The notes beneath the pieces were generated by a model that did no database searches, was not told the origin of the DNA, and worked only from the letters and a program-made list of their open reading frames with translations. From Candidatus Krumholzibacteriia bacterium (GTDB lineage Bacteria; Krumholzibacteriota; Krumholzibacteriia; Krumholzibacteriales; Krumholzibacteriaceae): a DNA stretch of 64,000 nt. The position numbers and the translations under genes are program-made. Where the stretch lies: NCBI GenBank assembly GCA_023131975.1, contig JAGLYV010000016.1, forward strand, positions 20,842-84,841, read 5' to 3'. Shown in pieces: positions 1 through 64,000 of the stretch. Position 1 is the stretch's first letter. Each line of letters begins with the position of its first letter.

Positions 1-1795
1 CCCTGTCGTCCTTTACGAGAACACCGAGAATCGGCAAATCACCCCGCAAAACAGTATCATCGAACACCGATTCTGCATTGGCGATCGCCAGTACCGCCTC
101 GCTGGTCTTTCTGTCGGCAGGGATAATGATATTCAGGGCTCCTCCATTTCCCTGAATTGTCGAGGCGGATAACCTTCCACCATGCAACTTTACAAGTCGA
201 CTGGCGATCAGCAGCCCCAGGCCCCGTACCGGAGCCATATTGTTGTTATCTGATTCCTCTTCCCTGTTGACTCTCTCTACGACCCCATCAGGCAAACCTG
301 GTCCCGAATCTTCGATCCTGACCGTCACAAATGCCGTATACGACATATGCTCTCGAATTGCCGGGAGACGAAGATATCCGACAGGATCGTCGCTTCTTCT
401 GACGACTATCCTGATCCTGCCTTCATACGGTACATGTTTGAGGCTGTTCGAAATGATATTCTGGATCACCTGTTCCATCATATCCGGATCGATGTAGAGG
501 CTGTTTATCTCACTGCTGATATCCAGATCAAGCTCGATCTTTCTGTTGTCGAGCGAACTCCGGAAGATCGTGATCGAATCCTCAATAAATATGTCAGTTG
601 GAATGTCGCGGAATATTGCCTGCCTGTTGCTTTTCCTTATACTGGAGGTTCTCACCAGGCCATCGACAAGAAGATTCAATCGATCGACAGTCCTGATGGC
701 TGTCCTGACGAATTTTTTCTCCGGCCGGGAGACTGGATGTCCTTTGCCCCTGTCAGAGGCAGGCTCACTTTCATAAGAATCACTCAGCAGACGAAGTGAA
801 TTCTTGAGACCTGTCAGAGGGGTCCTGAGTTCATGGGCGACTGTCGCAAGCATTTCTTCAGTAGATCGTTCTTTTTCTTTTTCAGCCGTGACATCCCTGA
901 TCAGAATAATCGAATCTGCCTCGGCACAGACATTCTCGAGCTTGACCCAATCGACCGATAGATACCTGCTCTTTCCCCTGTTCGAAGTGATTTCTCTTGA
1001 TCTGAGTCCACGGGTTATTCTGAACTCGCTCCAGATTCCATTGATGTTGAATGGAGTGATGCCGTCCAGTTCCCCGAGAGTCTCGGGAACGGCCCCATCA
1101 ATACCGAGTACTTCGAGAAACGGACCGTTAACAACGGCAATCTTGCCTTCCGGGGAGATCAGTGCGCACGCAACCGGTATCTGTTCGATTATCTTCCCAA
1201 GAACATTTAATTCTCCACTGAGCATGTACATCATCGGGGTCCCGGTCTCGTCTTCTCCTGCCATCGAATTGAAGAACGATATCGTCTCCCTGACAAACGC
1301 GTCCTCCTTTACACTACCGAAGAACAGGACTCCACGGACCTTCGAGTCGAATGTGACTGGAACGATGAAATAACTTTCTATCCTGGAATTGCCGACCAGA
1401 TATGCGATGTTGTTCTGTATAGATCTATAGTACACCCTCTCCCGCACAAGGCTTTCCGGGATTCTGTTATTGGCAAACATGTCATAAGTCTTTTTCAGTT
1501 TGTCCCTGATCTCGGGAACCCGGACAGATAGTTCACGGCTGTCCAGCAACGCGTGAAGACATTCCTCCCCACCCCCGGAATAGTAGGCACAGAACTCCGC
1601 CCCGGCGATTTCCATCATCCTGATCAGGACATTTTTCATAGAGGATTTGTCCCTCGAAGCCTCCAGCAGATCTATTTTCAATGCTTCAGCAGATCTTCGT
1701 TCTTCACTTCCGGCAGCATTGACTACCGACCGGATATTCGTCGGAGAAGATATACGGATCTTTTTCAGAAGATGTGATAATTCTGTTGTCACCAT
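1..1795 (-). CDS. Sensor histidine kinase (GAF-like, PAS-like, HisKA, HATPase_c); C-terminus runs off the window start
   Basis: My own minus-strand translation from ATG at 1795 (MVTTELSHLLKKIRISSP...) is open to position 1. H-box ATVAHELRTPLTGLKNSLRLL, N-box EQVIQNIISNSLKHVPYEG, G1 RIEDSGPGLPDG, G2 RGLGLLIASRLVKLHGG. Absent from the supplied ORF track, presumably because it has no stop inside the window. Confidence 0.93.
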   Translation of the reverse strand, partial: MVTTELSHLLKKIRISSPTNIRSVVNAAGSEERRSAEALKIDLLEASRDKSSMKNVLIRMMEIAGAEFCAYYSGGGEECLHALLDSRELSVRVPEIRDKLKKTYDMFANNRIPESLVRERVYYRSIQNNIAYLVGNSRIESYFIVPVTFDSKVRGVLFFGSVKEDAFVRETISFFNSMAGEDETGTPMMYMLSGELNVLGKIIEQIPVACALISPEGKIAVVNGPFLEVLGIDGAVPETLGELDGITPFNINGIWSEFRITRGLRSREITSNRGKSRYLSVDWVKLENVCAEADSIILIRDVTAEKEKERSTEEMLATVAHELRTPLTGLKNSLRLLSDSYESEPASDRGKGHPVSRPEKKFVRTAIRTVDRLNLLVDGLVRTSSIRKSNRQAIFRDIPTDIFIEDSITIFRSSLDNRKIELDLDISSEINSLYIDPDMMEQVIQNIISNSLKHVPYEGRIRIVVRRSDDPVGYLRLPAIREHMSYTAFVTVRIEDSGPGLPDGVVERVNREEESDNNNMAPVRGLGLLIASRLVKLHGGRLSASTIQGNGGALNIIIPADRKTSEAVLAIANAESVFDDTVLRGDLPILGVLVKDDR

Positions 1796-2081
1796 TCGTT
1801 TCCGGCTTTCTTGAATATTGAGACATTTCTTCTCAACATTCTTAAAGGCAACTAGCATGCCATGAGAGGATATCTACGAAAATCGGGGCTGGATTGGACC
1901 GGCGATACCATGACAAAAATATCTTATTATTTTACAGTCAGTTACAGGGGTTGGCAGGAGTAAGGGCAAGGCAGGTTCTTTCACGCGTGGGGAACCGTCA
2001 TAAATTATCCACCACTGAGTGACAAAAATCTATCCATAAACAGAGAACTTTTGCTATCTCCCGAAAAAATATTCACTTAAG

Positions 2082-3062
2082 TCAATCACTGTATCCCGCG
2101 GGGTTTCTGTCTCTCCAGGAAAAAGCATCGGCAATGATCTTCCTGATATCCGCGTATTCCTGTTTCCATCCCAGGATCTCCTCGGCTTTTTCTGAAGAAG
2201 CCACGAGGATTGCCGGATCACCCACCCGCCGGTCACCGATTTGATAAGGTACTTCCATTCCGGTGACTTCCGCTGCCGCATCTATCACCTCGAGAACAGA
2301 AAACCCCTGACCGTTACCAAGGTTTAACGCTCCAGTCTTTCCCTCGATCAGTTTTTCCAGACCGAGAATATGGGCTGTCGCCAGGTCCTTCACATGAATA
2401 TAATCGCGGACGCAGGTGCCGTCAGGAGTGGGGTAATCATTACCAAAGACAGTGAGTTCTCCCCTTCTTCCCGCAGCCGCGTCCAGGACCAGCGGGATCA
2501 GATGAGATTCCGGCCTGTGGTCTTCCCCCCTGGCCTCGGAAGCACCCGCGGCATTAAAATACCGGAGAGACAATGATTTGAGCCCCCAGGCGGAAGAACA
2601 GTCGGCCAGGAGTCTCTCGACAGCAAGTTTCGTGTTGCCATAGGGGTTCACGGGATCGAGTCTCGCGTCTTCAGTTATTGGAACATTTTCAGGCTCCCCA
2701 TATACGGCGGCAGTCGACGAAAAGAGAAATCTATCGACACCGGAAGACTTCATCGCCCGAAGAAGAGAGACCGCACCTGTAATATTGTTCCTGTAATATT
2801 TCAATGGATCTGTTACCGATTCCCCGACCTGGGAGAAGGCTGCAAAATGGCATACAGCATCGATTCCGGCGGAGAGAACATCTGAGATCGCAGGCGTATC
2901 AAGCAGATCGGCCTCGACGAAATCGGCCCGCGCTTCGATCGCCTGGCGGTGCCCTGTCGAAAGATTATCCACGACGACGACCTGGTGCCCTCCGTCGAGC
3001 AGGCATTCTGAAACGACACTCCCTATATATCCAGCTCCTCCTGTGACCAGTATCTTCATCAT
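2082..3062 (-). CDS. galE: UDP-glucose 4-epimerase
   Basis: ORF 326 aa; N-terminal Rossmann GGAGYIGS, SSTAAVYGEP, YGNTK catalytic Tyr/Lys, RYFNAAGA, VRDYIHVKDLA, GDRRVGDPA. Confidence 0.95.
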   Translation of the reverse strand: MMKILVTGGAGYIGSVVSECLLDGGHQVVVVDNLSTGHRQAIEARADFVEADLLDTPAISDVLSAGIDAVCHFAAFSQVGESVTDPLKYYRNNITGAVSLLRAMKSSGVDRFLFSSTAAVYGEPENVPITEDARLDPVNPYGNTKLAVERLLADCSSAWGLKSLSLRYFNAAGASEARGEDHRPESHLIPLVLDAAAGRRGELTVFGNDYPTPDGTCVRDYIHVKDLATAHILGLEKLIEGKTGALNLGNGQGFSVLEVIDAAAEVTGMEVPYQIGDRRVGDPAILVASSEKAEEILGWKQEYADIRKIIADAFSWRDRNPAGYSD

Positions 3063-5857
3063 TCCTCCTGTTTGAACTTCTTGAAATATGCTTTCAGATA
3101 TTCACCGGTTCTCGATTCCCGCGATTCTTTTATCTTATCCGGCCGACCACACGCAACGACCCGACCTCCCTGATCTCCCCCTCCCGGGCCAAGATCGATA
3201 ATGTGATCAGCGTTGGCTATGACTTCCATATTGTGCTCTATGACAAGCACAGAATGACCTGCATCCAGCAGTTCATCGAACACACGGAGCAACCTGGTGA
3301 TATCGGACATATGCAGCCCCGTAGTCGGCTCATCCATGATGTAGATGTTGTTATCACCCCTGGCTCCGGCAAGCTCTCTGGTGATCTTTATTCTTTGTGC
3401 CTCCCCACCCGAAAGTGTGTTCGACGGCTGACCCAGTTTGAGATAACCTAGTCCGGCCTTGCTGAGTATCCAGAGTTTCTCGCCCAAAGCCGGGATCTCG
3501 TCAAAAAACATTATAGCTTCATCGACAGTCATGTCCAGGACCTGACTGATATTCTTGCCTCTATATTCGACTTCAAGAGTCTCACGGTTGAATCTTCGCC
3601 CCCCGCATTCCTCACAGGGAACAAATACATCCGCCATAAAATGCATTTCAACTCTCCGGAATCCCATCCCCTCACACCGGGCACATCTCCCCCCCGTCTT
3701 ATTAAAACTGAAACGACCGGTCTTGTAACCACGGATCATCGATTTTCTCTGCGAAGCAAACAGTTCCCTTATAAACGAAAAACCCTTGATATAGGTTATG
3801 GGGTTCGATCTCGGAGAACTTCCTATCGGACTCTGATCGACCAGGAGGGTCTTTCCTGCCTGTCCCTCCAAAAATACTTCACATACATGATTATGGCGTA
3901 CCCTTTTCTTTTCTCCTGTCAATATGGGAAATAAGACGTCGATCAGGAGAGTACTCTTGCCGGAACCCGAGACTCCGGTAACACAGACAAGATTTCCAAG
4001 TGGGATCTTCACATCCATATCCCTGATATTGTGCAGCGACACTCCGTTCAGAGTGATGGAACCACTGGGTTTCCGCTGTGTTTTCTTAATTTCTTTATTT
4101 TCCGGCTCGTTGAAAAGAGCCTTCAACGTCCTGGAATCTCCCGGGGGAACACTCCGGGCTTTTTCCATAGGGCCATTGAACAATACTCTGCCACCGTCAC
4201 TTCCGGGTCCCGGACCAAGATCCAGAATATGGTCCGAAGCCAGAATGATATCCGGATCATGTTCCACCACGATAACGGTATTCCCCATGTCTCTCAGTTT
4301 TTTCATGACCGAAGTCAATCTTTCGTTGTCCGCCGCATGAAGCCCGATAGACGGCTCATCAAGTACATACAATGTATCGACGAGACTTGCTCCCAGTGAA
4401 TTTGCCAGGTTGATCCTCTGTGCCTCTCCTCCCGAAAGTGTCCGGGTCAATCTGTCCAGTGTCAGATATCCCAGTCCGACATCGATCATGAAACTCAGCC
4501 TTGATACCAGTTCACTTAATATATCCCTGGAAATGGTTTTTTCAGAAACTTCAAGATCCGCTTGTTCCAATATCTTCAGAATCTCCGAAGGGATCCTTGA
4601 AGCAATTTCACCGATCCGTAATCCGGCAAATGTCACATGATGTGATTCCTCTCTCAGCCTGGATCCACCACAGGTACGGCATCTGCTGAAACCCATATAC
4701 CGTCTTGTAAAGAACCTGTGCCCCTTTTTGTAGCTCTTCTCCTTCATTTTCTCGAGAAAAGGTATCACTCCAGAGAAATCGCCCGAACCCTCAAGGATCT
4801 TTCTGCGGTGCTCTCCGTCAAGATCTCTCCATGGGACCCTGGTCGGGATTTTCATCTTTCTGCAGAACTTCAGCATCTTCGAATGAAAGAATTCAAACCT
4901 CTCTCTCGACCACGGATCGATCGCCCTCTCTGACAGACTTTTTCTTGAATCCGGGATTATCAGATCCTCGGAAAACTCCATCCTGTCACCAAATCCCTTG
5001 CACACCGGGCAGGCGCCATACGGACTGTTGAATGAAAAGAGCAGAGGGGTCGGAGCTTCGAACAGACGACCGCAATCACTGCATGACGGCACCGTGCTGT
5101 AACGGACCCGCTCATCCAGATCAGCCGTAGAAATGTCTACTGTACCTTCATGTTCTCCATAAGCCTGTTCGACGGCTTCGGCGATTCTTGTGCGGTTCTC
5201 GGCTGAAGCCTCCAGCCTGTCGAGAATGATATCAAGTCTGTCCAAACCGGATTCTCCCGGATCAAACTCATCGATCCTGGTCGGTTCGCCTCCGGCCAGG
5301 ATACGGACGAAACCTCTCGATACGAGATACTTTCTCCTGGATTCCCATTCCCCATCCCCGGACATGACCTCGGACATCAGGACAAATATCCGTTTGCCCG
5401 CGAATCTCGAGATCACTTCGCCGGCCACCTCGCTTGGAGACCATGCTTTGACCGGTATCCCGCAGTCGGGACAACAGGTCTTCCCGACTCTTGCATATAA
5501 CAGCCTGAGATAATCGTATATTTCCGTGGCAGTTCCTACAGTCGATCGGGCACTGGATACGGTATTCTTCTGTCTGATGGCAATCGTGGGACTGATTCCC
5601 GACATCGAATCCAGTTCCGGCCTGTCGAGTTTCTCTATAAACTGCCTGGCGTATGTGGAAAGGGATTCGATATAGCGGCGTTGCCCCTCAGCGTAGATAG
5701 TATCAAACGCGAGCGAGGATTTGCCGGATCCGGATACGCCTGTCACAGCTATTACTTTCCGATGCGGCAATTCTATATCAAGGTTCTGAAGGTTGTGCTG
5801 CCTTGCTCCCTTTATTACTATTCTGTCATACGCCAAATTTTTCCTCCATGAATGCAA
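3059..5857 (-). CDS. uvrA: Excinuclease ABC subunit A
   Basis: ORF 932 aa; two ABC ATPase modules (GVSGSGKSSLAFDT, GVSGSGKSTLLIDV), LSGGEAQRI twice, zinc-finger CxxC motifs, QSPIGSSPRSNPITY. Confidence 0.98.
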   Translation of the reverse strand: MHSWRKNLAYDRIVIKGARQHNLQNLDIELPHRKVIAVTGVSGSGKSSLAFDTIYAEGQRRYIESLSTYARQFIEKLDRPELDSMSGISPTIAIRQKNTVSSARSTVGTATEIYDYLRLLYARVGKTCCPDCGIPVKAWSPSEVAGEVISRFAGKRIFVLMSEVMSGDGEWESRRKYLVSRGFVRILAGGEPTRIDEFDPGESGLDRLDIILDRLEASAENRTRIAEAVEQAYGEHEGTVDISTADLDERVRYSTVPSCSDCGRLFEAPTPLLFSFNSPYGACPVCKGFGDRMEFSEDLIIPDSRKSLSERAIDPWSRERFEFFHSKMLKFCRKMKIPTRVPWRDLDGEHRRKILEGSGDFSGVIPFLEKMKEKSYKKGHRFFTRRYMGFSRCRTCGGSRLREESHHVTFAGLRIGEIASRIPSEILKILEQADLEVSEKTISRDILSELVSRLSFMIDVGLGYLTLDRLTRTLSGGEAQRINLANSLGASLVDTLYVLDEPSIGLHAADNERLTSVMKKLRDMGNTVIVVEHDPDIILASDHILDLGPGPGSDGGRVLFNGPMEKARSVPPGDSRTLKALFNEPENKEIKKTQRKPSGSITLNGVSLHNIRDMDVKIPLGNLVCVTGVSGSGKSTLLIDVLFPILTGEKKRVRHNHVCEVFLEGQAGKTLLVDQSPIGSSPRSNPITYIKGFSFIRELFASQRKSMIRGYKTGRFSFNKTGGRCARCEGMGFRRVEMHFMADVFVPCEECGGRRFNRETLEVEYRGKNISQVLDMTVDEAIMFFDEIPALGEKLWILSKAGLGYLKLGQPSNTLSGGEAQRIKITRELAGARGDNNIYIMDEPTTGLHMSDITRLLRVFDELLDAGHSVLVIEHNMEVIANADHIIDLGPGGGDQGGRVVACGRPDKIKESRESRTGEYLKAYFKKFKQEE

Positions 5858-5912
5858 ACGATAATCTTATCAGGAATTGCAATGATATTCAACATCGTAT
5901 ATATTTTCTCCT

Positions 5913-6695
5913 ATGAGTTACGAGAAAGCATGTGAAGAAATGAAGGCGCTGAGAGACACACTCCGGACCCTTCGCGGAAAGAACGGTTGTCCCTGGGACA
6001 GGGGAAGAACGCCGGGCCAATTGATATCATACCTGATCGATGAGGTTTACGAACTTCTCAACGCCGAGGCCGCCGGCAACGTGGACGATATTGAAGAAGA
6101 ACTGGGCGATGTCTTCTTTCTGATAATCTTTATCCACGATCTTCTCGACGAATCCAGCAGGATACCCCTTTCCAGGACTATCGCCCGTGTCCACAAAAAG
6201 ATAATCAACAGACATCCACATGTCTTTGGAGACAGAACCGCTTCAGATCAGTCCGAGAGTATAGCGGAATGGGAAAGGATCAAAAAACTCGAAAAACCGC
6301 AACCTGAAGATGGACTCCTCCTCTCGACTGTCGATTCAAACACCCCTCCCCTCAGGCAAGCTATGGCAATTTCGAAAAAGGTCGTTTCAGTCGGCTTCGA
6401 ATGGCCCGACCATGAAGGGGTGTTCGAGAAACTTGACGAGGAGATCGGGGAACTTCGCGAAGCTGTGATCTCCGGAGACAGGGACAATATCAGAGAAGAG
6501 GTCGGCGATATCCTGTTTACGACAGTAAACCTCGCCCGCATCCTCGATATTGACCCGGATAACTCGCTGGCCCATGCCTGCAGAAAATTCAGAGACAGGT
6601 TTAATCTGATGGAGACAAAGATCCGAAAGATCGGCAGGAAACCGGCGGATCTGACTCTTGATGAACTTGAGTCTTTCTGGCAGGATTCAAAATAA
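5913..6695 (+). CDS. mazG: Nucleoside triphosphate pyrophosphohydrolase MazG
   Basis: ORF 260 aa; LRGKNGCPWDRGRTPGQLISYLIDEVYEL, ELGDVFFLI, second MazG repeat EEVGDILFTTVNLAR. Confidence 0.95.
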   Translation: MSYEKACEEMKALRDTLRTLRGKNGCPWDRGRTPGQLISYLIDEVYELLNAEAAGNVDDIEEELGDVFFLIIFIHDLLDESSRIPLSRTIARVHKKIINRHPHVFGDRTASDQSESIAEWERIKKLEKPQPEDGLLLSTVDSNTPPLRQAMAISKKVVSVGFEWPDHEGVFEKLDEEIGELREAVISGDRDNIREEVGDILFTTVNLARILDIDPDNSLAHACRKFRDRFNLMETKIRKIGRKPADLTLDELESFWQDSK

Positions 6696-6698
6696 AAA

Positions 6699-6716
6699 GG
6701 GGGACCGAAGTCCCCC
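6699..6716 (-). terminator. Intrinsic terminator downstream of the OmpA/TSP3 gene (possibly bidirectional with mazG)
   Basis: gggggac-cgaa-gtccccc. On the minus strand this is a GGGGGAC-UUCG-GUCCCCC hairpin followed by ttttta tttt. Confidence 0.8.
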
Positions 6717-6746
6717 CTGCAAAGTTCAATTTCTGTCCCTTGTCTG

Positions 6747-8657
6747 TCAATTCATCCTGTGGAACTCGATACGCCTGTTTTCTGCCCTTCCGGCAGCAGT
6801 CTTGTTCGAAGATACCGGATCGGCCTCTCCATATCCTTTTGCAAGGATCCTGTCAGACATGACTCCTGAATTGACTACATAGTTCTTCACAGCGTCCGCC
6901 CTTTTCTGAGAAAGGGCAAGATTGCTCTCCCAGCTTCCGACGCTGTCTGTATATCCACGTATCTCGACCTTGACTTCCGGATAGGCCATCAATGATTTGA
7001 CCACCTGATCGAGGACCGCGTACGAATCGGGAGTAAGAGACGTCGAGCCACTCTCAAAATTCACACCCCTGAGGATAAACCTTTCCTCGATGGGCCTCTC
7101 ATCGGGGCATCCATCTTCGTCCATGTATCCATTGAAAGTCTCAGGCTGGTTAGGACAACTGTCCTCAGCGTCCATGATACCGTCGAGGTCGTTATCCAGG
7201 TCCGGACATCCGTCCTCGTCCTGGAATCCATCCGGATCCTCCGCTTTCAAAGGACACTTATCGAGATCGTCGGGAACACCGTCGTTGTCGCTGTCCTGGA
7301 GAACGTCCGGACATCCATCGCTATCCTCAAATCCGTCAAAATCCTCGGGTTCGTTCGGACATCTGTCATCTACATCGGAAATGCCGTCACCATCATTATC
7401 GAGGTCCGGGCATCCGTCTTCATCTTCGAACCCATCGAAATCTTCCGCGAGATCCGGACAGGTATCGACATCATCCGCGATACCATCACCGTCGTTATCA
7501 AAATCTGGACATCCGTCGTCATCCTCGAAGCCATCGAAGTCTTCGGGCTCATCGACACATTTGTCCATCTTGTCTTCTATTCCATCCCTGTCACTGTCCT
7601 GAGCCAGCACAAACCCGCTGAATGAGAAGGCAAAATATGCCATCCAATCAGGCGGATTCATTATCGACATATCATCTTCAGAATTGAGATTGAGGTCGAT
7701 GGCCGCTATCACTCCGGTACCTTTTTCCGACATATAAGATATCCCGGGAGTGACTGTGTACATGTTTTTATTCTTGAATTCGATGGTAGCGTCATCTTCT
7801 TCATATTCGGCGTTCATAAATTGATCCCAGTTGAACTCGACGAACAGCCGCGTATTCCTGAGGATAAACTCTACTCCAGTCCCAAAAGTGAAAAGATCGT
7901 TGAAATTATCGCTGAACTCTTCCGGAACGGCCGGGTACGCCGGCTGGTAAAATCCACTGGTATTGGGATTATTCGTATTCAGGATGCCATACCCGTCTTC
8001 CTCGTTGCGATTGAACCGATACCCCGCGTTCAGATGCAACTTGGTCGGTATAAAACTTTCCTGCTCAGTCAAGTCGAGTGTGAACAGACCTGTCACGCCG
8101 AAATCGATCGATTCCGTCGTAAAACGCCTTTCCTTGCTTCCCGTCGGGAAACTGACCGTACCAAGCACTCCGAGTTTGAATACATCTGACGGAATAGGAG
8201 GAATAAGTTTAACCTGGATCTTTGTATCGCCCAGGCCACCCCTGAAGATCGTCTCGAATTCTTCGCCCGCAAATTCATCATCGGTGCGCATGATCCAGTT
8301 TCTTACATCTATCGCGGCTGACAGCTCGACATTATTGCTCAGGCCAAGAGTCAGGACCGCTCTCGAGATAAAGAAATCATAATCGACTTCAGCGTCAGAA
8401 CCGGCGTATTCCCACAAACTGCCCGCTACGTCAAATATTGGAACGCCGTACTGCTTGTAATACCCCGTTCCCAAAGAGAAAACAAGCTTACCTTTACCTA
8501 CTGTCCCGGCCTCGTGGACCCTGAGGAGACCTGCTGTCCCCTCCCACGAAGCCTGCGCAAACGCGGCACCGGTAAATATCGTTACAACTATTAATACCAG
8601 AGAAAACCGATACAAAGCCCTCATCCTGGACCCTCCTGTTAAAATGACAACTGTCAT
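6747..8657 (-). CDS. OmpA-family outer membrane protein with thrombospondin type-3-like Ca-binding repeats (start probably at 8624, MRALYRFSLV)
   Basis: Signal peptide, beta-barrel-like N-terminus, five D.DG..D..D.CP..PEDFDGFEDEDGCPD repeats, C-terminal OmpA domain VEIRGYTDSVGSWESNLALSQKRADAVKNYVV...GYGEADPVSSN. Confidence 0.92.
   Translation of the reverse strand: MTVVILTGGSRMRALYRFSLVLIVVTIFTGAAFAQASWEGTAGLLRVHEAGTVGKGKLVFSLGTGYYKQYGVPIFDVAGSLWEYAGSDAEVDYDFFISRAVLTLGLSNNVELSAAIDVRNWIMRTDDEFAGEEFETIFRGGLGDTKIQVKLIPPIPSDVFKLGVLGTVSFPTGSKERRFTTESIDFGVTGLFTLDLTEQESFIPTKLHLNAGYRFNRNEEDGYGILNTNNPNTSGFYQPAYPAVPEEFSDNFNDLFTFGTGVEFILRNTRLFVEFNWDQFMNAEYEEDDATIEFKNKNMYTVTPGISYMSEKGTGVIAAIDLNLNSEDDMSIMNPPDWMAYFAFSFSGFVLAQDSDRDGIEDKMDKCVDEPEDFDGFEDDDGCPDFDNDGDGIADDVDTCPDLAEDFDGFEDEDGCPDLDNDGDGISDVDDRCPNEPEDFDGFEDSDGCPDVLQDSDNDGVPDDLDKCPLKAEDPDGFQDEDGCPDLDNDLDGIMDAEDSCPNQPETFNGYMDEDGCPDERPIEERFILRGVNFESGSTSLTPDSYAVLDQVVKSLMAYPEVKVEIRGYTDSVGSWESNLALSQKRADAVKNYVVNSGVMSDRILAKGYGEADPVSSNKTAAGRAENRRIEFHRMN
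7098..7605 (-). repeat. In-gene tandem repeat encoding five TSP3-like Ca-binding units
   Basis: Five copies of an approximately 34-38 aa unit D-x-D-x-DGIxDxxDxCPxxPEDFDGFEDEDGCPD in the OmpA-family ORF. Confidence 0.9.
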
Positions 8658-8697
8658 GATTCATGCGTCGCAGTTATCCACAGCTGTTTTCTTACGG

Positions 8698-9087
8698 TTA
8701 TTCCTTTTCCTCCACCTCTCCATTATCAGATTGCGTATCTTCTTTATTGTCTTTCTCTTCCGCACTCTCATCACTATCCGCACCTTCGTCAGGATGCGAA
8801 TTCTCGTCCACATAATTCATCTGCAGATCGATAAGGATGCTATCCAGTAATTTCCTCTCATCTTCCTCGAGATTTCCCGCGGTCTTCTTTTGAAGCATCG
8901 CGATCATATCGATAGTAATCCTTGCCTGTTGCAAATCTCTCTCCACTTTTCCGGTAACCGGGTTAGTTATCTTTCCCAGCTGCTGAAGAGCGAGAGTCTG
9001 AAACATCGCCAAAAGGTGGTGAAAAAGAAATCGTTCCCCGTTATTCCCCATATTGTCGTTTGATTCCAAGACTGCGCCTCCTTTCAC
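8698..9087 (-). CDS. DUF1844-like protein
   Basis: ORF 129 aa; FLFHHLLAMFQTLALQQLGKITNPVTGKVERDLQQARITIDMIAMLQKKTAGNLEEDERKLLDSILIDLQMNYV resembles DUF1844 family; acidic tail. Confidence 0.75.
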   Translation of the reverse strand: MKGGAVLESNDNMGNNGERFLFHHLLAMFQTLALQQLGKITNPVTGKVERDLQQARITIDMIAMLQKKTAGNLEEDERKLLDSILIDLQMNYVDENSHPDEGADSDESAEEKDNKEDTQSDNGEVEEKE

Positions 9088-9145
9088 ATGGAACGACTAT
9101 AGATTTATAAAAATTATTGTGTCAATGAAAATCAGGGGGTGCAAA

Positions 9146-9170
9146 AATGCCGGAGCAAATGTCCGGCATT
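9146..9170 (-). terminator. Intrinsic terminator downstream of the XRE-cupin gene pair
   Basis: Perfect 9-bp stem AATGCCGGA / TCCGGCATT, 7-nt loop, followed on the minus strand by a T run (ggcatttttgc). Confidence 0.75.
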
Positions 9171-9214
9171 GTGAAAAGCTGGTCTGTGGAGGTCGTAAAT
9201 CTACCTTCGAACTG

Positions 9215-9778
9215 TCAATCAACGCCCCTTTCCGAGGCAAACCAGATCATTTTAGCCTTGACCTCAGAAGAGTTGTTGGAATATCCATGCTTTTGAGTGG
9301 CAACGTAATATATACTGTCACCTTCACCGAGTTCATAGACGTTCCCGTTCACATGAAAAATGATGTCGCCTTCCAGCACGAGCGCAGCTTCATCGCAACT
9401 ATGCTCGTGAAGATCGATCTCCCGGTCCGTTGAAGGAGTCAACTCGATCAACCGGGCGTTGATCTTGCCCGAAGGGATGGAATTGGTCAACATCTCGATA
9501 AATCCCTCTGCCCTGCCCAGTTCCGTTTTCTCCCGGTCCTCGAGAGCAATGAACGATACGTCCTCCAATTCCTCTTTTTCAATAAAATATGCGGGGTCTT
9601 TCCCAAGTGCATCAGCAATGCGGATCAGCGCGCCGATAGTCGGAGAAGTCTTGCCTCTTTCGATCTCGGAGATATGAGTGGCCGATATCTTTGCCCTCGC
9701 CTCCACATTCTTGAGAGTAAAATGCTGGTTCTCTCTTATTTTTTTTATCCGTCTTCCGATCTCTTCCTTGGTAATCAT
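9215..9778 (-). CDS. XRE-family transcriptional regulator with C-terminal cupin domain
   Basis: HTH_3 (IGRRIKKIRENQHFTLKNVEARAKISATHISEIERGKTSPTIGALIRIADAL) plus cupin (HEHSCDEAALVLEGDIIFHVNGNVYELGEGDSIYY). Confidence 0.92.
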   Translation of the reverse strand: MITKEEIGRRIKKIRENQHFTLKNVEARAKISATHISEIERGKTSPTIGALIRIADALGKDPAYFIEKEELEDVSFIALEDREKTELGRAEGFIEMLTNSIPSGKINARLIELTPSTDREIDLHEHSCDEAALVLEGDIIFHVNGNVYELGEGDSIYYVATQKHGYSNNSSEVKAKMIWFASERGVD

Positions 9779-9804
9779 CCTCTGCTTCCTCCGCTCATTC
9801 CTGC

Positions 9805-10365
9805 TTAAAGACTGTAGGGTGGCATCGTGACCCAGATGGCTCTACACTTGGCATCACCGATATTCCTCATGGCATGAGGTTTATTCGATTTGTAATGAAT
9901 GCTGTCACCCTCTTTGAGGATGTGTTTCTCTTCGCCGATTATTATCTCCATCACACCCTTGGTCACCAGCGCGAACTCCTCCCCGTCGTGCGTACTCGTT
10001 TCTTCGGGACGGGCTATCCCGGGATCGAGTTCTACTTCGAGGAAAGAGATGACCGGACTCGGTAGATCCTTCGTCAACGAATGGTAAGTGGCGCCCCAGT
10101 CCACAAACTGCATCTTCTTTCTTTCGTTTTTAGTGACGACTGATATCTTCGAAACATTCTTCTTTTCCACAAAATACGCTACATCTGTTCCCATCGCCTC
10201 GGCGATCTTCGCCAGGGCACCGACGGTCGGAGAAGTCATGCCCCTCTCTATCTCGGAGACATGAGTCGCCGATACTTTTGCCTTTACTTCGATCTCCTTG
10301 AGAGTCAACCCCTTAGCCAGACGGTATTTCTTGATACGTGAACCTATTTCATTCTTGATGTCCAT
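9805..10365 (-). CDS. XRE-family transcriptional regulator with C-terminal cupin domain (paralog of neighbour)
   Basis: HTH_3 (IGSRIKKYRLAKGLTLKEIEVKAKVSATHVSEIERGMTSPTVGALAKIAEAM) plus cupin (STHDGEEFALVTKGVMEIIIGEEKHILKEGDSIHYKSNKPHAMRN). Confidence 0.92.
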   Translation of the reverse strand: MDIKNEIGSRIKKYRLAKGLTLKEIEVKAKVSATHVSEIERGMTSPTVGALAKIAEAMGTDVAYFVEKKNVSKISVVTKNERKKMQFVDWGATYHSLTKDLPSPVISFLEVELDPGIARPEETSTHDGEEFALVTKGVMEIIIGEEKHILKEGDSIHYKSNKPHAMRNIGDAKCRAIWVTMPPYSL

Positions 10366-10707
10366 CTGTCCCTCCCGGCCATTATAGCAAAACCCGTATC
10401 TCTATTATTTGCAAGCGAATCCATACAATACAATCGAATGACAGATTAATATAATCAATTAAAACTGAAAATCCAGTCTTTACATCAATTCGGAAGTGAG
10501 GAATCACGCATCAGCATCCAATAATATCAGATTTTTTTCTATATCTACAAGTTTGATTACCGAATCACCGTATCTCTGATGACTATTACAGAATCAGCTC
10601 CCCGGTGAGACACAATTATCGTAACCCTCAATAAATCTGGACGTTGGAGGCCTGCTTGGCTTATATTCACGGGAAGAGAGTCCCGGGGATGGTCGCAAAC
10701 ACCCCCG

Positions 10708-11790
10708 ATGGACCGTTTTTCACGAGACATGAGGTTATCGATGTTTTCTGACAACAGCAGAATCCTTGTGATCAGGTTCAGTTCCCTTGGTGATCTGGTG
10801 CTGATGCTTCCCATGCTCCGTGCTTTAAGAATGGAACATCCAACCTCCGTCATCGAAGTAGTTACAAAGGCCAGGTTCGGGGATCTTTTCAAGTCTGTGG
10901 CAGGCGTAGACAGGCTTCATCTGCTCAAAGAGGAAGATATTACGGGGCTGTCCCGAATGGTATCACTCCTTCGTCGACATAAGTATGATCTTCTGATCGA
11001 TGCTCACAACGTGATCAGGAGCCGAGCCCTGTCACTCATGCTGAGAGCGGACAGGAAAATCCGCCTCAGAAAAGAACATATGAAAAAGATCCTTCTCATA
11101 AAGGGCCGACGACCGATAGCAGAAGGCTTCACCTCCCAGATCGACAGGTATCTCGAGATCACAGATTCTATCGGGGTTCCCCGCCCCAATAGCCGGACTC
11201 TCCTTGAAACATCAGAAGAGACCCGATTGACCGTCAGCGAAAAACTCGACATAAATGGGCGCGGGGACAGAGATCTTGTCGCAATCGCTCCCGGGGCCAG
11301 ATGGGCGTCAAAAAGATGGCCCGAAGAATCATTCAACCAGGTCGCGAATAATCTTGCGGGAAGGGGATTCTGCGTCCTCCTCGTGGGAAACGGGGAAGAA
11401 CGTGAGCTTTGCGAAAGGATCAGGAACAACAACCCACACATCATCAATCTTGCCGGAAACTTGAAGATCCACGAGACAGCGGCCGCGCTGGAGATCTCCC
11501 GATGTCTTGTCACTAACGATTCGGCACCGATGCATCTTGCAGAAGCGGTCGACACCCCGGTTGTAGCGATCTTCGGACCGACTATCAGAGAATTCGGGTT
11601 CTCGCCACACCTCCCCCACTCCATCCTCGTCGACAACGCTATGGAGTGCAGGCCATGTTCCAGAAACGGATCGGTCTCCTGCCGCTTCGGCACGCTCGAA
11701 TGTCTGACGTCGATAGATAGTGAAAGGGTATTAGAATCGGTTGCGAAAATCCTGGATGATCTGCCAGGGAATATCCCCGGAGGAGAATAG
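10708..11790 (+). CDS. Glycosyltransferase family 9 / ADP-heptose:LPS heptosyltransferase-like (start may be 10741)
   Basis: RILVIRFSSLGDLVLMLPMLRALR N-terminus; VAIAPGARWASKRWPEESF; LVTNDSAPMHLAEAVDTPVVAIFGPT. Confidence 0.9.
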   Translation: MDRFSRDMRLSMFSDNSRILVIRFSSLGDLVLMLPMLRALRMEHPTSVIEVVTKARFGDLFKSVAGVDRLHLLKEEDITGLSRMVSLLRRHKYDLLIDAHNVIRSRALSLMLRADRKIRLRKEHMKKILLIKGRRPIAEGFTSQIDRYLEITDSIGVPRPNSRTLLETSEETRLTVSEKLDINGRGDRDLVAIAPGARWASKRWPEESFNQVANNLAGRGFCVLLVGNGEERELCERIRNNNPHIINLAGNLKIHETAAALEISRCLVTNDSAPMHLAEAVDTPVVAIFGPTIREFGFSPHLPHSILVDNAMECRPCSRNGSVSCRFGTLECLTSIDSERVLESVAKILDDLPGNIPGGE

Positions 11791-13122
11791 ATGAGACTGA
11801 GACTCTTTCTATATAATATTTTCCTCCCCGCTGCCTGGCTGATCGTAAGGCTGTTCTCGTTCTTCAACGCCAGGATCTCGAAAACAATCTCTGTGAGAAA
11901 AAGTATCCGCAAAAGGTGGCAAACGAAACTCGACAACACCGAATCACCCGAAATCACTATCTGGTTCCATGTTTCCTCTGTCGGCGAATTTCTTCAGGCT
12001 CGTCCTGTCATGGATCTTCTGGAAAAGAAATATGGAAATGCCCTGCGGATCGCAATCACATTCTATTCACCTTCCGGCCTTGAGTATTACAACAAGCATG
12101 ACCGGATGAGAAAAAACCCTTCCGTCCAGTTTGTAGATTATCTTCCATTTGACACACCGGGAAATGCTCGCTTCTGCCTGGATTCTCTCAGGCCTCAGTT
12201 GATAGTCTATGTAAAATACGATATCTGGCCGAATCTTTTAGCTGCAGCCGCTTCCAGAAATATTCCACAGGTACTTATTTCAGCTTCTGTCCCTCCCCGC
12301 TCGAAGAGGTTTTCGGGCATTCCCGGCTGGTTTATGAGAACGATGTTTTCGCGTCTGACTGCTATTGCCGCCGTTTCGGATAAAGAAGCCATAAAACTGA
12401 GAGATTTTGTCGGTGCCCTGACGGATATTTCATCAACAGGGGACATACGTTTTGACCAGGTCGTCCAAAGGATCGACAACCCGTCCTCTTCGATTCCAGC
12501 GGCCATTTCCGACGACGTCAGGAAACTGATCGTAGCCGGAAGCACATGGCCTGAGGACGAGGATATCGTCATTCCGGGTTTCTCCCGTCTGACAAAGATG
12601 TTCGACGATACGGCACTTGTCATCGTCCCTCACGAACCGACTCCTGACAGAGTCTCATCGATATCCGCCAGACTGGAACAGGCTGGTCTGTCCTCCTGTC
12701 TTCTGTCGGATTTCGATGGAATCAATTGGCCCGCTATTCAGGTCCTCATAGCCGACGGACTCGGTTACCTGGCAGAACTCTATGCGGCAGGATCCATAGC
12801 CTATGTAGGTGGCGCGTGTACGACAGGCGTCCATAATATCATGGAACCGGCTGTTTCCGGACTTCCCGTCCTTTTCGGCCCCAGACATCAAAACGCGTGG
12901 GAATCAAGAGACCTGATCCGAATCGGCGCGGCGTTCGAGGTGTCGGACTCTGACGAGTTCACCACTATCATCGGCAGGATGTTGTCGGACGACTCTATTC
13001 TCTGTTCGGCCGGACAGGATGCTGAGAATTATATCAGGTCGGGAACCGGCGGCGCGCTCCGGTGCGCGGAACTGATCGAGAGGCTGATCAAAGTCCTCCC
13101 CGATTCATCAGCACCTGAATAG
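11791..13122 (+). CDS. waaA: 3-deoxy-D-manno-octulosonic acid (Kdo) transferase
   Basis: WFHVSSVGEFLQARPVMDLL, LIVYVKYDIWPNLLAAAASRNIPQVLISA, VAGSTWPEDEDIVIPGF, YVGGACTTGVHNIMEPAVSGLPVLFGP. Confidence 0.93.
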   Translation: MRLRLFLYNIFLPAAWLIVRLFSFFNARISKTISVRKSIRKRWQTKLDNTESPEITIWFHVSSVGEFLQARPVMDLLEKKYGNALRIAITFYSPSGLEYYNKHDRMRKNPSVQFVDYLPFDTPGNARFCLDSLRPQLIVYVKYDIWPNLLAAAASRNIPQVLISASVPPRSKRFSGIPGWFMRTMFSRLTAIAAVSDKEAIKLRDFVGALTDISSTGDIRFDQVVQRIDNPSSSIPAAISDDVRKLIVAGSTWPEDEDIVIPGFSRLTKMFDDTALVIVPHEPTPDRVSSISARLEQAGLSSCLLSDFDGINWPAIQVLIADGLGYLAELYAAGSIAYVGGACTTGVHNIMEPAVSGLPVLFGPRHQNAWESRDLIRIGAAFEVSDSDEFTTIIGRMLSDDSILCSAGQDAENYIRSGTGGALRCAELIERLIKVLPDSSAPE

Positions 13123-14641
13123 TGCCCTTACGCTTTTTGCTCTGAGGATAGTATATGATCATGTCAGAGAATCCGTCACTGTTCAAATCACGGCTGTTCA
13201 ATTCACCGAACGCGGGAATATCTATCTTCACCGCCGGTTTTTTGGAAAACAGCCTGTCCTTGTCACCCGACACTCCCAGGTAGATCGAAAGTTCATCTTC
13301 ACCGGTGCCGAAAACAAAGTCCTTCCTCTTGTCCCCGTTGAAATCCCCGTTAAGGCTTATCGCCTGAACGTCGGTCTCACCGCTGAAATCGATCTTGAAC
13401 TTCACTTCCTTAGAAAAATCAGGCCTGTCCGAATAACGGTCATTCTCATTCAGAAGGAAAATATTGAAATTTATCGGGATCGATCTGGTAAGAAGAAACC
13501 TGATTATCGAAGTGATACTGATCTTGATGGATGGCAGGATCATATCCAGACGTCCATCTCCGTTGACATCTCTCAGGATAGTCGTTTCCGATGCCGATCC
13601 CTCGGATATGATCACCTGCTCCGGTTTTTTGGAATATCCGTTCTCTCCACCGTAATAAATATTTATAGCGCATCTGAAATTTGACAGCCCCTTTGATGAC
13701 TGTTTGGTCACGATGGCATCGGCATATCCATCGTTGTTCAGATCGTTAACGACTGTATTTGCGTGGGCGGTCCCTTCGATTTTTTCCTGTTGAGTCCTTA
13801 CATCGAACCTCACATCGACACTCGGTTCCTCCACAAAACAATTGTCCGGATTCCTGGTATAGACTATCACACGGTCTCCGCGTACAGCTATCAGATCGCG
13901 AAAACCATCTCCGTCGAAATCCAGCAACCTGGTCGCCGGAAAACGAAAACTTGCTCTCAGCCCTGTTATTTCCTCTCCCTCGGCGGCCTCCCTGCTCCCG
14001 TACATTCCAGTAGAGAGTTCCACCGCAAGCCTGGTTTCCCTCGAAAAATCACCGATGGAATCACGAGCGAAGATCGATAAGCCCTCAAATCCGAATATAG
14101 CTATCTCGTCTTTCCCATCATCATCCCAGTCTTTTACAAAATCGACGATGGGAATACTTCTCTTTGACGGAAACACCGTCAATCCCTTCGCGTCGAACAG
14201 TTTTTTCGGCTCGATATCAAAATCTTCACCGGAAAGACCGTAATACATGACCGCGCCAGGAGTCAGAAAACAGATCTCCTTCTTTGAGTCACCCGTAAGT
14301 TCACCTGTGTCTACTATTACAGCAAGAGTATCGATCTCCCATGACTGGTCCGCGGCGGTAGAAAACCCACCGTTCTCTTTCTGCCAGAAAATAGAGATCC
14401 ACCTCGTCTCGTCAGGTTCCAGTCCCTTTCGATGGACGGCCAGGATATCCTTCAATCCGTCCCCGTCCAGATCCTGCGTACGAATGTGAAGTAACTTGTC
14501 CGCCACGCTCAGCGTAGAGATACTGAACGGTCGATCTTCATCTCCTGACACATTCAGAGTTAAAAGAATACTCGCGAGGCAAAGAAAACCCGCGGTTATC
14601 ATTCCTCTCCCTATTTTTCTTTTCACGCGACACTTTGACAT
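13088..14641 (-). CDS. Exported FG-GAP/VCBS repeat protein
   Basis: At least seven DxDxDGxxD blades (DLDGDGLKDIL, DWDDDGKDEIAIF, DFDGDGFRDLI, DLNNDGYADAI, DVNGDGRLDMI, DFNGDKRKDFV, DLNSDGFSDMI). Start likely MSKCRVKRK at 14641; the track ORF start at 14767 would overlap the upstream permease. Confidence 0.85.
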   Translation of the reverse strand: MSKCRVKRKIGRGMITAGFLCLASILLTLNVSGDEDRPFSISTLSVADKLLHIRTQDLDGDGLKDILAVHRKGLEPDETRWISIFWQKENGGFSTAADQSWEIDTLAVIVDTGELTGDSKKEICFLTPGAVMYYGLSGEDFDIEPKKLFDAKGLTVFPSKRSIPIVDFVKDWDDDGKDEIAIFGFEGLSIFARDSIGDFSRETRLAVELSTGMYGSREAAEGEEITGLRASFRFPATRLLDFDGDGFRDLIAVRGDRVIVYTRNPDNCFVEEPSVDVRFDVRTQQEKIEGTAHANTVVNDLNNDGYADAIVTKQSSKGLSNFRCAINIYYGGENGYSKKPEQVIISEGSASETTILRDVNGDGRLDMILPSIKISITSIIRFLLTRSIPINFNIFLLNENDRYSDRPDFSKEVKFKIDFSGETDVQAISLNGDFNGDKRKDFVFGTGEDELSIYLGVSGDKDRLFSKKPAVKIDIPAFGELNSRDLNSDGFSDMIIYYPQSKKRKGTIQVLMNRGGL

Positions 14642-14661
14642 AGCAGCTCCTCGAAAACAGA

Positions 14662-15519
14662 CTAAAACGTGATTTCCTTTTTCTTCAGGACAACAATAGT
14701 TCCCGCCATCGATAGCCCCATCCAAATACCTGCACAGACAAGCGTCCTCAGAATAAGAGAATTCCACCCAAGCGCCAGGGGCAATCCTTTTGACATAAGT
14801 GTCATCTGTTCGAATGGCATGGACAGGCAGGTCGTCAGGAGAAAGGGGTTAACAACGGGGAATATCGATATCATCGTCATCACAAGTGACATACCGATAA
14901 CCATCGCAATAGCTCCACCCGGCCTGTTAAAGATCGCTGCGACAAAAGCCGAGACAGTTATAGTGGATAGCAGTGACCACCAGGTCAGAAAAGACACCAG
15001 GACGAACCGGAGCCCGAGACTTGAAGCAGAATGGACCAGATAATCCTTTTCCATCAGGTCGATATACCCCGCTTTCACCCACCCGAGCAATGTGATCACC
15101 GTGACCGCCAGAACAAAATGCGCGGTCACAGCGGCCATGACTGAGAGGATCTTTCCGAAATACCAACTTTCCCTTCCAACCGGCCTGACCCACACGGATT
15201 TTACCGTACCCATGGCGAATTCACCCGATATCCTGAAACAGGTCATCATAACGGCAAGAAAACTCACCAAGTTCACTATCCATCCTATCGACGACGACGC
15301 GAGATAGAATCCACTCGATACACCGATCCAGTCGCGGCTCGCGGCAAAATCGATGGAGAAGAACAACAGGATGGAGATCAGAATCGTCAGAACAGGCATG
15401 ATATACAAAGATTTCCTTTTTTTCGTCTTCATCCACTCGGCCGCGAACACTCTACTGACGTCACTCCTCATTCTTACCCTCCCCGGTAAGCCGGAAGAAA
15501 ATCTCTTCGAGAGTCTCAC
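14662..15519 (-). CDS. ABC transporter permease (ABC-2 type; start likely near 15471, MRSDVSRVF)
   Basis: Multi-TM ORF directly downstream of, and overlapping, an ABC ATPase; VSRVFAAEWMKTKKRKSLYIMPVLTILISILLFF. Confidence 0.85.
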   Translation of the reverse strand: MRLSKRFSSGLPGRVRMRSDVSRVFAAEWMKTKKRKSLYIMPVLTILISILLFFSIDFAASRDWIGVSSGFYLASSSIGWIVNLVSFLAVMMTCFRISGEFAMGTVKSVWVRPVGRESWYFGKILSVMAAVTAHFVLAVTVITLLGWVKAGYIDLMEKDYLVHSASSLGLRFVLVSFLTWWSLLSTITVSAFVAAIFNRPGGAIAMVIGMSLVMTMISIFPVVNPFLLTTCLSMPFEQMTLMSKGLPLALGWNSLILRTLVCAGIWMGLSMAGTIVVLKKKEITF

Positions 15520-16393
15520 GGTTTTCCATGACCTGTCTTACTTCTATCCCTGCCTCTACGAGCAGGGTGTTGATTGTGGCAGCAGGCATTCCAGGCGATA
15601 ACACACTCAACCGATCCCTGCCGGTCCTGTCCACACTTTCGATCCCTTCGATATTTCCGAGTATGGAAGCGGCCTTCAGGGAGTCACCACAGATTATATT
15701 TACTACAGCTTTCGGTCTCGACAACTCCTCCGTATCTCCCGATGCTACTATCTCTCCTTCGTTGATGATCGTCACATGATCACAGATCTGGTCCACTTCG
15801 TCCATCCTGTGCGATGACAGCATGATCACCCTGTCGCTGTCCCCGGCAAGCTGGGGAAGCAGACGCCTGATATCAGCAATACCGGCCGGATCGAGGCCGT
15901 TCGTCGGCTCGTCCAGTATCATCAGCTTTGGATCTCCTAGAAGACACGAAGCGATCCCGAGCCGTCTCTTCATCCCCCATGAATATTCACCGGTTTTCCG
16001 GTCGAGCGCACGGGCAAGGCCGACCATGTCCAGGAGGCTGTCGATTTCTTTCCCAGAATCAAGACCAGTCCATTTCGCGAAAACCTCAAGATTTTCCTTG
16101 CCGGTAAGATATGGGTAGAATGCAGGTGAATCGAACAATATTCCCAGGTTGCTCAGCGCCTCTCTCTTTTCCGTCCTTATATCACTGCCGCAGATACTGA
16201 CAGTTCCAGCGGACGCGCTGATCAATCCGGAGATGATTTTGAAAGTAGTAGTCTTTCCCGCCCCGTTAGGCCCGAGAAACCCGTATACTCCCGGACGTTC
16301 AAGCTGAAGATCAATACCCTTCAGTGCATGTACCTTCCCGAAATCCTTCTTCAGACCCTGAACTGATAGAACAACGTCTCTATCCCTGCTCAT
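15461..16393 (-). CDS. ABC transporter ATP-binding protein
   Basis: GFLGPNGAGKTTTFKIISGL Walker A; YSWGMKRRLGIASCLLGDPKLMILDEPTNGLDP; H-loop LSSHRMDEV. Confidence 0.95.
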   Translation of the reverse strand: MSRDRDVVLSVQGLKKDFGKVHALKGIDLQLERPGVYGFLGPNGAGKTTTFKIISGLISASAGTVSICGSDIRTEKREALSNLGILFDSPAFYPYLTGKENLEVFAKWTGLDSGKEIDSLLDMVGLARALDRKTGEYSWGMKRRLGIASCLLGDPKLMILDEPTNGLDPAGIADIRRLLPQLAGDSDRVIMLSSHRMDEVDQICDHVTIINEGEIVASGDTEELSRPKAVVNIICGDSLKAASILGNIEGIESVDRTGRDRLSVLSPGMPAATINTLLVEAGIEVRQVMENRETLEEIFFRLTGEGKNEE

Positions 16394-16394
16394 A

Positions 16395-18065
16395 TCAAAA
16401 CGACCTCCGCATTCTTAGAATAAACCTCGGATCGAATTCTTCAGCATCAAGATCCTGGGCCATATAAAATCCCAGGAAAGGAAGAAATGACTCGCCCGAA
16501 AAACCTATTCCCGCAGTCTTCTTCCAGTTGTCGAAAGGTTCATCCAGAAACCCGAAAGGTGATTCGACATTTTCCGCTCTAGTCACGAGACCTATGTCCG
16601 AAAACAGTAAAAGGTCCCACCTGCTGTATATCCATCTGAATACTGGCAGATCTGGTAGAGACTTTCTCAGCTCGACGCTCAGCAGGGCCATCCGGTCACC
16701 TCTGCCCTCCGGAAAAGGAACATCCGAAGCACCTCTGACACCGGCATACCCATTGAGTGACCGCGACAATTGTAAGGGTAACTCTGAAAATGAAGAAAAG
16801 ATCTTTGTTCTCAGATCAAACTTCATTCTCCACGGCAGGTAATTATACCTTCGAACATCTATATCAAACGCCGTATATGAAAAATCCCCCGGACCGTCCG
16901 CTATCCCCTTCTCGACCCACAGGTCGAGCAGCCAGGCATTCTCTCTCCAGGCTTCCTCGCCTCTCGTGTCAACAGTCAGCCTGGTGGAGATTGCCAGCCG
17001 GGTCCCGTCATCTATGGATGGATTCTCTCTGTATTTATCCCTCGGGAAAAGGATCGAAGAAATCGCGTGCGCTTCAAGAGATATGTCCTTCTGAAATGAG
17101 AGTCTCGTTTCCAGGGTCATCTTCTTTTCCGAACTTACTCTGACACCGATCTCGCCCCCCTGCTTTTCCCAGTAATCAAGAAAATCGTCTCCGGTCATCA
17201 AAGCGAAGAAGCTGTTTTCGATACCTGACAACATCCAGTCGTCGTTCGTGAAAGTCCTCTTGTACCCATGAAGAAGAAGTTCCACACTGCACCCGCGCAG
17301 CGGAACCGAGAACTCGGCATCGAAACCGATAAACCCCGTACTCTTCTCCATCAGTGAAGGGCTGATCCATGCCTGTCCCTTCACATACGGATCCTTGTGA
17401 AGATCGTTCTCCCTCTTGATGCCGAATCCTATCGGCGTATAGTCCGTTCTTCCCGTCTTGTCTCCACCCAGGGCGAATTTCGTCTTTACCGCCTTGGGAT
17501 CATCATAATCGGTGAAAAGGATTATTCCCTCTTCCTCGAATTTTTGCGCGTCGAGTCTACACTCGCAATCGTATCGTGTGATCCGTCCGGCTATATTTGC
17601 GGCATGGGAAAGAAAATCACCACTGTTTACCAGAGTGACTTCTCCTTCTATCCTCGAAGCTCCAGTCATGATGAGTCGGCCCTGAATGACCCAGACATCC
17701 CCCGACAGGACGGCGCCATCCTGAATATCCAGAGACCCCGAGATAACGACGACAGGCCCGACAATCGAATCTCCAGAGGACAACATATATCCGCCATAGA
17801 AGAACCGCGCGTCCTGCAGATCGAGGGCGGATGTCAACCTCTCATGAGAGATCTTTTCGATGTCAGCTTCTTCAGCCTGAAGTCCAGTGCTACAGACCAG
17901 CAAAACCGATAATAAAACCGTAAGAAAAATCCTTCTGTAAGACAATAGACCTTCAATCCTTGTGGCTGTATATATCCTGTTTACTATCTTCCATCTGTCG
18001 ATATATATTCTATACGCTCCCACCAGATCTTTTGTTCCCCCCAGCGTGAAGTATTCTATTCGCAT
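16395..18065 (-). CDS. Bactofilin-like N-terminal segment plus BamA/surface-antigen-like C-terminal beta-barrel protein
   Basis: GSLDIQDGAVLSGDVWVIQGRLIMTGASRIEGEVTLV resembles bactofilin beta-helix rungs; C-terminal NGYAGVRGASDVPFPEGRGDRMALLSVELRK...FILRMRRSF ends in an aromatic residue like outer-membrane barrels. Confidence 0.6.
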   Translation of the reverse strand: MRIEYFTLGGTKDLVGAYRIYIDRWKIVNRIYTATRIEGLLSYRRIFLTVLLSVLLVCSTGLQAEEADIEKISHERLTSALDLQDARFFYGGYMLSSGDSIVGPVVVISGSLDIQDGAVLSGDVWVIQGRLIMTGASRIEGEVTLVNSGDFLSHAANIAGRITRYDCECRLDAQKFEEEGIILFTDYDDPKAVKTKFALGGDKTGRTDYTPIGFGIKRENDLHKDPYVKGQAWISPSLMEKSTGFIGFDAEFSVPLRGCSVELLLHGYKRTFTNDDWMLSGIENSFFALMTGDDFLDYWEKQGGEIGVRVSSEKKMTLETRLSFQKDISLEAHAISSILFPRDKYRENPSIDDGTRLAISTRLTVDTRGEEAWRENAWLLDLWVEKGIADGPGDFSYTAFDIDVRRYNYLPWRMKFDLRTKIFSSFSELPLQLSRSLNGYAGVRGASDVPFPEGRGDRMALLSVELRKSLPDLPVFRWIYSRWDLLLFSDIGLVTRAENVESPFGFLDEPFDNWKKTAGIGFSGESFLPFLGFYMAQDLDAEEFDPRFILRMRRSF

Positions 18066-18139
18066 GACGGGCAGGTTTGCAACAGAATTGAATCTCTGGA
18101 ATCAATTATTCTGATGATCCCGCCGCATCTTTCCCGGAT

Positions 18140-21100
18140 CTATGCCGGCCTGGTCCTGATCGTTATCCACTCATACAGTACAGGCAATACAATAAGTGTC
18201 AGGAATGTAGATGATATCAGCCCACCTATGACCACGATCGCCAGGGGCCGCTGCACTTCCGACCCCGTACCTGAAGAAAGGACAAGAGGCAGCAGACCAA
18301 GAGCGGTAGTCACCGTAGTCATAAGTACCGGCCTGAATTTCGATAGACTCCCTGCTATCACAGTCTCCCTCAACCCGAGTCCCTTGTTCTTCAAATGACC
18401 GAACCTCGATATAAGAACAAGGCCATCGGTCAAAGCGATACCAAATAGCGCTATAAAGCCTATTGAAGATGGTATGCTCACATTTTCACCTGCCAGGGCC
18501 AGCGCAAACACGCCACCTACCAGGGCCAGTGGAATATTGAGCATGATCAGCAATACATCCTTGAATGAATTGAACAATCCATAAAGCATTATGAGTACAA
18601 AAAGTAACGTTATCGGCATAATGATCGCCAGTCTCCTGTCGGCGGCTTCCTGAAGTTCGAACTGCCCCCCCCAGGCCAGTCTATATCCAGGTGGCAGATC
18701 TACCGAATCGGCTACTACTCTCTGGGCCTCCCGTACAAAACCGCCGTTATCCCTGCCTCTCACATTGCACTGTACCGATATATAGCGCCTCGTATCTTCC
18801 CGGCTTATCTGTCTCAGGCCGGTGACCGTCTCTATCCTGGCAAGTTCCGATACCGGCACATTGAAGCCCTCCGGCGTTCGGATCAACATGCCGGCTATCG
18901 ATGTGTGGTCCTGGCGAAAATCCTCGTCAAACCTGACTGTTAAATCGAAGGCTCTGTCTCCCTCAAATACCTGCCCGACTTCGATTCCGGCAATCGAGTT
19001 CCTGATTATGTTCTGTATCACATATCCGTTGAGGCCGTACCTGGCCACCTGCTCGTCATCGATGGTGATCTGCAACTGGGTCTGACCATCGACCTGCTCG
19101 GTCCTTATATCTGAAGCTCCACTGATATCTGAAAGAAGCGAATTTATCTCATCCGCTTTTTCTTTCAACAAAGCCATATCATGCCCGAAAATCCTGGCAA
19201 CTACGGTTGTCCCCGCTCCTCCTACCAGTCCATCGATCTCATGTTTGACAGGCTGAGAAAAACTGAACGACACCCCGGGAAATCCGGCAACCTTTTCATC
19301 GATCAGTCCGACCAGCTCTTCCTGCGATCCCACATCTTTCCATTTGTTACCGGGCTTGAGATTGACTGTTATACAGGCATAATTTGTGTGATGCATGTGA
19401 GGTCCTACTTCACCGTACCCTATATCCGCGATTACAGATTCGATCGCATCGAATTCACCTAACAGTTGTGTGATCTCTCTGGTCGTCACCGTTATTTCAT
19501 CAAGAGAGATATTCGGATTCATGTAGGCCAGCACCTGGATAGTCCCTTCCTGCAATGTCGGGACAAACTCCCGCCCAAGTCGTTTAAACAAAAATCCACC
19601 CGTTAATACCAGCAGGACCATCCCCGAAATGACCGCGGTTCTTCGTCGCAGAAAAAATTGCAGGACAGACCTGTAATGATTCAGCATTACCGACTCCGAC
19701 ATCCTGCCCCTTCCAGCTCTATTCCCTTTCCTGTTCAGAAGCCGATAAAAAACCGGGGCGATCACCAGGGCATATATCAGGGCACCTGCCATAGTCACCG
19801 ATATCGCTGAGGCAAGAGGCCGGAACATCTTTCCTTCGATCTCTCCCAGTGTAAAAACGGGTATGAATACGATAATAATTATCACAGTGGCAAAAAAGAT
19901 CGGCCGTCCGACTTCCCCTGCGGCTGAAAGGATCTTTTCTGTCGGAGTAGCCTTATCGGTCGGGTCATCGAATGTCGTCTGGATCTTCTCCACCATGATA
20001 ATGGTGGCATCCACGATCATACCAAGGGCTATCGCCACACCCCCAAATGAGATCAGGTCGCCGGGGATACCACTCCTGTACATGATTATAAACGCGAAAA
20101 GAGTGGAGAATGGCAGAGAGCAGAGGACTATGAGGGCGTTTCGAAGATCACCGAGAAACAGGAACGAAACGAAACACACCAGAATGAGTCCCAGGATGAG
20201 GGCTGTCCTTACCGTACTTATACTGTTCCTGACTAATGAAGATTGATCATAAAATGTGACGATCTCGACCCCGTCAGGCAGTGTGCTGTTGATTTCCTCT
20301 ATTCTTTTCTTCAGTCTCTCGATCACTTCAAACGAATTGGCACCATGGGTCTTATAGACGCTTCCCGTCACGACCTCCTCGACACCGTCAAGGATCGCGA
20401 CACCACGCCTGAACGCGTTCCCATATTCGACTCTGGCCACATCACCGATGGAAACAGGTGTCCCTTCGATTGAGCGTATGACGATCCTTTCTATGTCCTC
20501 TATACTGTCGATGAGCCCGAGGGTCCTGACTACCAGTTCCTCCTGCCCACGCTCGAGTATCCCGGCTCCAAGATTCAAGTTGTTCATTCGGGTGGCATCG
20601 ATCAGGTCGTCCAGAGTCAGATCGAACTGCTGGAGTCTGCCGGGATCTACTCTTATCTGGTATTGCCGTACATGCCCTCCCTGGCTTATTACTTTCGCTA
20701 TTCCGGATTGAGTCTGAATTTCCCTTTTCACGATCCAGTCCTGGATTGTACGAAGCTCGGTGATATCGTGGCCATCACCCTTCAGATAGTAGGCCAGGAT
20801 CTTCCCCATTCCGCTGGCGATAGATCCCATTTCCAGCCCATGAGGCATACTCATGATCTCAGGAATATTCTCTTCCGCCTCCCCTATCCTCTCCGATACA
20901 AGCTGACGAGCGAGATATATGTCCACCTCATCTTCGAAATAAATGTTTACCGTAGAAAGGCCCAGGGAGGATATCGACCTGACCTTCTTCACCCCGGGGA
21001 TGCCTCTCATCGCGACTTCCACCGGCCTTGTCACGAACCGTTCCACTTCCTCGGCAGCCATTCCTTCAAGTTCTGCAAAGACCTGGACAAGGTTCGGACT

Positions 21101-21226
21101 GATGTCGGGAAACGCGTCAATGGATAGACGCGGCAGTGAATACAACCCTAATCCGCAGATGCCGACAAATCCGAGGACGACCATCCACCTGTATTTCAGC
21201 GCGTATTGGATAATTTTTTTAATCAT
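18140..21226 (-). CDS. Heavy-metal efflux RND permease, CzcA/CusA family
   Basis: ORF 1028 aa; AFPDISPNLVQVFAELEGMAAEEVERFVTRPVE, GGVAIALGMIVDATIIMVEKI, GIALTDGLVLISR. The loop QPVKHEIDGLVGGAGTTVVARIFGHD is CzcA-like and lacks the CusA Met. Confidence 0.93.
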   Translation of the reverse strand: MIKKIIQYALKYRWMVVLGFVGICGLGLYSLPRLSIDAFPDISPNLVQVFAELEGMAAEEVERFVTRPVEVAMRGIPGVKKVRSISSLGLSTVNIYFEDEVDIYLARQLVSERIGEAEENIPEIMSMPHGLEMGSIASGMGKILAYYLKGDGHDITELRTIQDWIVKREIQTQSGIAKVISQGGHVRQYQIRVDPGRLQQFDLTLDDLIDATRMNNLNLGAGILERGQEELVVRTLGLIDSIEDIERIVIRSIEGTPVSIGDVARVEYGNAFRRGVAILDGVEEVVTGSVYKTHGANSFEVIERLKKRIEEINSTLPDGVEIVTFYDQSSLVRNSISTVRTALILGLILVCFVSFLFLGDLRNALIVLCSLPFSTLFAFIIMYRSGIPGDLISFGGVAIALGMIVDATIIMVEKIQTTFDDPTDKATPTEKILSAAGEVGRPIFFATVIIIIVFIPVFTLGEIEGKMFRPLASAISVTMAGALIYALVIAPVFYRLLNRKGNRAGRGRMSESVMLNHYRSVLQFFLRRRTAVISGMVLLVLTGGFLFKRLGREFVPTLQEGTIQVLAYMNPNISLDEITVTTREITQLLGEFDAIESVIADIGYGEVGPHMHHTNYACITVNLKPGNKWKDVGSQEELVGLIDEKVAGFPGVSFSFSQPVKHEIDGLVGGAGTTVVARIFGHDMALLKEKADEINSLLSDISGASDIRTEQVDGQTQLQITIDDEQVARYGLNGYVIQNIIRNSIAGIEVGQVFEGDRAFDLTVRFDEDFRQDHTSIAGMLIRTPEGFNVPVSELARIETVTGLRQISREDTRRYISVQCNVRGRDNGGFVREAQRVVADSVDLPPGYRLAWGGQFELQEAADRRLAIIMPITLLFVLIMLYGLFNSFKDVLLIMLNIPLALVGGVFALALAGENVSIPSSIGFIALFGIALTDGLVLISRFGHLKNKGLGLRETVIAGSLSKFRPVLMTTVTTALGLLPLVLSSGTGSEVQRPLAIVVIGGLISSTFLTLIVLPVLYEWITIRTRPA

Positions 21227-21244
21227 TCTGTTGACTCCATCTAC

Positions 21245-22576
21245 CTAGTGAGCGTGTCCGTGTCCACTACAGGAAGCATCGGGCGATTTCTCCAGTTCAG
21301 CCTTGATACGAAATGAGTTTGTGATGGCTATGACTTCGCCAGGGGATAGTCCTGAAACAATCTCTACCTTGTCGTCATTCATTCTTCCGACTGTGACTGT
21401 TCTCAGAGAAAAACCATCACCGTCCCATACGAATACGACCGACCCGTCATCCACATATTGTATTGCTGATCCGGGTGCAACCAGCTCCGCGGCAACATTA
21501 TCAATTACTATGTCGGCGGAGATGAATGTACCTGGCCTGAGCCTGCCATCCCTGTTCCCCAGAACGACTCTCGCAAGTGCGGTCCTTGTTTTACGGTCCA
21601 TGACAGGATCGATATGGCTTATCCGACCACTGGTGCCCAGCATCCCGTCTTTTGCGGATATGATCACTTCCTGTCCTACTGACAGGGACCCCATGTCGGA
21701 CTGATACAACCTGAGATCGGCCCACACGCTATCCAGATCGGAAAAAAGAAATATTTCATCATCGTCCGCTACGGACTCCCCCTCGGCCAGATGTTTTCTT
21801 ATCACGGTACCATCGAATGGAGCCCTGATCTCGTATAACGCGAAGTGTTCGATACTCGAGGAATCCAGGGCATCCAGCATCAAACGGTCAAATCCGAGAG
21901 CAAACAACTTCCTCTCCGAACTGTTCCTGCCGATCTCAGCTTCTACCAACCCGTTCTTCGCCGACAGGAATTCAGATTTTGAGGATATACCTTCCTTGAA
22001 CAACTTATCCTCCCGTTCGAAAATGGACCCAGCCAACCTCCACTCCTCTACAGAGGTAAGATATGCAGCTTTATAGTCCGCGAGTTCCCGGCTCTCTATG
22101 ACGGCAAGGATCTCCCCCGCCTTCACCCTGTCTCCCAGGTCGACTTCGACTTTCCTCACGATCCCGGCGACCCTTGGAACGATTTGAGCGGTTCGATCCG
22201 CGTTCAATACAAGTTCGCCTCTGACACGATGCCGAAGATCAAACATTCCCCGTCCAGTTTTCGCAACAGCGATTCCGTATCTGACCATATCTTCTTCTGT
22301 CATATGCACCAGGCCCTCGGCAATGGACTCATGATCATGATCGACCGGCAAGTCTCCGGCAGTATGTTCATGACCGTGATCCGCATCGTCCTCTTTCAAT
22401 GAGTGTTCATGATCATGACCTGAATGATCTTCATCCGTGGAGTGTTCATGGTCATGATCACCGGAACCCACCGGTGATTGACTATCACCTGCGCGCGGCA
22501 CCGATCTCATTGACGCTACCACTACGAACAGAATGACGAATATCGCTAAAATAACTACCTTCCAGTATCTCATCAT
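21245..22576 (-). CDS. Heavy-metal efflux RND periplasmic adaptor, CzcB type, His-rich at both ends
   Basis: RIVPRVAGIVRKVEVDLGDRVKAGEILAVIESREL lipoyl motif; HDHEH-type repeats near the N-terminus; C-terminus CSGHGHAH; operon with CzcA and CzcC. Confidence 0.92.
   Translation of the reverse strand: MMRYWKVVILAIFVILFVVVASMRSVPRAGDSQSPVGSGDHDHEHSTDEDHSGHDHEHSLKEDDADHGHEHTAGDLPVDHDHESIAEGLVHMTEEDMVRYGIAVAKTGRGMFDLRHRVRGELVLNADRTAQIVPRVAGIVRKVEVDLGDRVKAGEILAVIESRELADYKAAYLTSVEEWRLAGSIFEREDKLFKEGISSKSEFLSAKNGLVEAEIGRNSSERKLFALGFDRLMLDALDSSSIEHFALYEIRAPFDGTVIRKHLAEGESVADDDEIFLFSDLDSVWADLRLYQSDMGSLSVGQEVIISAKDGMLGTSGRISHIDPVMDRKTRTALARVVLGNRDGRLRPGTFISADIVIDNVAAELVAPGSAIQYVDDGSVVFVWDGDGFSLRTVTVGRMNDDKVEIVSGLSPGEVIAITNSFRIKAELEKSPDASCSGHGHAH
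22304..22459 (-). repeat. In-gene His-rich repeat (four DHxHEx blocks) in the CzcB-like adaptor
   Basis: DHDHEHSTDEDHSGHDHEHSLKEDDADHGHEHTAGDLPVDHDHES. Confidence 0.85.
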
Positions 22577-23955
22577 TTCCTCCTGCCATCATCGAGTCCC
22601 TCTTTAGCGACAGGACTTCCTGTCATACGCTCGATCTCCGCCCCGGCCGAATGATACCGGACAAGTGCATCGATATACTGCGTCCTTACTTCGAACAGCA
22701 TCCTTTGAGAATCGAGGACATTCAGATAATCACTCTTACCATTTTCATAGCTTTTTATTGATGCCTCGAATACAGCCTCCGCGCTACCGAGGATATTCTT
22801 CTTCAGTTGCGTAGCTTCGATATAGGCCGATGAAAACAAGCTGTATTCCTCGAACAGATCCATATTGACTCTCGAATGGACTTCTCTCAAGCTCTCGGAG
22901 GCGCCGGCAAGCTCATATCCCGCACGGAGCCTTGCTCCCTGGTTGCGGTTGCGCAAGGGCAGAGGTATCGACACCCCGAACATCAGTAGTTTCTCCCCCG
23001 ATTCATTATACTTTTTGATTCCGCCGTTGAGAGTAATGTCAGGGATCGCCAGGGCATTCTCCAGGTCGAGGGCCGCTTTCTTTCGCTCTACATCCAGTTC
23101 CCCCTGCCTTATCCCGTAATGATCTTTGAGCATGTCCTTAAACACTTCATACGAAGGAACAGGAACCGTCGAATCGAGACACCCCAGAGCGATATCGAAT
23201 CCAGGTCGCTCATCCCCCCATGTCGAAGATAATCTTCTGCGGGACTCTTCGAGTCTTCTGTTGCAGACATCATGCTGTATCTTCATCCTCGATAGAATGA
23301 CACCCGCTTTCTTCTCTTCGAGTACTGCGTCTTTTCCTGTTTCAACTCTTCTTTCAACCGATCGCAAAAGCTGCTCAGATATATTAAGAAGATCTTCAGC
23401 TATTGCCATTTTCTCCTGCGCCGCGACTACCTCGATAAACGCTTGCGTGACTTCGGTAAACAGACCCAGTCTGACTTCCTCGTAATCCCAACCTGCGGAT
23501 TGCTGTTCCAGAGAGGCGAGCCTTACTCGTTTACTCTTCTTTCCTCCGAGTTCGATGATCTTGCTAAGACGAAAAGAGAATTCCGACCCCTGAAAACCAC
23601 TCATCTCACCGGGACCTCCCGCATTCTCGACTTCGACTTCGAGCTCTGGATCAGGAGTGAGACCCGCCTGGATCAATTCTGCCTCACGCGCTCTCACATT
23701 CCAGGAAAATGCTCTCAAACGGGGGTTATGCATCAAAGCGAGTGCCAGACATTGAGAAAGACTGATCTCTCTCAGATCGATTGACGGTGCCGCATACTCT
23801 CCGATATCTCCAGTTTCAGCGACCGGATGATAGGTATCGTATTCGCTTCCCAGTTGTGCCGGTTCCGGCAGGACCATACTTTCTCCCGCTTTCCTACACC
23901 CCCCCCCGGCAACAGCCAATAGCAGCAGGATAACGATCATTGATTTTTTCGACAT
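22573..23955 (-). CDS. TolC-family outer membrane efflux protein, CzcC type
   Basis: ORF 460 aa; SLSQCLALALMHNPRLRAFSWNVRAREAELIQAGLTPDPELEVEVENAGG; YENGKSDYLNVLDSQRMLFEVRTQYIDALVRYHSAGAEIERM. Confidence 0.92.
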   Translation of the reverse strand: MSKKSMIVILLLLAVAGGGCRKAGESMVLPEPAQLGSEYDTYHPVAETGDIGEYAAPSIDLREISLSQCLALALMHNPRLRAFSWNVRAREAELIQAGLTPDPELEVEVENAGGPGEMSGFQGSEFSFRLSKIIELGGKKSKRVRLASLEQQSAGWDYEEVRLGLFTEVTQAFIEVVAAQEKMAIAEDLLNISEQLLRSVERRVETGKDAVLEEKKAGVILSRMKIQHDVCNRRLEESRRRLSSTWGDERPGFDIALGCLDSTVPVPSYEVFKDMLKDHYGIRQGELDVERKKAALDLENALAIPDITLNGGIKKYNESGEKLLMFGVSIPLPLRNRNQGARLRAGYELAGASESLREVHSRVNMDLFEEYSLFSSAYIEATQLKKNILGSAEAVFEASIKSYENGKSDYLNVLDSQRMLFEVRTQYIDALVRYHSAGAEIERMTGSPVAKEGLDDGRRK

Positions 23956-24058
23956 AAACTTTTCCTCAGTTCAGCATCAAAGGAGGGTACACCCAGCCTG
24001 ATACTATTGCTGAAAGTTGAATTGATAATGATTTCTAATAAACTCGATCAGCGGGAGA

Positions 24059-24502
24059 TCATGTCAACATGATCACGGTACGAAGAGAGATCAGAATCGA
24101 TCTCGTGGACTCAATAGACTTACCGATAAAACAGTCTGCTGATGAAATAGTATCCTGTGGATACGATTCAACAGGAACGGAATCGAGGGAAAAATATCCC
24201 GGCCAGCCTCCGTCCGGAAGAGAATAATCACGTTTCTGATGTTCGTGTCTGCCGGGTATGGCCTGCTCACAGCTCTGACTATGATCTGTGTGTTGAGAAT
24301 GATGGATTCCATCGGTTTCAATCGGGTGACAGGAATGTCCTGCTTCATCCGCCGGATGACATCCTTCCGATAGTCCCGGTGATTCAACGCAGAATATTCC
24401 ACCTTTCAGGCAGAACCCGATATCAGACAGGGAGAACACAACAAAGATGCTCAGAACGAGAATCGCGCTGTTTCTCTTTATGTTGCCGGCATTCATGAAC
24501 AC
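24059..24502 (-). CDS. Small exported His/Cys-rich protein upstream of the czcCBA-like genes, putative metal binding
   Basis: Hydrophobic signal-like N-terminus, then CHPADEAGHSCHPIETDGIHHSQHTDHSQSCEQAIPGRHEHQ; co-directional and 103 bp upstream of the CzcC gene. Confidence 0.6.
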   Translation of the reverse strand: MFMNAGNIKRNSAILVLSIFVVFSLSDIGFCLKGGIFCVESPGLSEGCHPADEAGHSCHPIETDGIHHSQHTDHSQSCEQAIPGRHEHQKRDYSLPDGGWPGYFSLDSVPVESYPQDTISSADCFIGKSIESTRSILISLRTVIMLT

Positions 24503-24632
24503 TCAGACGCCTCTTTCACTGCTCGGGGCTTGAATCCAACTCTGACCCTGTAGGAAGTATACAACCTTTCAATAGTAAGATTCCAATTAATTCAGGGACC
24601 GGCAATTTTCCGGGAAGCCCATAATCAAAAAT

Positions 24633-27152
24633 CTATCTCAACAAGACCATTTTCCTTGTCTGGATCTGATCTCCAGCACACATCCTGCAGAAATAGACAC
24701 CGGAAGCAGACATACTACCGGTCATATCCCTTCCGTCCCATACAATTTCCCGTCGTCCAGCCTCAAAGACTCTATCTGCCAGATCCCTCACCAGCTGTCC
24801 GTTGACATTAAACACCGATATCTTAACATTCGATTTGAATGGAACGTCGAATCTTATTGTAGTTAAAGGATTAAACGGATTGGGCACATTCTGGCGAAGC
24901 ATGAATCCAGCAATATCAGGAATTGTCGATGTCACGGAACTCGTGGTAAAATCTTCCGATTCATCGTACATGGCCAACCCCGCAAGGTCCCTCGCTATTA
25001 CCATTATTCTCGAAGCAGTCGAGGCACTGTCAGGCACTGTCCATTCGAATGATCCATCATTCGGTTCCCCCAGGGCCACAGTATCCGGATAAGTGACGCC
25101 AGCGTCGAAAGAACGGATGATATCGATCGATGTCACTCCGACATTATCAGAAGCCGTCCAGCTTATCGCACAAAGATCATCAGCTTCGAGTTCTTCCCCA
25201 CCGATCGGATAAGCCAAAACCACAGACGGTTGTTCCAGGTCGGGCCAGGTGTCGATGAGCCACTCGAGAGATCTGGCCATCAGCGTGTCTCTCGTCGAAC
25301 TTGTATTGACAGCTTCCAGACCGAAGGCGAAATAGACCATCTTGTGTATGCCCGCGTATCTGAGTCCCGCTTCGGTTCCGGCAGAGTACTCGAGGATAGC
25401 CGAGGCGCCCGTTCGCGGTTCTATCTCACTTGGCCAATCCTGATTGCCACTTCCGTCACCCTCGCCGATCCCAAATGACAGACCATCACCGATCGGATCA
25501 CCCGATATTCCTGTCAAAGTCCTGAACCCGGAATCATCCTCTATATAATCGGCGTGCATGTAGGCGTTGTAGAAATCGATCTCGCTGGCATAACCTTCAT
25601 GGTTCAACTGCCAACCGACATCCTGTCCTGACATCAACATCCTGCCACCAAGCTCCAGATAACTGGAGATCGTACTCCTGTTTTCGGCCTCGATATCCCC
25701 TGAAATACCAGTCATCCATACTACAGCCGAATATCTGTTCAGAAGCGAGACAGAGGGATAACCGAGATCATCCTCACTCCACTTATCAAACAGGTACCCG
25801 TTATTCAACAGAGCTGTACTGAAATAATCATCGTAATGGGATCCTGCATCATCATCGACAAGCAAAATCGGGATATCCCCGATCATGACCCCAAAAGTAT
25901 CAGAGCCGGTGTAACTTCCTCCATCGGCAGATACATCGATCTGAAATTCTACTATTGTACCGGGGGCCGCGAATTCACTGATAGCGAACTGAAAATCTGT
26001 AATCCCCGCATACTGATCGCCGGGCTGGAAATCGGGATAAACAGCCGTGGGTTGCAGGATGTCCACAAGGCCATCCTGACTCTGCAAGGTTGCCGAGACT
26101 CCAGTCCTGGAAGAAGAAACCGGTTCGCAGAACAGAGTCACTTCCAGAAAAACAGTCTCACCAGGATCGGGCCTGCCATCCCCATCTCCCGATACGTCAT
26201 CTATCTCCATCCCATGATACGCCAGCCTGTCACCGGAGTTATACGCGATTCTCTGGGTCGCGTATCCGACCCTGCACGATCCGTACTTGATCCAGAAATA
26301 ACCGTCCAGTCCCCAGCCGGTCCCCCAGCTGTTTTTTATCAGCCAGGCGCCTTCTCCCCCGCACATCATATCGTCCCATCCGACTATCACCACAGCATGG
26401 TTTATCTGCTCTTCGTCCGCATGTTCATAACAGCCACCTATATAATCACTGAAATCATCGTATACCGTGAAAGTAGTCGCTACAGGAGAAATCATGACCG
26501 CCTGCTTGATAGATTCTACATCATTCGGTATATCGTACCATTCTCCCGCGGATGCCACCTTGGTACAAAGATCATCCGTACAGGGCACATCGTCATCCGC
26601 CTGGTACGGCATGCAGGTCTCCAGAACAGCCCCGTACTGGTTGATGTATTCCCATGCCCATGAATACCATCCTCCACTACAGCCGACCCCCTGTGTTCTG
26701 CATGAAAGTACCTGCTGCTCCGAGAGATCGTACTCGATCCCCTCGTTCTGCAGGATGACGGCCTCAAGAGCTCCAAAAGCAGCGAAGTCCCAACAACTGC
26801 CACACCCTCCCTGATTTTTTACTGAAGACACCATCCCGTAATCACGCCAGTCCCAGGTCGATGGCGAAACACCAAGAAACGGTCTGCCATCAACTGAAAC
26901 AGGTCGGGAATCTATTTTTCTTTTGAGCTCTGCCGGCACTTTCGCCTTGCACATTGAAAGGAATTCCTCCGAGGAAAGTTCCGAGAGAGAAGTCTTTCCC
27001 GCTATCCATCCATACCCGTTCTGATCTATTCGCCGCTGGACCTCCTCAATAGAGACCGTTCGATCGGCACGAGCATCTGAAAACAGAGCTGAAAATAAAA
27101 ATATCGCCGCCAGAAAAACGACGACTGTTGTCAGAATTGATTTTCTCGTCAT
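24633..27152 (-). CDS. Secreted papain-family (C1A) cysteine protease with FlgD/T9SS type-A-like C-terminal domain
   Basis: KNQGGCGSCWDFAAFGALEA (Gln/Cys), INHAVVIVGWDD (His), WLIKNSWGTGWGLDGYFWIKYG (Asn); C-terminal NVPNPFNPLTTIRFDVPFKSNVKISVFNVNGQLVRDL...GVYFCRMCAG. Confidence 0.92.
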   Translation of the reverse strand: MTRKSILTTVVVFLAAIFLFSALFSDARADRTVSIEEVQRRIDQNGYGWIAGKTSLSELSSEEFLSMCKAKVPAELKRKIDSRPVSVDGRPFLGVSPSTWDWRDYGMVSSVKNQGGCGSCWDFAAFGALEAVILQNEGIEYDLSEQQVLSCRTQGVGCSGGWYSWAWEYINQYGAVLETCMPYQADDDVPCTDDLCTKVASAGEWYDIPNDVESIKQAVMISPVATTFTVYDDFSDYIGGCYEHADEEQINHAVVIVGWDDMMCGGEGAWLIKNSWGTGWGLDGYFWIKYGSCRVGYATQRIAYNSGDRLAYHGMEIDDVSGDGDGRPDPGETVFLEVTLFCEPVSSSRTGVSATLQSQDGLVDILQPTAVYPDFQPGDQYAGITDFQFAISEFAAPGTIVEFQIDVSADGGSYTGSDTFGVMIGDIPILLVDDDAGSHYDDYFSTALLNNGYLFDKWSEDDLGYPSVSLLNRYSAVVWMTGISGDIEAENRSTISSYLELGGRMLMSGQDVGWQLNHEGYASEIDFYNAYMHADYIEDDSGFRTLTGISGDPIGDGLSFGIGEGDGSGNQDWPSEIEPRTGASAILEYSAGTEAGLRYAGIHKMVYFAFGLEAVNTSSTRDTLMARSLEWLIDTWPDLEQPSVVLAYPIGGEELEADDLCAISWTASDNVGVTSIDIIRSFDAGVTYPDTVALGEPNDGSFEWTVPDSASTASRIMVIARDLAGLAMYDESEDFTTSSVTSTIPDIAGFMLRQNVPNPFNPLTTIRFDVPFKSNVKISVFNVNGQLVRDLADRVFEAGRREIVWDGRDMTGSMSASGVYFCRMCAGDQIQTRKMVLLR

Positions 27153-27167
27153 CGTGACACTCCTTTA

Positions 27168-27190
27168 TTACAACGTCTTACTTGTTGTAA
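27168..27190. promoter_or_regulatory. Inverted repeat TTACAAC-N9-GTTGTAA upstream of the C1A protease start, possible operator
   Basis: Perfect 7-bp arms, 15 bp upstream of the protease start codon (27152). Confidence 0.35.
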
Positions 27191-27263
27191 TATAGCACGT
27201 TACGGGCTACTACGTCAAGGAAGTATGTGGCTGAACGGCAGGCAGATGAATCGATTTTGCAGT

Positions 27264-27512
27264 TCAGTGGTTCGTATTTCCGGTCTTTTCCAGTATCCAT
27301 GAGCTGATATAGTCGAGTACTTCAGGAGAGAACGTCTCGGCTATGGAGGCATATTCAGAAGGTGATCCGCTGTCACAATGCTGGAAAAGATGATTGAGTC
27401 CCGGAAACACTTCCAGTTGGAAGTCGGGATTACCGCCGGCTTCGAGAGCTTTCCTGACCGCACTGACATTCTTTCCCTGTATCTTATCCAATTCTACCTC
27501 CGCGGATCAGGA
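27264..27512 (-). pseudogene. Remnant of an alpha/beta hydrolase C-terminus
   Basis: Reads SAEVELDKIQGKNVSAVRKALEAGGNPDFQLEVFPGLNHLFQHCDSGSPSEYASIAETFSPEVLDYISSWI, matching the catalytic-His end of serine hydrolases; an in-frame stop just upstream leaves no N-terminal catalytic domain. Confidence 0.65.
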
Positions 27513-27547
27513 TCACAACTACACCTTATACACAGAAAGTGTCACAT

Positions 27548-28705
27548 TCATTCATGCTCACCATGATCCGACCGGACAAGGCCGATCAGCAGTTTTCCAA
27601 TCCTGGTATTTTCGTAAATTCCTGAAAATTTTTCCGCTGAAGGACCATCAGCTAAAAGAGGGACCATCGAAGCAGTATGATGTCCAGTAGTCCATCCCCA
27701 CTCGGTAACGCTGCTGTCCGCGACACTCCCATCATGCACGGCAAACCCTCCGGTCTCATGGTCGGACGTTACTATTACAAGCGTTTCTCCATCAGCCATG
27801 GAAAAATCCAGCGCGACTCCGACTGCGTCATCGAAATCCTTCATCTCAAGCATCATACCGTGAAAATCATGATCGTGTGCTTCCCAGTCTATCTGAGAAC
27901 CTTCGACCATCAAAAAAAATCTTTTTCCGTCGGATGAAAGAATTTTTATAGCTTTCTTCGTCATCTCGGAAAGTGATATCTCCCGTCCGGGGAGACACTC
28001 GGGGTGTTTCAGAGAAATGAAGGCCGCTGCCGACCCGGAATCCGGCAATTGCAGAAGTTCCTCAGGGGACATGACCACGTTCATTCTCGCCAACAGAATA
28101 CTCAATGGATCGCATCCATCGGTTCTTTTGCTGGCTGGATCGCTGGATGGAAGAAACCAGGCCAGGCCACCCCCAAAAATCAGGTCCACTCCACTTTCTG
28201 CCATCTGCAATGCGATGTCGCAGCACATACTCCTTGAACTGACATGTGATACGAATACCGCCGGAGTAGCATGTGTGATGGCGCAGGTAACGACGAGTCC
28301 TGTCGACCATCCCTCCATCTCGGCATACTCCAGGACCGTCTTCAGAGGATTACCATCACAATCCACCGAAATAGCGCCGTTGTAAGTCTTCTCTCCCGTA
28401 GCTATAGCCGTACCAGAGGCCGCCGAATCAGTGACATAGCATCCTAACGGAATAGTCGACTGCAGACCGACTACTTTCATCCTCTCCATCTTCAATGAAC
28501 CCAGGATGGTCCTCGCTGCTGTGATGTGGGGAATACCCATACCATCTCCGATGAACAGTATTATGTTGTCTGGCAACTTCCGTTCCCCGGATAGCGTTTC
28601 CCCAGGCAACAAAATAACCGGGACCAGCAGCAACACAACGACTATCATAAAGCTCGCCTTCAAAGATCTGGTTGATTCCTGCATAAACCCTCTCATCTGA
28701 TTCAT
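27548..28705 (-). CDS. Alkaline phosphatase, PhoA family
   Basis: NIILFIGDGMGIPHITAAR, CYVTDSAASGTAIATGEKTYNGAI, VEGSQIDWEAHDHD, VIVTSDHETGGFAV. Confidence 0.94.
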   Translation of the reverse strand: MNQMRGFMQESTRSLKASFMIVVVLLLVPVILLPGETLSGERKLPDNIILFIGDGMGIPHITAARTILGSLKMERMKVVGLQSTIPLGCYVTDSAASGTAIATGEKTYNGAISVDCDGNPLKTVLEYAEMEGWSTGLVVTCAITHATPAVFVSHVSSRSMCCDIALQMAESGVDLIFGGGLAWFLPSSDPASKRTDGCDPLSILLARMNVVMSPEELLQLPDSGSAAAFISLKHPECLPGREISLSEMTKKAIKILSSDGKRFFLMVEGSQIDWEAHDHDFHGMMLEMKDFDDAVGVALDFSMADGETLVIVTSDHETGGFAVHDGSVADSSVTEWGWTTGHHTASMVPLLADGPSAEKFSGIYENTRIGKLLIGLVRSDHGEHE

Positions 28706-28709
28706 CTCC

Positions 28710-29138
28710 TCATGAAGAATGATCGTGGACTATCTTCCATCCGCCAATCTTCCTTCTGATCATAAGGGTAAATAACCCCTCCCTGTCACCGTCTTCTAGG
28801 GCGACATGCCAGTTCCCGCGGACAAAAGCGGAATCACCTGATAACAACTCTACACGCAGGCCGGAGAACTTCAACTCCCCCCTCTGATCGTCGAAATACT
28901 TATCATCATACATCGATCTTACGGTACTCCAGCCCATCAGCATCTTTTTGCCGGAGTGAAAACTTAATGAATCACTTTTCCAATATCCGCTCATATACCC
29001 AGCGATGTTTCCGCTGTTCCAGCTCTTTACCTGATAGTCGAGCATCTCCAGTATCTCAGAGACCGCATCCTGTCCGGTGACGGCCCCCGGAGCAGAGACA
29101 AAAAGAAACAACACAGACACAAGAATTATGATCTTCAA
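28710..29138 (-). CDS. Exported SnoaL/NTF2-like (DUF4440-type) protein
   Basis: Signal peptide, then VSEILEMLDYQVKSWNSGNIAGYMSGYWKSDSLSFHSG...GLFTLMIRRKIGGWKIVHDHSS. Confidence 0.75.
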   Translation of the reverse strand: MKIIILVSVLFLFVSAPGAVTGQDAVSEILEMLDYQVKSWNSGNIAGYMSGYWKSDSLSFHSGKKMLMGWSTVRSMYDDKYFDDQRGELKFSGLRVELLSGDSAFVRGNWHVALEDGDREGLFTLMIRRKIGGWKIVHDHSS

Positions 29139-29752
29139 TTTTTTCTACCTCCCTCTTCACTATAGGGAAAGGCCCCTGAACGGACGAGCCTGGCTTTGTC
29201 CCCACTGAAATCCACAATCGTCGAAGGTCCGGTCCGAGACCTGCCTCTCGCGGAAATATAAAACCCGAGTCCCGGAAAAGTCCGACGTATGTCAGCTATC
29301 CTCTTCATGGGAAGCATTCCACTCCTGTTTGCACTGGTGGAGACAAGGGGAGAACCGACAGCCGATATTATACTACGCAATTCATCGGCAGCAGGTATCC
29401 TGACCGCGACTATCATGTCAGGTCTGAGAACAGGTAGTATCTTATCAGACGCGGGAAGTAAGGCCGTCAATCTTGCCGGCCAGATGCGGCTCAACATCCT
29501 TCTCGAATCACCGGGCCAGTGCGAGACATATCTGTCGACCATCTCAACATTCGACATCAGAAGAATCAATCCAGCTTCTTTATTCCTGCCCTTGACCCTT
29601 ATGATCTTCTCCACAGCATCGATATTAAGGGCCTTGCAATGCAACCCGTAGATAGTGTCAGTAGGAAGTACACCCACTCCACCCGACTCGATCATCGATA
29701 CGATGTTTTCGATTTTCTTGAGTGTATAATACCCGCTCAGGTCTGTTTCCAT
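29135..29752 (-). CDS. L-threonylcarbamoyladenylate synthase (YrdC/Sua5 family)
   Basis: GVGVLPTDTIYGLHCKALNIDAVEKIIRVKGRNKEAGLILLMSN; AVRIPAADELRSIISAVGSPLVSTSANRSG. Confidence 0.92.
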   Translation of the reverse strand: METDLSGYYTLKKIENIVSMIESGGVGVLPTDTIYGLHCKALNIDAVEKIIRVKGRNKEAGLILLMSNVEMVDRYVSHWPGDSRRMLSRIWPARLTALLPASDKILPVLRPDMIVAVRIPAADELRSIISAVGSPLVSTSANRSGMLPMKRIADIRRTFPGLGFYISARGRSRTGPSTIVDFSGDKARLVRSGAFPYSEEGGRKN

Positions 29753-30204
29753 GAATCGCGCAGTCTTCCTATAGCCTGCTTTATGGATTCGTCATTTATC
29801 GCCAGGATCTCCGCCGCGAGGACTGCGGCATTCTTTGCTCCCGCCCTGCCGACTGCTACCGTTGCGACAGGTATTCCCGGAGGCATCTGGACTATAGAGA
29901 GGAGTGCGTCCATTCCGTCCGGCAGGCCACTGGGAATAGGGACGCCGATTACAGGAAGCGAAGTAACAGAAGCGACAAATCCCGGCAAAGCCGCAGCCAT
30001 ACCGGCTCCAGCGATGAAGACCCGTGCACCCCTGCTTTTTGCCTCCAGAATATAATCTCTTGTCGCGTCCGGCATCCTGTGCGCGGACGATACTTTCAGT
30101 TCACCTTTCACGCCGAGTTTTTCCAACTGCTGCATGCAGGCTTCCATGACCTCTCTGTCAGACTCACTTCCCATGAGAACAGCTACCTGCAATCCATCTT
30201 TCAA
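29737..30204 (-). CDS. purE: 5-(carboxyamino)imidazole ribonucleotide mutase PurE (apparent TTG start)
   Basis: LMGSESDREVMEACMQQLEKLGV, VSSAHRMPD, AGAGMAAALPGFVASVTSLPVIGVPIPS. Confidence 0.93.
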   Translation of the reverse strand: MKDGLQVAVLMGSESDREVMEACMQQLEKLGVKGELKVSSAHRMPDATRDYILEAKSRGARVFIAGAGMAAALPGFVASVTSLPVIGVPIPSGLPDGMDALLSIVQMPPGIPVATVAVGRAGAKNAAVLAAEILAINDESIKQAIGRLRDSWKQT

Positions 30205-30246
30205 TTCGTACTCCTTTCAATTCGTATAGTCACGCCGTTTATTCTG

Positions 30247-31515
30247 TCAGGACTCAAGACCTTTATGTCCGATATCCTTTCTATGGAAATGCCCCTCGAA
30301 TTCAATTGAATCGACTCCCCTGTACGCTTTATCCAGTGCTTCCCGGAGTGTCCGCGCAACAGCCGTTACGCCCAGGACCCTTCCCCCATTCGTTACCAGT
30401 TTATTGTCCTTGATAGCGGTCCCCGCGTGAAACACGATGGAACCCTGGTCATCCGCATCCTCCAGCCCGGATATTGCAAATCCCTTTTCATACGCCCCGG
30501 GGTATCCACCTGACGCCATCACTATACATACACAGGCATCTTCGCTGTTTTCAAAATCGACACTCTCGAGATTTTTGTTGGTAGCCTCATAGAGTATCTC
30601 AAACAGGTCTCCCTTGAAGAGCGGGAGTATTACCTGTGTCTCCGGATCACCGAATCTACAATTATACTCCAGGACTTTTGGCCCATCACTTGTGATGATG
30701 AGGCCGAAATAAATAACACCCGCGCCAGTCACCTCTTCAGCCTGGATACCGTTCAGTGTCGGCTCGATGATCTCGATCCTGATCTTCTCACTCAGATCAT
30801 GATCAAGTAATGGGACAGGCGCATAGGCGCCCATTCCCCCTGTATTGGGGCCCTCATCGTTCTCGAAAGCCCTCTTGTGATCCTGTGATGGGACAAAAAG
30901 CCGGTAATCCTTTCCATCGAAGATCGCCAGGATAGATAATTCTGGCCCATCGAGATATTCCTCGATCACAACCCGGGCTCCTGCCTCACCGAAAGCTTTT
31001 TCTTTCATCATACTATCAATAGCTTTCCTGGCCTCTTCCCGCGTCTCGCAAATGATTACACCCTTCCCTGCGGCAAGACCATCAGCTTTGACCACATATG
31101 GAGGCGAACCGATATCCAGCGCTTTCTGAGCCGAGGAATAATCGTCGAATGCGGCAAAATCTCCTGTCGGAATCTTGTATTTTCTCATAAATTCCTTCGC
31201 CCAGACCTTGCTTCCTTCCAGAAGTGCTCCACGCGAATCAAATCCGAATATCCTCAAGCCGTTCTCGTTGAAAAGATCTACGATCCCCGACACAAGAGGC
31301 GCTTCAGGCCCGATTACGGTGAGATCGATCTTTTTCTCGAGCGCAAAGGTGAGCAGGGCTTTTCTGTCTTCAGCGGCAATATCGACACATTCGGCCAGCT
31401 CGGCGATCCCGGCATTACCGGGAGCGGCGAATATCTTGTCGACTTTTTTAGATTGCGCGAGCTTCCATACAAGCGTATGCTCTCTTCCTCCCCCTCCGAC
31501 AATAAGGACTTTCAT
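30247..31515 (-). CDS. purD: Phosphoribosylamine-glycine ligase
   Basis: MKVLIVGGGGREHTLVWKLAQS, VVKADGLAAGKGVIIC, GPNTGGMGAYAPVPL, EYNCRFGDPETQVILPL. Confidence 0.97.
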   Translation of the reverse strand: MKVLIVGGGGREHTLVWKLAQSKKVDKIFAAPGNAGIAELAECVDIAAEDRKALLTFALEKKIDLTVIGPEAPLVSGIVDLFNENGLRIFGFDSRGALLEGSKVWAKEFMRKYKIPTGDFAAFDDYSSAQKALDIGSPPYVVKADGLAAGKGVIICETREEARKAIDSMMKEKAFGEAGARVVIEEYLDGPELSILAIFDGKDYRLFVPSQDHKRAFENDEGPNTGGMGAYAPVPLLDHDLSEKIRIEIIEPTLNGIQAEEVTGAGVIYFGLIITSDGPKVLEYNCRFGDPETQVILPLFKGDLFEILYEATNKNLESVDFENSEDACVCIVMASGGYPGAYEKGFAISGLEDADDQGSIVFHAGTAIKDNKLVTNGGRVLGVTAVARTLREALDKAYRGVDSIEFEGHFHRKDIGHKGLES

Positions 31516-31799
31516 CTCTCAGCATTCTCCTTATTCAAACAATAGACTATTGATTCACTGCCATCTGCAGGACAAATTAACATAGACCGGTGTCTTCTGC
31601 AAAGTCATAATTCCTGTCTGTCGTATCCTCATATCGCATCAATACGAAAGAATCCACATTTAGCGCAAATACTGTGCGGGTCCTGTTATCAGGATTACAA
31701 CCTGTCATCCGACCATTGTAGTATAATATTGTCATTGACCTGTGTCCCGGAACCGGTATTCTGGGAAATCGGCGAAACTTTTACAAGTGAGGAGACGCA

Positions 31800-32567
31800 A
31801 TGCCTCCCTCGTTCAGCAAGGCTATTACAAGACCCCCCTGTGAAGAATTCCGTAATGGATTGACCAGCGCCGAATGGGGACCTCCCGACCTGGAACTCGC
31901 TCTTACCCAGCATTTCGCCTACAAAAAAGCTCTTTTCGATCTGGACCTGGAAGTACACGATCTTGATCCAGATAGCGATCACCCCGATTCGACATTTGTC
32001 GAAGACACAGCGGTCGTGACCCCTGAAGTGGCGGTGATCATGCGTCCCGGTGCGGATTCAAGACTCCAGGAAGCAGAAAATATTTCTCCTGTTCTTGAAA
32101 GATTCAGACCTGTAGAACGAATCATTCCTGATGGACGTATAGATGGTGGCGACGTCCTTCAGGCAGATGACATCTTCTATATCGGCCTTTCTGACAGGAC
32201 CGATGTTGAAGGTGCATCACAATTATCGAGTATTCTCGAGACTCATGGATACCATTGCCATACCGTCAGAATCGAGGGTTGCCTTCATCTCAAATCGGCT
32301 GTCAATTATCTTGGTAATGATATTATGATAGTAGATGAAAGATACGGGAATCTTCCATTTCTGGATAAATACAGACTTGTCATCGTCCCCTGTGGAGAAT
32401 CCTACGCAGCAAACTCCCTTCTCGTAAACGGTATCGTTCTGGTCCCCACGGGCTTTCCAGAAACATCAGAAAACATCGAAAAGGCGGGACTCGACATCCT
32501 GATGCTCGAAATGTCTGAGTTCATGAAGATGGATGGCGGATTGAGCTGTCTGTCTCTTCGCTTCTGA
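31800..32567 (+). CDS. Dimethylarginine dimethylaminohydrolase-like (DDAH) hydrolase
   Basis: FVEDTAVVTPEVAVIMRPGADSR, DGRIDGGDVLQADDIFYIGLSDRTD, EGCLHLKSAVNYLGND catalytic His, C-terminal DGGLSCLSLRF with catalytic Cys. Confidence 0.88.
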   Translation: MPPSFSKAITRPPCEEFRNGLTSAEWGPPDLELALTQHFAYKKALFDLDLEVHDLDPDSDHPDSTFVEDTAVVTPEVAVIMRPGADSRLQEAENISPVLERFRPVERIIPDGRIDGGDVLQADDIFYIGLSDRTDVEGASQLSSILETHGYHCHTVRIEGCLHLKSAVNYLGNDIMIVDERYGNLPFLDKYRLVIVPCGESYAANSLLVNGIVLVPTGFPETSENIEKAGLDILMLEMSEFMKMDGGLSCLSLRF

Positions 32568-32739
32568 ATCTCCACTTTTGGACTGATGTTTAACGGACAC
32601 CTGTATAACATCGTGCCTCCAGACACAAACGTGTGCGGCCCGGAATAGTCCTATATCATTCTTTCAATTTGAAACCTTCCCCCTCTATTTCCGTACTCTA
32701 TCTGAGCCCTGACAGGTAGTTCGATGTAAGGAGAAGGAA

Positions 32740-33792
32740 ATGAACAGGTGCATCAGTCTTATATTTATCCTCATAGCGCTTGGTATAATGTCGACCACAG
32801 GAAGCTGCGGCGGAAACGGCCACTCAGAACCCGTGAAGGAAGAAGACAAACTGGTAGTACCCGTTGAAGTAGATATAGTCAGTATCGGAGATATTGCCGC
32901 GTACTTCACGGGAACCGCTACGATCGAGGCGGAAGAAGAGACTGAAGTCGTGGCAAAAGTCAGCGGAACCGTTGAAGAGATCATGGTCGAGGAAGGTGAA
33001 TTTGTAAAATCCGGCCAGATTCTGGCCAAACTCGACGACGAAATGATCTCGGTCCAGCTTAAACAGGCCGAAGCGAACTTGAGAAAGATGGAAAGTAATT
33101 TCGAACGAAACAAGAACCTTCACGAGAAGAACCTTATCAGTACCGAAATCTACCAACAGACAAAATATGAATATGAACAGCAGAAAGCATCATACGACAT
33201 GGCAAGACTCAACCTCGATTATACCGAGATCAGAACTCCGATCAGCGGTATCGTGTCGATCCGGTTGATCAAAAAAGGAAATATGATCCTGCAGAACCAG
33301 TCCACATTCAAAGTTTCGGGCTTTGATCCTCTTATCGCCGTGCTTTACGTTCCCGAGAGACAATTGGCCAAACTGAGGACCGGACTCCTTGCAAGGCTGA
33401 GTGTCGATGCCATTGAAGACAGAGAGATTGACGGACATATCGAAAGGATCAGTCCGATTGTCGATCCCGCGACTGGAACGGTGAAGGTGACAATAGAGAC
33501 CAACGATTCGCTGGGAAGGTTAAGACCCGGCATGTTCGCCCGAATCAAGATCATATACGATGTACACGTTGGCGCACTGAAGATCCCCAAGGATGCGATA
33601 ATCTCCGAAGATCGGGAGTCAGCCGTATTCGTAGTGCAGGACAGTGTCGCATATCGGCGTAGCATCTCCCTGGGATACATCAACACTACTCATGTCGAGG
33701 TACTCGAAGGCCTTGCGCATGAAGACGTGATCGTCACTACCGGCAAAGGCAGCCTTAGGGACAGCACGAGAGTCGAAATCGTAAAACAATAA
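32740..33792 (+). CDS. RND efflux periplasmic adaptor (membrane fusion) lipoprotein-like protein
   Basis: EETEVVAKVSGTVEEIMVEEGEFVKSGQILAKLDDE; LNLDYTEIRTPISGIVSIRLIKKGNMI; N-terminal Cys after the signal peptide. Confidence 0.92.
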   Translation: MNRCISLIFILIALGIMSTTGSCGGNGHSEPVKEEDKLVVPVEVDIVSIGDIAAYFTGTATIEAEEETEVVAKVSGTVEEIMVEEGEFVKSGQILAKLDDEMISVQLKQAEANLRKMESNFERNKNLHEKNLISTEIYQQTKYEYEQQKASYDMARLNLDYTEIRTPISGIVSIRLIKKGNMILQNQSTFKVSGFDPLIAVLYVPERQLAKLRTGLLARLSVDAIEDREIDGHIERISPIVDPATGTVKVTIETNDSLGRLRPGMFARIKIIYDVHVGALKIPKDAIISEDRESAVFVVQDSVAYRRSISLGYINTTHVEVLEGLAHEDVIVTTGKGSLRDSTRVEIVKQ

Positions 33793-33802
33793 CGGGAAAA
33801 AT

Positions 33803-36800
33803 ATGAAAATCATTGAAATCTCTATCAGTAGACGCGTGACAATAGCCATGTTTACGGTCGCCGTGATACTGTTTGGTTTCGTTTCTTTTTTCAGGTTAAA
33901 AATAAATCTTCTTCCGGAACTTACCTATCCGACTCTGACGATAAGGACCGAATATCCAGGTGCCGCTCCTGCCGAAATCGAGAACCTTATCTCAAAACCT
34001 GTCGAAGAAGCCCTTGGTGTAGTAAAAAGCGTTAACAGAGTGAGCTCTATCTCTAGATCCGGTCAATCCGACGTTATCCTGGAATTCGAATGGGGCACCG
34101 ACATGGATTTTGCCGGACTCGACGTCCGGGAAAAACTCGACGCGCTTGAATTACCTCTGGATGTGCAGAGACCGAGCATCCTGCGTTTCGACCCCTCCCT
34201 CGATCCAATCCTGAGGTTCGGATTCAGCAGGAAACCGGGCTCCGTGAAAACAGCCGTGGAAGATACCACTGAAACTGCAGGCGAAAAACCTTCATTCGAT
34301 GAAGAAGAACTCAAATTTCTGCGCCGATTCGCGGAAGAGGAGATCAAGAAGGAACTTGAGGCGGCACTGGGAGTCGCCGCCGTAAAGGTCAGTGGTGGCC
34401 TTGAGGACGAGATTCAGATCCTGGTCGACCAGGCTCGCCTCGCTCAACTGGATCTTCCGATCGACCAATTGGCCAGACAGATAGGTTCTGAAAACGTAAA
34501 TCTGTCAGGAGGGCGCCTTGAGGAAGGGACCCAGCAATACCTCGTCCGCACACTTAACCAGTTTCAGTCCATCGAGGAGATCCAGGATATCATAATATCC
34601 ACCAAGGATGGGAAACCTACATACCTTCGTGATGTTGCTATTGTCAAACACGGATATAAAGAGCGTGAAGCGATTACCAGGCTGGACAAGGTCGAAGCAG
34701 TGGAAATCGCCCTATACAAGGAAGGTGACGCCAATACTGTGGCTGTCGCCAGAGCTGTGGAACGAAAACTTGCGAGGGTCCGGAATATTCTTCCCGAAGA
34801 TTATGAGCTTGTCAGTGTATATGATCAGTCCACGTTTATCACACAGGCAGTAAACGAAGTTATCCAGGCTGCCATCATCGGGGGCATTCTCGCAGTCATC
34901 ATATTGTATTTTTTCCTGCAGAGTTTCTGGGCGACCGTTATCATATCGATGTCAATACCCGTCTCGGTGATAGCCACTTTCAACCTGATGTACGGCTCCG
35001 ATCTGACACTGAACATAATGTCTCTCGGCGGTATCGCCCTGGGAGTAGGAATGCTTCTCGACAACTCTATCGTTGTCCTCGAAAACATAGCCCGTCACAG
35101 GGAAAAGGGAAAGTCTGTCCTCGATGCGGCAAAAGACGGTGCCAGCGAAGTCGGTATGGCAGTCACTGCATCTACTCTTACTACTGTCGCCGTATTCCTC
35201 CCTCTCGTTTTCGTTAAGGGGATTTCAGGCCAGCTCTTCCGCGACCAGGCATTGACCGTGACTTTCTCTCTGCTCGCCTCTCTCGTCGTCGCGCTTACGC
35301 TCATACCCATGCTGGCGTCGCTTCAAGGAAGAAAGGCCGAAATCATCCCGGAGACTCAACGAAAAGAACCCAGGACCCGCTTCGGTCGATTCTTCAGAAA
35401 GATCTATATCTTCATCTTCTTTACTGTCCCCATATCGATTTTAAAGGCGGGTAGAAAGGTGATCGGCTGGTTCGTCAGCCTGATAATGATTGTTCTTCGT
35501 CCCCTGCTGAGACTCTTTCAGAAATTCTACAACTCGCTCGAAGACAGGTATTACGGATTACTTGACTGGTCACTTTCACACAGGGGCCGGATTATCTTCA
35601 TCGCGCTGGTCATGTTTGGCCTTTCATTGATGCTGATTCCCTCTCTGGGCGTTGAACTCATCCCTCAGCTTTCACAGGGAGAATTCGGTGTCGAATTCAG
35701 GCTTCCGCCAGGGACCCCTCTGGAAGTGACATCGGCGAAACTGGCCGGAGTACAGAGTGTAGCTTCTGACATCGATGGTGTAAGGACCACTTTCTCAGTG
35801 TCTGGCTCAGGTAACCGCATGGATGCCAACCCTGAACAGGGTGGCGAGAACTGGGGAAAATTGAACGTGGTTCTCGGGTCAAACGCCCGAAAGGATGATG
35901 AAGACAGGGTCATGAACCGCCTGCGAAAGGACCTGAAGAGTATTCCGGATCTCCAGTACAAATTTTCCCGTCCTACCCTTTTTACCTTCAGGACTCCCGT
36001 AGAAATAGAAATATCCGGGTTCGAACTGCGACACCTTAACCGTATCAGCAAAGAGATCGTCTCTGGTTTGGATTCATCCCCCCGATTTGCCGATGTCAAA
36101 TCGACCATACAGAACGGACATCCGGAGATCCAGATCAAATTTGACAGGGAACGCGCGGCATCCCTGGGATTTGCGGTCTACCAGATCGCCGATCGTGTTG
36201 TAAGCAAGGTCAGAGGAGATGTCGCCACAAGGTATTCCTGGCGGGATCGACGAATCGATGTCCTGGTCCGTGCCAGGGAGGCTGACAGGAATTCGATCGA
36301 CAAGATCCGCAAACTCGTCATCAATCCCGAGAGCGAAAAGCCTGTGACTCTTGAAGCTGTCGCTGACGTGATCATCGCTACCGGGCCTGGAGAAATCCGG
36401 AGAATAGACCAGGAACGTGTAGCTATCGTCACAGCGAACCTGAACTACGGAGACCTTGGAACAGCGGCAGAAGAGATCAACACCATCATTGACCGCGTTC
36501 CGATACCTGCCGGGTTCAACGTCAGTCTTTCCGGACAAAACAGGGAGATGGCCACATCATTCAGATCCCTGCAGTTCGCTCTTATTCTTGCGATCTTTCT
36601 TGTCTACCTGGTCATGGCATCCCAGTTTGAATCCTTCCTTCACCCATTCGTGATACTTTTCACTATACCTCTGGCGCTTATTGGAGCGGTATTCGGTCTG
36701 TGGATCACGTCATCGACTATCAGCGTCGTCGTATTCATCGGCCTGATACTTCTCGCTGGGATCGTAGTCAATAATGCAATCGTTCTTATAGACCTCATAA

Positions 36801-37051
36801 ATAAATTAAGAGAACAAGGAATGGAAAAACTCGAAGCGATAAAGCAAGGGGGACGGACCAGGTTGAGGCCGATCCTTATGACGACGCTTACGACTACACT
36901 GGGACTTCTTCCACTCGCGATAGGGCTTGGAAAAGGCGCCGAGGTCAGAGCCCCGATGGCGATCACCGTCATAGGCGGATTGACGGTATCGACAGCTCTC
37001 ACCTTGATAGTCATCCCTGTAGTATATTCGATTTTCGACAGAAAAAAGTAA
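33803..37051 (+). CDS. RND efflux permease 1 (AcrB/HAE1-like)
   Basis: ORF 1082 aa; RVTIAMFTVAVILFGFVSFFRLKINLLPELTYPTLTIRTEYPGAAPAEIENLISKPVEEAL; GGIALGVGMLLDNSIVVLENI; GIVVNNAIVLIDLINKLREQG. Confidence 0.95.
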   Translation: MKIIEISISRRVTIAMFTVAVILFGFVSFFRLKINLLPELTYPTLTIRTEYPGAAPAEIENLISKPVEEALGVVKSVNRVSSISRSGQSDVILEFEWGTDMDFAGLDVREKLDALELPLDVQRPSILRFDPSLDPILRFGFSRKPGSVKTAVEDTTETAGEKPSFDEEELKFLRRFAEEEIKKELEAALGVAAVKVSGGLEDEIQILVDQARLAQLDLPIDQLARQIGSENVNLSGGRLEEGTQQYLVRTLNQFQSIEEIQDIIISTKDGKPTYLRDVAIVKHGYKEREAITRLDKVEAVEIALYKEGDANTVAVARAVERKLARVRNILPEDYELVSVYDQSTFITQAVNEVIQAAIIGGILAVIILYFFLQSFWATVIISMSIPVSVIATFNLMYGSDLTLNIMSLGGIALGVGMLLDNSIVVLENIARHREKGKSVLDAAKDGASEVGMAVTASTLTTVAVFLPLVFVKGISGQLFRDQALTVTFSLLASLVVALTLIPMLASLQGRKAEIIPETQRKEPRTRFGRFFRKIYIFIFFTVPISILKAGRKVIGWFVSLIMIVLRPLLRLFQKFYNSLEDRYYGLLDWSLSHRGRIIFIALVMFGLSLMLIPSLGVELIPQLSQGEFGVEFRLPPGTPLEVTSAKLAGVQSVASDIDGVRTTFSVSGSGNRMDANPEQGGENWGKLNVVLGSNARKDDEDRVMNRLRKDLKSIPDLQYKFSRPTLFTFRTPVEIEISGFELRHLNRISKEIVSGLDSSPRFADVKSTIQNGHPEIQIKFDRERAASLGFAVYQIADRVVSKVRGDVATRYSWRDRRIDVLVRAREADRNSIDKIRKLVINPESEKPVTLEAVADVIIATGPGEIRRIDQERVAIVTANLNYGDLGTAAEEINTIIDRVPIPAGFNVSLSGQNREMATSFRSLQFALILAIFLVYLVMASQFESFLHPFVILFTIPLALIGAVFGLWITSSTISVVVFIGLILLAGIVVNNAIVLIDLINKLREQGMEKLEAIKQGGRTRLRPILMTTLTTTLGLLPLAIGLGKGAEVRAPMAITVIGGLTVSTALTLIVIPVVYSIFDRKK

Positions 37052-37112
37052 TTTGGACAGGTATCCTCTCATCTACTCCAGATGAGTCGGGCAGGCAGGA
37101 AAGTCCAGCGAT

Positions 37113-40100
37113 ATGAACCTGACGGAATTCTCATTAAAACGACCTGTATCGATCATGATGATTTTCGTATGTTTCATCGTAATCGGGATAATTTCCTCCC
37201 GTCTGCTTCCAAAAGAGTATTTTCCAGATCTTGACGCTCCCTTCATATTTATCGAAATTCCCTACCCCGGCTCTACTCCAGAGGAGATCGAGAGACAGAT
37301 AACCAAGCCGGCAGAAGAAGTACTGGCTACCATAAGCGGAATCAAGCAAATGGAATCCAACTCCTGGGAGAATGGATGCTGGGTCAGACTCAATTTCGAC
37401 TGGGGTGTCAATACAAACATCAAAGCTCTTGAAGCGAAAGAAAAACTCGATGGAATACGCCACCTTTTCCCGGATGACCTTGAACGGTTTTTTGTCAGAA
37501 AATGGTCCACCTCCGACATGGAGATCATGCAACTGCGTTTATCGAGCAACAGGAACCTGTCGAACTCCTATGACATGCTGGAAAGAAATATAAAAAAGAG
37601 GATCGAGAGACTCGAGGGAATATCCAAGGTCGATCTGTATGGAGTAGAAAAGAAAGAAATAAGAATACAGCTTCTGGCAGACAGGATAATTGAGCACAGG
37701 ATCGATATCAACCACCTCACATCGATACTCAGAAGGGCAAACTTCCTGGTTACTGCCGGCAAGATCACTGATAACAACCAGCGATACGTCGTGCGGCCTC
37801 TGGGCGAATTCGAATCGGTCGAGGAAATCGGAGATATTGTCGTCAACCAGAACAACATCCATCTCCGTGACATCGCAACGATCACATATGACCATCCAAG
37901 GCTTACGTACGGCCGTCACCTGAACAAAAAATATGCTATAGGGCTTGATATCTTCAAGGAATCGGGTGCGAATCTGGTAGAAGTCGCTGACAGGGCTATC
38001 GCCGAGATCGAGAAAATAAAGACCCTCCCGGAAATGGAAGGAATCAGCCTCTACTTCATGGAGAACGCTGCCGAGGGCGTGGAAAGTTCTCTCAATGAAG
38101 TCCTCAAATCGGGGGTCCTCGGCGGATGCCTCGCGATAATCGTCCTGTTCTTTTTCCTCAGGTCTTTGTCATCGACATTCATGGTGGCGCTCGCGGTCCC
38201 CCTCTCACTCCTTATTACCCTGGCATTGATGTTCTTTTCGGGGATTACTCTTAATATCCTGACTATGATGGGGCTGATGCTTGCTGTTGGCATGCTCGTA
38301 GATAATGCGGTAGTAGTCACTGAATCGATACACCGACATCAGACAAATGGGATGGAAAAACTGAAGGCTATAAGAGTCGGAGTAAAAGAAGTGTCTTTAG
38401 CTATAACCGCAGGCACATTGACGACAGCCATCGTATTTTTACCAAACATCGTCAGCCCCAACGATGATGTCTCTATCTACCTGAAACATGTCGGGTTGAC
38501 GATATGCATCGCTCTTGGGGTGTCTCTCGTCCTTGCCCAGACTATAGTCCCCCTTCTTGCGTCGAGGATCAAACCCTCCGCTCCATCGAAAAAGCGAACG
38601 GTCATAGACCGCCTTATAGACAGATACGCCAGAGTACTCGAATGGACGATGAATCATCCAAAAGCAACTATCAGCATAATCATCTTTATTCTAGTCAGTA
38701 TTGCGATACCGATGAAATTCGTCCCGATGGAGATGTTCGATAGCCAGGATGACAGAAGATTCCGTATTCACTATCATATAAACGGTAGCTATACCGTTGA
38801 AAAAGTCGAAGAGGCAGTGGACAAATATGAGGATTTTCTATTTTCCCGTCAGGAAGAATTCGAAATAGAATCTGTTTATTCATATTATCAGGGTAATTAC
38901 GCCTCGTCCACAATTCTACTGACCAAAGGGAAAAAAGCTAAAAAATCGATAGAAGCTATCCAGGAACTTATCCGCAAGGATCTCCCGAAACTTGCAATTG
39001 CCAATCCTTCTTTCGAATGGCAGCCCCCCGGAGGCGGAAGCGAATCTATCAGAATACAACTTATCGGCAAATCCAGCGAATATCTGGTGAGCCTCTCGCG
39101 TGAGGTAGCATGGACACTGTCAAAGATCGAAGGGTTTACCGACGTCCGGTCCGAAGCTGAGATAGGCGACAAGGAAGTACACGTTGTTGTCAACCGTGAC
39201 AGAGCGAGGCAATATGGTTTCTCGACCGCGGAAATCGCCAATGTCGTCTCCGCGGCCATGCGCGGGATAAATCTCCGTCATTTCAGAGATGAACATGGCG
39301 AAGTAGAGATGAGACTTGAGTTCCAGAACACAGATAGACAGTCCCTCGATCAGCTTCAGAACGTTCCGGTAATAAACGAAGCCGGACAATCAATATCTCT
39401 GGCCTCACTCGCCGACTTCAGGGTCAGGCGCGGACCAAGAAACATCCATCGTGAAAACCGTACCACTGCAATCGGCATCAGCGCGAACCTCAAAGGTATA
39501 AAGACAAATGAAGCTCGTAAGAAGATCAAACAGGTTCTTGACAACTATGACTTTCCATCAGGATATCAATGGAATTACGGGCAGAACTTCAGCAATGAAG
39601 AGGAAGCCCTCAACACGATGCTGCTGAACCTGCTTCTTGCGCTTGCGCTGATATACTTCGTCATGGCCGCTCTGTTCGAATCGCTGATCTTCCCCTCTAC
39701 CATCTGGACACAGATCCTCTTCGCTATAGTCGGGGTCTACTGGTTTTTCCTCATTACAGGAACGGACATGACACTGATGGGGATGATCGGAATACTGATA
39801 CTGATCGGTGTTGTCGTTAACAACGGAATAGTCCTGGTCGATCACATCAATCAACTTCGCAACCGTGGGCTTGAGAGACGCAAGGCTATAATGCAGGCGG
39901 GAAGAGACCGTCTGAGACCGATCCTTATGACCGCTGGAACAACAATTCTCAGCCTCGTCCCACTGTGCATAGGCACTACCCTGATCGGTGGGGACGGCCC
40001 CCCATATTTCCCCATGGCCAGGGCAATAGTCGGAGGCCTCACCTTTTCCACTCTCGTGACACTCCTGATTCTTCCTACAATTTACGTTATGCTCGATAAT

Positions 40101-40142
40101 CTGCGTAACTACTCAAAATCAATAGTTCGCAGAAGCAGATGA
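37113..40142 (+). CDS. RND efflux permease 2 (AcrB/HAE1-like)
   Basis: ORF 1009 aa; RPVSIMMIFVCFIVIGIISSRLLPKEYFPDLDAPFIFIEIPYPGSTPEEIERQITKPAEEVL; MGLMLAVGMLVDNAVVVTESI; GVVVNNGIVLVDHINQLRNRG. Confidence 0.95.
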   Translation: MNLTEFSLKRPVSIMMIFVCFIVIGIISSRLLPKEYFPDLDAPFIFIEIPYPGSTPEEIERQITKPAEEVLATISGIKQMESNSWENGCWVRLNFDWGVNTNIKALEAKEKLDGIRHLFPDDLERFFVRKWSTSDMEIMQLRLSSNRNLSNSYDMLERNIKKRIERLEGISKVDLYGVEKKEIRIQLLADRIIEHRIDINHLTSILRRANFLVTAGKITDNNQRYVVRPLGEFESVEEIGDIVVNQNNIHLRDIATITYDHPRLTYGRHLNKKYAIGLDIFKESGANLVEVADRAIAEIEKIKTLPEMEGISLYFMENAAEGVESSLNEVLKSGVLGGCLAIIVLFFFLRSLSSTFMVALAVPLSLLITLALMFFSGITLNILTMMGLMLAVGMLVDNAVVVTESIHRHQTNGMEKLKAIRVGVKEVSLAITAGTLTTAIVFLPNIVSPNDDVSIYLKHVGLTICIALGVSLVLAQTIVPLLASRIKPSAPSKKRTVIDRLIDRYARVLEWTMNHPKATISIIIFILVSIAIPMKFVPMEMFDSQDDRRFRIHYHINGSYTVEKVEEAVDKYEDFLFSRQEEFEIESVYSYYQGNYASSTILLTKGKKAKKSIEAIQELIRKDLPKLAIANPSFEWQPPGGGSESIRIQLIGKSSEYLVSLSREVAWTLSKIEGFTDVRSEAEIGDKEVHVVVNRDRARQYGFSTAEIANVVSAAMRGINLRHFRDEHGEVEMRLEFQNTDRQSLDQLQNVPVINEAGQSISLASLADFRVRRGPRNIHRENRTTAIGISANLKGIKTNEARKKIKQVLDNYDFPSGYQWNYGQNFSNEEEALNTMLLNLLLALALIYFVMAALFESLIFPSTIWTQILFAIVGVYWFFLITGTDMTLMGMIGILILIGVVVNNGIVLVDHINQLRNRGLERRKAIMQAGRDRLRPILMTAGTTILSLVPLCIGTTLIGGDGPPYFPMARAIVGGLTFSTLVTLLILPTIYVMLDNLRNYSKSIVRRSR

Positions 40143-40165
40143 GTGGCGATGCACAATATTAGTGA

Positions 40166-41440
40166 TTATCCGCCGGAAACTTCAAGAACGGGCAGAAATG
40201 TCGCCGCGTTCGGAATTACCAGCATATCGTCCGGATCGATCCCGGCGAGAAGAAATCGTGAATAATCCTTTTCCCAGGGGAATAACCCGAACCTCCGGAC
40301 TATTTCATCATCGATCCCTGATCTCAGATAGACAGAGAACCTGCCGGATATATCGAAAGTGGACATCGCTGTCTGTGAATTAAGTGTATACTTTTCCCTG
40401 ACCCTTCCAGGCACACCATCCCTGCCACTTTCGAATGACCTGTCGTATGAATCAGAACCGATTCCCTCAGGACAGGCTGCAGCCGCCAGGAGCAATCCTC
40501 CCTGACCGACAGCGTATGACGCGTATTTTATAGCCTTGTGACTTTGAAGAAGATTTATATCCCTGGGGCTACCTCCAGCGGAAACGATCACTGCGCTGTA
40601 TGGCCTCTCGATCCCGAACGAGAATCTGTCTTTAAACCACCGTGTAGCTGAAAGATGTGATTGTTCAAGATCTCCACCGTTGATAAAAACAATATCTTCA
40701 TCCTTACCACTGACCGTATTGATCATGAAGACGGGCGAAGGAAGAAGCCTTGCGCCTTCCAACATATCCCTGTGAACCGGATTGTCTTCAAGATTACCCG
40801 GCCTGCATCCTTCTACCAGGCCCTCAGAGGGGTCATCAAGGAGGGAAAGTCTGTGATTTGTCAGAATCGTACTCTCCGAAGCTATCCCCGGCAGAATCAG
40901 TTTTCTGGCTCCGCCGAAACCGGCGAAATAATGAAAAGATATCTGACCTATTCCTATGACCAGCCCGGAATCGACTATTCTTTCGCTGAAATAACATTCC
41001 GTCCCGGCGCTGGTCACCCCCACCTTGAACATCGACGACGAATCACAGGCGTCATGCTCCAGTACCGGATACCTGTCGACAATTTCAACTCCAAGGTGCC
41101 TTATGAGATCTTCCCGGCCACGCCCGCGATGCATCCCTGCCGAAATCATTATTTCGATGCTGTCGCCAGCGACTCCCATTCCTTCGAGACGCTCGAGAAG
41201 AAACGGCAGGATCACCCCAGCGACACTCCCTCTCGTAATATCAGATATGAGTATGCTGACCCTGCCCCCCTCAGGTATCAACTCTGAAAGTGGAGCACAG
41301 CCCTCGGGGGACTCGATGGCAAAATCAAGGGCAGCGCCGACATCGGGCAAAGCAGGAGGAAAAGTGGTCCCTTCTATTCTGACTCCATCCGGAAGATCCA
41401 GTTCTATTTCCGAATCGTTATACGGCAACCGGTACTTCAA
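40166..41440 (-). CDS. LarA-like nickel-dependent lactate racemase family protein
   Basis: ILISDITRGSVAGVILPFLLERL, MISAGMHRGRGREDLIRHLG, ISFHYFAGFGGARKLILPGIASESTILTNH. Confidence 0.87.
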   Translation of the reverse strand: MKYRLPYNDSEIELDLPDGVRIEGTTFPPALPDVGAALDFAIESPEGCAPLSELIPEGGRVSILISDITRGSVAGVILPFLLERLEGMGVAGDSIEIMISAGMHRGRGREDLIRHLGVEIVDRYPVLEHDACDSSSMFKVGVTSAGTECYFSERIVDSGLVIGIGQISFHYFAGFGGARKLILPGIASESTILTNHRLSLLDDPSEGLVEGCRPGNLEDNPVHRDMLEGARLLPSPVFMINTVSGKDEDIVFINGGDLEQSHLSATRWFKDRFSFGIERPYSAVIVSAGGSPRDINLLQSHKAIKYASYAVGQGGLLLAAAACPEGIGSDSYDRSFESGRDGVPGRVREKYTLNSQTAMSTFDISGRFSVYLRSGIDDEIVRRFGLFPWEKDYSRFLLAGIDPDDMLVIPNAATFLPVLEVSGG

Positions 41441-41484
41441 TACTTCCCTTTTTCAACAGAACCGTAAATCGCATAATCGCGGCG

Positions 41485-41913
41485 TCAGGAGAGATCAACA
41501 AGTTCCAAGTCAAAGACAAGGTCTCTACCCGCCATAGGATGGTTCGCGTCCAGAGTGACAAGTTCATCAGTCAATCCGACGACAGTGACTATCATCTTTT
41601 CATTGTCGTCCCTTATCATCTCGAGCTGGACCCCTTCTTTCAAGTCGATCTCAGCAGGAATGCTGGCCCGCTCGACTTCAACGATCAGATGGTCCTGCCT
41701 GGAACCGTAAGCGTCTGAGGCCTCGATAGTCACAGTCTTCTTCTCACCAAGTTTCATCCCCATGACAGCAGAATCGAAACCCCCTATAACCTGCTTATCT
41801 CCCACCGTGAAAGCGAGCGGTTCTTTACCTTCAGACGAATCAAAGACCTGGTCATCCGGAAACCGACCTGTATAATGGACCTTGACCTTATCACCGTTCC
41901 TGGCTTCCCTCAT
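41485..41913 (-). CDS. FKBP-type peptidyl-prolyl isomerase, SlyD-like, without a His-rich tail
   Basis: KVHYTGRFPDDQVFDSSEGKEPLAFTVGDKQVIGGFDSAVMGMKLGEKKTVTIEASDAYG; DANHPMAGRDLVFDLELV. Confidence 0.92.
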   Translation of the reverse strand: MREARNGDKVKVHYTGRFPDDQVFDSSEGKEPLAFTVGDKQVIGGFDSAVMGMKLGEKKTVTIEASDAYGSRQDHLIVEVERASIPAEIDLKEGVQLEMIRDDNEKMIVTVVGLTDELVTLDANHPMAGRDLVFDLELVDLS

Positions 41914-41928
41914 TATCTCTCCTTCTAC

Positions 41929-42891
41929 TTATTCGTCAGGTGTGATGTGTGTCCCCACGTTCCCGGCACACGCGTCCAGAAGTCCGCTTGCGTGTGATAC
42001 GATAGCCTTTCGACCACCTCCAGCGACAAAATCTATCGCGGATCGGATCTTGGGCCCCATGCTCCCGGCGGGGAACTCGTATGCTTCATAAAGACTCCTG
42101 ATTTCTGAAAGGTGGATATCCCTGATCGCTACCTGTTCAGAACTCCCCCAGTTTCTGGATACTTCCTCGACATTCGTCAGGATTATCAGTCTCTCGGCGT
42201 TTATCCCGAGAGCCAGTACGGACGAGGCCCTGTCCTTGTCTATCACAGCCTCGACACCATGCAGCTGACCATCGCGCAGGACGACCGGAATACCTCCGCC
42301 GCCAACGGCGATGACTATAGTACCGGACTCAAGAAGACTCTTTATCGTGCTGGATTCGACGATCTCGATGGGAGTAGGGCTTGGCACCACTCTCCTGAAT
42401 CCCTTGCCCTCCGGGTCCTCTTTCATTATCCAGTTTTTGGAGCTTGTCATCTCGTCAGCTTCTTCTCTGGAATAGTAGGGACCGATCGGTTTGGTCGGGT
42501 TCTCGAAGGCATCATCTCCGCCATCTACGACCACCTGGGATATAATCGATACCACCTGTTTATTGATTTTTCTTTTAACCAGCTCATTTCTGAGTATCTG
42601 CTGGATCATATATCCGATCCCGCCCTGAGAATCAGCTCCGCATATGTCCAGAGGCATGGGTGGTATCTTGCTCCGGGCCGCATCGTTCCTCTCCAGGATA
42701 TTCCCGACAATAGGCCCGTTCCCGTGTGTAACAATCACCTTGCGACCGGATATTATCAGATCTGCCACCTGAGACATGGTCTCTGTCGTAATGGCTCTCT
42801 GTTCCTCGATCGTTCCTTTTCCACCCGCTGGAATTATCGCATTTCCACCAAGCGCCACGACATCAATACCGGTACCCACAAAAACCTCCAT
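41929..42891 (-). CDS. arcC: Carbamate kinase
   Basis: VALGGNAIIPAGGKGTIEEQ, VTHGNGPIVGNILERND, RRVVPSPTPIEIVE, IAVGGGGIPVV, GSMGPKIRSAIDFV. Confidence 0.95.
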   Translation of the reverse strand: MEVFVGTGIDVVALGGNAIIPAGGKGTIEEQRAITTETMSQVADLIISGRKVIVTHGNGPIVGNILERNDAARSKIPPMPLDICGADSQGGIGYMIQQILRNELVKRKINKQVVSIISQVVVDGGDDAFENPTKPIGPYYSREEADEMTSSKNWIMKEDPEGKGFRRVVPSPTPIEIVESSTIKSLLESGTIVIAVGGGGIPVVLRDGQLHGVEAVIDKDRASSVLALGINAERLIILTNVEEVSRNWGSSEQVAIRDIHLSEIRSLYEAYEFPAGSMGPKIRSAIDFVAGGGRKAIVSHASGLLDACAGNVGTHITPDE

Positions 42892-42902
42892 AAAAAACTT
42901 AA

Positions 42903-42930
42903 CCCTGGCGGGAGAGCTCTCCCGCCAGGG
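42903..42930 (-). terminator. Intrinsic terminator downstream of the aminotransferase
   Basis: Perfect 28-nt palindrome CCCTGGCGGGAGAGCTCTCCCGCCAGGG, followed on the minus strand by ttaagtttttt. Confidence 0.8.
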
Positions 42931-42955
42931 GTTAGTCGTTTAAATGTATTATTTT

Positions 42956-44107
42956 TTAAAGGACTGCCTTTATCATCTCAAGTGCTTTCGCAAGGTTCTC
43001 CTGCGAATTGGCATAGGAAAATCTCAAGTAACCCTCTCCATGCTTTCCGAAGCTCGTACCACTCAATCCGGCGACTCCCGCCTTATCGAGAAGATACTCT
43101 TCAAGCTCCTTCGACTTTTTCCCCGTCCCAGTGATATTGGGGAAGACATAGAACGCGCCTTTCGGCTTCAGACATGTGAAGCCGGGAAGTTTGTTCAGGC
43201 CATCGACGAACATATCTCTTCTCGCCTTGAATTCGGCCATCATCTTTATCGATTCATCCTGGGGCCCGGTCAGAGCCTCTACACCCGCGATCTGGGTGAA
43301 GGCGGATGTGCATGAATTGCTGTTAGTCTGAAGCTTGGCTATCTGGGCCGCAAGCTCGACCGGCATGGCGGCATAACCCAGGCGCCATCCAGTCATGGCA
43401 TATGTCTTGGAATGTCCCTCGAGAAGGATCGTACGATCCATCACTTCGGGATAATCGTAGATGCTCACATGCTTGCCATCGTAGACCATCTTGCTGTAGA
43501 CTTCATCGCTGAGAATCCAGGCATCGTGCTTCTGCGCAAGTTCGGCTATTCCCTTCATATCTTCCGGTGTCAGCACCCCACCAGTCGGATTTTGAGGCGA
43601 ATTGATGATGATGAGCTTCGTCTTGTCATTGACAAGCTGCTTCATCTCATCGAGATCGAAGGAAAAAGCTTTTTCCTCTCTCAGAGGAATCGGAACCGGC
43701 TTGGCCCCGACGAAATTGATCACGGATTCGTAGATGGGGAATCCGGGGTTGGGATAAACGACCTCGTCCCCCGCATCTACCAGAGCCATAATAGCAAAGA
43801 AGAGAATGGGCTTCGCGCCCGGAGTCACCACTATATTCTCCGGCCCTATCTCGACGCCCCTGTCTCTGCTGATGAAATCCGCAAAGACCTGTCTGACATC
43901 AAGCATACCCGCAGAAGGGCCATAATGGGTAAATCCATTATTCAGTGCCCCAATAGCGGCATCAATGATGTTCCTCGGCGTATCAAAATCAGGTTCACCG
44001 ATCTCGAGATGGACGACGTCTCTTCCTTCTGCTTCCATCTTTTTTGCACGAGCAAGGACCTCGAACGCGGTCTCCGTACCCAGTCTACTCATTCTTTCGG
44101 CCAGCAT
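42956..44107 (-). CDS. PLP-dependent class I/II aminotransferase
   Basis: VVHLEIGEPDFDTP, YPNPGFPIYES, INSPQNPTGGVLT, LEGHSKTYAMTGWRLGY (PLP Lys), YLRFSYANS. Confidence 0.95.
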   Translation of the reverse strand: MLAERMSRLGTETAFEVLARAKKMEAEGRDVVHLEIGEPDFDTPRNIIDAAIGALNNGFTHYGPSAGMLDVRQVFADFISRDRGVEIGPENIVVTPGAKPILFFAIMALVDAGDEVVYPNPGFPIYESVINFVGAKPVPIPLREEKAFSFDLDEMKQLVNDKTKLIIINSPQNPTGGVLTPEDMKGIAELAQKHDAWILSDEVYSKMVYDGKHVSIYDYPEVMDRTILLEGHSKTYAMTGWRLGYAAMPVELAAQIAKLQTNSNSCTSAFTQIAGVEALTGPQDESIKMMAEFKARRDMFVDGLNKLPGFTCLKPKGAFYVFPNITGTGKKSKELEEYLLDKAGVAGLSGTSFGKHGEGYLRFSYANSQENLAKALEMIKAVL

Positions 44108-44313
44108 CTCGCCTCCCTTTTCCAGGATCCCGAACGGGTCTAAACCAAAAAGAAAACAATACCATTCAAAGACATATTATGTATTAGGAAAGGAATTGTC
44201 AATAGTGCTGATAAAGGTGTTTTACTTCGATCTATCCGCAGGGACAGGATCGCGACTTTTCCTTCGAGGTCGATCTGTATGAACAAGGAGGGTATTGCCC
44301 CTGAAGCGGATCG

Positions 44314-45891
44314 TCAGGAAGAGGATCTAAGATATCGCTCGATCTCTCTTCTGACTTCTTCGCGGACCATTCCTCCACCCTTCTGAGAGAGCTTGATGAG
44401 TGTCATCTTGTCTACATACCTGACATGAATGAACTTACGAAGCGAAGTAATCGGTATTTTTGCCGGACTCATGATAATGTGCATGGGAACTATCTTGTTA
44501 GTAAACCCCGTATGCAGATCCCTGCGATTGGTTATCAGGGAAAGTATCCGCATGGAACGACATCTCTGAGCTATCAGTGAAACGATTCCCGGCTTGTTCG
44601 TGGCCTTCGGGTTATTGAGGAGCTGGGCAAGAAAACTGTCATTATCAATATAAGACATCACCAGCGACTTGATGCTCAACTCCTTGCTCTCACTCATATC
44701 GACCCAGTCGACATCGATCGGAAGCCAGTCATCAGAGACAAAATGGGAAGTATTGATACCGGAAAGATCCATGGATAATGTCCTGGCTGAAAGTGAAAAC
44801 CCGGGCAGATCGGAGATACCGGCAACTTTCTTGCCCAGCGGAAGAAGAATATCGATCTTGCCTTCGCCCGCGTGTACGATATACAGATGCAGGCAACTCA
44901 ATATATCCGGTGTCTTTGTTGTTTTCTGCAGGGCAGGATGCATGGTAAGAGAGCGCAGAACGGCCGTCCCCGATCGGATCTGGGGATATGTATGCGCTTT
45001 CTCAGCCTGGGTCTCGAGCATCTCAGCCAGCAGGTGCCCGGCCTTACTCCCTTTGAGAGAATTTATTGTACCCTCCCAGGCTGCCCCTAATGACTCGCGA
45101 AGAAACATGGTCGTACTACCCTGGCGCCCAGCTGTATCAGTCAGAATCTCCTGCTTCCACCTGATCTCCTCGACAAGAGCCATCAGGGAAAGAACAGTTC
45201 TTTCATGTTTCTCAGCATCGATAACTGCCGTTATATTTCCAATCCTTATGGCTTTTGCTTCACACTCTACTTTAGCTCTTTCAATAATGGCTTCCGACCA
45301 TTTATCATCGGGATCGGCAAAGGCTCTACGCACACCTTCGCCCCATGAAAGCCAGGGTTTTTCCGGGTCTGATGAGGACGAGTTTGGCAGAGGCAGGGAG
45401 ACCGACAAAAGCATCACTTTCTTCCTGAACCACTCTTCCTTCTCGGCCACCTCACTCTCACCGTCACTTTCCGATGAACATTCTTCCATCACTTTTCGGA
45501 CATTCGTGAAATCCACTATACCATCCAGAAAAGCCTCGAGGGGTGGGACTGCGGCGAAGAGAGCATAGAGCAACTTGATCCCCTCCGGCTCACCCACAGC
45601 GGCAAGCGAGGCGATCTTTAGTATCTCGACATACGGCTTCTCAACCAGAGAGAGGTAACTGTAGAGATCCTTAAGGATATCGTAGGTACTGCCGGTTTTA
45701 ACGATATTTCTGAGAGAATCCTTGCCTGCCCCCAGAGCGGACAGGGTTCCCAGCTCGTCAAGATGCGGATAGAAAGGGAATTCAGGGGGAAAAGGCAACA
45801 TCTTTCTTCCCTGAGCCTTGTCATCATATGTGATGGTCTGTACTGTATTCATAATCTCCAACTGATGCATGAATAGTTCCAATCTCGGCAT
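44314..45891 (-). CDS. Protein of unknown function, 525 aa, no recognised domain
   Basis: Long intact ORF in an operon-like minus-strand series with a 6-bp gap to the upstream gene; no motif I recognise. Confidence 0.7.
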   Translation of the reverse strand: MPRLELFMHQLEIMNTVQTITYDDKAQGRKMLPFPPEFPFYPHLDELGTLSALGAGKDSLRNIVKTGSTYDILKDLYSYLSLVEKPYVEILKIASLAAVGEPEGIKLLYALFAAVPPLEAFLDGIVDFTNVRKVMEECSSESDGESEVAEKEEWFRKKVMLLSVSLPLPNSSSSDPEKPWLSWGEGVRRAFADPDDKWSEAIIERAKVECEAKAIRIGNITAVIDAEKHERTVLSLMALVEEIRWKQEILTDTAGRQGSTTMFLRESLGAAWEGTINSLKGSKAGHLLAEMLETQAEKAHTYPQIRSGTAVLRSLTMHPALQKTTKTPDILSCLHLYIVHAGEGKIDILLPLGKKVAGISDLPGFSLSARTLSMDLSGINTSHFVSDDWLPIDVDWVDMSESKELSIKSLVMSYIDNDSFLAQLLNNPKATNKPGIVSLIAQRCRSMRILSLITNRRDLHTGFTNKIVPMHIIMSPAKIPITSLRKFIHVRYVDKMTLIKLSQKGGGMVREEVRREIERYLRSSS

Positions 45892-45897
45892 AAACTA

Positions 45898-47376
45898 TTA
45901 AAAATCATAACTGATCTGAACATCTACTCCGATTTTCCTCTGGGTACCTCCTGAAGATCTGAGGGACAGCATGCTACCCTTCATTTCTTTCCTGGCTGAA
46001 ATGACCCAGAACAGGCCATCACCCTTGAAGTATTTCCATGGGTATTCACCCACCAGTACTGGTTGATAACTATAAAAAGAGGGCCTGCCTCGCAAGACCC
46101 GATGCCAGGTGAAAGATAGCTCCAGGGCTTTCCTTCTTTTCCTGTCAGTTGTCCGAAAAGATTGGGTCAGGATGAAACCAGCACTTTCATCTTCGATTGG
46201 ACATCTCATTGAAAGACGTATCCTTGCAGTGGAGCCAAACTCCTTTAAAGCCAGGATGTTTACGCTCCGCCTCGTACTCAGCGACGGAGATCCTACCGGA
46301 GGAAGCGGCATAAGGGGCAGACTGTTTGTAGAGTTGACTACATATCCAGCAGTAACGCGGATTCCGAAAGTAAGCATTGAGACCTCTGCCCGGTACGCGT
46401 TTTTCCAGTCCAGCTTGTCAGGATTGGCATAACTTGTCTGTCCAATGGCAAGCCTTACGAATATCGACTTTCTCAATCTCCGGGTCGCTGAGAGGGAATA
46501 CCCCCTTCTGGAGGCTACATGACCTTCTCGCCCTCCCGGAATGTTTCCCAATTTTAAATCTGTATCCAGATCGATACTGAAAAAAACGATTCCCGCGCTT
46601 CCCTGCCGGTTCTTCCACCTCACCCCTGCCATTACTGAAATCTTATCCATCGTACGTCCCGCAAGCTCGATAGCGACGTTTGTCCTTCCACTGTCCATCC
46701 GCAGATCCGCTCCCACGTTCCGGGATCCGTTATCAAGACTGAACGTTAATCCACTTCTGATCTTTCCCGTATATGTCTCCACGCGGAGTCCACTAAGCCT
46801 CCCATCATCCCTGACGTATTTGTCCGCCCTCCATTTCCCGGTACTCCCCGAAAAAACCATCGTGTAAAGTCGTTTGACCATCGCGGACAAAGCAACTCCC
46901 CTGACGCTACTGCCAAAAAACGATGAACGTCTGACCAGCCGTTTGTAATTCCTTAACGGAAATCCGGAAGAAAACGGATATGTCATATCATATCCCGAAA
47001 ACACCATCCCCATTGCTATATCGGGAATAAAATATCCGACCGACATCCTGATACCGTATTGCCTGTGGGCCATGTCCAGAAAATAGGCGAACCGGCCCGC
47101 CCCCTCCCTTCGATTGTATCTGGTCGAAAGCCTGATCCCTCTGTCGGCCAGATCGAATCTCAGATCGTATGATGGCTCGCTCTGTGCCCCGACTCCTCTC
47201 ATGCTTAAGAGGATCCTGCTGTTCAACCTGATCAGCGCTTCGGTCATATCATACTGCCCGGGATCTGAGCCTGATATCCATCGGCCCCTTCCTTCCTCGG
47301 CAATTACCCGATCGCAAGATAGAAACCCAAAGACGATTAACACCGACAGGCCCAGTTTTACTCCCATATTCACCAC
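45898..47376 (-). CDS. Exported protein, probable outer-membrane beta-barrel
   Basis: Signal peptide (LGLSVLIVFGFLSCDRVIAEE); alternating beta-strand-like sequence with many R/G/S; terminal DVQISYDF ending in Phe. Confidence 0.6.
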   Translation of the reverse strand: MVNMGVKLGLSVLIVFGFLSCDRVIAEEGRGRWISGSDPGQYDMTEALIRLNSRILLSMRGVGAQSEPSYDLRFDLADRGIRLSTRYNRREGAGRFAYFLDMAHRQYGIRMSVGYFIPDIAMGMVFSGYDMTYPFSSGFPLRNYKRLVRRSSFFGSSVRGVALSAMVKRLYTMVFSGSTGKWRADKYVRDDGRLSGLRVETYTGKIRSGLTFSLDNGSRNVGADLRMDSGRTNVAIELAGRTMDKISVMAGVRWKNRQGSAGIVFFSIDLDTDLKLGNIPGGREGHVASRRGYSLSATRRLRKSIFVRLAIGQTSYANPDKLDWKNAYRAEVSMLTFGIRVTAGYVVNSTNSLPLMPLPPVGSPSLSTRRSVNILALKEFGSTARIRLSMRCPIEDESAGFILTQSFRTTDRKRRKALELSFTWHRVLRGRPSFYSYQPVLVGEYPWKYFKGDGLFWVISARKEMKGSMLSLRSSGGTQRKIGVDVQISYDF

Positions 47377-48161
47377 ATCCTCACTATTCCTGCCGAATAT
47401 GTACTACCCAGAACCGGATGTCCCTCCCAGGAAAAAGCAGCCAGGATCATCCCGGCCCTGATCATGAGGCCGGCCGTCACAGAACAGGCTCCCGATCTGT
47501 ATCCCCCAAACATGGTCGTCCGCCCCTTCAGGCGAATGGCGGTCCCGATGCTTTCTCTTGTGGTCCCGTTCAGGTCTTCATCGATGTTAAGCAGCAGATC
47601 GATGTCCCCTGTCCGAATCAGTACCCTGAATATGCCAGCACTCACTGAACCGCCTCTGAATACAATTGCCGGCACCTCACCTTCTATCATCACCCCTCCC
47701 CCACAACAGATCCCCGCGTGAAATGACGGAACTGTACTCACAAAACCCGGGTACCCTCTTATCCTGACCCTGGTCGTCATGCTGCATATACCGACATACA
47801 CAGGTGAGGACAACAATGATGTACCGACACTGACTCTCACCCCGTCTTCCCTGTAAAGCGGGTGGTTCAAAACTGTCCAGTCAGCATGCGCGTATAAGGA
47901 GCCCGTCAGCATCGAAAAACCCAGAGTGGAAACATATAGATCGGGAATAGAGTATGGGTTGGCGCAAGACATGGAGATACCTGTCCTGATGCTGTCAGCA
48001 TCAGGACTCTTCCATGAAATATATCTTTCAGGATATCTGGTGCTTCCCATTCCCCTGCATACCGGGTCACCAAATAGAGAAGCACTGGCCGGCACAGCGC
48101 CTATTGAGATCAGGAACAATAATACTAACGCTGCTATGTCCCGTCTCTGACCGCGAAACAT
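47370..48161 (-). CDS. Exported protein of unknown function, beta-rich, porin-like
   Basis: Signal-like MFRGQRRDIAALVLLFLISIGAVPASAS; beta-strand-rich remainder; start chosen at MFRGQ (track ORF starts at 48179). Confidence 0.55.
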   Translation of the reverse strand: MFRGQRRDIAALVLLFLISIGAVPASASLFGDPVCRGMGSTRYPERYISWKSPDADSIRTGISMSCANPYSIPDLYVSTLGFSMLTGSLYAHADWTVLNHPLYREDGVRVSVGTSLLSSPVYVGICSMTTRVRIRGYPGFVSTVPSFHAGICCGGGVMIEGEVPAIVFRGGSVSAGIFRVLIRTGDIDLLLNIDEDLNGTTRESIGTAIRLKGRTTMFGGYRSGACSVTAGLMIRAGMILAAFSWEGHPVLGSTYSAGIVRMW

Positions 48162-49837
48162 TCCTTTACCCTTCTGCAAACCCTTCCTCCCTCACCCAGA
48201 AATTCCGCGACACATATATATAGCCCGGTCGGTAACCTGAGCCCCCTGTCCGACATACCATCCCACCTGCAGGTCAGCACGAGCGCACCTTTACGTTCAG
48301 CGACAAGCCTTTTAACGGCAACACCCTCCATATCGTACATTGTGATGCTGCAGCCATATTCGCCGGTGTATCCAGCAATAGATATAGATACTCCCACGCT
48401 TGTTCCATAATCAAGACACTGCGGTGTTATCGACAACATTCCCGCAGGAATATCATCTGAAGAAACGGTCGAGTTCAGGCATCCCGGAGTCGCTCCGTCA
48501 GGGGACAGGGATCTGTGCCAGAGCAACCTGCCTCCGGCACTGCATGCGTCTGGAGAATACCGCTCTATCGACCTTCCCCTTTCTTCACCCCACATATCAC
48601 TGTAATCAACTTCATCCACGAGAATACCGGATCGGTCTGTCAGACTTACTACATCGGCTATACCTCCAGTATCCCGGTCGTTGAGAGAGGGCCATCCATC
48701 TACTTGTATTCTGATATCCTCTCCAACGGACTCATGGCACTCGGAGAGTAGATCACTGTCCCTGGTAAGTACCATAAATGCCCCGGATTCTATGACATGA
48801 ATGTCGTCCTGGACAATACCTCTCGATCCACTCCGGTCTGAGATACTCCAACACCCTATGTCAACAGGGTACGTCCCTCTGTTGAATATTTCGATCCATT
48901 CACAACATCCATCGGACGGCCTCGCCATGATCTCGTTGATGACAATATCCGCCGGAGAAAGACTGATATTCACGAAAGCTGTATCATTACCATGGTTTTC
49001 ATCGGTAGATGCGTCCACGATGACAGCAGTCCGCTCCGGAAAGATTTCAGGCTTCCATAATGTGAGCTGTGTGCGAAATGAAGCGCCTGGTACCAGTTCG
49101 CAGAAGATCTCTGAAACTGACAGATCCTCTCCACTTTCTATGAAAAGACGAAGAGTTCCGGCAAACGACCGGAGGCCCGCGTTGAAGAGTTCGACCGGAA
49201 TACTGGCTGGCGAACCGAAACAGTAAAGAAGACTCTCTCTTTCAATCAGTACTGAAAGATCGTAATCGAAGAAATTCCTCACACCTGGAGATGGTTTCGC
49301 GGGCACGAAGTCGGAATAGTTGCTGTCGCTGTCATATCCATCAGGCCTTCTCGCAAGGCTCCAGCCGGGCCCCACATCGATGCAGGGGCTGGACTCGTAA
49401 AGTCCCTGATCTTCCAGGTCCCCATATCCTGCGATATCGATGACTGCATCACCATCGAAAAGCATTACAGCATCCGGACCGTTCTGGAGATGTCCGTCCA
49501 GAGAAAGACCATCGACTGGATCGTAATATGAGCCTTTGATCGCGAGTATTCCTCCCGGAGGTATCACCAGGCCCTCTTTAGCGACCCAGATGATATCCCT
49601 TCTCCCGGTCCTGCCGTCTACCATGTAGATCAGGTAGCCGGAAAGGTCGACTGCAACAGAGCCAGCATTTATTATCTCAATGAATTCCCGGCCTATATCC
49701 GGTCCCGGCTCATCATAGTAGACTTCATTGATCACAGGCCCCTCGAACGCCAGAACAGGCGAGAACAGAGAGGCGCAGGCTGTGAACAGATTGAATACCA
49801 GGATAGAAAAAGATCTCGTCATCATCCACCACCTCAC
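48134..49837 (-). CDS. Exported lamin-tail-domain (LTD) protein with two LTDs and FlgD-like C-terminus
   Basis: GPVINEVYYDEPGPDIGREFIEIINAGSVAVDLSGYLIY and DIVINEIMARPSDGCCEWIEIFNRGTYPVDIGCWSISD; C-terminal CSITMYDMEGVAVKRLV...GLRLPTGLYICVAEF. Confidence 0.82.
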   Translation of the reverse strand: MRWWMMTRSFSILVFNLFTACASLFSPVLAFEGPVINEVYYDEPGPDIGREFIEIINAGSVAVDLSGYLIYMVDGRTGRRDIIWVAKEGLVIPPGGILAIKGSYYDPVDGLSLDGHLQNGPDAVMLFDGDAVIDIAGYGDLEDQGLYESSPCIDVGPGWSLARRPDGYDSDSNYSDFVPAKPSPGVRNFFDYDLSVLIERESLLYCFGSPASIPVELFNAGLRSFAGTLRLFIESGEDLSVSEIFCELVPGASFRTQLTLWKPEIFPERTAVIVDASTDENHGNDTAFVNISLSPADIVINEIMARPSDGCCEWIEIFNRGTYPVDIGCWSISDRSGSRGIVQDDIHVIESGAFMVLTRDSDLLSECHESVGEDIRIQVDGWPSLNDRDTGGIADVVSLTDRSGILVDEVDYSDMWGEERGRSIERYSPDACSAGGRLLWHRSLSPDGATPGCLNSTVSSDDIPAGMLSITPQCLDYGTSVGVSISIAGYTGEYGCSITMYDMEGVAVKRLVAERKGALVLTCRWDGMSDRGLRLPTGLYICVAEFLGEGGRVCRRVKECFAVRDGT

Positions 49838-49927
49838 TTCATCGCATCCATTCTACACCAGTGGACTATTGATTTCAATCAATTTTTCAGGGAGACGATT
49901 ACTCTCGAAGAAAAGCCCGGATCAGGA

Positions 49928-52087
49928 TCATATGAGGCCCCATATCTTCCTTGCTGCCCATTCAGCACTGAATAACAAAAGGGTTATCATGAAAAGAATG
50001 AGTTTCGAACTGACCGGCTTCACCTCACTTCTCTCCACCGTATCTGCTGATACCTTCATAATAGTATTCAACCGGCCTGCATCACGCCCTTCCAGCAACC
50101 TGCCACCGGAAAGGGTCGCAATAGCCTTAAGAGTATTCTGGTCACGTGACGTCCTGAGATATTCGATCGAGACCGGTTCAACATGAAAATCCGTTTCCCC
50201 CTGAAACGACTCACCAATATGCGAAATACCTCTGGCCCGGACCCTGTAGTCTCCCGAAGGAAGCGGGCCGATGACAGCCTCGCGGGGACGGCCTGTACCC
50301 TCTGATCTTCCAAAAAGGAAAGTCTCCACAGGCACTGAATCAGCACTCCCAATGGAAAACAGCTCCCCTCTGACATCCCCCACCTCGACTACCCGGGTAG
50401 TGATAAGAGAAAGATCGATTTTCTCCCCGGCCCTGTACACGGGCCTTCCCGGCTGTATCCTGAGTGGAAGAAGATCCTTCTCTATGGCCAGGTATTCGAT
50501 AAGCGAAGAGAACAGAGTCTCATATGCCCTGGCACCATTCTCTCCCGCGAGCTTCCACTGCCAGAGCGGAAAAACCGAAAATGAAGCCACGACACCCTCC
50601 CCTACCCGTTTCAATGCCAGGGCTGGAACGGGTCGTCCTGTTCTGTCGACCGTGAGAGCGGCTTCCGAAGCAGAATCGATTTCCAGTCCAGTAATCATCG
50701 CTGTGAATGGAGGCAGAGCCTCGATTTCCGCAACACTCCTGATCAGAGAAAATATTCTACTGAATGAAAGGCTGCCTGACGCATCAAGGGAGAATTCACC
50801 GGTTTCGATCCGTGTGACCCCTTCCACCTTGAATGGAAGAAGCTGGCGCAACTCCGGCAGGACATTGCGACTGGTCTGTATCGAATGCTCCGACCCCAGG
50901 AATATGACTCCACCGCCCGATCTGACAAACCGATCGACCTCTCCGACAAACACTTGAGATTCGAACAGATCTCTTCCTTCTCCCATTATCAAAAGATCGT
51001 ACCGGGAAAGATCCGACGTATCGTCGAACGCACTCCGGTCACTGAGAAAATGATAATCCCTTGATGGAGACCAGACGACGGCAGCCATTTCGAGACGTTC
51101 AGACCTGTCCACAAGTGTTCTGATAAAGGGCAGGTTCCAGTCCGGCATCCTGTCAATATACAGGATCCTCGTCTTATCCTTTCTCACCGTCATTCGGGCA
51201 ACGGCATTGTTATTTTCGATTATACTTTCTCCAGGCAGAGGCTTGATCCTGACGGATAGGAGCCTGTCCCCCTCGCTTCCCGGTTTATACATCAATGTGG
51301 CGTGGATCTCACCTGAACCTCTTTTTCCGTCAACTGATGCAGAAGCGACAGTGTTTCCGTCTTCAAGGAGCTCAATTTCGATTCGGCCACCCGGGAAACC
51401 TGAACACCCCAAAATACATTCGATCTCATTGACCGTTCCTGTGTAGATAGTGCTCTCGTAGACAAGTTCATCTATCCGCAGGTCCAGCGCCTCGGCTGTA
51501 TCACCGAAACCAATCACGAATACGGGAGCTGGATATCTGGCATCACCGGGGGTTTTCCAATCGGTGATCCTGCCGTCAGAAAGCAGGACCAGGCCGGAAA
51601 CATTCTCCCCCAAGAATCTACTCTGAGCCCATTCCAGCGTTTCGACAATATCTGAACCTTCACCGGATGGATCCGGGAACACGTCTTTATCGATCGAGAC
51701 CCTTCCTGTGGATGCTGAAAATCCGACAACTTCCAGATCAGCATCTTCGAAAACCGACTGAATCGTCCGAAGTACAGCGATAGCCGATTCATGTCTCGAT
51801 CTCCCGTTCTGGTCAGATATTTCCATACTCCTCGAAATATCGATCAGAACCGGGATTACGGGACGACGATGCTCTGAATAAAAATGCATTATTGCGGGAT
51901 CCGCGATAAAGACCAGAAGAGATATAAACCCCAGGATCCTCAGCGTCGCAAGTATACTTTTCTTCCCGTACCCCAGAGGTGGATATGTGGAACGATACAT
52001 GTAAATGGAAAACAGAACGAGGATAACGCCAACAGTTATTCCGGCAGGTGATAGATCGAAAATGATGTTACCGAATTGTCCTGACAT
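49928..52087 (-). CDS. Membrane-anchored VWA-domain protein (BatA/large-membrane-protein-like)
   Basis: N-terminal TM segments; RPVIPVLIDISRSMEISDQNG (MIDAS DxSxS), GLVLLSDGRITDW; C-terminal TM SSKLILFMITLLLFSAEWAARKIWG. Confidence 0.8.
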   Translation of the reverse strand: MSGQFGNIIFDLSPAGITVGVILVLFSIYMYRSTYPPLGYGKKSILATLRILGFISLLVFIADPAIMHFYSEHRRPVIPVLIDISRSMEISDQNGRSRHESAIAVLRTIQSVFEDADLEVVGFSASTGRVSIDKDVFPDPSGEGSDIVETLEWAQSRFLGENVSGLVLLSDGRITDWKTPGDARYPAPVFVIGFGDTAEALDLRIDELVYESTIYTGTVNEIECILGCSGFPGGRIEIELLEDGNTVASASVDGKRGSGEIHATLMYKPGSEGDRLLSVRIKPLPGESIIENNNAVARMTVRKDKTRILYIDRMPDWNLPFIRTLVDRSERLEMAAVVWSPSRDYHFLSDRSAFDDTSDLSRYDLLIMGEGRDLFESQVFVGEVDRFVRSGGGVIFLGSEHSIQTSRNVLPELRQLLPFKVEGVTRIETGEFSLDASGSLSFSRIFSLIRSVAEIEALPPFTAMITGLEIDSASEAALTVDRTGRPVPALALKRVGEGVVASFSVFPLWQWKLAGENGARAYETLFSSLIEYLAIEKDLLPLRIQPGRPVYRAGEKIDLSLITTRVVEVGDVRGELFSIGSADSVPVETFLFGRSEGTGRPREAVIGPLPSGDYRVRARGISHIGESFQGETDFHVEPVSIEYLRTSRDQNTLKAIATLSGGRLLEGRDAGRLNTIMKVSADTVERSEVKPVSSKLILFMITLLLFSAEWAARKIWGLI

Positions 52088-52293
52088 ATATATCCTTTCC
52101 AGGCGGATGATTCTACATCAGGATGCGACCACATTCAAGTCATCCCGGGATCTGTGCATTCATTATCCTGGGAAAACAATTTCAAGCCGGTCGACCGACG
52201 ATCTCACATGAAGTTTATCGGCAGGCAGATGCGTGTTTATGACAAAAAACTTTGCTCGGGGAAACAATCCAGTGTCTTCGGTGCGTCACCGGC

Positions 52294-52698
52294 TCAAGAG
52301 TTAAAACCAGAACTCCCGCCACCGGGTATGTGATTTTCGAATTTTCCAAAACTCATCACAGCATCTTCGACCGAATCGAAGCTCTCCAGGATAGTCTGGA
52401 ATTCCAGAAGTTCAAAGACTTCATACACGTCGCCTATCATCGAGGCGAGTTTCAGGTCGCCTCCGTTTTCACGGATCTCCTTGATCTCGCTTATGAAAAT
52501 ACCCCATCCGGCCGAACTGATGTAGTTGACGTCACCAAGATCTATCACGATATCGAAACGACCCTTTCTCAGGAGTCTCTTTAGACTTTCCTCGAGTTCT
52601 GAGGAAGTCGTAGTGTCCACATATCCCTTTACAGAGATAACCGATATATCCGGATTATCTTTCGGCTTGGAAAATGAAATGCTGATGTCGTTCATCAC
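52294..52698 (-). CDS. STAS-domain anti-sigma-factor antagonist-like protein
   Basis: ISVISVKGYVDTTTSSELEESLKRLLRKGRFDIVIDLGDVNYISSAGWGIFISEIKEIRENGGDLKLASM. Confidence 0.92.
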   Translation of the reverse strand: MMNDISISFSKPKDNPDISVISVKGYVDTTTSSELEESLKRLLRKGRFDIVIDLGDVNYISSAGWGIFISEIKEIRENGGDLKLASMIGDVYEVFELLEFQTILESFDSVEDAVMSFGKFENHIPGGGSSGFNS

Positions 52699-52714
52699 TG
52701 TCTGACTCCCTGTT

Positions 52715-53083
52715 TCAGGTTAGTTTCTTATTTTCGCTATGGTTAAACGCCGCAAGCGCGTTATCCCGGTTATTGTACGGTGTCAACAACGCGTTAAACT
52801 CAAGCAGGTCAAAGACCTCCCTGACATCGGGGCGCATACCGGCAAGTTTAATATCTCCGTTCTGCCGCCTGACTCCCTTGATCTCGCCCACAAAAATCCC
52901 CCATCCGGCTGAACTGATATAATCGACTTTTTCGAGATCCGCAACTATTTTCACGTTGCCCCTCGAAATAAGATCGTTGAACTTGTCTTCCATCAACTGG
53001 GAGGTACCAGAATCCACCAACCCCGCCAGTATAAGGACGACAACGTCATCGATCCGCTCTTCTTCAATCTGAAGTTTATCCAT
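52715..53083 (-). CDS. STAS-domain anti-sigma-factor antagonist-like protein (paralog)
   Basis: VVVLILAGLVDSGTSQLMEDKFNDLISRGNVKIVADLEKVDYISSAGWGIFVGEIKGVRRQNGDIKLAGM. Confidence 0.92.
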   Translation of the reverse strand: MDKLQIEEERIDDVVVLILAGLVDSGTSQLMEDKFNDLISRGNVKIVADLEKVDYISSAGWGIFVGEIKGVRRQNGDIKLAGMRPDVREVFDLLEFNALLTPYNNRDNALAAFNHSENKKLT

Positions 53084-53130
53084 CCTGTATTATCCTTTTG
53101 ATACCTGTCTTACTGCATAGTAAGCAAGCA

Positions 53131-54255
53131 TCAGTCCAACAAAGCCTTCAGAAGGATAAAAATACCCTGTCTATCATTCTCCATAAGTCTCTGATTCTTC
53201 TTTGCCTTAGCATAATCACCATTTATCTCAAGAGCTTTTGCGAACGCCTCTCCCGCTTGATCCATTAAAATCTTGCACTTTGCCGTATAAAGTATGCCCA
53301 TCGAGTTCCATGCGTCCGCATAAGTCGGATTCTGATCGATTATCTCTTTCATGCGTTTCAGATAATCCTCTATATCATTTTCCGGCAACCCGTCTTCTTT
53401 TTTCACAAGAAGCAGGTAGAGTTCCAGTAATATATCATCCGCAGGATCGCTGGATGAGGATGAATCGAGACTTTCAAGGACTTCAAGGGCTTCTTCGTAT
53501 TGCTGCGAGGAAAACAGATCCCTGACCGATTCGATCATATTTGAGTCAAGGAACGGGTTGAGCTGCACTGCCCGTTTGATGTTCGTATTGAATTTCTCCT
53601 CGATGTCGCGCGATATCTCGTAGTCCTGCTTGATTATACTATTCAGCAGATAGGCCCTGATGAGGTTGAGATATGGCTCGCCGTAATACAGGTTGAGGTC
53701 GATCGCCCTTCTGAAACAATCGACGGCATTCCTGCACATCTTCCGTTTAAGATAGATCCTGCCGAGAAGATTGTGAATATCCGGATAGTCAGGACTTATT
53801 CCGATACCTGTTTTGACGGCCTCGTACGCGCTATCGTAGTCACCCAGCATATACCACGAGGTCCCGGTGATCATATACGGAGCGGAGTCAGAAGCTCCCT
53901 TGCTGAGAGCAGATTCTGCTTCAGCTATGGCTTCCTCATGAAGGTTTCGTCTGGCCAGTGCCTGGGCAAGCCTCAGATGAGCTCCCGGTTCACTCGAACT
54001 CCGGAGCCTGTCATGCGCATCAAGAAGGAACTGGAATCTCCTCTTGCTGTTCCCGTGTGTTTCCCTTGTAATATCCCTGAGTTGTTCGCTGGAAGGAAGT
54101 TCATCGAATTTTTTCCGTACTTCGTCAAAGACAGAACCGTTTCTGAAGAACGTGCTTCTGATCTCTTTTTCCTCGACCATGAAACTCGTCTGGAGAAAAT
54201 AGGTCTTTCCGTCGTGTTTGATTTCTTCTCTTAGTTCAAGGCTTTCCAAATCCAT
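53131..54255 (-). CDS. TPR-repeat protein
   Basis: Repeats such as APYMITGTSWYMLGDYDSAYEAVKTGIGISPDYPDIHNLLGRIYLKRKMCRNAVDCFRRAIDLN and ADAWNSMGILYTAKCKILMDQAGEAFAKALEINGDYAKA. Confidence 0.88.
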   Translation of the reverse strand: MDLESLELREEIKHDGKTYFLQTSFMVEEKEIRSTFFRNGSVFDEVRKKFDELPSSEQLRDITRETHGNSKRRFQFLLDAHDRLRSSSEPGAHLRLAQALARRNLHEEAIAEAESALSKGASDSAPYMITGTSWYMLGDYDSAYEAVKTGIGISPDYPDIHNLLGRIYLKRKMCRNAVDCFRRAIDLNLYYGEPYLNLIRAYLLNSIIKQDYEISRDIEEKFNTNIKRAVQLNPFLDSNMIESVRDLFSSQQYEEALEVLESLDSSSSSDPADDILLELYLLLVKKEDGLPENDIEDYLKRMKEIIDQNPTYADAWNSMGILYTAKCKILMDQAGEAFAKALEINGDYAKAKKNQRLMENDRQGIFILLKALLD

Positions 54256-54321
54256 CCTCCGACCACTGATATTATATTACAGAAGGGTAATAGTCATCAT
54301 CTGAAATTATTTAATTCTTCC

Positions 54322-55071
54322 CTATCCTTCCCCATCTTCCCCGGCCATTATTTCCTCTGTAAGCTTGTAATAATCGAATGCTCCACGCGACAGGGGCGCG
54401 TGTTCGTAAATCGTCCTGTTTGCCCCCGGGGCTTCCTTGAGAGCCGTATTGATCCTGATAGTAGTCTCAAAGACCCTGTCACCAAAATGTTTCCTGACCT
54501 CATCCAGGACCCTTTTGGATATCTTTGTCCTGGCATCATAAAAGGTGGGCAATATCCTGTATTCTATTTGTTTCTTATCGGTTACCCACTTTATTTCATC
54601 TATTGTCTCCATCGTCTGGCGAGCGCCGACCTGGGAAAGATAATCCATCGCTACCGGCACTATTATCTCATCGCAGAAAGCCAGGACATTGATATTAATA
54701 AGGTTCATTGAGGGAGGACAATCGCACAGCACGTAATCACACCCTTTCAGATGTCTCAATGCTTCTCTCAGCCTGTTTTCACGGTTCTCCTTACGCCCGA
54801 GGGCCAGTTCGACCTCTACCAGTCTTCTGCCGCCCGAATCGATCAGGAACAGGTTCTCCCTCACCTGGATGATCTCCACATCCCCGGTCAAGAGCAGGCT
54901 GTCCAACCCCTTTTCACCTGTTACACCGAATGTGACAGCCGAATTCCGCTGTGGATCACAGTCGACAAGTAATACGCGCATACCGCTCAGTGAGAGTCCG
55001 TGGGCCACAGAGATCGCCGTAGTAGTCTTCCCTGTACCACCTTTCATTGTCATTACCGCGAGCCGTTTCAC
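54322..55071 (-). CDS. ParA/Soj-family ATPase
   Basis: MKRLAVMTMKGGTGKTTTAISVAHGLSLSGMRVLLVDCDPQRNSA deviant Walker A; YVLCDCPPSMNLININVLAFCDEIIVPV. Confidence 0.95.
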   Translation of the reverse strand: MKRLAVMTMKGGTGKTTTAISVAHGLSLSGMRVLLVDCDPQRNSAVTFGVTGEKGLDSLLLTGDVEIIQVRENLFLIDSGGRRLVEVELALGRKENRENRLREALRHLKGCDYVLCDCPPSMNLININVLAFCDEIIVPVAMDYLSQVGARQTMETIDEIKWVTDKKQIEYRILPTFYDARTKISKRVLDEVRKHFGDRVFETTIRINTALKEAPGANRTIYEHAPLSRGAFDYYKLTEEIMAGEDGEG

Positions 55072-55075
55072 TTGC

Positions 55076-58000
55076 CTAATCCTTTTTTTTCTTCTTGTTC
55101 CGTCTACTCAATTTTCTGCCGTATTCCTTCCAGCCCATCGACCGTATACTTCTATCCTTATCCTTAGTCTTGTTTGATCCATTTTCAAGGTCGAGTTCGA
55201 CTTCCAGCTCTTCCATCTTCTCCTCGTGTCCGAGCTGAAGCGCTGATACAGCAGGACTGCCGACTTCCGGACCGCCAGTCCGTCCACTCTCTCGCAGATC
55301 GGCGGATGCATCATGCCCGGCGACCTCATTCACGATACCTGTACCTGGCTGCTCCAGACTCTCAAGTCCCTGTACAACTTCGTGTTGTTCGGTATCGTCC
55401 CCATGGTCGTCAATATCCGGCGCATACAGTTCAGCAATCGCCTTCTCCACATCAATATAATTCGGCACAAGTGGTTCAAACCCAAGATCCCTGAAGATCT
55501 TGAATATCGCGGGAGTCATACCGCAGAGAGCGATCTTGCCAGCCCTGCCCGTGATCCTCTGCATGTATTTGATTATCACTCCCCAACCACTGCTGCTTAT
55601 ATATATCACCTCGGACAGATCGATAATGAAATATTTTGAATCTTCTGAGACAGATCTTTCAAGGTAATCTTCAAATTCCGATGTCGTTGCCGCGTCTATC
55701 GCTCCGCCAAGAGCCAGGATAGTCGAATCTCCTTCGGGTGATTCTTTCCTCGATATCTTCACCCTGAGAGTGGTCTCTATACCTTCCACGCCGGAATGGT
55801 CCAGAGAATGATCTGCCGGTTTGGATGAATTTTCTGCCATCTCAGGTATGGCGGGACCCGCCTCCATCCAACTCCCTACTGGAACGCTGAAGTCCTCGAT
55901 CGCTTCAGCCATAATACTGAAAGACCGCATTATGACATCAAATCCCAGGAGATGGAATATGCTGTCCACTTCGGGATCCATACCAAACACCTTTATATCC
56001 CCACCCCACCCTCTCAAGTCATCTATCCTGGAAGCAAACACCCCCCATCCGGCGCTGCTTACATATTCGACACGGGACATATCGACCAGGAGCTTATACG
56101 CACCATTGGATATGAGTTCGCTCATTATCCCTTTCAGCTTGAGACAACTGACGGTATCGATGACTCCATTGAGATTCAACACCGTGATCTCTCCCGCTTC
56201 TCCCACTGTCCCGGCTTCCACAGTCAATGGCGTCCATGGGCTGGTCTCTTCTTTACCGGAATCCAGCCCCATTGATGATACTATGAGCTCCACCTCCGTG
56301 GAATCTCCAGCTACCCGAGTGCCCTCATGAAGTTTCTTCTGCCTTTCATCAAACGGAAGAGAGATGAAATCGACAGCCTCATCTATGCTCTGGCAGTGCA
56401 TGATAATATCCTGGAATCCGAGAAGATCGTAGATGTCAAAGACTTCCGGCGACATCCCCGCAAGGACAACGTCTCCTTTGCTATCTCTCAATACCTTTAC
56501 ACGCCCCGTGAATATTCCCCATCCTCCACTGCTGATATAGGATACTTCAGCCAGGTCGACTACGATCTTTCTGCATCCGTATTCAAATACGTTTTCTATG
56601 ACATTTTCCAGGTCGGAAGCTGAAGATGAATCGAGATGGCCGGTCACTCTGAAAACTGTTATACCATCCCTGTATTCCTCCAGTTCGATTCCGACAACAG
56701 TCCCCCCACTCTCATCAGGGGCAAGGATGTCAGACAGGATCTTCTCGATATCCCCCCGCTCATCGCCGTCATCCACAGAAGAGGGAAGCTGACTCGACAT
56801 GGCAGGAGATTTCTTCCCGGCAGCCACAGATTCTTCCGGAATTCCCTCAACGACCGATTCATCCTGCTCACCTGGACCGGACACGACAAGATCGTCCGTC
56901 TGATGCGCATCCACCTCGGAAAGGATCGTTTCTTCGCCAACAGTCCCCTCGCCGATGGTTTGCGGCTCTCCGACACGGCCGGACTCTTCCTCCGTGGAGA
57001 CAGGCTTGTCACCGTACTGTCCCCCACTGAGAAGCGCCTGGTACTGTTCCTCCGAAACAAATCTGTTTCTCCTGAGATACTCCAACCGCTTTTCATATGT
57101 ATTGAGACGCATCCGCTTGAGCTCTTCGTAGACCAGCGAAGAACTGAGGATATTTTTCCCATCCCTGCCCTCGCTAAATAAGGTAGCGATCCGTTTTGCA
57201 CCGTACCGGGGATTCGCCCTGATAATCTCGAGAAGAGTCTTTCGTTGCTCGGTACTCACCCTTCTTATCTCGTGTTCCTCCCGAAGAGTCTTGTTTTTAA
57301 GTCCCCTTTCACCCATCTCGGCAAGACGTTTCTTGTACCTGTAGTATGTTGAAGGGGACACTTTCATTCTCGTGCAAGCCTCTGCGACGGTCAGTCCCTC
57401 GATATCGACCAGATCCAGCAACTTCTTCCTGATACCGTACAATACATCATCGGCCATCATCTTTTCCTTGATAGCCACGACGGTTATATCATCATTCTGA
57501 GGGAAATCACCCGTAAATTCCTTGATATCCTCGTTAAGCAGGTCCATGAATTTATCGGGAGAATATTTGCCGTTCTCCTTGATCAGCTTTATCAGCCTGT
57601 CCTCTCCATACTGCTCTCTATCACCGTTCATAGCTTCGGTAACGCCATCAGTATAAATAAGGAGCATGTCGTCTTTCTTGAGCTTGATCTTTTCCACGTC
57701 GATCGACCGGCGGAACAGCGTGTCATCAGGCAGACTGATACCGACCGGGAACCCTCTAGGGTTGAGGAAGAACGTCTCATCCGTTTCGGCCCTGAACAGT
57801 ATCATCGGATTGTGCCCCGCACTCGCGTAACTGATGATCCTGTTCTTTGAGTCAAGGATCAGGTAAAAGATCGTAACGAACATCCCCTTCTTCATATCAT
57901 CGGTAACAAAATCGTTCATCCTGGACATCACCTCGGCAGCCGAGAGACTGCCTCGCGCTTCCATGCGGAGAGCCGTCCTTATCATGGTCATGACCAGCGA

Positions 58001-59470
58001 TCCAGGCACTCCCTTACCGGAAACGTCAGCGACGACGATACCAAGTGAATCTTCACCCACATTCACAAAATCGTAATAGTCCCCCCCGACTTCCTTGGCG
58101 GCGCGGTAAAGACTGGAAATATCATATCCTTTGATATCAGGAACTTTTCCGGGAAGAAGTGAATGTTGTATCTCCTGAGCTACCTGCATCTCTTTCTGCA
58201 TTCTCTCCTGCTCAACAACATTCTTCTGAGCATCTCTGAATCTCGCCGTGATCTCGTTAAAAGCGCTGGCAATGGCTCCTATCTCCTCCGGACCATCTAT
58301 ATGTATCCCATCTTCCAGGGCCCCTTCTCCGATGGCTCGTACGCCATCCGTAAGGTCCTGGATAGGCTTGATAAAGACAGATATGAGAAGATAGACAAGG
58401 GCCAGGCCGACCAGCAGGATTCCGGCCAGAATTAAAGTAGTCCGCGGTCTCGGATCGTGAATATTTCCCTCTATCACCTGTCTGGAGACCCCAAGAATGA
58501 TCCGCCCGAGATTAACCGGATGATCGGTCGCCTCATTAAAAAGCATGACGGGATAGTGAAATTCCTCCACATCCTCAACCCCTGTGCCGGTCACGGAAAA
58601 CCATATGCCATCATTTGGGATTGCAGCGCGATCATCCGCCATATCATATGTCTGATTGAATTCTTCCATTACACTGGAAGAGACGATCAGGTCATCATTA
58701 TTAATGATCCTGACATACGTTATCTCGGGAAGCTTCACTATCCTGTCCTGAATATAGTCGTTTATTTCTCTATACTCGGGATCGTAAAGATCATCCAGTA
58801 TCATCGCCTTTTCGCTTTTAGATACGAGCCCCCTCGCAAGGTTGCTCACACCAAGCCATGCCTGCCTCTCCTGAGACTCTATTTCACGTCCCTGATTGAC
58901 GAACTGCACGATCCACAGAAAAAGGACCAGGCTGAAAAGCCCCATTCCCGCCCTGAACGCGAATTTGAACCTGAGCGTTGAAGTCCATCTCAGTTTTAAT
59001 GAAGAAAAAAGAGGCCACTGCGACATTCCCAGCGCGCCCTCAGAAGATTTCGACATGAACAGCCTGTTACCCTGCTCCGAAGACTTATAGTCCAGGTCAT
59101 CCATCAGCCTGTTCATAAGATATATGCCCAGGCCGCCTTTCTTGCCTATCTCCACGTACCGCTCCAGGTCCGGATCCTTTATATCCGACCACTCGAACGC
59201 CTTGCCCCTGTCGAACACATTGATATCTACCCTTCCAGGTTCGGCAAAGACTTCTATCTTTATATCACCATCAATGTCTTTGTAGGCATGTTTGATGATA
59301 TTCGTACACGCTTCATCCATCGCGAGTTTCGTGTTATTAGTCTCACGTTTGGTAAACCCTGCCCGCATACATATATCAGCTATGAAATCCCTGACTTCGC
59401 TGAGATTGTTCTCATCAGCGGGGATTTCAAGTTGAAATTCAGTCTTTTCTTTAAGAATATTTTCTATCAA
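55076..59470 (-). CDS. Multidomain partner-switching protein: RsbW-like kinase, TM-sensor-TM-HAMP, PP2C (SpoIIE/RsbU) phosphatase, transposase-like HTH, three STAS domains
   Basis: Single uninterrupted 1464-aa ORF. Kinase MDEACTNIIKHAY / FDRGKAFEW / KKGGLGIYLMNRLMDDL. PP2C EVGGDYYDF / VADVSGKGVPG / SAGHNPMILF / LIYTDGVTEAMN / NDDITVVAIK. HTH LTVAEACTRMKVSPSTYYRYKKRLAE. STAS cores YISSGGWGIF, YVSSAGWGVF, YISSSGWGVI. Confidence 0.92.
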   Translation of the reverse strand: MIENILKEKTEFQLEIPADENNLSEVRDFIADICMRAGFTKRETNNTKLAMDEACTNIIKHAYKDIDGDIKIEVFAEPGRVDINVFDRGKAFEWSDIKDPDLERYVEIGKKGGLGIYLMNRLMDDLDYKSSEQGNRLFMSKSSEGALGMSQWPLFSSLKLRWTSTLRFKFAFRAGMGLFSLVLFLWIVQFVNQGREIESQERQAWLGVSNLARGLVSKSEKAMILDDLYDPEYREINDYIQDRIVKLPEITYVRIINNDDLIVSSSVMEEFNQTYDMADDRAAIPNDGIWFSVTGTGVEDVEEFHYPVMLFNEATDHPVNLGRIILGVSRQVIEGNIHDPRPRTTLILAGILLVGLALVYLLISVFIKPIQDLTDGVRAIGEGALEDGIHIDGPEEIGAIASAFNEITARFRDAQKNVVEQERMQKEMQVAQEIQHSLLPGKVPDIKGYDISSLYRAAKEVGGDYYDFVNVGEDSLGIVVADVSGKGVPGSLVMTMIRTALRMEARGSLSAAEVMSRMNDFVTDDMKKGMFVTIFYLILDSKNRIISYASAGHNPMILFRAETDETFFLNPRGFPVGISLPDDTLFRRSIDVEKIKLKKDDMLLIYTDGVTEAMNGDREQYGEDRLIKLIKENGKYSPDKFMDLLNEDIKEFTGDFPQNDDITVVAIKEKMMADDVLYGIRKKLLDLVDIEGLTVAEACTRMKVSPSTYYRYKKRLAEMGERGLKNKTLREEHEIRRVSTEQRKTLLEIIRANPRYGAKRIATLFSEGRDGKNILSSSLVYEELKRMRLNTYEKRLEYLRRNRFVSEEQYQALLSGGQYGDKPVSTEEESGRVGEPQTIGEGTVGEETILSEVDAHQTDDLVVSGPGEQDESVVEGIPEESVAAGKKSPAMSSQLPSSVDDGDERGDIEKILSDILAPDESGGTVVGIELEEYRDGITVFRVTGHLDSSSASDLENVIENVFEYGCRKIVVDLAEVSYISSGGWGIFTGRVKVLRDSKGDVVLAGMSPEVFDIYDLLGFQDIIMHCQSIDEAVDFISLPFDERQKKLHEGTRVAGDSTEVELIVSSMGLDSGKEETSPWTPLTVEAGTVGEAGEITVLNLNGVIDTVSCLKLKGIMSELISNGAYKLLVDMSRVEYVSSAGWGVFASRIDDLRGWGGDIKVFGMDPEVDSIFHLLGFDVIMRSFSIMAEAIEDFSVPVGSWMEAGPAIPEMAENSSKPADHSLDHSGVEGIETTLRVKISRKESPEGDSTILALGGAIDAATTSEFEDYLERSVSEDSKYFIIDLSEVIYISSSGWGVIIKYMQRITGRAGKIALCGMTPAIFKIFRDLGFEPLVPNYIDVEKAIAELYAPDIDDHGDDTEQHEVVQGLESLEQPGTGIVNEVAGHDASADLRESGRTGGPEVGSPAVSALQLGHEEKMEELEVELDLENGSNKTKDKDRSIRSMGWKEYGRKLSRRNKKKKKD

Positions 59471-59483
59471 GAATCACTCCGGA

Positions 59484-61364
59484 TTATTTCAGTTTATCGA
59501 TTCTCTGCTGGGCTTCCTCTATATTCCTGCGTACGCTTTCATTGTCAGGATCGATCTCAATAATTCGGTTCCAGACCGCAATAGCTTGCAGATAATCCTT
59601 CTGGGTGAAATGCCTCATACCCTGTATGTATAGCTGTCTGACTTCTTCCTTCTGCTCTTCGGTAAGAGGGGTCATCCGTCTTCTTATCCTGTTGAGGAGA
59701 TCCCTCGCTTCTTCGTGGTCTGGCTGGCGTCGCAGCACTTCCTCGAGAAGATTCGCAGAGTCATCGTATCTTCCCTCACTGAAGGCCTTGAGCGCGTTCT
59801 CGAAAGATTCGATCGTCTGTAGTCGCCTGTTGGCAGCCTTGTAGTTCCTGCCGAGCTCTTCCATCCTGGTGCTTATCCTCTCAGTAGCGGCAATAGCTTC
59901 TGAATTTGACGGATCGATCATCCTGACAATATTCCATTCTCCAAGCGCAGCTGCCAGGCGACCACGGCTTTCATACCCGCCGGCTGCCGTCTTGTGCTGT
60001 GTTATCTGTTCTTCGAGTTTCCCCTCTGTCCTCGCGAGATAATCTGCCGCATCATTGTTGTCAGGGTCCATCTCAAGGACAATCTTCCATTGGGCTCTCG
60101 AAAGGATGTATTCGTTCTCACTATAATATCTGAGGCCAAGGCTGAAATGCTGGTTGATCAAAAGGGATTTCTCTGCTGTTCGTGTCTTTTCCGCCTGGAT
60201 CTCCACGATCCTGGATTCGACCGAACTCATCATCTCTGCTGCCCTTTTGCTCTCAGGATCGTATTCCAGGGCTATTTTGAGTTCATCAAGCGCCCCTTCG
60301 AACTCTTCATCATCAATATTGGACTGCGCAACCTTGATATGTTCGGCCACTCTCGATGCAAATATCTCCGCTATCCGTCGTTCCTCGTCCTTCAGTCTTC
60401 TTTCTTCCTCTATACGCTTCTTGTCTTCAAGCGAATCGCCTATCCTCGCCTGAACAGAGAATGGATGTGAGCTTCCTGCCTCTTCCCTGCTAAAGAAACC
60501 ATAGTCACCACTGTACCTGTTCCATGTAAATCCGACCCCGGCAGTGACCGATTCCGAGTCGAAACCAGCCCTGAAACTGATATATTCACGGTAGTTGTAT
60601 TCCGCACCGAACCTCAGATCATTGTCATCCCTCTCGGGCATATCCATCTGAACGGAGAGATTCATCGAAGATCCGTTTTCAAACCTTTTGTTGTAACCCA
60701 CCCCTATCATGATCGTCCTGTCCACCTTATCGGGAATCGTCACAAGCTTCGTCTCCGCACCCACGATGTCCTGAATATTGCAGCCAAATACCAGGCCTTC
60801 CACCATGTCCTGATGATACAGAAGTCCGATATCGAGTCCCGTACCGGTATCCGAATAATCTCCTATACGCTGGTTTAATATTTTTACCGACGTTCCGAGG
60901 GAGAATCTTCCGAATTTCTGCCATGGAAGGTCAAAGGCATAGGAAAGTATCATCTGGGTTTCCCTGTACGAAATCTCGCCAGTCTCGACACTGTAACTGT
61001 CGAATTCCCTGATCCCTCCAGTCCCAACATTCATCAGACCCAATCCGAACGCCCCGAGCGACAAAGTCGGCCAGGCAAGACCGATGAAGTCGTAGCTGGC
61101 ATCAGCAAAACCGGAAAACAACTGTATATGGTTGCCCATTATCGCCGGGTATGGATTAAGCTTCAGCGCGGCAGGATTATAGTAGATCACCGAAGGGTCG
61201 TCACCGATAGCAACAAAGCATCCACCCATAGAGATCGCCCTGGACCCGGCGCCAAGAGTAAATATTGACCTCGTCCCCCCCGTTCCATCCTGAGACCTGA
61301 CAATGCCGGGGACAGTCAGGACAACCAAAAACACAAATATTGTAAGTACGATCCTTTTCATCAC
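59484..61364 (-). CDS. PorV/PorQ-like outer-membrane protein fused to C-terminal TPR repeats
   Basis: SIFTLGAGSRAISMGGCFVAIGDDPSVIYYNPAAL (PorV-like N-terminus), barrel strands, then TPR units such as YIQGMRHFTQKDYLQAIAVWNRIIEIDPDNESVRRNIEEAQQRI. Confidence 0.85.
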   Translation of the reverse strand: MMKRIVLTIFVFLVVLTVPGIVRSQDGTGGTRSIFTLGAGSRAISMGGCFVAIGDDPSVIYYNPAALKLNPYPAIMGNHIQLFSGFADASYDFIGLAWPTLSLGAFGLGLMNVGTGGIREFDSYSVETGEISYRETQMILSYAFDLPWQKFGRFSLGTSVKILNQRIGDYSDTGTGLDIGLLYHQDMVEGLVFGCNIQDIVGAETKLVTIPDKVDRTIMIGVGYNKRFENGSSMNLSVQMDMPERDDNDLRFGAEYNYREYISFRAGFDSESVTAGVGFTWNRYSGDYGFFSREEAGSSHPFSVQARIGDSLEDKKRIEEERRLKDEERRIAEIFASRVAEHIKVAQSNIDDEEFEGALDELKIALEYDPESKRAAEMMSSVESRIVEIQAEKTRTAEKSLLINQHFSLGLRYYSENEYILSRAQWKIVLEMDPDNNDAADYLARTEGKLEEQITQHKTAAGGYESRGRLAAALGEWNIVRMIDPSNSEAIAATERISTRMEELGRNYKAANRRLQTIESFENALKAFSEGRYDDSANLLEEVLRRQPDHEEARDLLNRIRRRMTPLTEEQKEEVRQLYIQGMRHFTQKDYLQAIAVWNRIIEIDPDNESVRRNIEEAQQRIDKLK

Positions 61365-61369
61365 AGCAC

Positions 61370-64000
61370 CTATTTAGCTACAGCTATCTTGAACAGGGCG
61401 GACTTTCCACCAGCCTGGACCTTGCAGATATAGACCCCGTTCCTGACAATCTCACCACGCCCGTTTCTGCCATCCCATTCCATCTCCCAGAGAGTCCCCC
61501 CAATATCACCGGTAGCACCCTGCTCTCCGGCGGGAATCTCTTTTTTCCAGACGAGTGCTCCGAGCAGATCGTATATCATCACGCTGACCGAAGAGTCGCT
61601 CGTGAGGAAATAAGTAATCTTTGTAGTCTCGGATCCCGCCCTGAATGGATTGGGATAATTATGCACATATTCCTCGAAATCAGCAGCCATCACCGTAAGA
61701 GGCCCGGTCTCAAAATGCCCCGCAATATCATCTCCGCTTCCCCCACCCCAAACGACCGCGACAACCCCCTGATCGGCACTTCTACTGAAAACTACATCAG
61801 CACTTGACGACAGTTCCAACCCAAGACTACCCGAGGGTGCTCCGTCAGCAATATCTATACTGACAAGCATCGTATCCCAGGTCATGATCCCGCCCCCTGA
61901 AGGGTCAATGGTGTATTTTCCCGAAACAGGAAGCAATGGAACGGGGTTTACCGCCCCCGCTGTCGCGACATACTGAATCCCCTCCGCGTCGATATACAAC
62001 GCCGACACATATCTCGAAGGATCCGAATGGGGATTTCCTCTTCCGTCAGTCACGGTGACAAAGGCCGTATCAAGCCCGGCAGTATATGTGGACCTGTTCA
62101 CCAGAATAAGCTTGAGAACAGGTACGCCTTCAGCTCCCTGGGGTACGACGTACGGCGGAATAGTGTCCGCCGACGATATATTGAGCATCGAAATAGCACC
62201 TTCTTCAGTCGTCACACTAATGGGAATCTCGTCGATCCCGGTATCAACAGGTTCTCTGCTGTTTTCGTCTACAGGATAAGGTTCCGCGATCTTTACTGTG
62301 ATTATCCCTGGTGGAGCGGCAGTACCAGGAGCAATCAGATCCCACGTGACGGACTGTCCCGGCACAAATGGTTTTCTGAAAGTCTCGCCCCCTGAAAGTG
62401 AATATTCCGCGTTACCTGGAAGTACGATTTCAAGACGGGCACCTGTTGTATCGATACCGGCAACACCGGTATTGGTAACCATGGCCTCCACCGTGAAGGG
62501 TAGATCGACGGATAATTTTCCTTCGATAGCCTGAGGCGGTCCGGCAATGAACGCGGTCAAGTCAAGGCGAGCGCTCTCTACGACTGTCACATCCAGAGGG
62601 CTGCTGCATCCGATGTATTCCAGACCGGAATTCATGTCTATCCCCCCGGTCGAGATCGTAAACGATTCTCCACTTACAGCGCTCGAACCGGTTTCGACTG
62701 TCCAGATAACCTGTTTCAGCCCTCCTGTTGCGTCGCCAGTCTGTACTACAGCATTTCCTGATATCGAGAATCCGAACGGTACGGTCAGTTCGACCCATGT
62801 GGAGCCGGAATTCAATGAAGGCAGGAATTCCGAGCGTACAGTGAATGACTGCTCCGTAGATAACACGCCATCTACGGCTCCTGAAGGGGCCGTGATCGTG
62901 ATCTCACACTGAGCGGAGCCTGCGGCATCTTCAATGAAGACTTTTTCCGTATCGGCAGCCTGGAGCACGAAAGCCGTCTCCATCATATTCACATCTCTCG
63001 GAGGTCGGCTGATAATGACAGAAACAGGCCTCGCCAGAGGCGCCGCGATATCGGGAGCCGTCAATGTCCATAATATTTCTTCATCGATGGAAAACGATCT
63101 GATAAGCGAGTCCGCGTCCGGATACACTCGTGAAAAACCAGCGGGAAGGTCCAGAGTGATCTGTCCAGAACCATCATCTCCGGCCTCTCCCATGTTATGA
63201 ACCGCGGCTGTCAAAACGAATTCCTGGAACGTCGACAATGTATCATCCAATGCACCGACTGGAGCGGTGATACTCACTTCGCACACAAGGACAGCAGCGA
63301 CCTGAACCTGAAGATTCTCTATAGATTCAATGGCCTGTATCGGAGGGACTTCTTCTCCCGTATTCACCGATACAGCAGTAGTTATAGCGGCTGAAAGTAT
63401 CTCTACTCCAGTGACAGCCGACTGGACGTTGAATACAAAAATACCCTGGGCCCCTGAGGCCAGGTCCGGAGTGGTCAAATCAGGAGTGATGGTCGCTGCA
63501 CCATTAGTCGACAGGTCTACCGCGACTTGTTCCAGATCATCTCCCCCCGTATTCTCAACGGTTACGGTCAATTTGAATTCCTGGCCGATATTCACAATCG
63601 AAGTATTTGGAAACATGAAACTATTTGGAGCGTCACTTGTCACCGAGATGATTCGCAATCCGGATGGCTCCCTGACCCTGACCCCGGAATCACCGGTTGA
63701 GATAAGGATCCCCCTGGCCGGTTCATTCTCGTCAGACCATCTGATCGAGCCATCTATCCTGACCTGACCGGTATCGATCCCCGTTGATGATACAACAAAG
63801 ACGAAAGAATCGGCCTCCCCCGACTCCAGGATCATATCGCCCGCTCCAGAGGCAAACCCCTCGGGAGGAATGACAAGATAATCGGCAAGCGGATTTCCGT
63901 CGAGAGAGAAAACCAGATCTGTTGATGCCGGATCTTCTACACTGATCGGAGCATCACCCGAGTTGAGCAAGTCGATCCTCACTATCCAGTCAGTCGTCTG
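61370..64000 (-). CDS. Large exported CARDB/DUF11-like repeat protein with FlgD-like C-terminus; N-terminus off the window end
   Basis: Repeated Ig-like modules (VTAPVGALDDTLSTFQEFVLTAAVHNMGEAG; ITAPSGAVDGVLSTEQSFTVRSEF; GPPQAIEGKLSVDLPFTVEAMVTNTG); C-terminal HNYPNPFRAGSETTKITYFLTSDSSVSVMIYDLLGALVWKKEI...GVYICKVQAGG. Frame stays open to position 64000 (QTTDWIVRIDLLN), so the track start at 63982 is internal. Confidence 0.8.
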   Translation of the reverse strand, partial: QTTDWIVRIDLLNSGDAPISVEDPASTDLVFSLDGNPLADYLVIPPEGFASGAGDMILESGEADSFVFVVSSTGIDTGQVRIDGSIRWSDENEPARGILISTGDSGVRVREPSGLRIISVTSDAPNSFMFPNTSIVNIGQEFKLTVTVENTGGDDLEQVAVDLSTNGAATITPDLTTPDLASGAQGIFVFNVQSAVTGVEILSAAITTAVSVNTGEEVPPIQAIESIENLQVQVAAVLVCEVSITAPVGALDDTLSTFQEFVLTAAVHNMGEAGDDGSGQITLDLPAGFSRVYPDADSLIRSFSIDEEILWTLTAPDIAAPLARPVSVIISRPPRDVNMMETAFVLQAADTEKVFIEDAAGSAQCEITITAPSGAVDGVLSTEQSFTVRSEFLPSLNSGSTWVELTVPFGFSISGNAVVQTGDATGGLKQVIWTVETGSSAVSGESFTISTGGIDMNSGLEYIGCSSPLDVTVVESARLDLTAFIAGPPQAIEGKLSVDLPFTVEAMVTNTGVAGIDTTGARLEIVLPGNAEYSLSGGETFRKPFVPGQSVTWDLIAPGTAAPPGIITVKIAEPYPVDENSREPVDTGIDEIPISVTTEEGAISMLNISSADTIPPYVVPQGAEGVPVLKLILVNRSTYTAGLDTAFVTVTDGRGNPHSDPSRYVSALYIDAEGIQYVATAGAVNPVPLLPVSGKYTIDPSGGGIMTWDTMLVSIDIADGAPSGSLGLELSSSADVVFSRSADQGVVAVVWGGGSGDDIAGHFETGPLTVMAADFEEYVHNYPNPFRAGSETTKITYFLTSDSSVSVMIYDLLGALVWKKEIPAGEQGATGDIGGTLWEMEWDGRNGRGEIVRNGVYICKVQAGGKSALFKIAVAK

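Follow-up and report, generated by a model that had tools for sequence, protein, structure and literature searches.

A single polypeptide of M. tuberculosis, Rv1364c, unites PAS, PP2C, kinase and STAS domains; its own domains both add a phosphate to Ser600 of the STAS domain and take it off again (review PMC9138534). Together with SypE of Vibrio fischeri, which has a single separate STAS partner (SypA), it establishes that such domain pairings act on STAS proteins (PMC9138534, PMC3610818). The Bacillus systems RsbU/RsbV/RsbW and SpoIIE/SpoIIAA/SpoIIAB draw on the same three enzyme and substrate families as the protein described here, with the same acceptor serine position, distributed over separate proteins. 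In the literature searched we found no bacterial precedent for tandem STAS domains together with a kinase or PP2C, and none for partner switching in connection with the type IX secretion system (T9SS), the two being mentioned jointly in one paper, only via a reference title.

The Krumholzibacteriota protein analysed here shares with Rv1364c a PP2C phosphatase, an RsbW-type kinase, STAS and a sensor domain on one polypeptide, and the Rv1364c structure (PDB 3ke6) is its top PDB match by fold and second by sequence. The one-chain principle is already known from Rv1364c, where a phosphorylated STAS domain shares the chain with PP2C and kinase. The comparison in the original prediction extended to Bacillus and SypE only. 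However, Rv1364c has 653 aa, one STAS domain, a PAS sensor, no described membrane anchor and no HTH, in the order PAS-PP2C-kinase-STAS, whereas here the kinase is N-terminal, set apart by TM1-Cache-TM2-HAMP, and the protein has three STAS domains, an HTH and a Cache-like sensor, with free STAS partners in its operon. SypE has a central REC domain instead of TM-Cache-TM-HAMP and lacks the HTH; the kinase Asn is conserved in both. What stands of the prediction is the arrangement itself, a kinase, an opposing phosphatase and three STAS domains on one transmembrane sensor, with catalytic motifs, acceptor serines and fusion all conserved. What looks new is that the STAS domains come as a triple array, that the sensor sits in the membrane and that the gene is linked to surface-protein secretion genes.

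The reading frame and its domains

The window, a stretch of 64,000 nucleotides of the Candidatus Krumholzibacteriia contig JAGLYV010000016.1, holds at 55076-59470 the one uninterrupted minus-strand ORF of 1464 aa that had been predicted, with a TTG start, GGAG six bases upstream and zero internal stops. Its domains follow in the order RsbW-like kinase, TM1, Cache-like periplasmic sensor, TM2-HAMP, PP2C, HTH, three STAS domains and a basic tail. The borders proposed earlier were correct to within a few residues by Pfam and hydropathy, and the Pfam search recovered kinase, HAMP, PP2C, HTH and STAS alike.

55076..59470, minus strand: whole gene (P0001), kinase / sensor / PP2C / HTH / three STAS, 1464 aa
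59048..59425, minus strand: RsbW/SpoIIAB-like HATPase, aa 16-141 (Pfam HATPase_c_2 PF13581, E 1.7e-27)
58895..58969, minus strand: TM1, aa 168-192 (hydropathy; model helix 166-225)
58442..58894, minus strand: extracytoplasmic sensor, probably single Cache, aa 193-343 (homologue match, model)
58370..58441, minus strand: TM2, aa 344-367 (hydropathy; model helix 341-382)
58241..58387, minus strand: HAMP, aa 362-410 (PF00672, 1.3e-5)
57461..58123, minus strand: PP2C/SpoIIE phosphatase, aa 450-670 (PF07228, 7.7e-50, Pfam span 473-668)
57056..57457, minus strand: transposase-type tandem HTH, aa 672-805 (Pfam, NCBIfam)
56345..56701, minus strand: STAS1, aa 924-1042 (Ser58-equivalent S981, codon 56528-56530)
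55886..56227, minus strand: STAS2, aa 1082-1195 (Ser58-equivalent S1139, codon 56054-56056)
55421..55765, minus strand: STAS3, aa 1236-1350 (Ser58-equivalent S1293, codon 55592-55594)
55079..55180, minus strand: basic C-terminal tail, aa 1431-1464 (IRxxGWxxYGxxL, then K/R-rich)

The same domain order, from kinase to STAS3 in a single frame, is present in 20 Krumholzibacteriota assemblies of three families (f1, f2 and f7, those with three fused STAS domains). Against a genome of the same genus, pN/pS is 0.18 for the whole gene, 0.01-0.18 for every domain and 0.30-0.85 for the linkers, which are acidic, quickly evolving and of pLDDT < 50 in structure models; every domain is under purifying selection. 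The concern that the frame might be a lone artefact, a frameshift or an assembly chimera is dispelled by the 20 single-frame orthologues and by purifying selection flanking each junction. The single-frame assemblies and the low domain pN/pS confirm a real, conserved bacterial membrane protein, beyond chance. In one assembly (G036) the protein looks naturally split, but this was discounted because both halves contain 100-base N gaps.

The kinase carries an N-box (D52-E53..N57), D87-x-G89 and GGLG (112-115), all invariant among 16 homologues, and thereby the full motif set of a GHKL serine kinase (N-box E..N, DxG, GGLG). In the structure model search its fold matches B. subtilis RsbW with a target TM-score of about 0.9. 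It falls short of the RsbW equivalog cut-offs NF003144 (83.2 vs 145 bits) and TIGR01924 (73.8 vs 155 bits), and the same genome encodes a separate stand-alone RsbW-like gene. Both points weigh against sigma control in the manner of Rv1364c, in which the kinase domain would double as an anti-sigma factor, with the tethered STAS domains competing for it, although the equal domain content, the ranking of 3ke6 and the several sigma-70 family proteins encoded in the genome would fit such a role. Unlike for the Bacillus systems, no dedicated sigma factor was found for this protein: zero sigma factors exceeded the SigB/F/G cut-off in the source genome, searched by query only, and the operon showed none. 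Sigma control hence appears unlikely.

Hydropathy peaks at about aa 170-192 and 341-373 enclose a segment modelled as a helix plus 5-strand layout, the folded part with the lowest conservation in the orthologue alignment. In the FCPU426 homologue L069 the periplasmic segment matches sCache_3_2 (2.8e-10), and the segment is probably a single Cache domain. A helical linker, in the model a long helix at 395-438, joins HAMP to PP2C. The metal-binding aspartates of PP2C are D464, D482, D608 and D661; its acidic motifs are invariant in homologues, and the motifs of kinase, PP2C and HAMP are kept across phyla. The HAMP plus PP2C region also matches the profile of SiaA from the SiaA/SiaC system of Pseudomonas aeruginosa (PMC7647112), missing the equivalog cut-off of NF038263 (74.7 vs 700 bits). 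Foldseek matches of PP2C are 3ke6, 6k4e and 5ucg, the SiaA structure 6k4e ranking second. SiaA is not known to carry the kinase.

Several transposase-type HTH Pfam models match within aa 681-781 (1e-6 to 1e-4), as does an NCBIfam IS481-transposase N-terminal model at aa 681-794 (2.2e-15, well under the whole-protein cut-off). A DDE catalytic domain is absent after the HTH, the IS481/IS630 profiles matching the N-terminal part only, before linker and STAS. The HTH is all-helical in both structure models, of net positive charge in all homologues and conserved across phyla together with the core. This and its resemblance to the DNA-binding parts of IS481/IS630 would suit a membrane-tethered transcription regulator with the HTH as DNA-binding output and kinase, PP2C and STAS as modulators only; however, an HTH of the transposase type may also be used for contacts between proteins, and in homologue L077 the HTH is degenerate and unrecognised by Pfam while kinase and PP2C are intact, which makes such a regulator very unlikely. 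The C-terminal tail is conserved in the alignment (net charge +11, pN/pS 0.15), and by genome query search its motif occurs in this gene only.

STAS domains within and beside the protein

The three STAS stretches of the ORF (Pfam 1.7e-50) are accompanied by two free STAS genes, which lie downstream in the operon wherever the orthologue contig reaches far enough.

52715..53083, minus strand: free STAS protein STASb (position conserved; groups near STAS2 in tree)
52294..52698, minus strand: free STAS protein STASa (PF01740, 2.3e-19)

The original prediction had left the periplasmic segment unnamed and omitted these two nearby genes. A serine equivalent to SpoIIAA Ser58 is present in 63/63 STAS domains of the operon family, tethered and free. 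Against the SpoIIAA equivalog TIGR02886 the protein scores 125.5 bits (cut-off 114.75), a value reached only by summing its three domains. At the position of SpoIIAA Asp57 the STAS domains have Ser or Asn, and catalytic details may therefore differ. By fold, the STAS domains are closest to SpoIIAA chains from SpoIIAB complexes. A stressosome-like scaffold, acting by oligomerisation of tandem STAS domains and not by phosphorylation switching, would accord with the weaker matches to stressosome STAS structures; given the top matches and an acceptor serine that never varies, it appears highly improbable.

In FCPU426, and in another family of Krumholzibacteriota (G039), a kinase-PP2C-HTH core is followed directly by a single free STAS gene; none was seen adjoining the core in the L071-L077 lineages. 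A core-STAS fusion in FCPU426 (956-aa open frame) was ruled out, since translation shows the core and the STAS to be separated by two in-frame stops. The single free STAS of unfused operons resembles STASa most: that of L070 scores 124 bits to STASa vs 102 and 88 to STASb and the tethered domains, and that of G039 139 vs 99 and 90. By these similarities STASa is probably the original substrate. Fused copies are absent from unfused homologues sharing the same gene context, and the three are probably a lineage-specific addition. The STAS tree groups firmly only orthologous STAS2 and orthologous STAS3; it was rejected for dating the duplications, their order being unreliable, since the tree has few columns to draw on and its outgroup branch is very long.

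These data also bear on the view that the three tethered domains form a closed circuit, a multi-site phospho-counter read within the same protein. Their acceptor serines are intact and under purifying selection in f1, f2 and f7; however, the unit is not closed, because the operon holds two free STAS genes, and the adjacent STAS of unfused homologues, which lack fused copies, is free and STASa-like. The copies also differ strongly in rate, STAS3 evolving fastest, a pattern that does not speak for equal counting sites. A phospho-counter thus appears quite unlikely, and the free partners, including the STASa-like one of unfused homologues, favour a kinase and phosphatase acting on free and tethered STAS alike.

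Operon setting and possible output

The neighbouring genes point to surface-protein secretion.

61370..63982, minus strand: giant type IX-secreted surface protein, C-terminal part with T9SS sorting tail (TIGR04183, 7.8e-9, above cut-off)
59484..61364, minus strand: PorV-family outer-membrane protein with C-terminal TPRs, directly upstream (NF033709, 1.3e-29, above cut-off)
54322..55071, minus strand: ParA/BcsQ-type ATPase, directly downstream (PF13614, 1.8e-35; synteny conserved)
53131..54255, minus strand: TPR protein (profile match; synteny conserved)
49928..52087, minus strand: conserved operon membrane protein (synteny conserved; VWA-like LIDISRS motif by eye; zero Pfam or NCBIfam matches)

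The giant protein is truncated here by the contig end and reaches up to 3300 aa in relatives. In the families and phyla examined, the gene directly upstream of the core is a PorV/TPR homologue. The SprA translocon gene is present in the genome, so that all three elements looked for (PorV-family gene, sorting-tail cargo, SprA) were found. Recurrent association with PorV/TPR and type IX cargo genes suggests that the type IX route has a control layer of this kind.

We hypothesize that the membrane sensor runs a partner switch on free STASa and STASb and on the three tethered STAS domains, which, judged from sequence, appears modestly probable. The periplasmic Cache-like domain would signal via TM2, HAMP and the helical linker to PP2C, and shift the balance between PP2C and the N-terminal kinase. 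The kinase may place a phosphate on the second serine in the SSxGWG loop of the STAS domains, and PP2C may take it off; substrates would be free STASa (probably the original one), STASb and the three domains tethered by disordered linkers. Unphosphorylated STAS could then act on the ParA-type ATPase, the TPR protein and PorV/TPR, and not on a sigma factor only. Fused copies might raise the local substrate concentration, or compete with free STAS for the enzymes. As a counterpoint to this main view, the closest known single-chain case, Rv1364c, controls a sigma factor, and the genome does encode sigma factors.

A bolder proposal, which we consider rather unlikely, is that partner switches are dedicated to PorV/TPR giant-protein operons and that this clade's tethered five-STAS array (3 in cis, 2 in trans) is a graded or cooperative read-out of export. 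If true, one sensor would set the phosphorylation of five STAS domains, reporting surface-protein export. With the 1464-aa protein, single-chain partner switches, so far one mycobacterial protein, extend to a membrane sensor that carries three STAS domains.

A second PorV/TPR operon of the same genome (L048), found in G000 and relatives, encodes a giant T9SS protein, PorV/TPR, HAMP-PP2C, kinase and STAS. There, in contrast to the 1464-aa protein, PP2C stands alone, the kinase carries one fused STAS, and a histidine kinase is encoded as well. Next to a single type of gene cluster lies a natural series (fused kinase-PP2C with free STAS, kinase-STAS with separate PP2C, and the full fusion), which makes it testable whether substrate tethering alters switch behaviour. 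In a Calditrichota homologue, a TPR array is fused onto the C-terminus of the core.

Reading frame, domains and predicted catalytic residues

The following features of the window describe the protein and its C-terminal end:

55076-59470 (-), main open reading frame, 1464 aa, TTG start, GGAG six bases upstream
55079-55180 (-), conserved C-terminal tail, basic, motif IRxxGWxxYGxxL, the only occurrence in the genome

The original prediction of a kinase, a PP2C phosphatase and three STAS domains in one frame is borne out by the open reading frame and by Pfam and NCBIfam matches, which list, from N- to C-terminus, an RsbW/SpoIIAB-like HATPase, HAMP, a SpoIIE-type PP2C, a transposase-type HTH and three STAS domains. 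By hydropathy and in an AlphaFold2 model (mean pLDDT 77), TM1 and TM2 flank a periplasmic helix-plus-sheet domain; the domain arrangement in this model is unreliable because of its pTM of 0.47. The same segment of the FCPU426 homologue matches sCache_3_2, which makes a single Cache domain the probable sensor. The modelled long helix 395–438 fits a general mode of PP2C control already described, in which HAMP or another sensor acts on the phosphatase through a helical linker (PMC12143880).

In a second model (mean pLDDT 65) the three STAS domains are separate folds, connected by linkers with pLDDT below 50, and their top fold matches are SpoIIAA chains of SpoIIAB-SpoIIAA complexes. That this array serves as a scaffold appears very improbable. 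Judged by sequence, both active sites are intact: the kinase N-box, DxG and GGLG motifs and the four metal-binding PP2C aspartates are conserved in homologues from several phyla. We take S981, S1139 and S1293 to be the equivalents of B. subtilis SpoIIAA Ser58; among STAS domains of this operon family, 63/63 examined have serine here, and the preceding residue, Asp57 in SpoIIAA, is Ser or Asn. The protein has the sequence characteristics of a partner-switching module.

An assembly artefact is ruled out by single-frame orthologues and by the pN/pS pattern. In all, 20 genomes, among them that of the window, encode everything from the kinase to STAS3 in one frame, which is hence neither a chimera nor a lone artefact. 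Relative to a same-genus genome, pN/pS is 0.01–0.18 in domains and 0.30–0.85 in linkers, as expected for one translated multidomain protein. Of the relatives with a name, the closest are MAGs labelled Krumholzibacteriota, and the kinase-sensor-PP2C-HTH core occurs in 31 of 80 genomes searched from this phylum (19/20 in the window's family f1, 5/5 in f2, 5/6 in f7, 1/1 in f8, 1/4 in f6; not found in f3, f4 and f5). One genome (G036) holds the two halves of the gene far apart (L046, L047); a 100-base N gap interrupts each half, and this MAG was probably scaffolded wrongly.

Free and tethered STAS domains in a conserved operon

The conserved gene order comprises a giant type IX-sorted protein, the PorV-family protein with C-terminal TPRs (PorV/TPR), the main gene, a ParA-type ATPase, a TPR protein, STASb, STASa, a membrane protein and a lamin-tail-domain protein:

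52715-53083 (-), STASb, free STAS gene
52294-52698 (-), STASa, free STAS gene
49928-52087 (-), conserved membrane protein, VWA-like motif by eye, zero Pfam and NCBIfam matches

The three predicted STAS substrates are present as tethered domains, but they are not the full set, as STASa and STASb bring those on offer to five. The closed phospho-counter proposed from the tethered three appears quite unlikely. As best explanation, held with slightly better than even confidence, we propose that the sensor kinase/phosphatase would set the phosphorylation state of STAS domains, free as well as tethered, and that the output would act on the envelope operon.

In FCPU426 and in G039 (f6, same phylum) the core stops after the HTH and is followed by one free STAS gene, best matched by BLAST to STASa. 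A Calditrichota homologue (L071:6088-10092) carries an acidic linker and TPRs in place of the STAS domains, and the L072-L076 group a short C-terminus. The C-terminus is thus a site at which different modules are attached to a conserved core. The HTH belongs to this core; its acting as the output is decidedly unlikely. A further genome (G079, f7), whose core frame is broken near the HTH, is without tethered STAS, ATPase and TPR gene and keeps two free STAS. We infer that free STAS are the older partner and tethered copies a later addition, an order which the STAS tree cannot date.

Known one-chain systems and the type IX setting

One-chain switches are known in principle: Rv1364c combines PAS, PP2C, kinase and STAS, its own domains phosphorylating and dephosphorylating Ser600 (PMC9138534). 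By structure the core matches Rv1364c best, but the main protein has another domain order, and it scores below the equivalog thresholds for RsbW and SiaA. Sigma control of the Rv1364c kind is unlikely. SypE, which acts on free SypA, pairs a kinase and a PP2C of the same types, with a receiver domain between them (PMC3610818). Unlike both, the main protein has a membrane Cache-HAMP input, the kinase across TM1 from PP2C, a transposase-type HTH and three STAS copies; free beside tethered STAS and the type IX setting are also new. Among the papers searched, none treats type IX secretion and partner switching together, the sole co-mention having one term in a reference title alone.

The envelope link of the favoured switch is supported by a second, independent operon of the same genome (contig C94, 18001-31668; L048:2-13669), with another giant protein bearing a type IX sorting tail, PorV/TPR, a HAMP-PP2C phosphatase, a 360-aa kinase-STAS fusion and a histidine kinase. 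This five-gene order recurs in eight relatives (G001, G007, G009, G010, G011, G013, G016 and, more distantly, G033). Kinase, PP2C and STAS thus come in two distinct arrangements next to PorV/TPR genes. The genome encodes the type IX translocon SprA, and PorV is a type IX shuttle protein in Bacteroidota (PMC5562754).

Other partner-switch genes and neighbours

Elsewhere in this genome, contig C135 (L052:8506-11107) holds another kinase-STAS fusion with a histidine kinase gene after it and neither PorV nor PP2C matched in the vicinity; comparable pairs occur in L107 and L108. On contig C56 (L049:1359-4226), GAF-PP2C and a stand-alone RsbW-like protein have genes of their own and STAS is weakly matched at 4249-4530, apparently a conventional partner-switch module. 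A PP2C-to-HTH match on contig C105 (L006, 1691-2584; query 421-723, 32%) contains four stop codons and is perhaps a decayed paralogue. The window also carries:

24633-27152 (-), papain-family cysteine protease, FlgD-Ig-like C-terminal stretch as in type IX cargo here
18140-23955 (-) and 32740-40142 (+), two ordinary RND efflux gene sets, one with an outer-membrane efflux protein, the other with a tandem pair of AcrB-type pumps
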